This document shows, in pieces, positions 1-64,000 of a stretch of DNA of 64,000 bases; the first letter of the stretch is position 1; each line of letters opens with the position of its first letter. This DNA comes from Cantharellus purpuraceus (Eukaryota; Basidiomycota; Agaricomycetes; Cantharellales; Hydnaceae). The stretch spans positions 124,001 to 188,000 of the forward strand of contig JALBUN010000029.1 of assembly GCA_025174535.1 (NCBI GenBank), in the 5' to 3' direction. Both the position numbers and the translations under genes were made by a program. The notes under the pieces were generated by a model. That model was given only the letters and a program-made list of their open reading frames with translations. It searched no databases and was not told the DNA's origin.

Positions 1-3000
1 TTCACCACCAGTGGGATCTCGCCCTGTCATTCTATATCAGACACCCTCACGAGCTTCCAGAGAATACTCCCCACCTTCGCAGCGCTGGTAAATACCTTCT
101 GCTGCTCCCCTTCACCTCCTCCCAATAGTAACCGTCTGAGAGCCGCAATCTGAGTGCTCACGCTCGGAGAACCTCTACGCTCTATCGATACATGAATCCC
201 AGTCACTTCCTGAATCATAGCTCCCTTCCTCTGACCATCAGCAGACTTATTACCTTGTCACCAAATCAGAATGACATGCCTGCGCCAACATGTGGCTCGC
301 CCCTACAGAAAAGAACGTTCCAAGGCCAGAGAAGACACCGGAGTGGTCAGGAGCGCTGATCCCAGCACTCACCCCTGATCGGTACGCGAGCCTGGGAGTA
401 CAATGTAAGTCTCGACCTCTTCACCGATGACCACGACGATCTGCATACAGTGCATTTCGTGTGCCGAACTGCAGTCCGTCTGCAGCCCTGATCACAGCGC
501 CGTCACCACCAACAATACTAGGAACGCTGCCACTCAGCGGATCGAACACCCTCCCGTCTTGCGTCGACGCCTCCCCGTCGATTTCACCGAGTCCAAGAGG
601 TGCACCGAAAGATGTCAGACCCGGCGCAAGCGCACCTCCCTCAAGGTGGACAACTTCATACCCCATCAAATTCCCGACCCCACACGTGAGCGTCGATCCT
701 GTACACGTGATTCTCCCTGCTTCAACCACTACTACAGTACGCTCATTTTGTGACGTCCTGTCGAATGTGCTACCATCAAACGTCTGTTCGATCCCTACAT
801 CACTGTCCACGCGGGACCATACGCTCTGCACGTTGACAAATACAACATTCTTGACGCTCCTGGATGGCTTCAGAGGAGGTAATCCTTCATATTCCACCGC
901 TTGTGCTGCCTCCTCGTCGAAGTTGGGAGTGTTAGGGACTTCTTGGAACGCAGCTGGCTTCTCGTGAACGTGTGGGTTGTCGATTTGGGGGATTCCATCA
1001 ATGTAGACCTGCTTCGGGGTAGCACCAAGGGAAAGTGGGTGGCTATCCCATACGACGATATCTAGATATGGGTTTCAGCCACGCTGGTGTTGCAGTGAAA
1101 TAGGTAACATACCCGCGTCATAGCCTGTTACGGGAATGAACGTCAGACGACTCCTGGGACATCCTTGCCTAACTCACCTTGCCTCAAAAACCCAATGCGG
1201 TGGTCTAGTCCGATCACGGTTGCTGGAGTTGTCGTGACGCTCGCGAGCGCCAGATTGGCCGGCAGACCATAATAATGTGCCTGCTGTGCCTCGTACAGAA
1301 GGAATCGCGAGTCCAACACTTACGTCGAGGTCATCAAGGACCAGACGAACGATGGAGATATGACTCACCTGGATGATCACTCTTCAGATGCAGGGCTGCG
1401 TCAATGATAGAATACTACGATCGTAAAGTGTAGAAGATGACCTTCATCACGACGCGAAGGCCGCTGTCTGCCATCACACGCGGTGCGAATTCGGAACCTC
1501 GGAATGCCTCTCTCTTGTACCTGATTTACGCATGTAAATATGGCGACCAGGTGAGAAAACGGTGCAATGACCTTGAATTGGTAGCAAAGACGGCGATGGC
1601 AGGGGTGATGCCCCAGGTCTTCTTGATGAGATCCGGGACTAAGTATGCCTCATGTGCGTGATGGAATGCAGCGATCGGGAATTTGAACTCATTGGTGAGC
1701 TATATGCAGCGTGATGTTAGTCGGCCAGAAACAGATCTTCAGATATACGTACTCTGACCATACCGTCGAAATCGACGGCCTCGTAACAATGATTGTGGAC
1801 CTGAATGTAACCGACTTGGATAAGAAGGTGCCTTAATGAACGTCTTGAGCCTGTAGAACCTACTTTAACTTTGCCTCGAATGACGTCTGCTAGTGCTTCC
1901 CACTTGAGGTCGTCTGGGAATTCTTTGAGGCCAGACCAGCGTCCAGCCTCGGCAGCCGCACAATACTGATCTTGTCGCTGAACGAGCTGACGCGCTTCGT
2001 TGTACCTGGTCAGAGTATCATGATCATTGAGATCATGAGGGGTAACATAAAGCACCCACGCTTGTCGGAAAGACCAAATAGTGTCCATGCGAATGCCCTG
2101 GTAGACACGACCTAGTAATATCATCGAACCAATGAAGGGGACAAGAACGAAAGGCCCTCACTAGGATTTTCACCACAAGCGTGCCTGGAGAGAGAAGAGG
2201 AGATAAACTATTGCTAAGAGCATTGATGTATCTTTTCTTACTTCATCTGTCTCCAACCGGTGGAATTGGGAGATCCAAGTTCCTCAACCAGCATGGCTGA
2301 CGAAGAACGCTCAGATGTGGGACGGAGCTTGACAGGGAAAGCTTGCCCTCCTGTTGCAACAGTCAAATTCCATGTCGTGATTGTTTTGACATGTCAGAGA
2401 TCTCACCTATAGCATTAGCACTGCCAGGCAAGATAATTGCGCTGGTAACACCTCCTGAAATGGAGAGAGCATATGCCTCGTCATGAGTATTTAGACCATC
2501 AAGTGACCGCAACCATGGCTGTGCTATTCCCCAGTAAGAGTTTCCATCGCTTGATCCACTTAGAGCAGGCGAGGAGCTAACACCAAGATGTGAGTGCATG
2601 TCAATGATTCTGTATCCACGTGTCATAATTCTTTGACAGATGCTTTGGATAGAGAAAGCTACCCTGGCGTCACCCATGCGCCTTGCACATCCACTGTGAC
2701 AAGATTTTGTCCATAGTACTTTCGGAGGGCATGATTGAGGCCACCCTCTCCGACCCATTTGATGATACCTCCATCCAAGACAATATCACCTTTGAATTGT
2801 TCAGTGCCGGAATCCTCCCCTGTCCAAATCGTGGCATTATGTATTAAAATAGGCTTAGTTCCTGGAACAAAGCGGTCCGATTTGGTTCGGCTGTAGAAAT
2901 CCACAGGAGGACCAGGTGAAACCTTGAGACCTGCACAGCGAGACAGAATACTAGTGGCATCAATAGGAAGTCGTTCTGTAACGTTGTTGCCTAAAGAGAG

Positions 3001-3138
3001 TTCCCAGAAAGATGGCAGGCAAAACAATACAACCAGTGATACCACGAAAAGAGCTAGGCTAACTCCCTGGCATTTCCGGGTTCGTTTGTGGTGAGTAGAG
3101 TGTTCGGTATCAGGTTGGTGCACTGGCAGCTCTCCCAT
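1..3138 (-). CDS. Membrane-anchored metal-dependent amidohydrolase, multi-exon, 3' end outside window
   Basis: Exons read on the minus strand from the ATG at 3138. The first exon encodes a short polar N-terminus, one hydrophobic segment at about residues 27-46 (probable signal anchor) and then the start of an amidohydrolase fold (IWTGEDSG, VTPG). Introns are about 50 bp with GT-AG ends, for example 2610-2662 and 2351-2406. Joining exons gives the metal ligands in order: HSHLG near 2590, VHNHCYE near 1790, FHHAHEAY near 1650 and SDHPVLDSR near 1310-1380, followed by a C-terminal composite domain (420-1000). The region 1-340 continues the protein, so the end is cut off. The set of ligands matches imidazolonepropionase/adenosine-deaminase-like hydrolases; basidiomycete relatives are often labelled carbohydrate esterase 9-like, which is a label and not a proven activity. 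Splicing leaves no stop in the parts I traced, so the gene looks functional. It is the only non-transposon gene I recognise here. Confidence 0.85.
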
Positions 3139-3471
3139 GGTATATACCCTCCCTTATCAGGTATACCAGTAGACGAAAAGGCTAAAGGTGAAAAACTGGA
3201 TCGAGGGACAAAGCGTTGCCTAGCAGCTTCTCTGAGCCTGAGAATTCACGTGATTGACTAGTTCAAGCTCATCAATCGTCCACGAAGTGAATTTCACTCG
3301 TCCAATTTTACATTAATCTAAATATATCTCACTTTGCTACTCAACCTCACGCACCTAGTATAGTTACATATTCCTTTCCTCGCACTCAATGGCAGGCCCA
3401 GACTCTTCGACACCATCAAAGCCACCGATCTCCCAACGGCCCGGGTGTACGAAGTTGAAGCGCAGCAAAGC

Positions 3472-3615
3472 TGTAGTGTAAACTCAGTCTCGTATCAATC
3501 GAAGACTGTATTGTCATCTAACCTGTAGTGTAAACTGTACTAGAGTTAGACAAGTAACAATAGATAGAAAATGTTAACAAACAAACCTCAGTCTCGTATC
3601 AATTGAAGACTGAGG
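3472..3615. repeat. Duplicated hairpin motif upstream of the amidohydrolase
   Basis: TGTAGTGTAAACT occurs at 3472 and 3524. A 26-bp unit CTCAGTCT...AGACTG occurs at 3483-3508 and again at 3588-3612. The second copy forms a 9-bp stem, CCTCAGTCT (3586-3594) with AGACTGAGG (3607-3615). The stem core CCTCAGT/ACTGAGG is the same as in the copia LTRs of this window, so this is probably a decayed copia-type LTR sitting in the 5' flank of the host gene. A regulatory role is not shown. Confidence 0.5.
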
Positions 3616-3693
3616 TATACTGAAGAGTACTATGCTACTTAAATATACTAGAAATCCCCCCTATACGGATCCAGGCTCCTGCCGCGGATCCAA

Positions 3694-3736
3694 CCCTTGG
3701 AACAGCATTATGAATGCTGTTCCAGCGTAACAAGGG
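3694..3736. repeat. Composite hairpin
   Basis: A perfect 11-bp inverted repeat, GGAACAGCATT / AATGCTGTTCC, at 3699-3723 is separated by 3 bases. It is enclosed by outer arms ACCCTTG and CAAGGGT. It lies in sequence with no recognised gene. It could be a transposon terminus or a structured RNA element; nothing else in the region decides. Confidence 0.6.
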
Positions 3737-4834
3737 TAAGCTTGTTATAGTTTCATCAGGGTTATGGACCGTAGTGGACCTGCTTATACAACACATGTTT
3801 GTGTTGTAACACGGGGTGTCCTCTCGGGGCCAATTATGTAAATTCTGATCACTTGTTTTTTTCACATATACAGTACTATCCAGGTTTGCTTTAGGACGTG
3901 CTCATGCACTGGCTGGTTTTGAGCAATTGACATTGTAGGTGACTCAGGTTGAGCTTGGAGGTCATTCGTTCCACATTCCTTGCTTCAAGCCTAGCCTGAT
4001 GTATTTTTGATGGTGTGCGGGTCACGTGCTTGATGCTAAATGAATAATGTCTCACTATATGGCTATTTGGTCTCTGAATTAGCTTTTGTGTCCCACGATG
4101 TGGCACCCCTGTAAACATCATTTTTTGGTCCCATCAACATCCAGTTTCTGTCAAACTGTGAAGACAATGGCATCAGTGACTCTGAGGGTTGTTGTCCTGC
4201 ATATGTGGCCTTTCTGCCACTCAGGTAAGCTATTTTTGTCTCCAGCTTAATCACATTCCATCTTGTGTCTGATAATTTATTGTCTCGGCTCCCAGCCTTA
4301 TCTGTCCCAACTTCTAGCTGCCAGAGAATGGTCGCACTGATTTGTGTGAAAGATAGCTTGTTTTCTTCAGACTCTGAAGGATATTTCAGGAAAATTGTTG
4401 GAATTGCCTCTAGATTCTAGCTGAGACTGTTAATGTCTGAACATGCTAGCCTTACTGAGATTGACCCCAATGGGCCATAAGCTGCTGCTATCACACATGT
4501 ATTCCTGGAGCCTTCCTACAGATGACTGGATTTTTCACTCCACTGACTTGGTGGTTCACACCATTACCAGGTTCTACTACTGAGTGAGTCATGTGTTATC
4601 AGATCACCAGGTGTTTCAGCCTGTTGACAATCTCTCATGCCCACTGGCATATAATCTACTGTTGTTCCCCATTTCCCACCCACAAGATGGGATAGAGACC
4701 AAGTCATTTGTTGCAATGAAACCAGGCAGTTAAATAGATGTATGTGGTAGTGACCCACCTCTAAGTATGCATAGCTATCCCATGTCACAGTCAGGACAAG
4801 GCAGCAAGTGTAAGCCTGGATGACCACCCCTCAA
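3737..4834. other. Unassigned sequence, possible decayed transposase remnant
   Basis: No gene is recognised. The minus strand keeps short open stretches, for example at 4063-4254 (contains SGRKATYAGQQPSESL) and 4564-4827, split by stops. Lysine-rich, charged text of this kind can come from a decayed DNA-transposon protein, but I see no catalytic motif and make no assignment. Confidence 0.3.
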
Positions 4835-6298
4835 TGTTTTGGAACCCACAAAATTATGGTGTTAGGGCAAACTATATGGGAACCACCTTTTCCCTATCAA
4901 ATTCTATTTATGCAGCACCAATGTGCTCTATTTCACTTTTCCATTCCTAAATATCAGCATATACATGGTGCTTGTACCTGGAATGGACTCAAATATTCTC
5001 TATTTTTCCATATTTTTTTCAGGAATATTTCATGCAGAACTTGGCCCAGAATACTCTTATTCTGCTGTGCTACAGTTGTGGACCCATAGGTGCCCACTTC
5101 ACACAGTCAGCACTCCACCTCTGGACCAGGCATTTGGCCTGAATTCAAGCTCAGATGTCTCTGATCAATAAATATTCTGTAACTTGACTACCACAACCTC
5201 TCAGGGCACAATTTTCTGTGGAGATCATGATCTGAGATGTGGTTATCCATGGCTGTGCAAACCAGTGCAGAAAACAGGGTGGATACCCTCCTTTTTGCCT
5301 GATCAGCGCCTAGTTCAGGGATCAGAGCAGGTGATTGGTGATCAGATCAGGTGATTGGCTTGGAAATTTCTACCCCTTTCCATAACATTCCAGCTGTTTC
5401 CTTCTATTATTAGATAGAACATTCTAGAAAGCATTATTCAGCTCCTGATCAGTGTTAGTGCAGTGATCAGAACCTGTGATTGGCTTGGAATATTCTACCC
5501 CTTTCTTCCACCTTCCACTACCTTCCAGTAGTTTCCATCTATTAATAGGTAGAATATTCCAGAAGCATTAGTCAGCCCCTGTAAATACAATATATAAGGA
5601 GGTCATTCTGCCTCTGAAATAACAACATATTCTACCACTTCTCCCCATCTTCTGCACACCAGTGCGACTAGAGTGACATACAGTGTCATCCTCTATCTCA
5701 GTAACTGTTGATTACCAGTTCAAGGATCTTTTACAGTTGTGTAACTGTACTTGATTGCACTTGAAGTAGTGATATTCCTGCTTTGGGTGTGAGTGTAATA
5801 TCTGCCTCATGTGACTACAAATCTACAGGGTGAGATTGTCTGTCGATAGTCCTGCCATTAGTGCTCTTGTTTAAGTTACTAGTGTGTACTGCCTTTGCAG
5901 AGCATTAGAATCTTGAACTCATGTGAAGCAGTTGCTAGACTACTTCACATATCACTGTTACCCACTTCAGAGTGTCACTGGTTGGATGGTTGGATTCATC
6001 CACCTACTTCCTTTAGCCTCTAAGTGCATTCCCCTCATTTTGGAATATCTGGACCCCTAAGCGTCTGTGAACTCTAGACTCTGGAAGTCTTATTCATTTC
6101 TTGCTGCTAAGAAATGTATTACTTTTCTGCATATACTCTGCATTGACCAATACAAGGGATTGTAACCAAAGTACAAATGTTAAATTGTTTCTGGAGTTGT
6201 GCTGCAGCAGGGTTTGATATTCTTCTCAGCTGTTCATTCATGGAATTGTGGTGATTTAGAGTTTGCCCTAACACCATAATTTTGCAGGTTCCAAAACA
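4835..6298 (+). mobile_element. Element F, LTR-like copy with inverted ends
   Basis: The element starts TGTTTTGGAACC and ends GGTTCCAAAACA. The first and last ~38 bp are near-perfect inverted repeats (TGTTTTGGAACC..CAAAATTATGGTGTTAGGGCAAAC). The ends are TG/CA, and a TATA box, TATATAAG, sits at 5591-5598, so an LTR read left to right is the best guess. No target duplication is visible. Other copies (15148, 21072, 27363) lie in the opposite orientation, and two of them end at a shorter left boundary (TGTATGGGAAC on their own strand). The first 38 bp here may therefore be an inverted duplication of the LTR tail and not part of the family consensus. No coding region is seen. Confidence 0.65.
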
Positions 6299-6441
6299 CA
6301 ACTCTAAATCACCACAATTCCATGAATGAACAGCTGAGAAGAATATCAAATCCTACTGCAGCACAACTCCAGAAATGATTTAACATTTGTACTTTGGTTA
6401 CAATCCATTTTAATGGTCAATGCAGACAATATACAGGAAGG
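6299..6441 (-). repeat. Inverted F fragment forming a long palindrome
   Basis: About 140 bp of F tail is repeated in the opposite orientation directly after the first F copy. The arms 6126-6266 and 6300-6441 are near complementary, for example TCATGGAATTGTGG against CCACAATTCCATGA, with a spacer of about 33 bp. Confidence 0.75.
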
Positions 6442-6654
6442 TAATAATAAGGAAATGGTGCTAGACAAGAACTCAGTGAATAGAAGATTCACTAAGTGGT
6501 TAACATTAAGTAATACCTAGACAAGAACTATGCTACAGTCAATAAACTATAACATGCACAAGAAACTCATGCTCACCTCAGTGAATCTTCTTCTATTCAC
6601 TGAGGTGTTACAGTCACCATGTGCATTCCAGCTTGCCACACGATTCCTTCAACA
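6442..6654 (-). repeat. Copia-C 3' LTR
   Basis: Reads TGTTGAAGGAATCG from 6654 on the minus strand, preceded by the polypurine tract GAGGGGGAG, as in Copia-B. It contains the hairpin CACCTCAGTGAAT (6574-6586) / ATTCACTGAGGTG (6595-6607). The far end runs into the F fragment, so that boundary is approximate. Confidence 0.65.
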
Positions 6655-8694
6655 CTCCCCCTCAAGCTGAACACAATCCAATGGAGTGACATAAATGTAA
6701 CAATTGTGGGGCTGGCAACACCTTTGTCAACATATCTGCCAGCATGTTGTGGGTGGGACAATAATAGATGGAGATCAGTCCATGTTTGGCCACATCCCAA
6801 ATGCAGTGGTATTGGATGTCTATGTGTTTGGTACATGCATGGAATTGATCATTCTTCAAGACTGATATAACTGACTGACTGTCACAATAGAAAGTGACAG
6901 GTTGGGTGAGCGGTCGAGTAATCTCTGTGATGAACATCCACATCCAAAGTGCCTCTTTGGCTGCGTGAGTGGCCACAATGTACTTGGCCTCCATAGTAGA
7001 CAGTGCAACTATAGGCTGCTTCTTTGAGCTCCAGGAGATGGCCCCACTGTCAATGGTGAAAATGTAACCTGAAATTGAGTGACAGTGATACTGCCAAGTC
7101 TGATCCTGTCTTGTTTCCCATCCTTGGCCCAACTTCAGTAGCCACCTCTCCCTATGGTGAGTTTTTGATTTGCAGTCCCTTTTAGATAGCAGAATATGTG
7201 CTTCACCTCCTCCCAGTGAGCATGGCCAGGGTTCTGCATGAATTGGGAAAGGAAGGTGATAGTGAACATGATGTCGGGCCTCATCCTGAGTGCAGCATAC
7301 ATCAGGGACCCAATCGCCTCCCAATATGGTACATTCTTCATGGCTTTGTACTGACATGGATTATCAGGGCATTGGGTGAGTGAGAGTCGATGGTGTGGGT
7401 CCAGCAGGGTGGACAACAGGTTCACATCCTGCAAGCTAAAATGCTCCAGGATTTTCTTGATGTAGGAACATTGAGAGAAAGAGATGGTCCATGCCTTCCT
7501 ATCTCTTGTGACCTTGATCCCCAATATCCAATGTAAGTCACCTAGGTCTTTGATCTTGACCTCACAACTGAGCCCTTCTTTAAACCTGCAGATCACCTCT
7601 TTTGAATTCCCAGCGATTGTCATATCATCCACATCCACTGCAACAAGTACTGCATTGCTTCCCTGGTACTTGTAAAAGACCACATGCTCAACCCAGCACC
7701 ATTTAAAGTTAAGCCTCTGCATAATCTGGCACAGAAGCTCATACCACTCATGGCCAGCTTGCCTGAGTCTGTAGATAGCTCATTTCAAAGGGCAGACATG
7801 ATTCTCTTTCCCTGGCACTTCATAACCTTTTGCTTGATGCATGTAAATGGTCTCCTTGAGTGGCACATTGAGGTAAGTGCCATTCATGTCCATTTGCTCA
7901 AGTTCCCAGTCATTTCTGACTGTGAGTGCAGCTATGATCTGGATTGTGGAAAGCTTTGCAGTTGGTGCAAATGTCCCATTGTAGTCAATTCCCTCTGCCT
8001 GTGAGAATCCCTGTGCAACAAATTGGGATTTATGACTTGTAATCTCTCCAGCTGAGTCATGCTTGTACTGCAGCACAAGACAGCTACCAATGATGTTGGC
8101 ATCCAGGGGCAGCTTCACTAGTATCCAGGTGCCCATCTTTTCATGTTACCTTAACTCCTTCTTGATTGAGGCATCCCAAGCTGCATTGCACATGTGTGCT
8201 CAACTAGGGTGCAATTGAGTCTCTCCACCATGCCATTTTGTTCTGGTGTGTCATGCACAGTGAGGTTCCAAATTGTACCCTTTAACTTCAAGTGCTGATT
8301 GAATTCTTTGGATAAGTATTCTCCCCCTCAATTGCTTTGGAGTCATTTGAGCTTGGCATTGTGTTGCATCTCTGCCCATGCCTCATAGTGCTTGTGGCGG
8401 GCGGGGGTATCGCTTTTCTTTTTCATTGCATTCACCTTGCTCCAGTGAGTATGATCATCAGTGAATGTGGTGAAGTACTCATGTCCATTGTAGCTCCTGG
8501 GTGTGGTAGGCCCCCACACATCTGTATGAGTCTTCTTGCCAAATCTTGATGAGTGTGGCCCTGTCCTGGCCTTTGGAATGGCTTTCCAAGTCATTTTCCC
8601 TTTTGCACATGATGCACAGAAGGTGGGTATGCTTTGCTTATCTATCTCAAGGCCAGTGATGATTCCTTTGGTCACCAACTCTTTTATGTAGTGG
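6655..8694 (-). pseudogene. Copia-C pol remnant (integrase, RT, RNase H)
   Basis: A Ty1/copia polyprotein broken by frameshifts. Reading from 8694 downward: pre-integrase zinc region (FCASCAKGK), integrase core start (HTDVWGP, TFTDDHTHW), a gap where the rest of the integrase has decayed, reverse transcriptase (MGTWILVKLP, FAPTAKLS, VDVDDMTIAGNS with the catalytic Asp pair) and RNase H (SWSSKKQPIVALST, HIDIQYH, LADMLTKVLP). It is closely related to Copia-B, sharing long stretches. The gag and N-terminal pol are missing: sequence stops at 8694 where element E begins, and only a small LTR piece is found beyond E at 27070. Confidence 0.85.
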
Positions 8695-9007
8695 TGATGA
8701 GCCAGGATGCATCGAGGATGTATATGAAACCACTTTGACAGTCAAACTCCACCAGCGTCTTTTGTATCAAGCTTTTAAATAGCACTGCAACTCCCTCTCC
8801 ACCTCAGTCTCTATTTCTAGCCATTGATCATTATCAGCCTTCTATTCACACCAATCCTTTCATCATCATTCACATGGCTTCCAATTCTATTCCTCTCTCC
8901 AACATCTCTTCTAATAATACATCACACTGGTCTCTGGACACAGAGGACTATCAAAAATATGCCAAGCTCCATGGGCATGTTAAGCCACCTCCACTTGTCA
9001 AATACTT
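8695..9007 (+). mobile_element. Element E, outer copy, left part
   Basis: Starts TGATGAGCCAGGATGC, the E terminus also seen at 59316. It contains a TTTTAAATAG box and the beginning of the E ORF (MASNSIPLSN...). It is cut at 9007 by a solo LTR-A; the rest resumes at 26026. The 5-bp duplication TACTT (9003-9007 and 26026-26030) marks that cut. The outer ends have no matching duplication (GTGG left, ACAG right), so flanking sequence was lost. Confidence 0.75.
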
Positions 9008-9129
9008 TGTTACGCACTAGGTCCGATTGGGGGTTGGAGATTGGGTTGGAGTGACGGTCAGAGTCAGAGTGAGAATCAGGGTGTGTTGTGGAGGTCAGAA
9101 CAGACTTGGCTTCAGCTTATGTGCTGTGC
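9008..9129 (-). repeat. Solo LTR-A (outer), first part
   Basis: Minus-strand LTR of the Gypsy-A family, starting TGTTACGCACTAGGTC. It is split at 9129 by an inverted E copy and continues at 25620-26025, where it ends ATAGTCATAACA. TACTT duplications flank the two outer ends. Confidence 0.85.
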
Positions 9130-10196
9130 TGTTGGTTCACTTATGGAATAGATCCTATAAGCCTGCGTGCAATGGTCCTAGCAAACAGACAGTGTGTAAC
9201 ACAGTTGTTCAGCATGCCAAAGAACAATCAGGTTGAGGGGTAGGGGCAGCACTGAGTAACAGGAAAGTGGAATAGTGCTCTGTGGTTGGATGAGGATGGG
9301 AGCAAAAAGGACGGTCCAGATGGTTGATCATGCTCTGTGACTGGATGACAATGGAGAGCCTGGTTGGGAGGTACATGAAAGCTGGTTTCAGGAGATGTGA
9401 CCTCTGGGTGACGGAGGGAAATCTGATTGTTGAACCAAGGTGCTTTACCTCAGTGTAGAGCTGATGGATTGTGATGTAGAGTGTGGAGTGTAGACTTAGA
9501 GCGTGGACTTTGACTTTAGGGCGTTGGCTGAAAACTTGTTGATTTATCCCAAAGGCGAAAACTAGTGCCCTTTTATATACAAATCCCCAGGGCACAATGA
9601 CACAATATGAGGAGCAAATGATGCAATATGATGCAAGAAATGCTGATCAAGCCAGCTGACAAAGCATGTGAAGTTGAACTACTAATGGGGAAATCATGGA
9701 GAAATGAAGCGACAGATAGGGGTAATCTTTGTAAGAATAGGGGGTGATGAGTAATAAAAGAACCAAAAATAGAACAAGGATGAGTAAGTTGTGTATGAAT
9801 GAATTAAAAGATGAAACAGGGGTGAGTCATATAAAAGAACAATAGAAATGTCCACCAATACCATCTTCCCTACGGCTCCAAAGGTAAATTGACCCTGAGT
9901 CACATGAGGACTTCAGACAGCATCCACAACAAATACTCCTTATTGTCTTAGTGATCTGTCTCTATATGGTATCCTGTTCCAAGGGTATTTGGTCCCTTTG
10001 CCTGACATGATGTAACCTGAGTTGGATTGAAGTGGGAGGATAGGTTGGCGATGGCAACTGAAATTCTACCTCACATTTGACTCTTCTATCCATGTTACGA
10101 TATAGAGGTGAAATGCCAAGGAATGTATATGGTTCAATGGAATTGTGAAGGAATATAGGATCGCCAATGGCATAAGAGAGACATGGTGGGGATCTT
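9130..10196 (-). mobile_element. Element E, inner copy, first part
   Basis: Minus-oriented E, starting TGTTGGTTCACTTATGG. It was inserted in the solo LTR-A; the 4-bp target is GTGC on the left (9126-9129, decayed GCGC) and GCGC on the right (25616-25619). It is interrupted at 10196 by Gypsy-A1, whose TSD is ATCTT (10192-10196 and 25249-25253). Confidence 0.8.
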
Positions 10197-10723
10197 TGTT
10201 ATGACTATATTCATTAACACCCAGATCCCTGTCTGATCCACTCAGATCCCCGTGTGTATGAAATCTATACTCCATTTGGAAACTGTCACATCTCCATTTA
10301 CCTGTCCGATTGTAACTGCCAATTCCACCCATCCATCTCCAGTTCCGATTGATGCATCAGCAGCACCATAGGAACCTGGACATCCATCCCCGTCAGACTC
10401 GGACATACTCATGTAAGGCCATTGGCCTTGGAGACCCATCCCTGGAGTAATTATTATTAGATTTCAAATATGTATTTAAGTTGCCCGACTGGGGACTTCA
10501 TTCCCCAGTTCGAATATTGAATCACACCTAGTTCCTAAGTCTGATCCTAACTCTCTAAGTCGTACTCCATCTCCAAAATCTCAGACACCGGTATTAGTGA
10601 GGGTGCAGCACATAAGCTGAAGCCAAGTCCATTCTGACCCCCATGACGTACCCAACTCCTTCTCTGACTCCAACCAAACCTCCAACCCAATCTCTGACCA
10701 CCAATTGGACCTAGTGCGTAACA
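10197..10723 (+). repeat. Gypsy-A1 5' LTR
   Basis: Starts TGTTATGACTATATTC and ends CTAGTGCGTAACA, giving terminal inverted repeats TGTTA/TAACA. A TATA-like TATTTAAG lies at 10473-10480. About 34 bp downstream, CAGTTCGAATAT (from 10506) marks the predicted RNA 5' end, because it is complementary to the sequence just after the LTR. Confidence 0.9.
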
Positions 10724-10737
10724 GTATATTTGAACTG
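10724..10737 (+). promoter_or_regulatory. Predicted self-priming PBS of Gypsy-A1
   Basis: Sequence after the LTR is GTATATTTGAACTG (GTATATTCGAACTG in copy A2). ATATTCGAACTG is the exact reverse complement of CAGTTCGAATAT in the LTR, about 34 bp after the TATA-like box. Tf1/sushi elements prime reverse transcription by folding the RNA 5' end back on the PBS; the geometry here fits. No tRNA 3' end match was seen. Confidence 0.7.
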
Positions 10738-11880
10738 CCATACTCACTCCTACCAATGCCATGATCCACCGCCAACTCCAAACACGCATGAACTGTTGAG
10801 GTGCCCGCTCCCAGCATCGACACCATCCCTGAGGTCGTTGAAGAACTGATGGACCACATAGAGGCTGTTAATGAAGAAGACGACACTCTGCCCTCTCCAA
10901 ATCTGGTGCAAGCCATCTCCCTACTCGCCAGCAGCATCTGTACCCCACAAGCCCCTAAGTCCTGGACCAAGGTCCAAGAACCTGACCTATTCGATGGCTC
11001 CGATCCACAACAGCTCCAGCCATTCTTGGTGCAATGCTGGTTGAACTTCCATGACCGCCCCGATGCGTTCACATCCGATCGGGTGAAGGTTACCTTCGCT
11101 ATGTCCTATCTCAAGGGCACCGCACTGGACTACTTTGAGTGAGCGCTCATGGACGACTCTGATGAGCTGATATGGCCAGATGACTACTCCAACTTCATCT
11201 CGAAACTTCAGACCAATTTCGGTCCTTACAACCCTGAGGCCAATGCTGAGAATGAACTCGATCAACTTTGGATGAAGGAAAATCACAAAATCACAAAATA
11301 CATTGTGAGCTTCCAGCAGCTAGCCCTGAAAGTCCAATGGGGTGATGCCACACTCCGACACCAATTTTATGTTGGTCTCCCATCCCACATCAAGGATGAG
11401 ATATCATGCGTCGGTAAGCCAGATACTTTGGTTAACCTTTGCAAGCTCGCCCAATCCATCGATGCCCATTATTGGGAATGTCAATCTGAGGTCTCCCATG
11501 AAAATTTGGCTAACAACAAATCAGACAAATCATTGGACAAGACCCCAAAGTCCAACAAGGGGTCCGATAAGAAGACTACTACCAACTCTGCCCAGAAGTC
11601 AAACATGGGTAATGCTGCCACCTCTGGTTCCGGTCAGAACAACTCTGGCACTGGCAATAACTCTGGAGCTCGCAAGAGTACTCCAGACCTCTCCACCAAG
11701 CTGGGGAAGGATGGAAAACTTACCCAGCAGGAATGCCAGCGTGCATGGACAACAACCTCTGTCTGTTCTGTGGAAAACCTGGCCACCAAGCCAAGGATTG
11801 CAACAAGGCAACCTCATCAGCAGCAAAGGCAAGGGCCATGCTGCCAATGCCATGGCAGACCCAAAAAAATAGTAAGCAGT
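10738..11880 (+). pseudogene. Gypsy-A1 gag (capsid and zinc knuckle), broken
   Basis: Gag polyprotein of the chromovirus. The capsid region runs from about 10800 to 11480 (LKGTALDYFE, NFGPYNPEA, QQLALKVQWG, GLPSHIKDEI), followed by a Ser/Asn/Lys-rich linker and a zinc knuckle that in intact copies reads CLFCGKPGHQAKDC. Here a TGA interrupts after LDYFE at 11140 and a frameshift near 11742 scrambles the knuckle. It would form virus-like particles in an active copy. Confidence 0.85.
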
Positions 11881-14800
11881 CCTATAGCCTCTGTACAGGC
11901 TGAGGGCTGCATTTGTACTCCCCATATGACAAACAAGGTCCACCTGAATGCATCCACTCTTTCCCACTCCAACTCCCTTACCCTCCTCATCTACTCCAAC
12001 TCCATTCCCGATACCACTATCCAAGTATTAATTGACTCCGGTTCTACTCACTGTTTCCTCGATTCCTCTTTTTCTGATTTACATAAACTCCATACATACA
12101 CCATAACTCCGATATCACTCCGATTATTTGATGGCACTACTAATGCTGTTATTTCATGAGCTATAGATCTGTCTATCTGTTTTTCTGTCAGAGAAATCCA
12201 GAACCTTACATTTTATGTTACTCTGCTTGACTCCAGCTGTTCTGTGGTTCTCGGACATAACTGGCTCACCCGCTACAACCCATTGATTGACTGGGCATTG
12301 GGCCATATCACATTCTGTTCCCCAGTACAGGCTGTGTTGTCCCTGACGTCACCAGCAACTTTAGGTGTGTTACGCACTAGGTCGGGTGGGGTCGGAGCGG
12401 ACTTGGCTTCAGTTTATGTGCTGTGCCCTCACTAATACCGGTGTCTGAGATTTCGGAGACAGAGTACAACTTAGAGAGTTAGGATCAGACTTAGGAACTA
12501 GGTGTGATTCAATATTCAAACTGGGGAATGAAGTCCCCAGTCGGACAACTTAAATACATATTTTGAAATCTAATAATAATTACTCCGGTGATGGGTCTCC
12601 GAGGCTGACAGCCTTACATGAGTATGTCCGAGTCCGATGGGGATGGATGTCCGGGTTCCTATGCTGATGCTGATGCATCAATTGGAACCAGAGATGGATG
12701 GGCGGAATCGGCAGTGACAATCGGACAGGTAGATGGAGACGTGGCGGTTTCCAAATGGAGTATAGATTTCATATGCGCAGGGATCTGAGTGGATTGGACG
12801 GGGATCTGGGTGTTAATGAATATAGTCATAACAAGGTGCGAAACTATCTTCCACCTCTGCTGACTCCGCTCCAATAGATACTCTGTCTACCCCTCCATTT
12901 GTATTGATGGTGGATGCTATGCTCTTCGCCAGACTAAGCAAACTGGATGGCTCTCACCCCTCCGCTTGGCCCTATTTACTCACTATCTCAAAAAGAGCTA
13001 CTGGCCCTCTGAACATTCATAGACGAGAACTTGGCTACGGGCTTCATCCGCCCATCCCTATCTCCCCATGGAGCTCTGGTCCTATTTGTCTGCAAAAAGG
13101 ACAGATCACTCTGTCTATGCGTCAACTTCCATGGAGTTAACAAGATTACAAAGAAAGACCGATACCCAATACCCCACACCGTGGACCTACTCGAGAGTCC
13201 TCGAAAAGCTAAGATCTATTCCAAAATAGATCTCTGACATGCCTACCATCTAGTCCGCATCCAAGAAGGCAACGAGTGGAAAACAACCTTCCACACTTGA
13301 TATGGATCTTTTGAATGGTGTGTCATGCCCTTTGGACTAACCAATGCTCCAGCCGCATTCCAGAGGTTCATGAATGATACCTTTGCCAACCTTCTCAATG
13401 TGACTGTCCTCATTTACTTAGACAACATTTTGGTATATTTGGACAATGAAGAAGAACATCGGACACATGTCTGAGGAGTACTCTGATGTCTCCAAAAACA
13501 TGGCCTTTTCACCCATGCTGACAAATGTGAATTCCACTCCAACTTGGTCAAGTATCTAGGCTATATCCTCTCCCCAGCAGGACTGACAATGTCCAATGAC
13601 AAAATCAAAGCCATACAGGAATGGCTGGAACCGTGGAAAGTCAAAGATGTACAGTCCTTCCTGGGGGTTTGCCAACTTCTACTGCCACTTCATTTACGGC
13701 TACTCAGATATCACCATTCCGCTCACCTGACTTACTAGGAAGGGTACCCAATGGAATTTCACTGACGAATGCAGACAGAGCTTTGAGACCTTGAAAAAGG
13801 CCTTTACTTCTGCTCCGATTCTGACTCATTGGGTTCCAGATGTTCCTATCCTATTAGAAACCGATGCCTCTGACTATGCACTTGCTGCGATCCTGTCCAT
13901 CACCTCTCTGGATGATGGACAAGTCCATCCAATTGCTTTTCACTCATGTACATTTATGCCCCCTGAACTGAACTATGATGTCCATGACAAAGAGCTCCTT
14001 GCCATATATGAAGCCTTCTGGATATGGAGACACTACCTCGAAGGCCCCTCCGAGCCGGTGGACATCATAACAGACCACAGGAACTTGGAATACTTCTCCA
14101 CAATGAAACTACTCACCCGGAGACAAGTCCAATGGTCAAAATACCTGTCTCAGTTCAACCTCGTTATCCATTTCCGTCCTGATCGACTTGGAGCAAAGCC
14201 CGATGCATTGACTAGATGCTGGGACGTCTACCCTAAAGAGGGGAATAGCGACTATGCCACTGTAAACCCACACAACTTTCGTCCTGTGTTCACTAATGAG
14301 CAGCTGGCATCGTCCCTACAAGCATCCACCCTTATGATTCCCACCCTCTGAGCTGTCACCATTATGGACATTGACCAACTCCGCTCCAACATCCGCTCAT
14401 CACTCCGATCCGATCCTATTGCAGTTAAACACTTGGACAACCCTTCTGATCTGAAGTGGTCACTTGACCCCGAAGGACACCTCCGACACAACAACCGGAT
14501 ATATGTCCCCAATGCCAACAGTCTCCAACTCCGAATTTTGCAGTATTATCATGATCACCCAATCTCTGGCCATTTTGGGGAAAATTGCACACAAGGATTA
14601 ATCCGACGAGACTACAAATGTGAGAATACATTCAACACTACTGTAACTCCTGTACCACATGTATGCGCTCAAAATCGCAAAGGCACAAACCCTATGGAAT
14701 GCTTAAGCAACTTCCAGTCCCGGAGCAACCATGGAACTCCATCTCCATGGATTTCATAGAGAAACTCCCCCCATCACTCGGATTTGACACCATACTTGTG

Positions 14801-15147
14801 ATTGTCGACAGTTTCACTAAACAGTCACTATTCATTCCGACGCATGACACCATCACCTCCACCTCACTAGCTAAATTGTTTGTTCTCCATGTATTCTCTA
14901 AACACTGAGTCCCATCACATGTCACATCTGATCGGGGCTCAGAGTTTGTGTCCTCCTTCTTCTGCACATTAGGAAAGGCTCTTGACATGAAACTTCACTT
15001 CACCTCTGGATACCATCCCGAAGGAGATGGACAAACAGAATGAATGAATCAGTCCCTGGAACAATATCTCCGAGTCTATTGTAACTATCAACAAGACAAC
15101 TGGGCTGACCTACTTCTGATTGCAGAGTTTGCCTGCAACAACACTCC
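11881..15147 (+). pseudogene. Gypsy-A1 pol: protease, RT, RNase H, integrase, broken
   Basis: Domains in order: aspartic protease (LIDSGSTHCFLD near 12030), RT with KIDL at 13230 followed by an in-frame [12 protein letters not shown], and YLDNILVY where YLDD is expected (catalytic D to N), RNase H (LLETDASDYAL near 13855), integrase zinc region and core up to 15147. A solo LTR-A lies inside at 12368-12833. The catalytic integrase region MDF..SD.GSEF is present, with stops such as TGA in KH*VPSH. The reading stops at TTTGCCTGCAACAACACTCC, where element F begins. Confidence 0.88.
12368..12833 (-). repeat. Solo LTR-A inside Gypsy-A1 pol
   Basis: Minus-strand LTR (TGTTACGCACTAGG...ATAGTCATAACA) with a perfect 5-bp TSD, AGGTG (12363-12367 and 12834-12838). 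It is a later insertion of the same family into A1, reduced to one LTR by recombination; it is shorter than the others because of an internal deletion near its start. Confidence 0.9.
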
Positions 15148-15901
15148 TGTTTTGGGGCCCGCAAAATTATGGTGTTAGGGCAAACTCTAAATCACCACAA
15201 TTCCATGAATGAACAGCTGAGAAGAATATCAAACCCTGCTGCAGCACAACTCCAGAAACAATTTAACATTTGTACTTTGGTTACAATCCTTTGTATTGGT
15301 CAATGCAGACTATATGCAGAAAAGTAATACGTTTCTTAGCAGCAATAAGACTTCCAGAGTCTAGAGTTCACAGCTGCTTAGGGGTCCAGATATTCCAAAA
15401 TGAGGGAATGCACTTAGAGGCTAAAGGAAGTAGGTGGATGAATCCAACTGTCCAACCAGTGGCACTCAGAAGCGGGTAACAGCAATGTGTGAAGTAGTCT
15501 AGCATCTCACCCTGTAGATTTGTAGTCACATGAGGCAGATATTACACTCACACCCAAAGCAGGAATATCACTACTTCAAGTGCAATCAAGTACAGTTACA
15601 CAACTGTAAAAGATCCTTGAACTGGTAATCAACAGTTACTGAGATATAGAGGATGACACTGTATGTCACTCTAGTCACACTGGTGTGCAGAAGATGGGTA
15701 GGATATGTTACTATTTCAGAGGCAGAATGACCTCCTTATATATTGTATTTACAGGAGCTGACTAATGCTTCTGGAATATTCTACCTATTAATAGATGGAA
15801 ACCACTGGAAGGTTGTGGAAGGTGGAAGAAAGGGGTAGAATATTCCAAGCCAATCACAGGTTCTGATCACAGCACTAACACTGATCAGGAGCTGAATAAT
15901 G
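15148..15901 (-). mobile_element. Element F copy in Gypsy-A1, part
   Basis: Begins TGTTTTGGGGCCCGC at 15148, directly against the A1 integrase. It matches the F copies at 21072 and (inverted) 4835, including the TATATAAG box read on the minus strand near 15740. It is interrupted at 15902 by the Copia-A LTR. The partner boundary is 22474, where A1 coding sequence resumes. Confidence 0.7.
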
Positions 15902-16101
15902 TGTTGCAGTGACGCGATGATGACAAATCATTTGGTCCTATTTGGTAACAGACTGTACACGTAGACAAAGGGACTCGTGGGAGAGACTTAACTTCTACTC
16001 CCACGAATCCCAGGTACAATTTCATAGTTGTAGCTGTTCATTGTCGGGAGTGACTTAACTTCTACTCCCATGAATCCCAGAATCTCAGTTTATTATTTTC
16101 A
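15902..16101 (+). repeat. Copia-A 5' LTR with two hairpins
   Basis: TGTTGCAGTGACG...TTATTATTTTCA, 200 bp. It contains a stem GGGACTCGTGGGAG (15970-15983) / CTCCCACGAATCCC (15998-16011) and a second related half-copy further on (CGGGAGTGACTTAACTTC). A solo LTR of the same type lies at 61206. Confidence 0.8.
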
Positions 16102-16113
16102 GGTTATGGGCCC
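16102..16113 (+). promoter_or_regulatory. Copia-A primer binding site (initiator tRNA-Met half)
   Basis: GGTTATGGGCCC directly follows the LTR end TTTTCA. It is complementary to GGGCCCATAACC of the initiator tRNA-Met anticodon arm, the priming mode known for Drosophila copia, which uses a tRNA half-molecule. The same site follows the Copia-B LTR, which supports both LTR ends. Confidence 0.8.
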
Positions 16114-16146
16114 CACCTTCTGACCGGAATAAAAGAACACATCATC

Positions 16147-19100
16147 ATGACAGACACTGAAGCTGAAAGCACCAAAACCTTCAGACTCACCAGCACGAAC
16201 TATAATGTCTGGGCAGTCAGTATACAGAGCAAGCTCATGACGGCAAATGCTTGGCGGATCACTACTGGTGAATCTGAAAAACCCAAAGACGCTGCTGAGA
16301 TAGCGAAATGGATACTCAAGAGGGAAGAGGCGGCAGGCATCATACTCGGATCACTCACTCACATGCAATATGTACACATCGAAGGCTTCATGGACGACCC
16401 CACAGCCATGTGGATGTGTCTCAAAAGCACACATCAATCTCAAATAGCAAACAGCAGGTACCATGTGATGCAGAAGTTACTCAATACTCACAAGGACAAC
16501 GCTGAGTCACTCACGGAATATTTTGCCCACATAAATGCCATGACAAATGATCTCATCACATTAACACCTAGTGCTCTCGCTGCACCTGAGATCATGGGCG
16601 AAATCAGCATCCATGCAGTGATATCAGGACTGGATCAGGCTGAGTATGGAGCATTTACTTCATCTCTTCTCCTACTAGGGAGCCTAGACCGCCATGCTGT
16701 TGCAACTGCCTTCCAAAATGAGGATATGAAACACGAGACTTCACTCATCTTGTCTACTGCACTTGCGGCCTCCCACGCTAGGAAGACAAACCCCTCTGCA
16801 AATACAGTGTGCACGACATGCAAGAGGAAGGGTCACCTTGCCGACAAATGCTGGATAGGCCACCCTGAACTGCGACCAGCTCACATAGAACAGCGCAGGA
16901 AGGGCACCATGAGTGGAAAATCAAGATCAGCAAATAGCACCCAAGAAGCAAAGCAGGGGGACGAATCCCCCGAACTTGCCACCAATGCAAGTCTACCTAC
17001 TGCCCACTCATGCTCCTCACCTGATAGCCTATGGAATGCAGACACTGGAGCCACAAGCCATATGACTCCGAGGAGAGAATGGCTGCATGATTACAAACAA
17101 TATCGCACACCGATCTGCTTAGCAAATGACGAGACCGTATACTCAGTTGGAAGGGGTGACGTAGTTTTTCGGCCAATCATAGATGGAGTCCAAGTCAAGG
17201 AAATAAGATTCTCTAAAGTTCTACATGTACCCGCATTGAGAAATAACCTACTAGCAGTCATTTGCCTCTCTACCCACCATGCATTCATAACCAATATCAC
17301 CAAAGAATACATCTCCTTTTCACTTGATGGGGAGCTACGCATGCGAGCACCGATACGGAATGGGGCAGGCTACCTAGATGGAACAACAGTTCCATATTTG
17401 GAACGGGTACTCATCATCGCACAAGCTAATATTGACTGTCCACTACTGCACAAACGCTTAGCTCATATCAGGGTGGCTCGGTTGGAACGCCTCATTAAGG
17501 ATCAAATGGCAGATGGGATTAATGTCAAGTCAGAGACACCTGTACCCACAATGTGCCAACCCTGCATTGCAGCGAAGCAACACCGGAACACATTCCCCAA
17601 AATGACACTCCACCGAGCGCAAAAGCCACTGGAATTGGTGGTATCTGACTTGCATGGACTGCTGCCCATTAGCACACCTCAGGTCATCGGTACTGGATTA
17701 CATTCACGGATGACTGCACATGTTACAGAATGATATATCTACTACAGACCAAAGATGAGGCCTTTGATGCTTTTGTGGCATACAAAGCCATTGCTGAGAA
17801 CCAAGTCAACAAGAAACTTAAGAGGTTCTGTGATGACAAAGGTGGTGAATTTATTGGGCAGAAATGGAACGTATTCTTTACACAACATGGCATTATACAT
17901 GAGCAAACAACTAAGGGAACACCGCAACAAAACGGGATAGCTGAGCAAACAAACCGTACCCTTACAGAGGGAATAATTGCAATGCTGCAGCAAGCCAAGC
18001 TGCCATCATCAATGTGGGGTGACGCATTACACTTACTCGTCTGCATAATGAATGCAACACCAACTTCAGCAATCCCAAATATGACACCATACGAAGCCTG
18101 GCATCAAAACAAGCCTGATCTCAGCATGCTATGCACATTTGGCTGCCATGTGTACGTGCACATCCAAAAACAGGACAGGTCCAGATTACAACCACGCTCA
18201 CTCAAAGGAATATACCTTGGGTTTGAGGAAGGATACAAAGGTTGGCATTGTATGGATACCACCACTAAGTGAATCATTATCTCAAGGGATGTCATATTCA
18301 ACAAAACAGAGTTCCCTGGACTTAAATTTGCCCCCGAAATGAATCCACCGTTACAAGCTATAAACACATGGTCGTCTCAACCACCGCCACCAACCGATCC
18401 ATCCAATTCCCAGGCATCAGGAGCCCCACCAGAGAGGCAGCCTGACCACTTGCCTGATCCAGAACGTGACCACATGCCACCTCCCACACATGTTGAGAGT
18501 CCATCACCTTCCCCTGCAATGGGACTGCTACAGGAACCACCGCGCTTCCGCAGATCAACCCAAATAACACGCACCGATCCCTCAACGGACTATCGTCTAC
18601 TGCATGACCCAGGTGTGCGTCCATCAACGCGCTGAGGACGCAATGATCCTATCCCTGAAAAAGACATTCCAGATGGTGTTACGATACCTGAAGGTTTTGA
18701 GATAGCCTATAAAGCAACAATCAAGGATGAACAGGTACCACATACCTACAGCAAAGCGATGAAGCACCCAGATGCCAAGAGGTGGCAAGAAGTGACCAAA
18801 GCTGAGATACAAGCACAGTTAGACAATGGCACCTGGGAACTAGTGGAATTACCAACTGATCAGAAGACTATTGGATGCAGGTGGGTATTCCGAATAAAAC
18901 TTAACTCTGACGGATCCATCGAGTGATACAAGGCGAGACTGGTGGCCAAGGGATACAGTCAGTGGCCAGGAATAGACTTTGATGAAGTATTTGCGCCTAC
19001 AGCTCAATGGACAACACTCTGAGCCATCCTAGCACAGGCCACAATGTCAGGCGCGTACATATAATCAGTAGACATATCAAATGCATACCTGAATGGAGTC

Positions 19101-21071
19101 CTTGATAAGAACACCCATATGTATATGGAGCAGCCTGAAGGATATCACTACAGTGGGCCAAATCAAGTCTGCAAACTTCAAAAGGGGTTATACAGCTTGC
19201 GACAGAGTGGGAGACTCTGGTATGACAGGCTTGGGAAATGTCTAGAAAGTATAGGGTTCAAGCGTCTCTGATCCGACTCAAGTGTATACATATGGTCAGA
19301 TGAGGCTAACAAGATCATCATACCTGTCTTCATCGATGATCTGACACTGATATCAAATTCAAAGCAAGAGCTCAACCGCATCAAGCAAAGCATTGCAGAC
19401 ATATTCAAACTAAAGGATTTAGGCCCCATCACGGGTCTCCTTGGAGTCGAAATTGAGTATGACAGAGAGAACTGAACATTGAAGCTATTGCAACAGCAAT
19501 ATATCGAGGAGATACTGAATTGATTCGATATGTCAGACTGTCGACCTGTTACCACACCATGCTCCCTGGTCTGCAACTCAGCACTGCCATGGGGCTGAAT
19601 AGTCAAGAGGAGAAGGTGAAAATGGAGAAAGTACCTTATTTGAACACAGTTGGAGCACTGAACTGTCAAGAATTTATTCAAGTAATATTACAATCTATTG
19701 GAGCAAGAAGGGGGAGTTTTATGATAAGGAAAAGTTGTGAAAAGTTTGGGAATTTTTTGATTAAGGGATGAGGAGGAGGTGTTTTTCAATTTTATTTTGT
19801 GAGCCATCCTTTCGTTCTACGGGGGTGGCTACTACTCAAAAAGGGAGGTATTATGATGAGTTTCATTCGTCATAAACCTCAAGTCAAACAGGTAAAAATT
19901 CCTTTCTCTATAAAAGTTTTCCCCATGACATCACATATTATCAGTATCCACATCATTTCTTTTATCATATGTTTCAATCTTACTAAAAGGCTTTTTTATC
20001 ATGTGATTGTCAAATTGTATATTAACTACAACTGTGTACGAGTATCAAGAAGGAGATTCACTACTTTTAATCCCTTCCAAGCTGCAAACAAACAGCTTGT
20101 GTCAACTTTCTGTCGTTCCTGGAATAACTCCTAAACGACCCATTCGATTTGAAATATTTTGCATATCACATTAGGATATTGCATCAACTATTTCTATCTC
20201 AAATTACGAACGATTTGGACCATTACATCCATTTCTATTAAGCAAACACTTTTTCGAAGTGTTGCTATTCCCATTTCTGCTCAAATATTTTGCAGAAGTC
20301 CCAGTTCTTAACCAAATATTCTGATATTTGGTAACATTACTCTACTAAACAACACCTTTCCATCGACCCCGCATATATCTGCATCCTTGCAGTAATTGCT
20401 CCCCTATTCAAAAATCTACTTCGCCACCATTCCTCACCTTCATCTTACACTCACCCACAACACCCCTCCATATCTTTTCTTAACATAAACTACCTCGCCA
20501 TCGCTATGTGTCCAGATATATCATATGCAGTTGGCTGTTTAGCAAGGTACAGCTCAAATCCAGGTGAAGCGCACTGGCAGGCCGTAAAGCATCTATTTTG
20601 TTACCTGAGGGGAACAGTCGGATTAAAGCTCACATACGCACCAGATATCCCACACCAGGCGTTGGAAGTGTGGGGAGATGCAGATCACGGCGGTGATCCA
20701 GACAGTGGGCAATTCACATTGGGATATGTTCTGAAATTCGGCGGTGGGGCTATTGGATGGGGAAGCAAATTGCAGACCATCGTAGCTTTATCGACTACTG
20801 AAGCCAAGTACGTAGCAGCGGTGGCGGCAGGAACAGAAACCATTTGGTTGCAACAACTATTCATGGAAGTAGGCCTTAGTGAAAGCGGACCAACCGATCT
20901 GAATATGGACAATCAATCAGCATTATCAGTAGCGTGTAATCCAGAGCATCACAGATGAATGAAACATCTAGACTTATGGTATTTCTGGTTGTGGGACAAA
21001 GTTGCTAGCAGGGAACTGAAGGTCAAATACTTACCAACGAAGGATATGATCGCAGATGTGCTGACCAAGGC
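16147..21071 (+). pseudogene. Copia-A gag-pol polyprotein, broken
   Basis: From the ATG at 16147: UBN2-like gag (TSTNYNVWAVSIQSKL), zinc knuckle CTTCKRKGHLADKC near 16812, protease WNADTGATSHMT near 17035, pre-integrase H..H..C..C (HKRLAHIRVAR, MCQPCIAAK), integrase core with D in SDLHG (17650), D in CDDKGGEF (17830) and E in GIAEQTNR (17940). A frameshift at about 17730 and TGA stops (18270, 18633, 18924, 19021 and others) follow. RT has the motif FIDDLTLIS (19332). RNase H continues after solo LTR-G (ALSTTEAKYVA, LTKAV). Most stops are TGA where relatives have CGA Arg. Confidence 0.88.
19664..20485. repeat. Solo LTR-G, AT-rich, inside Copia-A RT
   Basis: An 822-bp AT-rich insert with TG...CA ends (TGTCAAGAATTT...TTCTTAACA) and a 5-bp TSD, TGAAC (19659-19663) / TAAAC (20486-20490, one change). 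Removing it restores GALNYLAIAMCPDIS in frame. No other copy is seen in the window; orientation is unknown. Confidence 0.8.
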
Positions 21072-22474
21072 TGTTTTGGAACCTGCAAAATTATGGTGTT
21101 AGGGCAAACTCTAAATCACCACAATTCCGTGAATGAACAGCTGAGAAGAATATCAAATCCTACTGCAGCACAACTCCAGAAATGATTTAACGTTTTACTT
21201 TGGTTACAATCCATTGTAATGGTCAATGCAGACGATACACAGGAAGGTAATACATTTCTTAGCAGTAGGGAATGAATAAGACTTCCAGAGTCTAGAGTTC
21301 ATGGATGCTTAGGGGTCCGGATATTCCAAAATGAGGGGAATGCACTTAGAGGCTAAAGGAAGTAGGTGGATGAATACAACCGTCCAACCAGTGACACTCT
21401 GAAGCAGGTAACAGCAATGTGTGAAGTAGTCTAGCAACTGCTTCACACAAGTTCAAGAATCTAATGCTCTGCAAAGGCAGTACACACTAGTAATTTAAAC
21501 AAGAGCACTAATGGCAGGACTATCGACAGACAATCTCACCCTGTAGATTTGTAGTCACGTGAGGTAGATACTACACTCACGCCCAAAGCAGGACAATCAC
21601 TACTTCAAGTGCAATCGAATACAGTTACACAACTGTAAGCGACCCTTGAACTGGACAATCAACAGTTACTGAGATATAGAGGATGACACTGTATGTCACT
21701 CTAGTCACACTGATGTGCAAATGATGGGGTAGAAATAGTTATTTATTCAGAGGCAGAATGGGCTCCTTTTATATTGTATTTACAGGAGCTGACTAATACT
21801 ACTGGAAACTTCTACCTATTAATAGATGGAAACTACTGGAAGCTAGTGGTATATGTGAGAAGGGGGTGGAAGTTTCCTAGCCAATGAGCTGCTTGGATTT
21901 GCTCTGACTCATGGCATGAGTCATGGATGGAGTCATAGTGTGACTCAGAGCAGGAGTCATAGCATGAGTCATGGCAGGAGTCATTGCATGAGTCACCATT
22001 ACTCAAATAACTCAGTCAATACTTCATTTCCCGGGCTGATTAGCACAGCTATGGGTAGGCACAGCTTCTATTGAACTCTCCACTGAAAATGGAGTCAGGA
22101 GGTGCAGTGGTTGTGAAGATATTGAGGATTTACTGGCAGTGGTGACCAGATTGAGTCGGAGATTGAAATGAGTCATGTGATCGAAAATGAGTCAGTTGTC
22201 CGGGTGACTCCGGCTGACTTTGGGGCTGCTGACATCTGCGAAGGTTTGTGGGTCCATGTGGGTCCCAAAACTTCGCCCAGCAGAACAATAAGTTTGTAGA
22301 CTCATTTCTGCATGGAAAATTCCCGAAAAAATATGAAAAAATAGAGAATATTTGAATGGCCCTGAATCAAGAGAAAGCAGCACATATATGCTGATATTTT
22401 AAGGCCATGAAGCGAAATTGTACAGTTTCAGGACTTTAAACAAGATCTTTTAAGGGAAAACCAGTTCCCATACA
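21072..22474 (-). mobile_element. Element F, second copy at this locus
   Basis: Begins TGTTTTGGAACCTGC against Copia-A and ends GTTCCCATACA at 22474, directly against resumed Gypsy-A1 sequence (CTGGACCACCC). Inside is a stretch of reiterated ATGAGTCA/GGAGTCAT words (about 21900-22010). Because A1 flanks 15148 and 22474 while Copia-A lies between two F pieces in the same orientation, either a full F retroelement or two F copies that recombined could explain the locus. Confidence 0.7.
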
Positions 22475-22903
22475 CTGGACCACCCACCCATTGAAGAAAC
22501 TCTCCGAGAAATACTTAGGTCCTTATGAGGTCATTGCTCACGCAGGCAGAAGGTCCTTCACCCTCTGCCTTCCAGACCATTTCCAAGCAGTTCATCAGGT
22601 CTTCCATATATCAATGCTCAAACCCGCTACTACAAATGAGATCTCTGGTTGCACCCAACCTCCACCTCCCCCGATCATCATTGAAGGAGAAAACAAATAT
22701 GAGATATCTGAAATCCTGGACTTGAAGATCAATTGTTGATACAAGTGCAAGCTCCAGTACCTAGTCAAATGGACTGGATATGAAGGCACTGATGAAGAGT
22801 CCTCATGGATCTCCGCGTCTGAACTCCATCACGCATCTGAATCCATGTCTGATTTTCACTCTGCTTATCCAGACAAACCTGGCCCTCTTATGAATCTTTA
22901 AGT
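22475..22903 (+). pseudogene. Gypsy-A1 integrase C-terminus and chromodomain
   Basis: Resumes Gypsy-A pol after the nested block: SEKYLGPYEVIAHAGR, then the linker and chromodomain (YEISEILDLK, LQYLVKWTGYEGTDEESSW), ending near 22900. The aromatic and KWTGY core residues that bind methylated histone tails in chromoviruses are kept. One TGA sits at INC* (22736). Confidence 0.85.
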
Positions 22904-23056
22904 TCCATTACTAATGCTAATTCTATTATTTAGCATTGTCATTTTATTACAAGTCACAAGGTAAATTACAAGTCTCCCCAAAAACCTCCAAAGGAATCAC
23001 TCCACCTGATTTTTCTCCCCTCTGAAATTTATAATCAAAATCATTTCCATTTTTTA

Positions 23057-24586
23057 TACATTGCATTTCCTTTTCCCCTTCCCCTTGTCTACCTCAGGCT
23101 CCGTCTCCGACTCATCATCACTCTCTACATCCGACACCCAATCTTTCTCATCCCCATGTCGAATCCTCGTCCAAAGGGCCATGAACTTCTGCAACTGACG
23201 TAACTCAGCTGTCCGCTGACCCTCCAGAACCTCCTCCCGTTTCATTGTCTTCACCAAGTCCACTAGCAACCCCTCCGTCCACCGGAGGTGCTCCAACTGC
23301 AGGTTAACCAGCCGGATAAGCTGGCCCATGGTACTATTGGGCGCAGAGATGCGCCCCGTACCTGCACTGGTCGTTGCCCCTTCCGATCCGACACCGCTAC
23401 CCCCGGCTGCCACAGCACCTGTCTCTGTCTGCCACTTTTTGGTCAGATGACCTTCTGATTCTTTCTCTGCCCCTCCTTGTACCACTAGTCGGGGCTTGAC
23501 ACTCCAACTCCAGGGATCGAACTTTCCATCGACCCTACACCCTCCTTTCTGACCCCGACAATGATCGCAGGACCAAAGGCAGCGAGTTGGGCCGGTAGGC
23601 CACACACTCCACACCCACATCATGACACAAGTCGCAAATTACACCAGGCCTGCCGAATGGCTCTGTCGGAGCCAGAGCCTTGGGTGGTCCGCTCCTTCTT
23701 GACGCAGCCTCCAAGTGTTCCCTCTCCTCCTCCTTGTCCTGCTGTTCCACTGCCACCTTCTCCATCTCATGCTTGCGAAGCTGGATCGCCAACCTAGCGA
23801 CATGCAGCTCCTTCTTATGGGTTGCCAACACACAACTCTCCGCCTTGCACCATATGACCCTCCGATCTGCCTCCTGCTTCTCCGTATCAGCACTCGGGTA
23901 CGCCTTCAATGAAAAGACCGTGATGTTGAGATTCTTCTTGGTGGTAGCAGCATAAAGCTCCACTCTTTTGCGAGCCTCGACTGCGGCTACCCAAGCCATC
24001 TCCTCGTAACAATTCAAGGTTGGATCCAGCTCCACATCCGTCCTGACATCCACACCTGCCTCAGGCTCTGCATTTGCATCGAGCTCCATATTAGCATTGG
24101 GATCCGCTTCCACCTCCACCCTCTCCACCTCCACTGCTTCATCTTCCTCAGCTGCACCCACTGCAAATAACAGCCATGACTGCAGATGTAACGGCAAGTT
24201 CCCCATAAGGACTGTTGTCGGACAGGTTGACTCTGTCTGCATAATGGAGACAATGGCGACCTCAGGGGTCCCTGCCCATATTGGCACACTCGGACTTCCT
24301 GGGTGACTGGTTGCCCCGGTCACCTCCTCCTCTACCTCCATGGTGGCTTCTAGCTCATGCGCCTGCTCCTCCACTTCCTTCAGTCTCGCGGCCTCCATTG
24401 TGGCCACAAGTTCCTTGACCGTGTGGGCCCTCTTGGCTTTCGCTTCCTTCCTTCTCCATTCCGCCTTCGCCACCTCCTTCCGTCTCCGTTCCTCCTCCTC
24501 TTTCCATCTCTGCTCCTCTCCTTCTGTTGGGCCAAGAGCAACTGCTCAAGCTCAGCCACACTCATGCTTGCCAAAGGGTTTGACAT
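23057..24586 (-). pseudogene. Antisense acidic coiled-coil protein with Zn2Cys6-like cluster (A1 copy)
   Basis: Minus-strand ORF converging on A1 pol. Start MSNPLASMSVAELEQLLLAQ at 24586; a TATA box TATAAAAGG lies at 24625-24617, 39 bp upstream. Order: short conserved N-terminus, charged K/E/R coil, acidic repeats, a conserved middle domain (EEMAWVAAVEARKRVELYA), a cysteine cluster (CDLCHDVGVEC ... CDHCRGQKGGC), a Gly/Thr-rich linker, a leucine-rich coil (IRLVNLQLEHLR) and an acidic tail with final GKGKRKCNV. Frameshifts in the N-terminal coil (about 24470) and at the cysteine cluster (about 23540) break this copy. See A2 and A3 for better ones. Confidence 0.8.
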
Positions 24587-24727
24587 CGTTGGGGATAAGG
24601 CCTCAATCAGGCCCCTCCTTTTATATGTCTCCAGACCCCCAGTATAACTCCGACTGCACCCAACCGTCTCACCTATTCAATCTACAGACATGAGGCCTCA
24701 GGGGCTTGGCCTTAAATGGAGAGATAC

Positions 24728-25248
24728 TGTTATGACTATATTCATTAACGCCCAGATCCCCATCCGATCCACTCAGATCCCCACGCGTATGAAATCTATA
24801 CTCCATTTGGAAACCATCACATCTCCATTTACCTGTCCGATTGTAACCACCGATTCCACCCATCCATCTCCAGTTCCGATTGATGCATCAGCATCACCAT
24901 AGAAACCTGGACATCCATCCCCATTGGACTTGAACATACTCATGTAAGGCCATTGGCCTCGGAGACCCATCCCTGGAGTAATTATTATTAGATTTCAAAT
25001 ATGTATTTAAGTTGCCCGACTGGGGACTTCATTCCCCAGTTCAAATATCAAATCACGCCTAGTTCCTAAGTCTGATCCTAACTCTCTAAGTCATACTCCA
25101 TCTCCAAAATCTTGGACACTGGTATTAGTGAAGGCGCAGCACATAAGCTGAAGCCATGACATACCCGACTCCTTCTCTGACTCCGACCAAACCTCTGAAC
25201 CAATCTCTGACCCAATCTCCAACCACCAATCGGACCTAGTGCATAACA
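24728..25248 (+). repeat. Gypsy-A1 3' LTR
   Basis: TGTTATGACTATATTC...AGTGCATAACA, 521 bp, preceded by the purine tract AAATGGAGAGATAC. Followed by the TSD copy ATCTT. Confidence 0.9.
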
Positions 25249-25615
25249 ATCTTGGACGTTGAAAGAGTTTGGGAAGTATTTTGACACATGGAGGTGGCTT
25301 AACATGCCCATGGAGCTCGGCGTATTTTTGATAGTCCTCTGTGTCCAGAGACCAGTGTGACGTATTATTAGAAGAGATGTTGGAGAGGGGAATAGAATTG
25401 GAAGCCATGTGAATGATGATGAAAGGATCGGTGTGAATAGAAGGCTGATAATGATCGATGGCAATGAAACACGAGTGACGATCGATGGCTAGAATTAGAG
25501 ACTGAGGTGGAGAGGGAGTTGCAGCACTATTTAAAAGTTTGATACAAAAAGACACTGGCGGAGTTGGACTGTCAGAGTGGTTTAATATATGTCCTCGATG
25601 TGTCCTGGCTCATCA
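25249..25615 (-). mobile_element. Element E, inner copy, second part
   Basis: Continues the inverted E interrupted by Gypsy-A1, including the E ORF start (MASNSIPLSNISSN, read on minus near 25408) and the TTTTAAATAG box. Ends GTCCTGGCTCATCA. Confidence 0.8.
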
Positions 25616-26025
25616 GCGCCCTCACTAATACCAGTGTCCAAGATTTTGGGGACAGAGTATGACTTAGATAGTTAGGATCAGACTTAGTAGCTAGGTGTGA
25701 TTCGATATTTGAACTGAGGAATGAAGTCCCCAGTTGGGCAACTTAAATACATATTTGAAATCTAATAATAATTACTCCAGTGATGGGTCTCTGAGGCCGA
25801 TGGCCTTACGTGAATATGTCCAAGTCTGATGGGGATGGATGTCTGGGTTTCTATGGTGATGCTGATGCATCAATTGGAACTGGAGGCAGATGAGTGAAAT
25901 CGGTGGTGACAATCAGACAGATAAATGGAGACGTGATGGTTTCCAAATGGAGTATAGATTTCATGTGTGCAGGGATCTGAGTGGATCAGACAGGGATCTG
26001 GGTGTTAATGAATATAGTCATAACA
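25616..26025 (-). repeat. Solo LTR-A (outer), second part
   Basis: Continues the LTR-A that starts at 9008; begins with GCGC (the target copy left by E) and ends ATAGTCATAACA. TSD TACTT follows. Confidence 0.85.
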
Positions 26026-27069
26026 TACTTCCAAAACTCTTTCAACATCCAAGATCCCCACCATGTCTCTCTTATGCCATTGGTGAACCCATATTCTTTC
26101 ACAATTCCATTGAACCATATACATTCCTCAGCATTTTGCCTCTATATTGTAACACAGATAGAAGAGTCAAATGTGAGGTAGAGTTTCAGTCGCCATCGCC
26201 AACCTATCCTCCCACTTCAATCCAACTCAGTTTACATCATGTCAGGCAAAGGGACCAAATACCCTTGGAACAGGATACCATATGGAGATAGATCACTAAG
26301 ACAATAAGGAGTATTTGTTGTGGATGCTGACTGAAGTCCTCATGTGACTCAGGGTCAATTTACCTTTGGAGCCGTAGGGAAGATGGTATTGGTGGACGTT
26401 TCTATTGTTCTTTTATATGACTCACCCCTTTTTCATCTTTTTAATTCATTCATACATGACTTACTCATCCTTGTTCTATTTTTGGTTCTTTTATTACTCA
26501 TCACCTCCTATTTTTACAAAGATTACCCCTATCTGTTGCTTCCTTTCTCCATGATTTCCCCATTAGTAGTTCAACTTCACACATTTCATCAGCTGGCTTG
26601 ATCAGCATTTCTTGCATCATATCACATCATTTGCTCCTGATATTGTGTTGTTGTGCCCTGGGGATTTGTATATCAAAGGGTGCTAGTTTTCACCTTTTGA
26701 ATCAAGAAACAAGTTTTTCAGCCAATGCTCTAAAGTCAAATTCCACGCTCTAAGTCTATGCTCTACGCTCTACATCACAATCCATCAGCTCTACACTGAG
26801 GTAAAGCACCTTGGTTCAACAATCAACCATCTTGACCATCCTTTTTGCTCCCCATCATCCTCCAGTCACAGAGCACTATAAATCAGCTCAACAGCACCCT
26901 CTTCATTTGCCCTCACCAGACACAGAGCACTATTACACTTACCCATTACTCAGTGCTACCCCTCAGCCTGACTGTTCTTTGGCATGCTGAACAACTGCAT
27001 TACACACCATCTGTTTGCTAGGACCATTGTGTGCAGGCCTATAGGATCTATTCCATAAGCGAATCAACA
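26026..27069 (+). mobile_element. Element E, outer copy, second part
   Basis: Resumes the E copy begun at 8695: the remaining E ORF (PPCLSYAIGEPIFFHNS near 26050), then the U3/R-like tail, ending ATAAGCGAATCAACA. Compared with the copy at 59316, a different stretch has drifted near 26820-26950. Confidence 0.75.
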
Positions 27070-27362
27070 ACAGTCAATAAACTATAATGTGCACAAGAAA
27101 CTCGTGCTCACCTCAGTGAACAGAAGATTCACTGAGGTGACCTTACATGAATATGTCTGAGTTTGACAGGGATGGATGTCCAGGTTCCTATGGTGATGCT
27201 GATGCATCAATTGGAACTGGAGATGGATGAGTGAGATCAATGGTGACAATTAGACAGACTGATGGAGATGTGACAGTTTCCAAATGGAGTATAGATTTCA
27301 TATGTGCGGGGATCTGGGTGGATCAGATGGGGATCTGGGCGTTAATGAATATAGTCATAACA
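27070..27362 (-). repeat. Copia-C LTR fragment followed by LTR-A fragment
   Basis: 27070-27141 matches the middle of the Copia-C LTR at 6533-6607, including the CACCTCAGTGAA hairpin arm. 27142-27362 is the last ~220 bp of a minus-strand LTR-A ending ATAGTCATAACA. Both are truncated, so the junctions record deletions. Confidence 0.7.
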
Positions 27363-28233
27363 GGAATGCACTTAGAGGCTAGAGGAAGTAGGTGGATGAA
27401 TCTGACTGTCCAACCAGTGACACTCTGAAGCAGGTAACAGTGATGTGTGAAGTAGTCTGGCAACTGCTTCACATGAGTTCAAGATTCTAATGCTCTGCAA
27501 AGGCAGTACACACTAGCAACTTAAACAAGAGCACTAATGGCAGGACTATTGACAGACAATCTCACCCTGTAGATTTGTAGTCATGTGAGGCAGATATTGG
27601 ACAATCAACAGTTACTGAGATATAGAGGATGACACTGTATGTCACTCTAGTCACACTGATGTGCAAATGATGGGGTAGAATGGTTTCTATTCAGAGGCAA
27701 AATGGCCTCCTTATATACTGTATCTACAAGAGCTGACTAATCCTCCTACCTATTAATAGATATGAGTCATGGTGGGGGTCATAGCCTGAGTCACCATTAC
27801 TCAAATAACTCAGGCAATACTCGTTCCCAGGCTGATCAGCACAGCTATGAGTAGGCACCTTCAATTGAACTCCACCAAAAATGGACTCAGGAGGAGCTGT
27901 GGTTGCCAAGATATTAAGCATTTACTGGCAGTGGTGATCAGATTGGGTTGGAGATTGAAATGAGTCAGTAGATCAGGTGACTCTGCTGACATCTGCAAAG
28001 TTTTGTGGGTCCATGTGGGTCCAAAACTTCACCCAGCAGGGCAATAAATTTGTGAACCTATTTCTGCATGGAAAATTCCTGAAAAAAATATGAAAAAATA
28101 GAGAATATTTGAATGACCCTAAATCAAGAGAAAGCAGTGTGTATATGCTGATATTTTAATGTCATGAAGTGAAAATATACAATTTCAGGACTGTAAACAG
28201 GATCTTTTTTCAGGGAAAACCAGTTCCCATACA
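27363..28233 (-). mobile_element. Element F, left-truncated copy
   Basis: Starts inside F (GGAATGCACTTAGAGGC) and runs to GTTCCCATACA, the same right end as the copy ending at 22474, with different flanking sequence. That shared boundary supports TGTATGGGAAC as the true F start on the minus strand. About 50 bp of unassigned sequence follows before Copia-B. Confidence 0.7.
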
Positions 28234-28282
28234 CTCAAGTTCTATCCCTGAGGTCATCAGGCTCACAATGTTTATTTGTCTG

Positions 28283-28519
28283 TGTTGAGGCAACGGCGCT
28301 AGTAAGCTAGAATGCATGTGACTCACACCAGCTATACAGGCATGACCGACTCATGTAACACCTCAGTGTTCTTACCAGACACTGAGGTGAGCATCCATTC
28401 TCAATTTGTTTCACATTCACTTACAGTAGCATAGTATCTCCATAGGTACTATCCAATATTATTCCTGAGTGTTCTTACCAGACACTGAGTATCTCCATAG
28501 CCATGTGATTACTTTTACA
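28283..28519 (+). repeat. Copia-B 5' LTR
   Basis: TGTTGAGGCAACGG...TTACTTTTACA. It contains the hairpin CACCTCAGTGT (28359-28369) / ACACTGAGGTG (28379-28389) and a second one with the same loop TTCTTACCAG further down. It differs from the 3' LTR at about 11 sites, four of which are TG in one LTR and CA in the other. Confidence 0.9.
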
Positions 28520-28531
28520 GGTTATGGGCCC
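28520..28531 (+). promoter_or_regulatory. Copia-B PBS overlapping the gag start codon
   Basis: GGTTATGGGCCC follows the LTR and matches the anticodon arm of initiator tRNA-Met. The ATG inside it (28524) opens the gag frame MGPADNNNGAKGF with no intervening stop, so the primer site and start codon overlap. Confidence 0.75.
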
Positions 28532-31298
28532 TGCTGATAACAACAACGGAGCAAAAGGTTTTGTGGTTCCCAAGCTTGCCTGGGATGGGTCAAACTGGGT
28601 CACATGGAAAACCCAGATGCTAGCTACACTCGGGTCAAATAAAGGGGTGATGCGACACCTGAATGGCACGGTTAGAGTGCCAGACCCGCTCCCAGCATAT
28701 GATGATGACACCGTTGTCTCTGAATCGGATGAGGAAGCCTATGAAAAGGCTGAGAGATGTTGGGACAACTATTATCAGCGCGAAGCACTGATAAAAGCGC
28801 AGATTTATACAACAATTCCAGACGCACTCTTGATAGAGGTCAGGAAGTTGGCAACTGCAAAGGATCTCTGGAGTGCAGTATGCGCCAAACATGAGAACAC
28901 GTCACTCACAGTCAAAGTGGACATACGCCGCCGCATGTACGAAATGAAGTGCAAAGACGACTCCAATGTATGCATACACCTGGAAACATTGATGCGTATG
29001 CAGGAACAGCTTGCGGGAATGGAAGCAGATCTTACGGATGATGAACTCATCACTCTAATCCTCAGATCACTCCCAAAATCATACCGAGCACTCATCAATG
29101 CAATATCACTGTCAGCAAGACATGCTCAGATCAAAATGAAGCCTGAGGCCATCATCAGAAGCTTGCTTGAGGAATTTATAGGCTGAAAATAGAAGAGTGC
29201 CAACTGAAGGCTTCAGAGAGCACTCTCACTGCGGCCAAAGGTCGTGGGAAAGGTTGCAGGAAAGGAGGCAACTCACAGTCCAAGAAGGCAGACATAGAGT
29301 GCTGGAAATGCGGTAAGATGGGTCACATGAATGCAGATTGCAAAGAAAAGGGGAAGAAAAGGCAGGATGATGACAAAAAGAAGGACTCATCTAACATTGC
29401 TACTGAGGCCAATGAGTGGGCATTCACAACAATACTTGCTGGTCACACAACACCCCAGGAAGCCAGTCTGCGAACAGGCTCCGAAATCAATGTATATGAC
29501 TCTGGAGCAATGTCTCACATGTCCCCTGATCAACACCGCTTCACCAAATTCAAGGAAATAACACCTTACCCATAGCTGCTGCTGACAAGACAACATTCAA
29601 TGCTACCGATGTTGGAGACATGAGAATAGCGATCCCGAACAACAAGCGTACTAACTACATAATGGTCAAGGATGTACTATACTGTAAAGACCTGGCTTTT
29701 ACACTGATATCACTCACCAAGTGTGACAGGGCTGGTTTCATGGTCCTACTCCACAACAAACATTGCACAATCTGCGATCAGAAGGGCACCACTGTAGGCA
29801 GGATCCCGCTCATCAGAGGTCTATACAGAGTTGATCACAACAGACTCACTGAATCTGCAAACTCAGTGTGTAAGGCCCTATCCATAGACACCTTACACCG
29901 CCAGCTGGGTCACATCTCACCACACTACATAAAGGAGCTGGTAGTGAAAGGTATCATTACCAGTATAGAGGTAGACAAGTGGAGCGTACCCACCTTTTGC
30001 ACCTCATGTGCAAAGGGAAAGGCAACCCGGAAGGCCGTCCCAAAGGCACGGTCAGGACCACGATCCACCAAGTTTGGTGAGAAGATGCACATGGATGTCT
30101 GGGGACCTACCACCCCTAGAGGTTATGATGGACATGAGTATTTTATCATGTTCACAGATGACCACACATGCTGGAGCCACGTGGATGCAATGAAAAAGAA
30201 AAGTGATACTCTTACCTGCTACCGGCATTATGAAGCGTGGGCAGAGACACAGCACAATGCTAGGCTGCGCCAGCTTCAAAGTGATCAAGGGGGAGAATAT
30301 CTATCTGAGGAATTCAATCAGCATCTGAAGTAAAAAGGCACAATCCAAAGCCTTACCGTGCATGACACACCTGAGCAAAATGGTGTAGCGGAGAGGCTGA
30401 ACCGCATGCTAATAGAACATGCTCGCGCAATGCACTACGCAGCAGACCTCCCCAAGTTTCTCTGGATGGAATCTGTTCAGCACGCAGTCTGGCTCAAGAA
30501 TCAAACGACAACTTACCAACTAGATGGCAAGACACTGTTTGAGATGATGCTCAATGCGAAGCCTGATCTCATCGACTTACTGGAATGGGGTGCGAAGGTA
30601 TGGGTGCTGAAAGAGGACTGAGGGAAGCTAGATGCGAAGGCAGATGAGGGGTGGTGGGTTGGATATAGCAGAGACAGTAAAGCTCACCGAGTTTACTGGC
30701 CTGGAAAGCAACATGTGACAAACGAGCACAACATCTCATTTGACAACACGGTAGCCATACTCCCAGGTGATGTGTCAGCTGAAAATGACTGCAGGATCCC
30801 CAGGCGTGACCAAGCCAATGCTCCTGACCCAAAGGAGGAAGAGGATAACTCACCTGAGGCCCAGGATTGCGAGAAGCAAAAACAACCCACCCTGCAGCCT
30901 CCCCAAACACCATGCATCGACCTGCTTGCAGGTTTTGAACCACCTGACCCCACAAGAGAACCCCAGCAAGAGGGACGTGGTCAGAGGCTAAGAAAACCGT
31001 CAGCATATGTGCACAATATCGCATGAGGGCAGGGAACGAGCACTGGCCGCGATAACACACCTATATACCCAAGGGGTATGCAAATTCCCCCCCAACGCCC
31101 AGATCCCCCCACCAGCACCACTGCATTGGTAACTCACCAGGCACTTGCTCTTCTCACCCTCGCTGACCCAGAGGATGGAGACGTCAAGCTTGAGGGGGAG
31201 TTGTCATCACAAGTGAAGCTAGCGATGGTAGGTGCCAGAACTGTGGGAACTGACCCTGAAACAGTCGCAGAGGCTAGAAAACTTGATGACTGGCCCGC
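28524..31298 (+). pseudogene. Copia-B gag, protease, integrase, broken
   Basis: Gag starts at 28524 (KLAWDGSNWVTWKTQML) and runs to a TGA at 29184. Then come zinc knuckle CWKCGKMGHMNADC near 29302, protease VYDSGAMSHMSP near 29497, pre-integrase (HRQLGHISPHY, FCTSCAKGK), integrase core D in MDVWGP (30093), D in SDQGGEY (30280), E in NGVAERLNR (30380), and a proline-rich linker ending RLRKPSAYV near 31000. Two frameshifts (between 29186 and 29620) and stops at 30333 and 30619 interrupt it. The reading is cut at LDDWP by element E. Confidence 0.88.
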
Positions 31299-32712
31299 TG
31301 TCGGTTCGCTTAAGGAATAGATCCTATAAGCCTGCGCACAATGGTCCTAGCAAACAGGCGGTGTGTAATGCAGTTGTTCAGCACTCCAAAGATCAATCAG
31401 GTCGAGGGGTAGAGGTAGCACTTAATAACAGGGAAGTGGAATAGTGCTCTGTGGTTGGATGAGGATGGGAGCAAAAGGTCGGTCCCGATGGCTGATCGTG
31501 CTCTGTGACTGGATGACAATGGATAGCCCGGTTGGGAGGTATGCGAAAGCTGGTTTCAAGAGAAGCGACCTCTCGGTGGAGGAGGGAAATCTGATCGTGG
31601 AACCAAGGTGCTTTACCTTAGTGTAGAGATGATGGATTGTGATGTAGAGCATAGAGCATAGACTTAGAGCGTGGACTTTGACTTTAGAGCGTTGGCTGAA
31701 AACTTGTTGATTGATTCCAAAGGCGAAAACTAGCGACCTTTTATATACAAATCCCAGGGCACAATGACACAATATGAGGAGCAAATGATGCGATATGATG
31801 CAAGAAATGCTGATCAAGCCAGCTGACGAAGCATGTGAAGTTGAACTACTAAAGGGGAAATCATGGAGAAATGAAAGGACAGATAGGGGTAATCTTTGTA
31901 AGAATAGGGGTGATGAGTAATAAAAGAACCAAAAATAGAACAAGGATGAGTAAGTCATGTATGAATGAATTAAAAGATGAAACAGGGGTGAGTCATATAA
32001 AAGAACAATAGAAACATCCACCAATACCATCTTCCCTATGGCTCCAAAGGTTAATTGACCCTGAGTCACATGAGGACTTCAGTCAGCATCCACAACAAAT
32101 ACTCCTTATTGTCTTAGTGATCCGTCTCCATATGGTATCCCATTCCAAGAGTATTCGGTCCCTTTGCCTGACACAATGTAACCTGAGTCGGATTGAAGTG
32201 GGAGGATAGGTCAGCGATGGCGACTGAAATTCCACCTCACGTTCGACTCTTCTATCCGTGTTACGATATAGAGGTGAAATGTCGAGGAATGTATATGGTT
32301 CAACGGAATTGTGAAAGAATATGGGATCGCCAATGGCATAAGAGAGACATGGTGGGGATCTTGGATGCTGAAAGAGTTTTGGAAGTATTTTGACACGTGG
32401 AGGTGGCTTAACATGCCCGTGGAGCTCGGCGTATTTTTGATAGTCCTCTGTGTCCAGAGACCAGTGTGACATATTATTAGAAGTGATGTTGGAGAGGGGA
32501 ATAGAATGGGAAGCCATGTGAATGATGATGAAAGGATCGGTGTGAATAGAAGGCTGATAATGATCGATGGCGATGAAACATGAGTGACGATCGATGGCTA
32601 GAATTAGAGACTGAGGTGGAGAGGGAGTTGCGGCGCTATTTAAAAGTTGATACGAAAAGACGCTGGCGGAGTTGGACTGTCAGAGTGGTTCGATATGCGT
32701 CCTGGCCCATCA
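31299..32712 (-). mobile_element. Element E inside Copia-B
   Basis: A 1414-bp minus-oriented E (TGTCGGTTCGC... to ...GGCCCATCA on the plus strand) with 4-bp TSD CCGC (31295-31298 and 32713-32716). Removing E and one CCGC restores DDWPAWDVSIQKEL in frame. This copy defines both ends of E cleanly. TG/CA ends, a TATA box (TATATAAAAGG, minus strand near 31745) and the 4-bp TSD suggest a solo LTR of an otherwise absent gypsy element. Confidence 0.85.
32083..32517 (-). CDS. ORF inside element E (E-ORF), Copia-B-nested copy
   Basis: 144 codons from the ATG at 32517. Conserved features: SHWSLDTEDYQKY, a PPPRVK strip, then YAIGDPIFFHNSVEPYTF and a basic tail. Upstream on the same strand are a TTTTAAATAG box and a 5' leader of about 120 bp. 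The same ORF is found at 59523 and, split, in the two E copies around Gypsy-A1. It resembles the third ORF of Gypsy-B (48340). No known domain is recognised. It lies in what looks like the U3 part of an LTR. Confidence 0.6.
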   Translation of the reverse strand: MASHSIPLSNITSNNMSHWSLDTEDYQKYAELHGHVKPPPRVKILPKLFQHPRSPPCLSYAIGDPIFFHNSVEPYTFLDISPLYRNTDRRVEREVEFQSPSLTYPPTSIRLRLHCVRQRDRILLEWDTIWRRITKTIRSICCGC

Positions 32713-34260
32713 CCGCCTGGGACGTGTCAATCCAAAAGGAGCTTGACCAGCATGAGACAATGGGCACCTGGATCCTAGTGGAACCACCCCCAGATGCCAA
32801 CATCATTGGTAGCCACCTTGTACTGCACTACAAGCGCAATGCGACCAGCGGGATAGCAAGCCATAAGTCTCACTTTGTGGCACAGGGATTCTCACAGGCG
32901 GAAGGGATTGATTATAATGAGACCTTTGCGCCAACGGCGAAGCTATCAGTGATCTGGATTATTGCCACACTTGCAGTCAGGAACGACTGGGGGCTCGAAC
33001 AAACAGATGTAGATGGTGCTTACCTCAATGCGCCCCTCAAGGAAACTATATATATGCGACAAGCCAAGGGCTACGAGAAACCTGGAAAAGAGAACTACGT
33101 GTGTCTGCTGAAGTGTGCCATCTATGGTCTGAGACAAGCTGGATGTGAATGGTATGAGCTCCTCTGTCAGATCATGAGTACACTCAACTTCAAGCGATGC
33201 TGCGTTGAACATGCAGTATTCTATAAACATGAAGGAGCTGACTCACTATTCATTGCTGCTGATGTAGATGACATGACTATAGCTGGAAATTCATGAGATG
33301 CAATCCACTGGTTCAAGCAGGGACTGAGCCGCAAGGTCAAGATCAAGGACCTCAGCGATCTACACTGGATGCTAGGCATCGAGGTGAAGAGAGCCAGAAA
33401 GGCACACACGATATCCTTCTCACAGCATGCTTACATCTCGAAGATCTTGGAGCGATTTGGCTTGCAGGACGCAAACCCACTGTCCACTCTGTTAGACTCA
33501 CACCACAAGCTTAGCCTCGCGCAGTGCCCTGACAACCCTCGCCAGTATGAAGCCATGAGAAACATATCCTACCGTGAAGCCATCAGATCTCTCATGTATG
33601 CAGCGCTTGGCACGAGACCCAACATCATGTTTGTGGTCACCTTCCTCTCACAGTTCATGCAGAACCCAGGACGCGCTCACTGGGAGGAAGTGAAGCAGGT
33701 TTTCCACTACCTGAAGGGCACTGCAGACTGGAAGCTCATAATAGGAGCTGGAGATCACTGGAACCAGGCTGTCAATGGAAAGCAGGATCGGATTGGCCTC
33801 AAAGGTTTCTCAGATGCAGACAGTGCCTCACAATACCACTGCTACTCAATCTCAGGCTACATATTCACTATTGATGGGGGGGCATCTCATGGAGCTCAAA
33901 GAAACAATCCATCATTGTACTATCTATGACAGAAGCTGAGTACATAGCTGCCACACATGCAGCAAAGGAGGCCCTCTGGATACGCATGTTTCTTGCTGAA
34001 ATTGCCTGACCTCTCACACAGCCAATCACATTCTACTGTGACAATCAGTCAGCCATATCTGTCTCAAAGAACAACTGTTTCCATGCATGCACAAAGCATA
34101 TAGATATATGCTACCATTTCATCCGGGACATAGCCAAACGCAATCTTATCGCCATCCATTACTGCCCTAGTTCAGACATGCCAGCTGACATGCTCATGAA
34201 GGCATTGCCAGCCCTGCAGCTGACGCACCTATGTCACTCTGTTGGGCTGCGTTCAGCTTA
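32713..34260 (+). pseudogene. Copia-B reverse transcriptase and RNase H
   Basis: RT begins just after the E insertion: MGTWILVEPPPDAN, FAPTAKLS, DGAYLNAPLKE, LRQAGCEWYELL, and the catalytic VDVDDMTIAGNS at about 33260. A TGA follows at 33295 in the same frame. RNase H: FSDADSASQYH, then a frameshift near 33885, SWSSKKQSIIVLS, AEYIAATHAAKEALW, HIDICYHF and PADMLMKALP. The ORF ends in GLRSA* directly before the polypurine tract. Confidence 0.88.
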
Positions 34261-34268
34261 AGGGGGAG

Positions 34269-34505
34269 TGTTGAGGCAACGGCACTAGTAAGCTAGAATG
34301 CATGTGACTCACACCAGCTATACAGGTGTGACTGACTCATGTAACACATCAGTGTTCTTACCAGACACTGAGGTGAGCATCCATTCTCAATTCATTTTGC
34401 ATTCACTTACAGTAGCATAGTATCTCCATAGGTACTATCCAATATTATTCCTGAGTGTTCTTACCAGACACTGAGTATCTCCATAGCCACATGATTACTT
34501 TTACA
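34269..34505 (+). repeat. Copia-B 3' LTR
   Basis: TGTTGAGGCAACGGCAC...ACTTTTACA, 237 bp, preceded by AGGGGGAG (34261-34268). TSD GTCTG follows. About 117 bp of unassigned sequence then leads to the A3 LTR. Confidence 0.9.
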
Positions 34506-34627
34506 GTCTGCTACTCCAATCACTGATGATTTAGCTCCTGCCCCCTCATCCAGATACCCACAACCCCTCAGAAAGGTCCAATAGTCTTCAAACCATCAAT
34601 CATTTGACCTCCAATGAAGTGCATTTC

Positions 34628-35153
34628 TGTTATGCACTAGGTCCAATGGAGGGCCAGAGGTTGGGTCAGAGATTGGGTCAGAGTCGGAGTGGGAATTGGG
34701 GTGCATTGTGGGGGTCGGAACAGACTTGGCTTCAGCTTATGTGCTGCGCCCTCACTAATACTGGTGTCCGAGATTTGGAGATGGAGTACGACTTAAATAA
34801 TTAGGATTGGACTTGGGAACTAGGTGTGATTCAATATTCAAACTGGGGAATGAAGTCCCCAGTTGGGCAACTTAAATACATATTTGAAATCTAATAATAA
34901 TTACTCTGGTGATGGGTCTCTGAGGCCAACGGCCTTACATGAGTATGTCTGAGTCCAACGGGGACAGATGTCCAGGTTCCTATGGTGATGCTGATGCATC
35001 AATTGGAACTGGAGATGGATGGGTGAGATTGGTGGTGATGATTGGGCAGATAATTGGAGATGTGATGGTTTCCAAATGGAGTATAGATTTCATGTGTGTG
35101 GGGATCTGAGTGGATCGGATGGGGATCTGGGTGTTAATGAATATAGTCATAAC
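34628..35153 (-). repeat. Gypsy-A3 3' LTR
   Basis: Plus-strand reading TGTTATGCACTAGG...ATAGTCATAAC; a few bases at the inner boundary are lost before TCTCCATTTAAGG, the complement of the polypurine tract. Many CpG sites are TG or CA compared with A2. Confidence 0.85.
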
Positions 35154-35287
35154 TCTCCATTTAAGGCCAAGCCCCTGAGGCCTCATGTCCATGGATTGAA
35201 TAGGTGAGATGGTTGGGTGCAGTCGGAGTTATACTGGGGGTCTGGAGACATAAAAGGAGGGGCATGATTGAGGTCTTATCCTCAACA

Positions 35288-36942
35288 ATGTCAAACCCTT
35301 TGGCAAACATGAGTGTGGCTGAGCTCGAGCAGTTGCTTCTGGCCTGACAGAAGGAAGAAGCAGAGGAGCAGAGACAGAAGGAGGAGGAGGAGGAGGCAGA
35401 ACGGAGATGGAAGGAGGAGGAGGAGCAGAGATGGAAGGAGCAGCAGCAGCAGCAGAGATGGAAGGAGGAGGAGGAGGAGCAGAGACAGAAGGAGGAGAAG
35501 GAGCAGAGATGGAAGGAGAGGTGGAATGGAGATGGAAGGAAGAAGAAGCGAAGGCTGAGTGAGCATGCAGGGTCAAGGAGCTTGCAGCTGCAATGGAGGC
35601 CACAAGGCTGAAGGAAGTGGAAGAGCAGGTGCATGAGCTAGAAGCTGCCATGGAGGTAGAGGAGGAGGTGACCGGGGCAGGGGCTATTAGTCACCTGGGG
35701 AGTCTGAGTGTGCCAATATGGGTGGAAACCCCTGAGGTCACCATTGTCTTAATTACATGGATGGAGTCGACCTGTCCAACAACTGTCCCTCCAGTAGGCT
35801 CGCCATTGCATCTGTGGCCATGGCCATTATTTGTGGTGGGTGTGGCTGAAGAAGATGACGTGGTGGAGGTGGAGAGAGCAGAAGCGGATCCCAATGCCAA
35901 CATGGAGCTTGATGCAAATGCAGAGCCTGAGGTGGGTGTGGATGTCGGGACAGATATGGAGCTGGATCTGACCTTGAATTGCTATGAGGAGATGGCTTGG
36001 GTAGCCGCAGTTGAAGCTCACAAAAGGGTGGAGCTATATGCTGCTACCACCAAGAAAAATCTCAAGGTTGTGGTCTTTTCATTGAAGGCGCACCTGAGTG
36101 CTGATACAGAGAAGCGGATGGTGGATCAGAGGGTCATATGGTGCAAGGCAGAGAATTGTGTATTGGTGACTCATAAGAAGGAGCTGCATGTTGCTAGGTC
36201 AGCAATCCGGCTTCACAAGCATGAGATGGAGAAGGCGGTGGTGGAACAGCAGGACAAGGAGGAGGAGAGGGAGCACTTGGAGGCTGTGTCAAGAAGGAGT
36301 GGACCACCCAAGGCTCTGGCTCCAATGGAGCCATTTGGTGGGCCCAGCATGATTTGTGACTTGTGTCATGATGCAGGCATGGAGTGTGTATGGCCCACTG
36401 GCCCAACTTGCCATCTTCAGTCCTGTGATCGTTGTTGGGGTCAGAAAGGAGGGTGTAGGATTGATGGCAAGTTCAATCCCCAAAGTTGAAGTGTCAAGCC
36501 CCAACTAGTGGTACAAGGAGGGGCAGAGAAAGGACCAGAAGGTCATCCCACCAAAAAGTGGCAGACGGAGATGGGTGCTGTGGCAGCTGGGGGTAGCGGT
36601 GTCAGATCAGAAGGAGCAACAACTGGCGCAGGTACAGGGCGCATTTCTGCACCCAACAGTACCGTGGCCCAGCTTATCCAGCTGGTTAACCTGCAGTCAG
36701 AGCACCTCCAGCGGACAGAGGGGTTGTTAGTGGAGTTAGTGAAGACAATGAAATGGAAGGAGGTTCTGGAGGGTCAGCAGACTGCTGAGTTGCATCAGCT
36801 GCGGAAGTTCATGGCCCTCTTGGATGAGGATTTGGACATGGGGGATGAGAAAGATTGGGTGTCGGATGTGGAGAGTGATGATGAGTCAGAGACGGAGCCT
36901 GAGGTAGACAAGGGGAAGGGAAAAAGGAAATGCAATGTATAA
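35288..36942 (+). pseudogene. Antisense Zn2Cys6-like coiled-coil gene (A3 copy), near complete
   Basis: Start MSNPLANMSVAELEQLLLA at 35288, with CATAAAAGG at 35249-35258 upstream. A TGA at 35346 replaces an Arg codon, and a second TGA sits in QS*SVKP at 36487; otherwise the ORF runs 35593-36489 and 36508-36942. It shows the charged coil, the acidic middle (EADPNANMELDANAEPE), EEMAWVAAVEAHKRVELYA, and CDLCHDAGMEC ... CDRCWGQKGGC, which fits C-x2-C-x6-C-x12-C-x2-C-x6-C. The tail is DDESETEPEVDKGKGKRKC. The spacing equals that of fungal binuclear zinc clusters, so DNA binding is likely but unproven. Confidence 0.8.
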
Positions 36943-37079
36943 CTTAAAAATGAAAATGATTTGATTGTAATATTTTGGAGCAGAGAAAAATGGGGCAGAG
37001 TGAGATTCTTTCAGAGGTTGGGTAGACTTGTAATTCCTTTGGTGACTTGTAATAAAATGATGATGCAAAGTAATAGAAT

Positions 37080-39786
37080 TAGCATCATTAATGGAACTTA
37101 AAGATCATAAGAGGGCCAGGTTTGTCTGGATAAGCAGAGTGAAAATCAGAGATGGATTTGGATGCATGATTGAGTTCAGATGTGGAGATCCATGAGGACT
37201 CTTCATCAGTGCCTTCATATCTAGTCCATTTGACTAGGTACTGGAGCTTGCACTTGTACTGACGATCAATCTTCAAGTCCAGGATCTCAGATATCTCATA
37301 TTTGTTATCTCCTTCAATGATGATCGGAGGAGGCGGAGGTTGCGTGCAACTGGAGATCTCATTTGTAGTAGCAGGTTCAAGCATTGATATATGGAAGACC
37401 AGGTGAACTGCTCGGAAGTGGTCAGGGAGGTGGAGGGTGAAGGACCTGCTGCCTGTGTGAGCAATGACCTCATAAGGACCTAAGTATTTCTTGGAGAGTT
37501 TCTTTGATGGACGGATGGTCCAGAAGTGTTTGGCCTTGACAAATACTTTGTCTCCAAGTTGCAGGTCCAGAGCCAGAATGCAGTGTCAGTCTGCAGAGAC
37601 TTGGTATTGTTTCTGGGCATTGGAGATGGTTTCTCGGAGATGTTGGTGTAGTTGGTCAAGGTCGGTTACAAATTGGCGGGCTTTGGTGGAGGCGAGTTCC
37701 TTCTCGGGGTGGATGGAGATGTTTGGATGGTAGCCTTTATTAGCAAAGAATGGAGAGATGCCAGTAGTCACGTTTGGAGCATTGTTGTAGGCAAACTCTG
37801 CGATTGGAAGTAGGTCAGCCCAGTTGTCTTGTTGATAGTTACAATAGACTCGGAGATATTGTTCCAGGGACTGATTCATTCGTTCCATTTGTCTGTCTCC
37901 TTCAGGATGGTATCCAGAGGTGAAATGAAGCTTCACATTGAGAGCCTTTCCTAATGTGCGGAAGAAGGAGGATACGAACTCCAAGCCCCGATTGGATGTA
38001 ACATGCGATGGGACTCCATCTTTAGAGAATATGTGGAGAACAAACAACTTAGCTAATGAGGTGGAGGTGATGGTGTCATGTGTCAGAATGAATAGTGACT
38101 GTTTAGTGAACCTGTATAAGTATGGTGTCATATCTGAGTGATGGGGGAAGCTTCTCTATGAAATCCATGGAGATGGAGTTCCATGGTTGCTCCAGGACCA
38201 GAGGTTGCTTGGGTGTTCTGTAGAGTTTGTGCCTTTGCGATTTTGAGTGCATACATGTGGTACAAGAGTTACAGTAGTGTTGAATGTATTCTCACATTTT
38301 TGGCCATATGTAGTCTTGTTGGATTAACCCTTGTGTGTGATTTTGCCCAAAATGGCTGGAGATTGGGTGATCATGGTAATACTGTAAAACTTGGAGTTGG
38401 AGACCATTGGTGTCGGGGACATATATCCGGTCATTGTGTCAGAGGTGTCCTTTGGGGTCAAGTGACCACTTCAGATTGGAAGGGTCATCCAAGTGTTTAA
38501 CTGCAACAGGATCGGATTGGAGGGATGAGCGGATGTCAGAGTGGAGTTGGTCAATATCCATAATGGTGACAGCTTGGAGGGTGGGAGTCATGAGGGTGGA
38601 TGCTTGTAGGGACGATGCCAGCTGCTTGTTAGTGAACACAGAATGAAAGTTGTGTGGGTTTACAGTGGCATAGTCGCTACTCCCCTCTTTAGGGTAGACA
38701 TCCCAGCATCTAGTTAATGCATTGGGCTTTGCTCCAAGTTGACCAGGATGGAAATGGATAATGAGGTTGAACTGAGACAGGTATTTGGACCATTGGACTT
38801 GTCTCCAGGTGAGTAGTTTCGTTGTGGAGAAGTATTCCAGTTCCTGTGGTCTGTTATGACATCCACTGGATCAGAGGGGCCTTCGAGGTAGTGTCTCCAT
38901 ATCTGGAAGGCTTCATATATGGCAAGGAGCTCTTTGTCATGGACGTCATAGTTCAGTTTGGGGGGCATAAATGTACATGAGTGAAAAGTGATTGGGTGGA
39001 CTTGTCCATCATCCAGAGAGATGATGGACAGGATTGCAGCAAGTGCATAGTCAGAGGCATTGGTCTCTAATAGGATAGGAACGTCTGGAACCCAATGAGT
39101 CAGTATTGGAGCAGAAGTAAAGGCCTTTTTCAAGGTCTCAAAGCTCTGTCTACATTCATCAGTGAAATTCCATTGGATACCCTTCCTAGTAAGTTGGGTG
39201 AGCGGAATGGTAATATCGGAGTAGTTGTAAATGAAGCGGCAGTAGAAGTTGGCAAACCCCAGGAAGGACTGTATGTCTTTGATTTTCTGCAGTTCTGGCC
39301 ATTCCTGTATGGCTTTGATTTTGTCATTGGACATTGTCAGTCCTGCCAGGGAGAGGATATAGCCTAGATATTTGATTGAGTTGGAGTGGAATTCACATTT
39401 GTTGGTGCAGGTGAAGAGGCCATGTTTTTGGAGACGTCAGAGTACTTCTCAGATGTGTGTCTGATGTTCTTCTTCATTATCCAAATATACCAAAATGTCA
39501 TCTAAGTAAACAAGGACAGTAACATCAAGGAGGTCAGTGAAGGTATTGTTCATGAACTGCTGGAAGGTGGCCAGAGCATTGGTTAGTCCAAAAGGCATGA
39601 TGCACCATTTGAAAGATCCATATTGAGTGTGGGGGGTCATTTTCCACTCATTGCCTTCTCGGATGTGGACTAGATGGTAGGCATGTCAGAGATCTATTTT
39701 GGAATAGATCTTAGCCTTTTGAGGACTCTCAAGTAGGTCCACAGTGCGGGGTATTGGGTATTGGTCTTTCTTGGTGATCTTGTTAA
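37080..39786 (-). pseudogene. Gypsy-A3 RT, RNase H, integrase, chromodomain
   Basis: From 39786 down: NKITKKDQYPIPRTVDLL, KIDL followed by the same TGA as in A1 and A2, [21 protein letters not shown] with both catalytic Asp (about 39500), RNase H ([14 protein letters not shown] changed to N), integrase zinc region (decayed near 38300), FTKQSLFILTHD, SNRGLEF where SDRGSEF is expected, and the chromodomain (YEISEILDLK, LVKWTRYEGTDEESSW). Multiple stops. This is the most decayed of the three Gypsy-A pol genes. Confidence 0.85.
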
Positions 39787-40495
39787 TGTTGAAAATTTCG
39801 CCTTGCTGGGGAGGTGTAGAGAGTAGATTTCGAATAATGACAGAGGGAGTGATGGGAACTGGGTGTATGCGTAGTCGAATCGAAGATATATCTTGGGAGT
39901 ATCCTCGTACGAAATTTGATGAGATTTGGTGTAGTCCCCATCTAGATATTGACAATTTGAGCAGGGATCAGGAGCAGATGACTCGAACGAGAGTAAATGC
40001 TTAATAGAAAATCAACCAGTGGAGCTTAGGCTTCGCAAACTGGGATTCGAATAGATGTTGCAATACTTTAGAAGAGTATGCAAAGGCTTGAAGAAATTCG
40101 AGTTTGTTCTTGAGTTATTCCAGAAACGATTAGTTCAGACACAGTCAACAAAAACAAGTGAGAGTAAATTCTCTTGTCTGTTTCATATCTAGCTAAGCGT
40201 GTTTTATACAGGATATGTGTCTTTAGAACATGTGATAAAAGTCCTGAATCATTTAAAACATGGGAAAGAAACTTGTGATAAAAACGAAATGGGGGTGGAG
40301 CCAATAGGGGAAACATGACGAAATAAAATATAAAAGCAATATAGGAGAATGATCTGATGGGTGTGGAGCTTACAGGGGCTTCTCCTCTTCCCTCCTAACC
40401 ATTTCCCTTCGCTTTCCTACCTCCCCCTCAACCTCCTGAGCCTCCTATGTGCTCCTGTCCCCCTCTCTCCTAACCTCTTTCTCCCATAATCAACA
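39787..40495. repeat. Solo LTR-C inside Gypsy-A3 RT
   Basis: 709 bp, TGTTGAAAATTTCG...CCCATAATCAACA, TSD GTTAA (39782-39786 and 40496-40500). Removing it restores [10 protein letters not shown] in A3. A second copy lies at 61751. Confidence 0.88.
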
Positions 40496-40563
40496 GTTAA
40501 GTCCACAGAAGTCGATGGATAGACGGGGTGATCCATCCTTTTTGTGGACAAATAGGACCAGAG
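40496..40563 (-). pseudogene. Gypsy-A3 RT sliver between two insertions
   Basis: Encodes (minus) ALVLFVHKKDGSPRLSIDFCGLN, continuous with the RT piece starting at 55377 on the other side of Gypsy-A2 and with 39786 across LTR-C. Confidence 0.85.
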
Positions 40564-41090
40564 TGTTATGACTATATTCATTAACGCCCAGATCCCCATC
40601 TGATCCCCTCAGATCCCCGTGCATATGAAATCTATACTCCATTTGGAAACCGCTACGTCTCCATTTTCCTGTCTGATTGTCACCGCCGATTCCGCCCATC
40701 CGTCTCCAGTTCCGATTGATGCATCAGCATCACCATGGGAACCTGGACATCCATCCCCATCAGACTCGGACATACTCATGTAAGGCCATCGGCCTCGGAG
40801 ACCCATCACCAGAGTAATTATTATTAGATTTCGAATATGTATTTAAGTTGCCTGACTGGGGACTTCATTCCCAGTTTGATTATCGAATCACACCTAGCTC
40901 CTAAGTCCGGTCCTAACTCTCTAAGTCATACTCCGCCTCCAAAATCTTGGACACCGGTATTAGTGAGGGCACAGCACATAAGCTGAAGCCAAGTCTGTTC
41001 TGACCCCCACAATGTACTCCGACTCCGACCCAATCTCTGACCCAATCTCTGACCCAACCTCCGACCCCCAATCGGACCCAGTGTGTAACA
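40564..41090 (+). repeat. Gypsy-A2 5' LTR
   Basis: TGTTATGACTATATTC...AGTGTGTAACA. TATTTAAG lies near 40840. Toward the end is a degenerate tandem of (GACCCAATCTCT)-like 12-bp units. A reading frame that continues into gag opens inside this LTR at 41012. Confidence 0.9.
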
Positions 41091-42199
41091 GTATATTCGA
41101 ACTGCCATACTCACTCCTACCAATGCCACGATCCACCGCCAATTCCGAACACGCACGAATCGTCAAGGGACCCGCCCCCAGCATCGACACCATCCCCAAG
41201 GTCGTTGAAGAACCGACGGACCACATAGAGGCCGTCAATGAAGAAGACGACACCCCGCCCTCTCCAAATCTGGCGCAAGCCATCTCTCTGCTCGCTAGCA
41301 GCATCCGTAACCCACAAGCCCCTAAGTCCCGGACCAAGGTCCGAGAACCCAACCCATTCAATGGCTCCGATCTGCGCAAACTCCAGCCGCTCTTGGTGCA
41401 ATGCCGTTGAATTTCCGCGCAACTGCCCCGATGCATTCACATCCGATCGGGTGAAGGTTACCTTTGCCATGTCCTATCTCAAGGGCACCGCACTGGACTA
41501 CTTCGAGCCAGCACTCATGGATGACTCCAATGACCCGATATGGTCAGAGGACTACTCCTACTTCATCTCCGAACTTCGGACCAATTTTGGTCCGTACAAC
41601 CCCAAGGCCGATGCTGAGAATGAACTCGATCGACTTCGGATGAAGGAAAATCACAAAATCGCAAAATACATTGTGAGTTTCCAGCAGCTAGCTCCAAAAG
41701 TCCAATGGGGCAATGCCGCACTCTGATGCCAATACCCAATCCATCGACGCCCATTATTGGGAACGTCAATCCGAGGTCTCCCATGAAAATTCGGCCAACA
41801 ACAAATCAGACAAATCATCGGACAAGACCCCAAAGTCCAACAAGGGGTCCAATAAGCGGGCCACCACCAATTCAGGCCAGAAATCAAACACTGGTAATGC
41901 TGCCGCTTCCAGTTCCGGTCAGAACAACTCCGGCACCAGCAATAACTCTGGAGCTTGCAAGAGTACTCCGGACCTCTCCACCAAGCTGGGAAAGGACGGA
42001 AAACTTACCCAGCAGGAACGCCAGCACTGCATGGACAACAACCTCTGTCTGTTCTGCGGAAAGCCTGATCACCAAGCCAAGGATTGCAACAAGGCAACCT
42101 CGTCTGCAGCAAAGGCAAAGGGCCGCGCCACCAACACCATGACAGACAAGTCCAACGCTAAAGCGATGGACCAAAAAAAATAGTAAGCAGTCCTATAGC
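41012..42199 (+). pseudogene. Gypsy-A2 gag, broken
   Basis: The frame opens at an ATG inside the LTR (MYSDSDPISDPI) and crosses the LTR end. A one-base loss stops it at 41410; the second frame resumes with CPDAFTSDRVKVTFAM and SYLKGTALDYFEPALM. At about 41725 roughly 110 bp of capsid is deleted between CAAT repeats. The zinc knuckle CLFCGKPDHQAKDC is intact near 42050. The PBS ATATTCGAACTG is at 41093-41104. The gag is cut by Gypsy-B at 42199. Confidence 0.85.
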
Positions 42200-42561
42200 T
42201 GTCAGGGTTCAAATAAGTCATATTCTATTTTTAGTATTTTCTCTTGACACCCCTATCAGCACAGCCTGTCAGGGTGCATCTCCCCTATTTCATTGCCCCT
42301 ATCACTTCCCCTATCTTTCCTCCCCTATCTTGGTTCTCCTATCCGTCTCCATCATTTAGTATAAAGACTCACCTTGGTGCAGTGTGATCCCCTCAGCTTG
42401 ATCTCTGAGGATATCCACTGTACCAGGTAAGTCCCATGTATTTATCAGAAACAGCTGTATAGACTGAGGATATCCGCTGTACCAGCTGGCATTATTTCTT
42501 ATTGGCTCTCACTTATTGAGTATCTTGTTGTTGTGGCCTCGTCATCAGCGTCGCCCTCACA
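42200..42561 (+). repeat. Gypsy-B 5' LTR with TATA and predicted RNA start
   Basis: TGTCAGGGTTCAAATAAG...GTCGCCCTCACA. TATAAAG at 42360-42366. AGCTTGATCT at 42395-42404, 35 bp downstream, is the predicted RNA start. Two GAGGATATCC(A/G)CTGTACCAG direct repeats follow in the R/U5 part. Confidence 0.9.
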
Positions 42562-42573
42562 GAAGATCAAGCT
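42562..42573 (+). promoter_or_regulatory. Gypsy-B self-priming PBS
   Basis: GAAGATCAAGCT directly after the LTR; AGATCAAGCT (42564-42573) is the exact reverse complement of AGCTTGATCT at the predicted RNA start. This is the hallmark of self-primed Tf1/sushi elements. Confidence 0.78.
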
Positions 42574-42629
42574 CATAAGACGACCCCACACCTCATAACA
42601 CTTTCCCTATTAACTACTTCACCGATACC

Positions 42630-43772
42630 ATGACCGATCAGCTCCCTGAAGCCTATTGGGACACTCTAGGTGAAAGTGGTGGCTTTCTGCGAGTGTTGTT
42701 CAACACCCAGGCGCAGCAGCTCCAGCAGCTGCAACTCCAGAACCAGCACCTCCAAAGCCAGTTCGCCAATGTCCAGAACAACCTAGCAGATGCTGCCACT
42801 GCTGCCGCCATCGCTGCAGCACAGACCATCTCTCAGACCACCTCATTTCCCACACCTTCTCCTACATCGTCATCCGTTCGCCCAATAAGGGCAGCTGAAC
42901 CAGCCAAATTCAATGGAGATCGTGCAGAGACGGAAGGTTTCATTTGCTCTATCAGGCTTGCCATTGCAGTCCAGCCTACATCTTTCCCAGATGAGCGGAC
43001 CAAGATCCTCTATGCCCTCTCTTTTATGACAGGAGGTTCTGCTGAAATATGGGCGCACAATGAGACACAGGCAGTCATTGACAGGACCTCACTGCTCTCC
43101 ACCTTGGAGGAATTCATTAAGCAGGTGGAGAACACTTTTGGGGACCCTGACCGCTCTCGAACAGCACGAACAAAGTTACACGATCTTAGGATGACACCTG
43201 GCATGTCAGCGGATGAATACACAGCACAGTTTGAGATACTAGCAGGAAGGACTGGGTTTAATGATGCAGCACTGGAAGATGCCTATGCCCGAGGGCTCCC
43301 TGCAATGATTCTTGACAAGATCCATGCACAGCCATCCCTCCCGTCCGATCTCAAGGCATGGAAGGAAGCAGCCTGTCAAATTGACCGCAACCACCGTCAT
43401 CTTCTAGAAGTGAGACGTGCTCAGACTTCCCTCACTCCTGCCCACTCTACCCCATCCTGCCCTCACAGCACTCCGGTCATCTCTGTACCAACTACCTTGG
43501 CAACCTCTAATGGTGCTGCACCTATGGATATTGACTCCAACCGCCATCGCATTGAGACTCGGACGTGCTATAACTGTGGAAAGCATGGCCATATATCCCC
43601 AGCATGCCCTGAACCATGCAAGGAACGTATCTGAGCTGATCTCACACAAACAGCAATTGCAGGCATGATATCAGAGTCAGTAGCAGCTGCACTGAAGGCC
43701 AAGGAAGAAGCGCAGAAGGCAGTAATTCCAAAGCAAGAGGAGAAGCAGGATTTTCAGGCCAGTCAGCAGTGA
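42630..43772 (+). pseudogene. Gypsy-B gag
   Basis: ATG at 42630 (MTDQLPEAYWDTLGES), a Gln/Leu heptad coil (residues about 30-52), an Ala-rich patch, the capsid domain (AEPAKFNGDRAETEGFI, LEEFIKQVENTFGDPDRS, GMSADEYTAQFEILAGR), and a zinc knuckle CYNCGKHGHISPAC at about residues 313-326. A TGA at 43632 replaces an expected Arg; the same frame then runs to 43772. Pol lies in the -1 frame and overlaps this end, so a -1 frameshift may have linked them in the active ancestor. Confidence 0.88.
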
Positions 43773-46700
43773 AGAGCATGCCCTGCCTGACAAACCGGTT
43801 TTCAGTTCTTGAATCATGTACTGTAGGGCTCACAAGCGATATGTTACACGCACACTCCCTTGTCCATCAGACTGAAACCAAAACAGCCATGCCTGAAAAC
43901 CCTTCTCAACTTCCAGCTAAACATGATGACCCTCCTCATCTCTACCTTCGATCTGCAGACATCCGTCGATGTACAAGAATTCCCATGAAAATCCACTCGG
44001 TAGACACTGGATACCCTCTAGCCGTGGATGCACTCCTCGATAGTGGTGCTACAGGAATGTTCATTGATGCAGAATATGTCAAAGCAGAGAAACTTCGAAC
44101 ATGCCCTCTACCACGTGCCATACCTGTTTATAACATTGATGGGACCCCAAATGAAGCAGGTTCAATCAAGGAAGAAGTTGATCTCATCTGCACATATGGG
44201 ACCCATACCGAACATGCCACATTTTCAGTCACAAGCCTGGGAACCTTTGGCATAATTGTTGGGCACACCTGGCTCGTGAAGCACAACCCAGAGGTAGACT
44301 GGCGTACAGGAAAGGTACAGATGACTCGCTGCCCTGATTCATGTGGAGAAGTACCAGAACACAAAGAGCATTCGCTTGGTACAACTCCTTCAAATGGCAA
44401 GAACTCACACAGGCAACCCCAATACGAGGGAGACCGAACATTTGTTATCTTTGTAGAAGAAGACTTGGAGAATATCTATGCTGGTTCAACAGTTTCTCAA
44501 CAGCTTGCACAGAAGGCTGCAGAATCTACTCCAGTCAAAACCTTTGAGGAGATTGTCCCAAAGGCATACTGGGGATTTAAGGATGTTTTTGCAAAGGAGT
44601 CCTTTGACCAACTTCCACCTCGAAAACTGTGGGACCATGCTATTGAACTCACTCCAGGAGCGCAACCCTTCAGCACAAAGGTCTATCCAATGTCCCCAAA
44701 TGAGCAGAAGGAGTTGGACACATTCCTTGAGGAGAACCTACGGAATCATCGTATACGTCCTTCCAAGTCACCCATGGCATCCCCTGTCTTTTTTGTGAAG
44801 AAGAAGGACGGTAATCTTCGTTTTGTGCAAGACTACTGCAAGCTGAATGATATCACAATCAAGAATGCCTACCCACTACCCCTGGTACCAGACATCGTGA
44901 ATAAAATTGCCGCAGCCAATGCCAAGTACTTTACCAAGCTTGACATCCGATGGGGATATAACAATGTGCGTATTAAAGAGGGCGATGAGTGGAAGGCAGC
45001 CTTTCGAACCAATTGTGGTCTATTTGAACCCCTGGTCATGTTCTTTGGTCTCACAAACAGCCCAGCAACCTTTCAGACGATGATGAATGGCATTTTCAAG
45101 GAGCTCATTGATGATGGCACTATGGTAGTGTTCATGGACAACATCCTCATTTTCACTGAATCCCTAGACGCTTGTTCGGAATCATGTCAGTATACAATAT
45201 TCTGATGTATAGGAGATATACATCAGGATTTCAATGATACATAAAGCCAGGGAGTTACAATTTGGATATCTTAAAAGATTTTTGATGTGTGAAATTTTCA
45301 TAAATATAAACATATATTCTATATTTTAATAAACTTTAAAAGATGAGATATTTGGTTGAGATGAACATAATTATTTACATGGATATAATAGGAATGTATA
45401 TATGAATATAATTGGTATTATATAGGGTATTTAGATATACAAATACCAGGTGGGGATTAAAGATAGTTCAAATTATGTTACAAGTATTGTATAAGAAAGA
45501 ATCAATGATATTTGGATGTTCCCTCAAGGGAGTTGCCACCACTAAATGGGGAAAAAACAATTATTTTTGAGAATTATGCCAAAATATCAAAATATGTTTT
45601 AATCTAGTATATTGTGTAAAATTTGAGAATCATGTTGAAATATGAAAATAAGTTTGAATTGAAGTGTATTGTATAAAATTTGAGGAAAATAGGTTGTACA
45701 TACGTATTTGTTGTATTTCTGAACAAGTGTCCTAGAACAACACTACATGATCGTGCAATCTGTCCTTGAAATTCTTCGGGCCAACCACCTGTACCTCAAA
45801 CCAGAGAAATGCCTTTTCTCGCAACAGAAGGTAGATTATCTTGGATTGATTCTCTCACAGGGACAGGTAGCTATGGACCCAGTTAAGGTGGCCGGAGTCA
45901 GAGACTGGCCCACACCGCGCAATGTGACAGAAGTCAAATCCTTCTTGGGTTTCATCAATTTCTATTGTCGTTTCATTGAGGACTTCTCACATATCGCAAG
46001 GCCTCTGAATCGGTTAACAAAGGCAGATACACAGTGGTCCTGGATACCTGATGGCCCAGAACAAGAAGCCTTTGATAAACTCAAGCAGCTTGTCACGTCA
46101 ACTCCAATCCTTGTCCTCCCAGATCAAACCAAGCATTTTCGACTAGAGACAGATGCTTCAGCATATGCAACAGGTGCTGTTCTATCTCAACTCTGTGACG
46201 ATGAGAAATGGAGGCCGGTAGGTTTTGTATCCAAGAGCCTTTCAGATGCAGAGTGCAACTATGCCATCCATGATAAGGAATTGCTCTCAGTCATCTGTGG
46301 ACTAGAAGAATGGCACCACATCTTGGAAGGGACCAAATACAAGATTGAAATCCTTAATGACCATCAAAACCTCACATATTTCCGTACAGCTCAGAATCTC
46401 AATCGTCGACAAGCTCGCTGGTCACTATACCTTTCTCGTTTTGACTTTGAACTGATCCACCGTCCTGGATGACATTCAGCCAAACCTGATGCCCTCTCAC
46501 GACATGTAGATCATAAGTGGGGAGGAAGATAACCAGAACCAGGTTCTTCTTGGCCCTGAGCTGTTCCACATCGATGCAACATCCACCTATCCAGGGCCAG
46601 AAGCTCAAATGATCACAGGAGAAGGAGACATATTCCTGGAACGTGTGTGGAACTGCACCAACAGAGATGAAAAGGTTGTAAAGGCTCTTAAGGAACTTGG

Positions 46701-48232
46701 TCCCTCTTGGAATTTACGAGGACAGGAATGGACCGAGGAGAATGGACTCGTCCTCTATCGTGGCAAGGTATATGTCCCTCTTGACCCAAAATTGCGCCAT
46801 GACATTGTAAGGGCACACCACGATACTCACATTACAGGTCACCCTGATCGCTGGAGAACAACAGAACTTGTATCCCGCAGCTACTGGTGGCCTGGATTTG
46901 GACGATACATTGCCAAATATGTCAAGGGATGTGACCTCTGCAATCGGACAAAAACTTTCCCTGCTCCTCCTATGGGTAAACTCCTGCCTAATCGTGTCCC
47001 AGATTGGAGGTGGCAAGTGATATCTGTTGACCTTATTGTAGAACTACCCATCAGCCATGGCTATGATGCACTCCTTGTCGTTGTGGACCGTCTTTCCAAA
47101 TGAGCACATGTTATCCCTACCACCTCTGCATCAACTCCATAGGAGTTGCACAACTTTTCTGAGACCATGTGTGGAAACACCACGGCCTTCCTGAGGAGAT
47201 CATCAGTGACCGTGGCACCCAGTTTGTCTCTCAATTTATGTGCGAGCTCAATAAGCTTTTGGGGATCAAGGTTGCAGCATCCACAGCATATCATCCACAA
47301 ACCGATGGTCAGACGGAAAGGGTCAATCAAGAAATTGAACAATACTTGAGGCTTTTCGTCAATCAGCGCCAGGATGACTGGATTGAGTGGGTTCCTCTTG
47401 CCGAATTCACATACAACAACCGCATCCACTCCTCCACGCAATCAACCCCCTTCATGCTTGATACAGGCCAACACCCAAGGCTTGGGCTAGAGCCAATCCA
47501 AGAGACACAACTTGAAGCACTGGAAGAATTCACTGAGCGTATGGAGATGGCCACCACTGAGGCTTGCTCTGCCCTGGAAAAGGCAGCAGATGATATGGCA
47601 CGATTCTATGATGCCCATCGGCAAGCAGCCCCAGTATACAAACTTGGTGACAAGGTCTGGCTCAATGCACAAAATATCACCACCACCCATCCAACCAAGA
47701 AACTTGATCACAAATGGTTAGGACTGTATGTGATTAATAAGGTGGTCTCACGAAATGCCTATGGCCTACGACTTCCCCCAATCTTTGGCCGCACTCATCC
47801 AGTGTTCTCTGTTGTCTTACTCCATCCTTATGAAAAGGATCCCATCCCTGAATGCCAGTCATCTCCTCCACCACCTCCAGTCATTTGAGATGGAGTACAG
47901 GAATATGAAGTTGAGAAGATCCTTGACAGCAGAGTTTTCCGAGGAAGACTGGAATACCTGGTGTGTTGGAAGGGCTATGGAGCTGCTGACAACCTCTGGA
48001 TCCCAGCTAAGGATGCCAGTGGGGCTAGAAGGCGCATTGCAGACTTCCATCGGGAAAATCCTGAAGCCCCAAGGCGTATTTTGGCAGCCACCTATGCGGC
48101 TCTTCCCTTCAGACGCTTTGAGAACTTCACAGAACCTCCCAAACAGGTCCTCTTTGATTGGACAGCTGGCAGGAACCCAACACGTGGTATTGGACACATT
48201 TCAGAGCCGCAGAATAGGCACAGTGAAGCTTA
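43769..48232 (+). pseudogene. Gypsy-B pol: protease, RT, RNase H, integrase, chromodomain
   Basis: Protease DALLDSGATGMFID near 44022; RT with FTKLDIRWGYNNVRI and FMDNILIF at about 45135, where FMDD is expected (catalytic D to N). The 562-bp insert follows. RT thumb/RNase H: LETDASAYATGAV, NYAIHDKELLS. Integrase: HHDTHITGHPDRWRT, CDLCNRTK, SVDLIVELP, SDRGTQF, GQTERVNQE (all D, D, E kept). Chromodomain: YEVEKILDSR, LEYLVCWKGYGAADNLW. Stops at 46471, 47101 and 47886 are TGA where CGA Arg fits the family; a frameshift lies near 47150. Confidence 0.9.
45169..45730. mobile_element. AT-rich 562-bp insertion with short inverted ends
   Basis: Flanked by CCTAGA (45163-45168 and 45731-45736). Ends are imperfect inverted repeats, CGCTTGTTCGGAA against ACACTTGTTCAGAA. 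Removing it and one flank restores TESLEQHYMIVQSVL in frame. No ORF. It could be a small DNA transposon; the 6-bp duplication does not settle the class. No second copy is seen. Confidence 0.7.
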
Positions 48233-48339
48233 GCGCTCACCAAATTCATCCATACCGAAATTCCACTAATTGTATATAAGCCAGTGAATCCACTTCCCCT
48301 TCCTCAGTAAAACCATCATCGTTCACTACCCAACCCACC

Positions 48340-48735
48340 ATGCCTTACCAGTCTGAATCCACCCCTCTACACTCACTCCGTTCCTACCCATCAATCACTT
48401 GGTCAGTTGACTCAAGGGATACTGCACATGCTGTAGAGGATTATAACCTCCCATCTCCACCTCCACAAGTTCATTTCCCCTTCTGGCATCGTAATCCATC
48501 AAGACACCAGACATACTACATCGGGGACCCTCTATTCATCGGCAACTATGACATACCATACGCCTTCCAAGGGCTCACCGGTAAAGTCACCTATGAGGGA
48601 GGGGAGATGATACTTGGAGCAGTTTTCAGCACTAACAATCCCATATCCCCAGAGAGTTCACCATCCCACTTTAATCCAAGGCAGAGAAGAGTCACCATCA
48701 ACACTTGTCATGGGCTCTACTTTGGCAGAGAGTGA
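48340..48735 (+). CDS. Gypsy-B ORF3, unknown function
   Basis: 131 codons between pol and the 3' LTR, an unusual extra gene for a Tf1/sushi element. Start MPYQSESTPLHSLRSYPS; core TWSVDSRDTAHAVEDY, a PPPQVHFPFW strip and YYIGDPLFIGNYDIPYAF. No signal peptide or membrane segment, so not an envelope. The core aligns by eye with the E-ORF (WSLDTEDYQKY, PPPRVK, YAIGDPIFFHNSVEPYTF). The frame is uninterrupted while gag and pol carry stops. A TATA-like TATATAAG sits at about 48275 upstream. Confidence 0.7.
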   Translation: MPYQSESTPLHSLRSYPSITWSVDSRDTAHAVEDYNLPSPPPQVHFPFWHRNPSRHQTYYIGDPLFIGNYDIPYAFQGLTGKVTYEGGEMILGAVFSTNNPISPESSPSHFNPRQRRVTINTCHGLYFGRE

Positions 48736-48829
48736 GAAGGGACCTTGCAGAGTGCTTCAGGGTGTGTCTCTCTTGAGATGGATGGGATGATAGTGCATAT
48801 CGAGACGACATGCATTAAGAGGGAGGTGA

Positions 48830-49190
48830 TGTCAGGGTTCAAATAAGTCATATTCTATTTTTAGTATTTTCTCTTGACACCCCTATCAGCACAGCCTGTC
48901 AGGGTGCATCTCCCCTATTTCATTGCCCCTATCACTTCCCCTATGTTTCCTCCCCTATCTTGGTTCTCCTATCCGTCTCCATCATTTAGTATAAAGACTC
49001 GCCTTGGTGCAGTGTGATCCCTCAGCTTGATCTCTGAGGATATCCGCTGTACCAGGTAAGTCCCATGTAATTATCAGAAACAGCTGTATAGACTGAGGAT
49101 ATCCGCTGTACCAGCTGGCATTATTTCTTATCGGCTCTCACTTATTGAGTATCTTGTTGTTGTGGCCTCGTCATCAGTGTCGCCCTCACA
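48830..49190 (+). repeat. Gypsy-B 3' LTR
   Basis: TGTCAGGGTTCAAATAAG...GTCGCCCTCACA, 361 bp, preceded by the purine tract AAGAGGGAGGTGA. Confidence 0.92.
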
Positions 49191-52100
49191 ATAGCCTCCA
49201 TACGGGCTGAGGGCTGTGTTGGTACTCCCTGTACGACAAACGAGGTCTGCCTGAATGCATCCGCTCTTTCCCACTCCGACTCCCTTACCCTCCTCGCCCA
49301 CTCCAACTCCATTCCCGATACCGCTATTCAAGCGTTAATTGACTCCAGTTCTACTCACTGTTTCCTCGATTCCTCTTTTTCCAATTTACATAAACTCCAT
49401 ACATACACCATAACTCCAATACCACTCCAATTATTTGATGGCACTACTAATGCTGTTGTTTCACGAGCTATAGATTTGTCTATCCGTTTTTCTGTCGGAG
49501 AAATCCAGAACCTTACATTCTATGTTACTCCGCTTGACTCCAGCTGTTCTGTGGTTCTTGGACATAACTGGCTCACCCGCTACAATCCATTGATTGACTG
49601 GGCATTGGGCCATATCACATTCCGTTCTCCAGTACAAGCTGTGTCATCCCCGATGTCACCAGCAACTTTAGGTGCGAAATTATCCTCCGCCTCCGCTGAC
49701 TCCACTCCGATAGATACTCCATCTACCCCTCAGTTCATATCGATGGTGGATGCTATGGTCTTCACCAGACTAAGCAAGCTGGACGGTTCTCACATTCCAG
49801 GTTCACCTCTCTGATCCAATATTCCTCGCTGCTTGTTCCGCCCGATCCACTCCACCGGACCTCTCTATGGTTCCCAAGGAGTATCATGAGTTCGCCGACG
49901 TGTTCAGCAAGTCTAAAGCCGACTCCCTAGCGGAACACCGACCATACGATCTCAAGATCAAACTGGATGACAACTCCACCCCTCCGCTTGGCCCTATCTA
50001 CTCACTATCACAAAAAGAGCTATTGGCCCTCCGAACATTCATAGACGAGAACTTGGCCACAGGCTTCATCCACCCATCCCTATCTCCTCATGGAGCTCCG
50101 GTCCTATTTGTCCGCAAAAAGGATGGATCACTCTGTCTATGCGTCGACTTCTGTGGACTCAACAAAATCACCAAGAAAGACTGATACCTGATACCCCGCA
50201 CCGCGGACCTACTCGAGAGTCCTCTAAAGGCTAAGATCTACTCCAAAATAGATCTCTGACATGCCTACCATCTAGTCTGTATCCGAGAAGGCGATGAATG
50301 GAAAACGACCTTCCGCACACGATATGGATCTTTCAAGTGGTGTGTCATGCCCTTCGGTCTAACCAATGCTCCGGCCGCTTTCCAGAGGTTCATGAATGAT
50401 ACCTTCGCCAACCTTCTCGATGTGACTGTCCTCATTTACTTAGATGACATTCTGGTATATTCGGAATGAAGAAGAACATCGGACACATGTCCGAGAGGTA
50501 CTCCGACGTCTCCGAAAACATGGCCTCTTCGCCCACACTGACAAATGCGAATTCCACTCCGATTCAGTTGAATACCTAGGCTATATCCTCTCCCCAGCAG
50601 GATTAACAATGTCCGATGACAAAATCAAAGCCATACAGGAATGGCCAGAACCCCGGAAAGTCAAGGACGTACAGTCCTTCCTCGGGTTCGCCAACTTCTA
50701 CTGCCGCTTTATTCATGGCTACTCTGATATCACTGTTCCACTCACCCGACTCACTAGGAAGGGTATCCAATGGAATTTCACTGACGAATGTAGACAGAGT
50801 TTTGAGACCTTGAAAAAGGCCTTTACTTCCACTCCGATACTGACTCATTGGGTTCCAGATGTTCCCATCCTATTAGAGACCAACGCCTCCGACTATGCAC
50901 TTGCTGCAATCCTGTCCATCATCTCTCCGGACGACGGACAAGTCCACCCGATCGCTTTTCACTCGCGTACATTTATGCCCCCAAACTGAACTATGACATC
51001 CATGACAAAGAGCTCCTTGCCATATATGAAGCCTTCCGGATATGGAGACACTACCTTGAGGGTCCCTCCGATCCAGTGGACGTCATAACTGACCACAAGA
51101 ACTTGGAATACTTCTCCACAACGAAAGTGCTCACCCGGAGACAGGTCCAATGGTCCGAGTACCTATCTCAGTTCAACCTCATTATCTGTTTCCGTCCTGG
51201 TCGACTCGGAGCAAAGCCCGATGCGTTAACTAGACGATGGGACGTCTACCCTAAAGAGGGGAATAGCAACTATGCCACTGTAAACCCCCACAACTTTCGT
51301 CCTGTGTTTACTAACGAGCAGCTGGCATCGTCCCTACGAGCATCCACTCTCATGACTCCCACTCTCCGAGCTGTCACCATTATGGACATCGACCAATCCA
51401 CTCCAACATCCGCTCATCACTCCGATCTGATCCCATTGTGGTTAAACACTTGGACAACCCTTCCAATCCGAAATGGTCACTTGACCCCGAAGGACACCTC
51501 CAACACAACAACCGGATATACATCCCTGACGCCAACGGCCTCCGACTCCGAGTTTTGCAGTATTATCATGATCACCTGATCTCTGGCCACTTCGGGCAAA
51601 ATCGCACACAAGGATTAATCCGACGAGACTATGTATGGCCAAAAAATGCGGGAATACATTCAACACTACTGTAACTCCTGCACCACATGTATGCGCTCAA
51701 AATCGCAAAGGCACAAACCCTACGGAACGCTCAAACAACTTCCGATCCCAGAGCAACCATGGAACTCCATCTCCATGGATTTCATAGAGAAGCTCCCCCC
51801 ATTGCTCGGATATGACACCATACTCGTGATTGTCGACAGGTTCACCAAACAGTCACTATTCATTCCGACGCATGACACCATCACCTCCGCCTCGCTAGCT
51901 AAATTGTTCATTCTCCATGTATTCTCTAAACACAGAGTCCCATCGCATGTCACATCCGATCGGGGTTCGGAGTTCATGTCCTCCTTCTTCTGCACATTAG
52001 GAAAGGCTCTCAACATGAAGCTCCATTTCACCTCCGGATACCATCCTGAAGGAGACAGACAAACGGAACGAATGAATCAGTCACTGGAACAATATCTCCG

Positions 52101-52858
52101 AATCTATTGTAACTATCAACAAGACAACTGGGCTGATCTACTTCCAATCACAGAGTTTGCCTACAACAATGCTCCAAATGCAACTACCGGCATCTCTCCA
52201 TTCTTTGCTAATAAAGGCTACCATCCAAACATCTCTGCCCACCCCAAGAAAGAACTTGCCTCCACCAAAGCCCACCAATTCATAACCGACCTTGATCAAC
52301 TACACCAACATCTCCGAGAGACCATCTCCGATGCCCAGAAACAATATCAAGTCTCCACAGACTGATGCCGCATTCCGGCTCCGGACCTGCAAATCAGAGA
52401 CAAAGTATTTGTTAAGGCCGAACACTTCCGGACCACCCGTCCATCAAAGAAACTCTCCGAGAAATACTTAGGTCCTTATGAGGTCATTGCTCGCGTGGGC
52501 AGCAGGTCTTTCACCCTCCGCCTCCCAGACCACTTCCGAGCAGTTCATCCGGTCTTCCATATATCAATGCTCGAACCCGCTACTACGAATGAGATCTCCG
52601 GTCGCACGCAACCCCCACCTCCCCCGATCATCATTGAAGGAGACAATGAATATGAGATCTCGGAGATCCTGGACTTGAAGATTGACCGTCAATACAAGTG
52701 CAAGCTCCAGTACTAAGTCAAATGGACTGGATATGAAGGCACTGATGAAGAGTCCTCATGGATCTCCACGTCCGAACTCAATCACGCATCCGAATCCGTG
52801 TCTGATTTTCACTCTGCTTATCCAGACAAACCTGGCCCTCTTATGAATCTTTAAGTTC
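49191..52858 (+). pseudogene. Gypsy-A2 pol: protease, RT, RNase H, integrase, chromodomain
   Basis: Protease [12 protein letters not shown] (DSG read here as DSS, a key-residue change) near 49340. RT starts with [20 protein letters not shown] (49870); KIDL then TGA at 50258; [24 protein letters not shown] near 50440, then a 2-bp deletion. RNase [12 protein letters not shown]. Integrase zinc region [18 protein letters not shown] and CTTCMRSKSQ, then SMDFIEKLP, SDRGSEF, RQTERMNQS. Chromodomain YEISEILDLK, VKWTGYEGTDEESSW, stop after PGPLMNL at 52855. Domain order and DDE are complete in this copy. Confidence 0.9.
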
Positions 52859-53053
52859 GATTACTAATGCTAATTCTATTATTTTGCATCACCATTTTAT
52901 TACAAGTCAAGGGAAATTACCAGCCTGCTCAAAAAAAAAAAAAAGAAATCTCCGAAGGAATATCACTCCACCTCATTCTTTCTCCATTCTGAAATTTATA
53001 ATCATTTTCATCTTTATTTTATACATCGCGTTTCCTTTTCCCCTTTCCCTTAT

Positions 53054-54718
53054 CTACCTCAGGCTCCGCCTCCGACCCTCATCACTCTCTACATCCGACA
53101 CCCAATCCTTCTCATCTCCCATGTCTGAATCCTCGTCCAATGGGGCCATGAACTTCCGCAACCGACGTAACTCGGCTGTCTGACGACCCTCCAGAACCTC
53201 CTTCTGTTTCATCGTCCTCACCAAGTCTACTAACAACCCCTCCATCCGCCGAAGGTGCTCCAACTGCAGGTTAACCAGCCTGATAAGCTGGCCCACAGTG
53301 CTATTGGGTGCAGAGATGCGCCCCGTACCTGCACTGGTTGTTGCCCCTTCCGATCTGACACCGCTACCCCCGGCTGCCACAGCACCCGTCTCAGTCCGCC
53401 TCTTTTTTGTCAGACAACCCTCCGATTCTTTCTCTGCCCCTCCTTGTACCACTAGTCGGGGCTTGATGCTCCGACTCCGGGGATTGAACTTTCCATCGAT
53501 CCTACACCCTCCTTTCTGACCCCGACAACGATCGCAGGACCGAAGGCGGCGAGTTGGGCCGGTAGGCCACACGCACTCCACACCCGCATCACGACATAAG
53601 TTGCAAGTTATGCTGGGTCCGCCGAATGGCTCTGTTGGAGCCAGAGCCTTGGGTGGTCCGCCCCTCCTCACTGCGGCCTCCAAGCATTCCCTCTCCTCCT
53701 CCTTGTCCTGCTGTTCTGTGGCCGCCTTCTCCATCTCACGCTTCCGAATCTGAATTGCCGACCTTGCAACATGCAGCTCCTTCTTACAGGTCACCAACAC
53801 GCGACTCTCTGCCTTGCACCATATGACCCTCCGGTCCACCTCCCGCTTCTCAGTATCAGCACTCGGGTAGGCCTTCAGTGAAAGGACCGTGACGTCAAGG
53901 TTCTTCTTGGTGGTAGCGGCATAGAGCTCTGCCCTTTTGCGAGCCTCGACCGCAGCTACCCAAGCCATCTCCTCGTAAGAATTCAAAGTAGGATCTGGCT
54001 CCACATCCGTCCCAACATCCATGCCCGCCTCAGGCTCCGCATTTGCGTCGAGCTCCATATTGGCATTGGGATCTGCTTCCACCTCCACCCTCTCCATCTC
54101 CGCCACATCATCTTCCTCAGCTGCCCCCAACTCAAATAAGGGCCGTGCCCACGGACGTAACGGCGAGTCCTCTGCAGTGACAGTCCTCGAACGAGTCGCC
54201 TCCGTCCGTGTAACGGAGATGATGGCGACTTCCAGGGTCCCTGGCCATATGGGCACGCTCGGACTTCCTGGGTGGCTGGTTTTCCCTGCCCCAGTCACCT
54301 CCTCCTCTACCTCCATGGCCGCCTCTAACTCGTGTGCCTGCTCCTCCACTTCCTTCAGTCTCGTGGCCTCCATCGCTGCCACAAGTTCACCTTGCGGGCC
54401 CTCTCTGCCTTTGCTTCCTCCTCTTTCCTTCTCCATTCCGTCTGGGCCGCCTCTTTCCGTCGCTCCTCCTCCTCCTCCTTCCGCCTCCGCTCTGCCTCCT
54501 CCTCCTTCCGCCTCCATTCCACCTCCTCCTCCTCCTTCCACCTCCCGCTCCTCCTCCTCCTCCTCCTTCCGCTTCCGCTCTGCCTCCTCCTCCTCCTTCC
54601 ATCTCTGTTCTGCTTCCTCCTCCTCTTTCCATTTCCGCTCCTCTTCCTCTTCCTTCCGTCGGGCCAAGAGCAACTGCTCCAGCTCGGCCACGCTCATGCT
54701 TGCCAAAGGGTTTGACAT
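53054..54718 (-). CDS. Antisense Zn2Cys6-like coiled-coil gene (A2 copy), longest ORF
   Basis: One uninterrupted minus-strand frame from MSNPLASMSVAELEQLLLAR at 54718 for about 554 codons. Order: conserved N-terminus; K/E-rich coil and Gly/Glu repeat (about residues 20-90); acidic region; EEMAWVAAVEARKRAELYAA; CNLCRDAGVEC ... CDRCRGQKGGC (C-x2-C-x6-C-x12-C-x2-C-x6-C) around residue 390; basic KKRRTETG patch; leucine-rich coil IRLVNLQLEHLRRMEG; acidic tail. A small indel near 53075 shifts the last ~20 codons away from the shared end DKGKGKRKCNV. It converges with pol, with only about 200 bp between the two ends. The promoter is TATAAAAGG at 54756-54748. Function is unknown; a DNA-binding regulator is the simplest inference. 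Confidence 0.82.
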   Translation of the reverse strand: MSNPLASMSVAELEQLLLARRKEEEEERKWKEEEEAEQRWKEEEEAERKRKEEEEEEREVEGGGGGGMEAEGGGGRAEAEGGGGGATERGGPDGMEKERGGSKGREGPQGELVAAMEATRLKEVEEQAHELEAAMEVEEEVTGAGKTSHPGSPSVPIWPGTLEVAIISVTRTEATRSRTVTAEDSPLRPWARPLFELGAAEEDDVAEMERVEVEADPNANMELDANAEPEAGMDVGTDVEPDPTLNSYEEMAWVAAVEARKRAELYAATTKKNLDVTVLSLKAYPSADTEKREVDRRVIWCKAESRVLVTCKKELHVARSAIQIRKREMEKAATEQQDKEEERECLEAAVRRGGPPKALAPTEPFGGPSITCNLCRDAGVECVWPTGPTRRLRSCDRCRGQKGGCRIDGKFNPRSRSIKPRLVVQGGAEKESEGCLTKKRRTETGAVAAGGSGVRSEGATTSAGTGRISAPNSTVGQLIRLVNLQLEHLRRMEGLLVDLVRTMKQKEVLEGRQTAELRRLRKFMAPLDEDSDMGDEKDWVSDVESDEGRRRSLR

Positions 54719-54747
54719 CGTTGAGGATAAGACCTCAATCATGCCCC

Positions 54748-54756
54748 TCCTTTTAT
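54748..54756 (-). promoter_or_regulatory. TATA box of the antisense gene
   Basis: TATAAAAGG on the minus strand, 38 bp before the ATG at 54718, in the gap between the 3' LTR and the ORF. Equivalent boxes are TATAAAAGG at 24625-24617 (A1) and CATAAAAGG at 35249-35258 (A3). An upstream ATG (ATGATTGAG) is present in A2 and A3 but is CTG in A1, so MSNPL is the likelier start. Confidence 0.65.
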
Positions 54757-54859
54757 ATGTCTCCAGACCCCCAGTATAACTCCGACCGCGCCCAATCGTC
54801 TCACCTATTCAATCCACGGACATGAGGCCTCAGAGGCTCGGCCTTAAATGGAGAGATAC

Positions 54860-55376
54860 TGTTATGACTATATTCATTAACGCCCAGATCCCCGTCCGAT
54901 CCACTCAGATCCCCGTGCATATGAAATCTATACTCCATTTGGAAACCGCTACGTCTCCATTTTCCTGTCCAATTGTCACTGCCGATTCCGCCCATCCGTC
55001 TCCGGTTCCGATTGATGCATCAGCATCACCATGGGAACCTGGACATCCGTCCCCATCAGACTCGGACATACTCATGTAAGGCCCTCGGCCTCGGAGATCC
55101 ATCACCGGAGTAATTATTATTAGATTTCAAAATATGTATTTAAGTTGCCCGACTGGGGACTTCATTCCCCAGTTTGATTATCGAATCACGCCTAGCTCCT
55201 AAGTCCAGTCCTAACTCTCTAAGTCATACTCCGTCTCCAAAATCTTGGACACCAGTATTAGTGAGGGCGCAGCACATAAGCTGAAGCCAAGTCCATTCTG
55301 ACCCCCACGATGTACTCCAACTCCAACCCAACCTCCGACCCAATCTCTGACCCCCAATCGGACCCAGTGCGTAACA
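54860..55376 (+). repeat. Gypsy-A2 3' LTR
   Basis: TGTTATGACTATATTC...AGTGCGTAACA, 517 bp, preceded by AAATGGAGAGATAC. TSD CAGAG follows. Confidence 0.92.
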
Positions 55377-56620
55377 CAGAGCTCCATGGGGGGATAAGGA
55401 TGGGCGGATGAAGCCCATGGCATCTATGAATGTTCAGAGAGCCAGTAGCTCTTTTTGGGATAGCAAGTAGATAGGGCCAAGTGGAGGGGTGGAGTTGTCA
55501 TCCAACTCAATCTTGAGATCATATGGCCGGTGTTCCACTAGGGAGTTGGCTTTAGACTTGCTGAACATGTTGGCAAACTCATGATGCTCCTTAGGAACCA
55601 TAGATAGGTCTGGTGGAGTTGATTGGGTGGAATGGGCAGTGAGGAGCATTGGATCGGAGAGGTGAACCTGGAACATGTGAGAGCCATCCAGTTTGCTAAG
55701 TCTGGCAAAGACCATAGCATCCACCATTGATATAGACAGAGGGGTAGACAGAGTATCTATTGGAGTGGAGTCAGCAGAGGCAGAAGATAATTTCACACCT
55801 ATAGTTGCTGGTGATGTCAGGAATGACACAGCCTGCACTGGAGAACGGAATGTGATATGGCCCTTTGCCTTTGCTGCTGATGAGGTTGCCTTGTTGCAAT
55901 CCTTGGCTTGGTGGCCAGGTTTTCCACAGAACAGGCAGAGGTTGTTGTCCATGCAGTGCTGGTGTTCCTGCTGGGTAAGTTTTCCATCCTTCCCCAGCTT
56001 GGTGGAGAGGTCCAGAGTACTCTTGCAAGCTCCAGAGTTATTGCTGGTTCCAGAGTTGTTCTGACTGGAACCGGAAGTGGTGGTGTTACCAGTGTTTGAC
56101 TTCTGGCCTGAGTTGGTGGTGGTCTTCTTATTGGACCCCTTGTTGGACTTTGGGGGCTTGTCCAATGATTTGTCCAATTTGTTGTTAGCCAAATTTTCGC
56201 AGGAGACCTCAGATTGATGTTCCCAATAATGGGTGTCAATGGATTGGGTAAGCTTGCAAAGCTTTACCAAAGTATCTGGCTTACTGACACGTGATATCTC
56301 ATCCTTGATGTGGGATGGGAGACCAACATAAAATTGGTGTCAGAGTGTGGTGTCGCCTCATTGGATTTCAGGGCTAGCTGCTGGAAACTCACAATGTATT
56401 GTGTGATTTTGTGATTTTCCTTCATCTGAAGTCAATTGAGTTCATTCTCAGTGTTGACCTTAGGGTTGTAAGGACCAAAATCGGTCCGAAGTTCAGAGAT
56501 GAAGTCAGAGTAGTCTTCTGACCATATCAGGTCGTTGGAGTCATCCATGAGCGCTGGCTCGAAGTAGTCCAGTGCAGTGCCCTTGAGATAGACTGTAGCC
56601 CTGTCCTCACCAGTCATCAA
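55377..56620 (-). pseudogene. Gypsy-A3 gag fused to RT start, protease lost
   Basis: From 56620 down: capsid end (YLKGTALDYFEPALMDD, DFGPYNPKVN), zinc knuckle CLFCGKPGHQAKDC at about 55940, then AAKAKG joined in frame to [11 protein letters not shown], skipping the whole protease region present in A1 and A2. The ORF then enters the RT N-terminus ([37 protein letters not shown]) and runs on to the A2 insertion site. The N-terminal third of gag is absent: similarity stops at about 56597 with no LTR. Confidence 0.85.
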
Positions 56621-57042
56621 ACTAATACAAGGCTGCTGTCAAGGTCTTTTTTGTTCTGCCCACTCACTGAACAACAACTGGCCTGGGAGGCGATGAGGGA
56701 GCAGGTTCAACTGATGATGATCTAGGTCTCACATTTCAAATATACACCCATCTGATAGATTACAGGTGCCCATGGTAGAGATACTGCCCAGACCACTTCT
56801 TCAAGTATGTCTTCATAGTGTACTTAAACCTTAACTAATTTCATCTATAGGAGTGTGATGAGAAGAACAGGTTGGTAGTCCATGTCTGAAGACATCTATG
56901 GCCATACCATTTGCACCTCCACTGAGATAACTGCTGCCCAGATATTACTGTCCCCATTTGCATGATTTCTAACACCTCTACCAATGCTTCATGTCCTGCT
57001 GTGTTGGTCACTTCTGCTCCAGATTGTACTGCTGTGATGGAT
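56621..57042. other. Unassigned; a short plus-strand ORF cut by a solo LTR
   Basis: No known element. An ATG at 56962 opens MISNTSTNASCPAVLVTSAP...AVMD, which continues after the solo LTR at 57557 as PVMPTISEAASAPELDSSSN to a TGA at 57654 once the LTR and one TGGAT are removed. Low-complexity Ser/Thr/Ala text; may be an exon or the linker of a decayed element protein. Confidence 0.35.
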
Positions 57043-57551
57043 TGTTATGCACTAGGTCTGATTGGGGGTTGGAGATTGGGTTGGAGATTGAGGTCAGAGG
57101 TTGGGTCAGAGTCGGAGCACATCGTGGGGGTCGGAACGGACTTGGCTTCAGCTTATGTGCTGCGCCCTCACTAATACCGGTGTCCAAGATTTTGGAGATG
57201 GAGTATGACTTAGAGAGTTAGGATCAGACTTAGGAACTAGGCATGATTCAATATTCAAACTGGGGAATGAAGTCCCCAGTCGGGCAACTTAAATACATAT
57301 TTTGAAATCTAATAATAATTACTCTGGTGATGGGTCTCCGAGGCCGACGGCCTTACATGAGTATGTCCGAGTCCGATGGGGATGGATGTCCGGGTTCCTA
57401 TGGTGATGCTGATGCATCAATCGGAACCGGAGATGGATGGGCAGAATCAGTGGTGACAATCGGACAGGTAGATGGAGACGGTGGTTTCCAAACGGAATAT
57501 AGATTTCATATGCACGGGGGGATCCGGACATTAATGAATATAGTCATAACA
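57043..57551 (-). repeat. Solo LTR-A
   Basis: TGTTATGCACTAGGTC...ATAGTCATAACA, 509 bp, perfect TSD TGGAT (57038-57042 and 57552-57556). Confidence 0.93.
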
Positions 57552-57816
57552 TGGATCCAGTAATGCCTACAATCTCTGAAGCTGCCTCTGCTCCTGAACT
57601 GGACTCTTCTAGTAACAGCATTCAGAGTGGAAGTAATGACTGGTCAGATGGATGAGAACATGGATCATTCAAAGAATGGAGTCAGTACCCAGCATCCTCA
57701 AAAAAATGTGGTAAATACCTAATTTATTAAGTGTGTTAAACATATCTGATTTCATTAACTAGGGAAGGTAAGATGCACTGGCCAATGGAGTGTCTGGTAG
57801 TTGGTAAAGGCGCTTA

Positions 57817-58440
57817 TGTTACATCCTGTAACACCAAGTCTGATCTCTGACTCCATCTCTATCTCCTTCTACTCCACCTCCATCAACTCCACCTCCATCA
57901 ACTCCACCTCCATCAACTCCACCTCCATCAACTCCACCTCCATCAACTCCACCTCCATCAACTCCACCTCCATCAACTCCACCTCCATCAACCCTGAACT
58001 CCATTATTGTTCTCTATATAAGTAGTTTTCCTCTTATGAGTTACAACAAACCTTTATCTTTTATATTGCTTAGTATTAGTTCAGACTTGAGTCCAAACTC
58101 CAAATTCCTTTCCATGTTGTATTCCACATCTGTCTTATTGTCCTATCACTTTTAGCTTATCATTCAATTCTTCACATACTTTTATGGACTACTCTCTGTA
58201 TGTTACAGTAGTTCATATATCAACTAAGATTTCCCCCATCAACTTCTTGGTTGCTAGCTTCTTGACAAGTACCCTCTTGACAAGTCAAACTCTGGATCCC
58301 TAATCCAACTCCATACTCTGAACTCTGAAATATTGGACCAACAATCCAAGGGGGCGCAACACACAAGTTGAAGCCAAGTCCACTCAATCCAACTCAATAG
58401 TTATTGTCCCCACTCTGTCTCCGGTCAAACTGGAACAGTG
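57817..58440 (+). repeat. LTR-like element D (right end uncertain)
   Basis: Starts TGTTACATCCTGTAACACC, the same start as at 63787. It contains a 15-bp minisatellite, a TATATAAG box near 58013, and a tail (GCAACACACAAGTTGAAGCC) that resembles the LTR-A motif GCAGCACATAAGCTGAAGCC. A candidate end is GGTCAAACTGGAACA; no target duplication was found. 57557-57816 to its left is unassigned. Confidence 0.55.
57871..57990. repeat. 15-bp minisatellite, 8 perfect units
   Basis: Eight tandem copies of ACTCCACCTCCATCA inside LTR-like element D. The copy at 63787 has only a few degenerate units (CACCTCCAACAACTCC), so the array expanded in this copy. Confidence 0.95.
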
Positions 58441-59194
58441 AAGTCCCCTCCTTTCCCTTGCTAGCATCCAAACTCCAGTTACTCCATTGAACCCTTAGTA
58501 TCCAGCACTTAACATTATGTCCATGCAAATGAACTGAATGTATCATTGGATTGTCATATAGTATAACATAGACACAACTTGTAGAGTGGCTCTTTATATA
58601 TAGGAACAGGGCCAGGACCTTTACCTATATATCGACAACTTTGTGGCCAAGATGTAGAACAGACAGATCCCTTGAAGTGACTTAGTGTCAACAGCATTGA
58701 TGAGGTCAAGGCATACCCTTTCAGGGGGAAAAGTGTGCTGAATGAAGCTAAAATAGAAGTAAGCGGTGGTGCAAGTTGAGTGACGTGGATGGAAAACCCA
58801 CTGTACCATGCATCCATGGCCTAACAAGCAATTTTCCATGAATCTAGACTATGTCAGCTTTTGAACTGCAGTGGTTTCATGGAATTTGGTGCAGTAGAAA
58901 GGGCACAGCTTAAAGTCACAACAGGTGTCTCTACATGTGAGACTGGTGCCACTAATTGGAGACTGAATAGACATTATTACATTGTGCATTTTGTTTCAAT
59001 GGCAGCATAGCTTCTCACCAGCACTTTGGCCCTGTCATCAACTTGGCCAGACAGAAGCCCAGGCTGTGCTCAAGCAAATTACATGAAGCTGGAGCAAGAG
59101 AGAGAAAGTGAAGAAAAAGAAGAATTGTGGGAATGTGGCAAGGTTGGGAGTGAAAATAAGCAACTTGATGTCTTTCATGACTATTGAGTGTGGA
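58441..59194. other. Unassigned sequence
   Basis: No gene recognised; minus-strand fragments at 58554-58839 are broken by stops. The stretch near 59008-59050 (CTTCTCACCAGCACTTTGGC) recurs in altered form near 61548, so part of this is a repeat of unknown class. Confidence 0.35.
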
Positions 59195-59315
59195 TGTTAT
59201 GCACTAGGTCTGATTGGGGGTCAGAGATTGGGTCGGAGGTTGAGTCGGAGTCGGAGAGGGAATCAGATATGTTGTGGGGGTCAGAACGGACTTGGCTTCA
59301 GCTTATGTGCTGCGC

Positions 59316-60743
59316 TGACGAGCCAGGACGCATCAAGGACATATATCAAACCACTCTGACAGTCCAACTCCGCCAGCGTCTTTTCATATTGAACTTTTAA
59401 ATAGCGCCACAACTCCCTCTCCACCTCAGTCTCTAATTCTAGCCATCGATCGTCACTCATGTTTCATCGCCATCGATCATTATCAGCCTTCTATTCACAC
59501 CGATCCTTTCATCATCATTCACATGGCTTCCAATTCTATTCCCCTCTCCAACATCTCTTCTAATAATATGTCACACTGGTCTCTGGACACAGAGGACTAT
59601 CAAAAATACACTGAGCTCCATGGGCATGTTAAGCCACCTCCACGTGTCAAAATACTTCCCAAACTCTTTCAATGTCCAAGATCCCCACCATGTCTCTCCT
59701 ATGCCATTGGCGATCCTATATTCTTTCATAATTCCGTTGAACCATATACATTCCTCGGCATTTCACCTCTATATCATAACACAGATAGAAGAGTCGAACA
59801 TGAGGTAGAGTTTCAGTCGCCATCGCCAACCTATCCTCCCACTTCAATCCAACTCAGGTTACATCATGTCAGGCAAGGGACCAAATACCCCTGGAACGGG
59901 ATACCATATGGAGACAGATCACTAAGACAATAAGGTGTATTTGTTGTGGATGCTGACTGAAGTCCTCATGTGACTCAGGGTCAATTTACCTTTGGAGCTG
60001 TAGGGAAGATGGTATTGGTGGATGTTTCTATTGTTCCTTTATATGACTCACCCCTGTTTCATCTTTTAATTCATTCATACACGACTTACTCATCCTTGTT
60101 CTATTTTTGGTTCTTTTATTACTCATCACCCCCTATTCTTATAAAGATTACCCCTATCTGTCACTTCATTTCTCCATGATTTCCCCATTAGTAGTTCAAC
60201 TTCACACACTTTGTCAGCTGGCTTGATCAGCATTTCTTGCATCGTGTCGCATCATTTGCTCCTGATATTGTGTTGTTGTGCCCTGGGGATTTGTATATAA
60301 AAGGGCGCTAGTTTTCGCCTTTGAGATAAATCAACAAGTTTTCAGCCAACGCTCTAAAGTCAAAGTCCACGCTCTAAGTCTACACTCTATGCTCTATATC
60401 ACAATCCATCATCTCTACACTGAGACAAAGCACCTTGGTTCAATGATCAGATTTCCCTCTGCCACCAAGAGGTTGCATCTCCTGAAACCAGCTTTTGCAT
60501 ACCTCCCAACTGGGCTCTGCATTGTCATCCAGTCACAGAGCACAATCAGCCATCTGGACCGTCCTTTTTGCTCCCACCCTCATCCAACCACAGAGCACTA
60601 TTTCACTTTCCTGTTACTCAGTGCTACCTCTACCCCTCAACCTGATTGATCTTTGGAGTGCTGAACAACTGTGTTACACACCGTCTGTTTGCTAGGACCG
60701 TTGTATGCAGGCTTATAGGATCTATTCCATAAGCTAACCGACA
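59316..60743 (+). mobile_element. Element E, intact-length copy
   Basis: 1428 bp, TGACGAGCCAGGACGC...AAGCTAACCGACA, 4-bp TSD GCGC (59312-59315) / GCAC (60744-60747). Layout: TTTTAAATAG box near 59395, the E-ORF (59523), a second open stretch (MTQGQFTFGAVGK, 59970), TATATAAAAGGGCGC near 60294, then R/U5-like sequence with reiterated CGCTCTAAGTC words. The late TATA box suggests an LTR with a very long U3. Confidence 0.82.
59523..59933 (+). CDS. E-ORF, intact copy
   Basis: 136 codons from MASNSIPLSNISSNNMSHWS. Shared core with Gypsy-B ORF3: W-S-x-D-T, PPPRVK, YAIGDPIFFHNSVEPYTFLG, then an acidic-to-basic tail. Downstream, an open stretch (HVTQGQFTFGAVGKMVLVDV) after two stops may be its decayed C-terminus. 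No known domain. Upstream promoter box TTTTAAATAG at about 59395. Confidence 0.6.
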   Translation: MASNSIPLSNISSNNMSHWSLDTEDYQKYTELHGHVKPPPRVKILPKLFQCPRSPPCLSYAIGDPIFFHNSVEPYTFLGISPLYHNTDRRVEHEVEFQSPSPTYPPTSIQLRLHHVRQGTKYPWNGIPYGDRSLRQ

Positions 60744-61205
60744 GCACCCTCACTAATACCAGTGTCCAAGATTTTGGAGACAGAGTACGACTTAGATAGT
60801 TAGGATTGGACTTAGGAACTAGGTGTGATTCGATATTTGAACTGGGGATGAAGTCCCCAGTCAGACAGCTTAAATACATATTCAAAATCTAATAATAATT
60901 ACTCCGGTGATGGGTCTCTGAGGCCAACAGCCTTACATGAGTATGTCCAAGTCCAATGGGGACAGATGTCTGGGTTCCTATGGTGATGCTGATACATCAA
61001 TCAGAACCAAACATGGATGGGTGAGATTTGGCGGTGACAATCCAACAGATAAATGGAGATGTGATGGTTTCCAAATAGAGTATAGATTTCATATGCACAG
61101 GGATCTGAGTGGATCAGATGGGGATCTGGGCATTAATGAATATAGTCATAACAGTGGAGGTGAGAATCGGTGAGGTGAAGAAAGGTGCTAAACTACTGGA
61201 CATAT

Positions 61206-61375
61206 TGTGAATAATAAACTATGAGGTTCAACATAATGTGTAAATAGTCTGGAGTCTGGGATCTGGGATCCATGGGAGTAGAAGATAAGTCTCTCCCATG
61301 GATCCCCCTGTCTATATACAGTTGGACACCAAACAAGACCAGAATGATTGGTCATTGTTGGGTCACTCTGCAACA
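61206..61375 (-). repeat. Solo Copia-A-type LTR
   Basis: 170 bp, plus-strand TGTGAATAATAAAC...CACTCTGCAACA, perfect TSD CATAT (61201-61205 and 61376-61380). On the minus strand it starts TGTTGCAGAGTGACC, like Copia-A. The hairpin GGGATCCATGGGAG (61265-61278) / CTCCCATGGATCCC (61293-61306) replaces the Copia-A stem with paired changes. Confidence 0.85.
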
Positions 61376-61750
61376 CATATATATACTAAAACTAGAGTGG
61401 ATGTGGACAGAACAATGAACAGATGTGGCACAGAAGTCTACACATGAATAAAGCAAAGTGGAAGAGTGACTGAATGGATGTGGTGGGTGGAATAGATCAT
61501 GTGCATCCTCCAGAGAACATGGTCAAATGTTTTGGTCTGAATCAGTAGTTTCTCACTAGCACCTTTGGCCCTGTCATTAACTGGTACCCTCACTGGAAGC
61601 TGATGTGCCTGGTGACTGGCATGTCTTCTGTTGATATCTGACTAGTATCAGTCTCAGTTGTGATTCAGACAACTCAGTTGTATTATTACCTGACTATTAT
61701 CAGTCTACACAGTCTAATAAGTATACATGTGTATCACTATGATGAATATT
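61376..61750. other. Unassigned, probably partly Copia-D LTR
   Basis: The last ~110 bp (GTCTCAGTTGTGATTCAGACAACTCAG and following) resembles the Copia-D hairpin region at 62506. It lies directly left of solo LTR-C, whose TSD ATATT shows that both sides were one sequence. No gene seen. Confidence 0.45.
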
Positions 61751-62494
61751 TGTTGAGAAATAAATTCATGATGGTGCCGGGCAAATCTGTGTGAAGTATA
61801 ATCCAAATAGCAAGTGGGGAAGTGATGTGGACTGGGTTTATGCACAGTCTAATGAAATATATACTTGAGTAGTATCTTCCTACAAAATTTGAAATGATTC
61901 AGTGGATCCTTCGTTTAGATATGAGCAATTTAAGTATGCAGCAGAGACTGGTGGTTTGAAATTGAGTAAATGCTTAATAGTGAGCAACCCAATGAAGTTC
62001 TGGCTTTGTAATTTGGGATTTGAGTAGATGTTGCAATATTCTAGTGGAATATGCAAAAGATTGGAGAAAGTCGCATTTTTTCTGGAGTTATTCCAGATAC
62101 AAATAGTTCAGATACAAGACACACAGAAATATTGAGAGTTAATTCTCTAGTCTATTGCATATCTAGCTAGGCATATTTATACAAGATATGCATGCTAATA
62201 ACTCATGATAAAAGTTCTGTGTCATGTGAATAAAGGGAAAGTGATTTATGATAAAAATGAAATGGGGGTGATGTCAAATAGGGAAAAATGACTAAATAAA
62301 TCAAAAGAAAATTATAGTGAATGTCTGGATGATTGTGGAGCTTACAGGGGCTCCTCCTTTTCCCTCTCAGTCATTTCCCCTCATCTCCTTATCCCCTCCT
62401 GACCTCCTGAGCCTCCTATGTGCTCCTATCCCTCCTATCCCCTCTGTTCCCCCTCTCCTCCTTTCTCCCCAGAAGTCTGGCTTTCCAAATAACA
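61751..62494. repeat. Solo LTR-C, second copy
   Basis: 744 bp, TGTTGAGAAATAAATT...TTTCCAAATAACA, perfect TSD ATATT (61746-61750 and 62495-62499). Similar along most of its length to 39787-40495, including the CCTCCTATGTGCTCCT pyrimidine-rich end. Confidence 0.85.
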
Positions 62495-62609
62495 ATATTA
62501 ACTCACCTCAGTTGTGGTTCAGACAACTGAGGGAAAAATGCTAATAAGTGCTTAGCTGTCTCATCAATAGCATTGGCATCTATGTATCTTGTTAGGATGA
62601 ATCCCAACA
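62495..62609 (-). repeat. Copia-D 3' LTR part
   Basis: On the minus strand starts TGTTGGGATTCATCC at 62609, preceded by a polypurine tract GAGGGGGAG. Hairpin CCTCAGTTGT (62506-62515) / ACAACTGAGG (62523-62532). Interrupted by solo LTR-C. Confidence 0.75.
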
Positions 62610-63786
62610 CTCCCCCTCAAACTAATGAGAACTTCCTTTTTCAATTATCCCCATGATTTCATGGAACTTCATATGTTTTGGGCCTGCAACTGCCTTTGTA
62701 AGTGCATCTGCTGGCATCTTGTGCATTGGTAGGTGTTTGAAAGCAATTTGGTCCATTTCAACCTGCTCCCTGACAAAGTGGTGTGCCACATTGATGTGTT
62801 TTGATCTTGCATGGAATGAGGGGTCTTTTGTAAGTGAGATGGTCCCTAGGTTATTGCAAAAAGTGTCATGGCTCTATTCTGTGGTAGAGCTAGGCACATG
62901 AGTAAGCTTCTCAACCAAAGAGCTTCTCTTGCACAGTGGTTTGTGGCCATATACTCTGCCTCACACGAAGAGGCAGCAATGGTTTGTTGCTTCTTGGAGC
63001 TCTATGAAATAACTCCCCCTCCCAATGTGAATAGATAGCCAGATATTGATACCTGTTTGGGTGTTACGCACTAGGTCCAATTGGGGGTCGGAGATTGGGT
63101 CGGAGGTCGGGTCAGAGGTCGGGTCGGAGGTCGGGTCAAGTTGGAGCACGTTGTGGGGGTCGGAACAGACTTGGCTTCAGCTTATGTGCTGTGCCCTCAC
63201 TAATACCGGTGTCTGAGATTTTAGAGATGGAGTACAACTTAGAGAATTAGGATCGGACTTAGGAACTAGGTGTGATTCAATATTCAAACTGGGGAATGAA
63301 GTCCCCAGTCGGGCAACTTAAATACATATTTTGAAATCTAATAATAATTACTCCGGTGATGGGTCTCCGAGGCTGAGGGCCTTACATGAGTCCGAGTCCG
63401 ATGGGGACGGATGTCCAGGTTCCTATGGTGATGCTGATGCATCAATCGGAACCAGAGATGGATGGGCAGAATCAGTGGTGACAATCGGACAGGTAGATGG
63501 AGACGGCGGTTTCCAAATGGAGTATAGATTTCATATGCGCGGGGATCTGAGTGGATTGGACAGGGATCTGGGCATTAATGAATATGGTCATAACATTGGG
63601 TCATTTACCCAATTGGAATCAGTGTATCCAGTTAGTCTTATGTCATCTCTTCCTCCTAGTACCAGGGAGTGATCCCTAGTTCCTTTTAGGTATCTTATTA
63701 CACACTTTGCTGCCTCCCAATGTTGATGCCCTGGGTTAGATGAGTACTGGCTCAGTTGCTGTACCACAAAACTGATATCAGGCCAG
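62610..63786 (-). pseudogene. Copia-D RT end and RNase H, split by solo LTR-A
   Basis: From 63786 down: PDISFVVQQLSQYSSNPGHQ, YLKGTRDHSLVLGG, TGYTDSNWVNDP, then solo LTR-A (63062-63595), then SISGYLFTLGGGVISWSSKK, QQTIAASSCEAEYMA, ARSKHINVAHHFVREQVEM, and PADALTKAVAGPKH. A one-base shift is needed across the insertion. It belongs to a copia family distinct from A and B. Upstream domains are absent: LTR-like element D begins at 63787. Confidence 0.82.
63062..63595 (-). repeat. Solo LTR-A in Copia-D
   Basis: 534 bp, TGTTACGCACTAGGTCC...ATGGTCATAACA, perfect TSD TTGGG (63057-63061 and 63596-63600). The GGTCGGGTC-type ~12-bp units near the left end are expanded to about five. Confidence 0.93.
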
Positions 63787-64000
63787 TGTTACATCCTGTA
63801 ACACCAAGTCCAATCTCTGGACTCAATCTCTATCTCCATCTCCATCCCCCTACTTCACCTCCAACAACTCCACCTTCATCAACTCCAAACACCTTTTCTT
63901 ATTGTTCTCCATAAGTAGTTTCTTCTTATGGGGTACAACAAACTCCTTATTTTATATTGCTTAGTATAGTTCAGACTTGGGTCCAAACTCCAACTCCTTT
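63787..64000 (+). repeat. LTR-like element D, second copy, cut by window end
   Basis: Starts TGTTACATCCTGTAACACC as at 57817 and follows it (TTCAGACTTGGGTCCAAACTCC) to the last base of the window. Confidence 0.7.

What the first reader, a model, noticed from the sequence alone, without database searches (positions are those of the whole stretch)
53054..54756. A chromovirus that carries its own antisense gene for a Zn2Cys6-type protein
All three Gypsy-A copies hold, between the chromodomain and the 3' LTR, an ORF on the opposite strand with a TATA box about 38 bp before the ATG (54756, 24625, 35249). The protein has a conserved start, charged coil, leucine-rich coil, acidic tail and the cysteine pattern C-x2-C-x6-C-x12-C-x2-C-x6-C, the spacing of fungal binuclear zinc-cluster regulators. 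In A2 the frame is open for about 554 codons although gag and pol are broken. Convergent transcription with pol and a probable DNA-binding product suggest a self-encoded regulator: LTR control, silencing escape or target choice. The spacing and TATA are seen; the role is inference.
Basis: partly seen in the sequence, partly recalled or inferred. Interest (0 to 1): 0.88.

Follow-up and report, generated by a model that had tools for sequence, protein, structure and literature searches.

The report
Jumping gene with conserved antisense gene
A very abundant fungal retrotransposon carries, on the strand opposite its usual genes, an extra gene that natural selection has kept as a protein with a zinc-cluster-like cysteine motif, which suggests a self-made nuclear factor, although its function is untested.

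Summary
The antisense ORF is real and behaves as a gene of the element. In 43 copies its frame holds 0.53 stops per copy over 436 codons, against means of 6-17 in the other five frames. With CpG transitions left out, pN/pS is 0.288 (0.237-0.351), close to integrase at 0.247, and shared changes are 11 nonsynonymous:35 synonymous against 71:55 private (p=2e-4). A TATAAAA precedes the ATG in 38 of 39 located copies, in a strongly conserved stretch. The six cysteines are kept in 255 of 258 cells. Weaker: PF00172 misses its cut-off, and a circular-permutation idea did no better than shuffles, so 'Zn2Cys6-type' rests on spacing. [quoted passage not shown] What looks new is a cysteine-cluster, coiled-coil product with codon-level evidence of selection. 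Reader corrections: of the window's three copies only this one is open throughout, and it is atypical; it is a full-length element, 40564-55376, split by a nested Gypsy.

The parts
40559..40563 (.). target-site duplication CAGAG, left
40564..41067 (+). 5' LTR of the element (inner end approximate), TGTTATGAC...
   Evidence: 94.5% identical to the 3' LTR over 494 columns
41238..42183 (+). gag pieces (Retrotrans_gag; a CCHC-like box by eye), interrupted by the nested insertion that follows
   Evidence: ORFs; Pfam PF03732 for 41238-41726
42200..49190 (+). nested second Gypsy element (not part of the antisense gene), LTRs 42200-42561 and 48830-49190, duplication ATAGC
49191..52854 (+). rest of pol (RT, RNase H, integrase, SH3-like and chromodomain region), broken in this copy, with two stops after 51631 before the end of the frame
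   Evidence: chromodomain and SH3_Tf2-1 shown by Pfam in sister copies L039 and L033
52855..53053 (.). about 200-bp convergent intergenic stretch between the pol stop and the antisense stop, little constrained (diversity 0.050-0.063)
53054..54718 (-). antisense accessory ORF from the conserved ATG (554 codons, MSNPLASMSVAELEQLLLA...)
53504..53605 (-). six-cysteine motif, residues 372-405, C-x2-C-x6-C-x12-C-x2-C-x6-C
53147..53299 (-). leucine-rich coil, one predicted helix of 51 residues (pLDDT blocks 86-96 over most of it)
54365..54658 (-). Glu/Lys/Arg-rich stretch made of a roughly 10-codon repeat (EEEEAERRRK-like) that varies in number between copies; read partly in another frame in this copy
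54719..54778 (-). putative antisense core promoter: TATAAAA at 54757-54751, 39 bp before the ATG
54860..55376 (+). 3' LTR, TGTTATGAC...TAACA
55377..55381 (.). target-site duplication CAGAG, right
23054..24586 (-). copy A1 of the antisense ORF, frameshifted; TATAAAA at 24625
35288..36880 (+). copy A2 of the antisense ORF, two TGA and a frame change; no TATAAAA (far end approximate)

Best explanation
It is an antisense accessory gene (aORF-3R type) of a high-copy Ty3/Gypsy chromovirus in a fungus, between pol and the 3' LTR and convergent with pol. Shown here: a protein-coding frame kept by purifying selection while the family multiplied, at a strength like that of integrase, and a conserved TATA-bearing upstream stretch. 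Inferred: the gene is transcribed from that promoter, independently of the 5' LTR. Inferred: the product is a nuclear protein with a zinc-bound six-cysteine cluster, a long C-terminal helical coil that could dimerise, and an acidic then basic tail. Inferred, most likely role: it binds nucleic acid, most plausibly the element's own DNA or the integration complex, and tunes the element's expression or integration, as proposed for the plant antisense ORFs.
For: Frame (codons set in register to the window copy): 0.53 stops per copy over residues 119-554, 24 of 43 copies with none there; the other five frames average 6.3-17.0 stops and 0 of 43 are open. Over the whole frame, 38 of 41 stops are TGA and 34 of 41 fall at four codons (20, 292, 391, 421), as expected if CGA decays to TGA after insertion. 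Selection, CpG transitions left out: pN/pS 0.288 (95% bootstrap 0.237-0.351), integrase 0.247 (0.195-0.313), RT 0.281 in 16 copies. Sites shared by 4 or more copies N:S 11:35 against private 71:55, p=2.4e-4; integrase behaves the same, 1:18 against 32:18. Indels shared by two or more copies: 5 of 5 are multiples of three in the ORF, 3 of 13 in the neighbouring intergenic stretch, p=0.0065. Promoter: TATAAAA in 38 of 39 located copies; diversity of the 60 bp before the ATG 0.013, as at second codon positions 0.014, against 0.075 at fourfold sites. Cysteines 255 of 258. Coil: confident 51-residue helix. 12 of 39 located copies are open from ATG to stop.
Against: No transcript or protein evidence was available. 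With CpG transitions counted, the contrast between shared and private changes vanishes (163:114 against 82:58) and pN/pS is 0.366: the timing test depends on leaving out the decay-prone sites. 10 of 43 copies carry a frame change and 26 of 43 at least one stop. PF00172 is below cut-off in the full protein (8.1 of 21 bits) and as an isolated segment (16.7 and 17.2 bits). The cysteine segment is not more constrained than the rest (pN/pS 0.327, CI 0.19-0.67), so selection is shown for the ORF as a whole, not for the zinc motif in particular. AlphaFold2 gave pLDDT under 55 there. CCG/CGG triplets, the usual zinc-cluster half-site (recalled), are only weakly enriched in the LTR (20 against 14.6 expected; 37 of 1000 shuffles reach it) and are not better retained than other CpGs. 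A sense-strand frame that shares third positions also shows an excess of synonymous shared changes (17:25, p=0.11 against the antisense frame), though all 43 copies have at least 3 stops in it. The indel test does not separate the ORF from the LTR (p=0.13) and gave 0 of 6 shared multiples of three for the integrase-chromodomain stretch, whose alignment of 33 copies is spoiled by other insertions, so it lacks a working positive control.
Confidence: 0.5

Rival explanations
1. The protein is real but is not a DNA-binding regulator: it works in the particle or with RNA (a nucleic-acid chaperone, assembly or nuclear-entry factor), using the charged coils, with the cysteines as a structural zinc site.
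For: Much of the protein is charged low-complexity or coil; the cysteine segment is no more constrained than the rest; the typical tail is KGKGKRKR-like, which fits nuclear entry as well as binding.
Against: The six-cysteine spacing is that of zinc clusters and is kept in 255 of 258 cells; the gene has its own upstream TATA stretch rather than being expressed with gag-pol (expression itself not seen).
Confidence: 0.25
2. The antisense transcript, not the protein, matters: convergent transcription gives double-stranded RNA that sets silencing or copy number, and the ORF is incidental.
For: Convergent arrangement with pol; conserved TATA stretch; such RNA roles are discussed for plant antisense ORFs (PMC7264820).
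Against: Codon-level selection and stops confined mainly to decay sites, and frame-preserving shared indels, need a protein.
Confidence: 0.07
3. A recently captured host gene carried as a passenger, without a function for the element.
For: Zinc-cluster spacing as in host regulators; the genome has 19 places over the Zn_clus cut-off; no relative of the antisense protein was found elsewhere, whereas integrase has 5208 among 5260 candidates.
Against: Selection like that on pol across diverged copies; none of the 19 Zn_clus places coincides with an ORF place listed.
Confidence: 0.08
4. Chance or mirror ORF: an open antisense frame produced by composition or by a sense-strand gene.
For: The Glu-rich repeat of the window copy is open in both strands (sense ORF 54021-54779).
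Against: Sense frames hold on average 6.3-12.8 stops per copy over the unique region and none is open in any of 43 copies; selection acts in the antisense frame.
Confidence: 0.02

Closest known systems
Antisense additional ORFs between pol and 3' LTR (aORF-3R): maize Grande gene23, rice RIRE2, Silene Retand ORF4, bean PvRetro13 (PMC7264820, parts 1 and 2 of 3 read; PMC11963269, passages)
   Same: Position between pol and the 3' LTR, opposite strand, kept in most copies of their families; own promoter reported for Grande; suspected nuclear or DNA-binding product of unknown role.
   Different: Those hosts are plants; the products named have TRP28, SMC or no known domain. Here the host is a fungus, the element has a chromodomain, and the product has a six-cysteine motif and coil. 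Homology was not tested.
brtn, the antisense gene of Boty-like retrotransposons of Botrytis cinerea (Zhao et al. 2011, Virology 417:248; only title and citing passages seen)
   Same: A fungal Gypsy element whose gag-pol has a CHROMO domain, with an antisense additional gene.
   Different: Whether BRTN has a cysteine cluster or is related could not be checked: its sequence and paper are not in the tools. Botrytis is an ascomycete.
Fungal Zn(II)2Cys6 regulators, Pfam PF00172 (Gal4 type)
   Same: Cysteine spacing C-x2-C-x6-C-x12-C-x2-C-x6-C; a coil further on (recalled as typical of Gal4-type proteins).
   Different: Profile score below cut-off; motif at residues 372-405 of 554 rather than N-terminal; the basic CxxCRxxKxxC half comes second, not first.
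HBZ of HTLV-1 (as cited in PMC11963269, passage)
   Same: Antisense gene of a reverse-transcribing element, encoding a nuclear protein.
   Different: Resemblance of arrangement only; no sequence relation claimed or tested.

Membership tests
Ty3/Gypsy chromovirus | LTRs with TG...CA ends and a short target-site duplication | tested here: met
   517-bp LTR TGTTATGAC...TAACA, CAGAG both sides in the window; L033 7892 bp with GGTGA both sides
Ty3/Gypsy chromovirus | gag, protease, RT, RNase H, then integrase | tested here: met
   Pfam on L033 pieces (gag, protease, RNase H, integrase) and window pieces (RT, RNase H, integrase at 29.8 bits, under its cut-off of 32.6)
Ty3/Gypsy chromovirus | chromodomain at the integrase C-terminus | tested here: met
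   PF00385 37.4 bits after SH3_Tf2-1 in L039
Antisense accessory ORF (aORF-3R) | between pol and 3' LTR, opposite strand | tested here: met
Antisense accessory ORF (aORF-3R) | present and conserved in most copies of the family | tested here: inconclusive
   Integrase found beside the ORF in 40 of 43 copies, but copies were chosen by the ORF: 41 of the 43 come from the 77 scored of 1431 candidates.
Antisense accessory ORF (aORF-3R) | coding constraint like that of gag-pol | tested here: met
   pN/pS 0.288 against 0.247 for integrase, CpG transitions left out
Antisense accessory ORF (aORF-3R) | transcribed from its own promoter | not testable with these tools
   only the conserved TATA stretch was seen
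Zn(II)2Cys6 (PF00172) | six cysteines with zinc-cluster spacing | tested here: met
   255 of 258 cells
Zn(II)2Cys6 (PF00172) | score over the family cut-off | tested here: not met
   8.1 bits in the whole protein, 16.7 and 17.2 as isolated segment, cut-off 21; no hit at E 0.1 in the L033 protein
Zn(II)2Cys6 (PF00172) | basic residues between cysteines 2 and 3 that read DNA (recalled) | tested here: inconclusive
   first half CNLCRDAGVEC is not basic; the basic half CDRCRGQKGGC is second. Swapped-halves constructs reached 17.9-22.3 bits, but 2 of 10 cysteine-preserving shuffles reached 21.5 and 28.3
Zn(II)2Cys6 (PF00172) | two zinc ions bound by six cysteines | not testable with these tools
   AlphaFold2 model unreliable there
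brtn of Boty | sequence relation to BRTN | not tested
   no BRTN sequence in reach

The most novel reading that the evidence does not exclude
A retrotransposon makes, from its own antisense promoter, a zinc-cluster transcription factor (possibly with the two half-clusters in swapped order) that recognises its own LTR or internal DNA and controls its own expression or choice of target: a self-encoded regulatory circuit in a chromovirus.
Probability: 0.3. Interest if true: 0.85.

Novelty: new variant of a known kind. Interest (0 to 1): 0.62.

Why it matters
The role of antisense ORFs in LTR retrotransposons is an open question; a 2020 review (read) and a 2025 study (abstract and passages) both call it unknown. 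This family gives that question a fungal chromovirus with many copies, codon-level selection, a conserved promoter-like stretch and a small, expressible cysteine-cluster domain. A binding assay could therefore show whether a retroelement encodes its own regulator. It also warns that zinc-cluster-like 'genes' in fungal annotations may belong to mobile elements (inference).

Tried and rejected
Circular permutation of Zn2Cys6: three constructs with swapped halves scored 17.9, 21.7 and 22.3 bits, but 4 of 10 cysteine-preserving shuffles also hit Zn_clus, at 28.3, 21.5, 19.1 and 11.2 bits, so the score shows cysteine spacing only. Kept as a possibility, not as a result.

Zinc-cluster target sites in the LTR: 20 CCG/CGG against 14.6 expected, 37 of 1000 shuffles as high, no better retention: not convincing.

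Homologues outside this genome: none in three searches. The two protein searches were flooded with candidates (7992 and 7996 scored), probably by low-complexity words, so this absence is weak; the integrase control had 5208 hits among 5260 candidates, including Trametes and Cyclocybe names. Integrase too gave no relatives in viral contigs, so that collection says little. PDB by sequence: 6 weak matches, best E 0.97, five of them in the low-complexity N-terminal part.

Structure: one AlphaFold2 job, mean pLDDT 55.5; only the coil is reliable, so no fold search was made.

One search analysed the antisense ORF in a wrong frame by an off-by-one slip (13-26 stops per copy); replaced. The promoter and terminator scan uses bacterial patterns and says nothing here.

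Novelty: ten searches of the held open-access library; among the titles and abstract starts listed I saw no zinc-cluster protein encoded antisense in a retrotransposon. Zhao et al. 2011 did not appear in these listings; it was met only as a reference in papers opened. A fungal chromovirus survey (PMC2864245, passages) mentions an additional ORF of unknown function in a figure legend, orientation not given; a Laccaria TE paper (PMC3411680) has none of the terms tried.

Full report
What is there. The window lies in a 40.15-Mb genome of 50 contigs. Among the listed relatives of its integrase, two bear organism names, Trametes and Cyclocybe, so the host is probably an agaricomycete fungus (inference). 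The minus strand of 53054-54742 is an open frame of 562 codons; the conserved start is the ATG at 54718, which leaves 554 codons. It lies between a convergent pol gene, whose frame ends at 52854, and a 517-bp LTR at 54860-55376. The copy is one full-length insertion: an LTR at 40564, another ending at 55376, and CAGAG on both sides. A second Gypsy element sits in it at 42200-49190 with its own duplication ATAGC. A sister copy, L033, is complete without nesting: 7892 bp, GGTGA on both sides, LTRs 19 of 487 different. Pfam finds gag, protease, RNase H, integrase and an SH3-like domain in L033 and a chromodomain in L039, so it is a chromovirus.

Copies. A genome search gave 134 matched stretches from the 77 candidates scored, out of 1431 first-look candidates. 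I could read 43 copies: 40 elsewhere in the genome and 3 in the window. 41 of them are among the better matches, not a random sample. Integrase was found beside the ORF in 40 of the 43; the three misses include one at a contig end (L048) and one that my own cut shortened (A1).

Is it a gene? (a) Frame: with codons set in register, over residues 119-554 the antisense frame has 0.53 stops per copy, and 24 of 43 copies have none. The other two frames of that strand average 16.6 and 17.0, the three sense frames 9.8, 6.3 and 12.8, and no copy is open in any of them. Over the whole frame, 17 of 43 copies have no stop, 10 of 43 show a frame change, 38 of 41 stops are TGA, and 34 of 41 lie at four codons, the pattern of CGA decay. 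(b) Selection: with CpG transitions left out, pooled pN/pS is 0.288 (95% bootstrap over codons 0.237-0.351), integrase 0.247 (0.195-0.313, 40 copies) and RT 0.281 in 16 copies; with them counted the values are 0.366, 0.275 and 0.313. All six segments of the ORF are below 1. (c) Timing: outside CpG transitions, sites whose minor allele is in four or more copies show 11 nonsynonymous and 35 synonymous changes, private sites 71 and 55 (p=2.4e-4); integrase shows 1:18 and 32:18. Selection acted while the family multiplied and relaxed after insertion. If CpG transitions are counted the contrast disappears (163:114 against 82:58), presumably because recurrent decay makes many copies share the same change. 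(d) Indels: the 5 gap events shared by two or more copies are all multiples of three, against 3 of 13 in the adjacent intergenic stretch (p=0.0065); against the LTR the difference is not significant (5:0 against 8:6, p=0.13), with private events included the ORF has 9 of 14, and the integrase-chromodomain alignment, spoiled by insertions, gave 0 of 6. Caveat: copies are related and sites were not placed on a tree. The sense frame that shares third positions also shows some excess of synonymous shared changes (17:25), not significantly different from the antisense frame (p=0.11), but it has at least 3 stops in every copy.

Promoter-like stretch. TATAAAA stands upstream of the ATG in 38 of the 39 copies whose start was located; the exception is window copy A2. 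It starts 39 bp upstream in both window copies that have it. Diversity outside CpG columns is 0.013 in the 60 bp before the ATG and 0.015 from there to the LTR, against 0.014 at second codon positions, 0.075 at fourfold sites, 0.050-0.063 in the pol-ORF gap and 0.029 in the LTR as a whole. These differences were not tested for significance, and single 100-bp windows of pol and LTR are nearly as low. The polypurine tract that primes plus-strand synthesis should lie next to the LTR (recalled), so part of this constraint may serve the sense strand; the 60 bp next to the ATG are the better evidence. AATAAA or ATTAAA boxes follow the stop within 157 bases in all 12 uninterrupted copies, at variable distance; no chance control was made.

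The protein. Twelve of 39 located copies are open from ATG to stop, with 548-752 residues, mainly because a repeat of about ten codons (EEEEAERRRK-like) varies in number. The six cysteines are kept in 255 of 258 cells. A 51-residue C-terminal stretch is predicted as one confident helix. The typical tail is acidic and ends KGKGKRK-like. The window copy departs from this in the repeat and at the tail, so it should not be used as the type.

Is it Zn2Cys6? The spacing fits. The Pfam model does not: 8.1 bits in the whole protein, 16.7 and 17.2 for the isolated segment, cut-off 21. The first cysteine half matched the second half of the model, which suggested swapped halves; swapped constructs scored 17.9, 21.7 and 22.3 bits, but cysteine-preserving shuffles did as well, so this is not evidence. 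The genome has 19 places over the Zn_clus cut-off and none coincides with an ORF place. A structure of the segment was not obtained.

How it most likely works. Shown: an antisense protein gene under selection with a conserved TATA stretch. Inferred: an independent antisense transcript; a nuclear zinc-cluster, coiled-coil protein; binding to the element's own DNA or integration complex. The weak CCG/CGG excess in the LTR is compatible with this but does not support it much.

What is known. Vicient and Casacuberta 2020 (PMC7264820; parts 1-2 of 3 read, which hold the text and the start of the reference list) review antisense ORFs between pol and the 3' LTR in plant elements and in Boty of Botrytis, with unknown role and suggested nuclear function. 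The 2025 Retand paper (PMC11963269; abstract and passages) reports antisense ORFs with a probably DNA-binding TRP28 domain in 97% of clusters. Zhao et al. 2011 on brtn is known to me here only by title and citing passages. The kind is therefore known, also in a fungal chromodomain element. A cysteine-cluster product is not mentioned in the listings and passages I saw.

Verdict. A well-supported, selected antisense accessory gene: a new variant of a known kind, with an untested but directly testable DNA-binding hypothesis.

Noticed in passing
42200-49190: A second Gypsy element, nested in gag of the studied element, with nearly identical LTRs (98%) and duplication ATAGC, so a younger insertion.
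   Followed up: partly
LTR copies of the family, 54860-55376 and elsewhere: Each CpG of the window LTR survives in only 40-71% of the copies aligned there, and stops are mainly TGA at a few codons: strong CpG decay, as expected of cytosine methylation of silenced copies (inference).
   Followed up: partly
54365-54658 and L017, L050: A coding minisatellite of about 30 bp (EEEEAERRRK-like) is greatly expanded in some copies (649- and 752-residue proteins).
   Followed up: partly
G000, whole genome: First-look candidates number 1431 for the antisense protein and 1263 for integrase, so the family may be a large part of this 40-Mb genome; only 77 and 150 candidates were scored.
   Followed up: no
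G000:C50:53724-56950: A copy almost identical to the window copy (integrase 100% after rounding; upstream stretch 148 of 148): a recent relative or a segmental duplicate.
   Followed up: no
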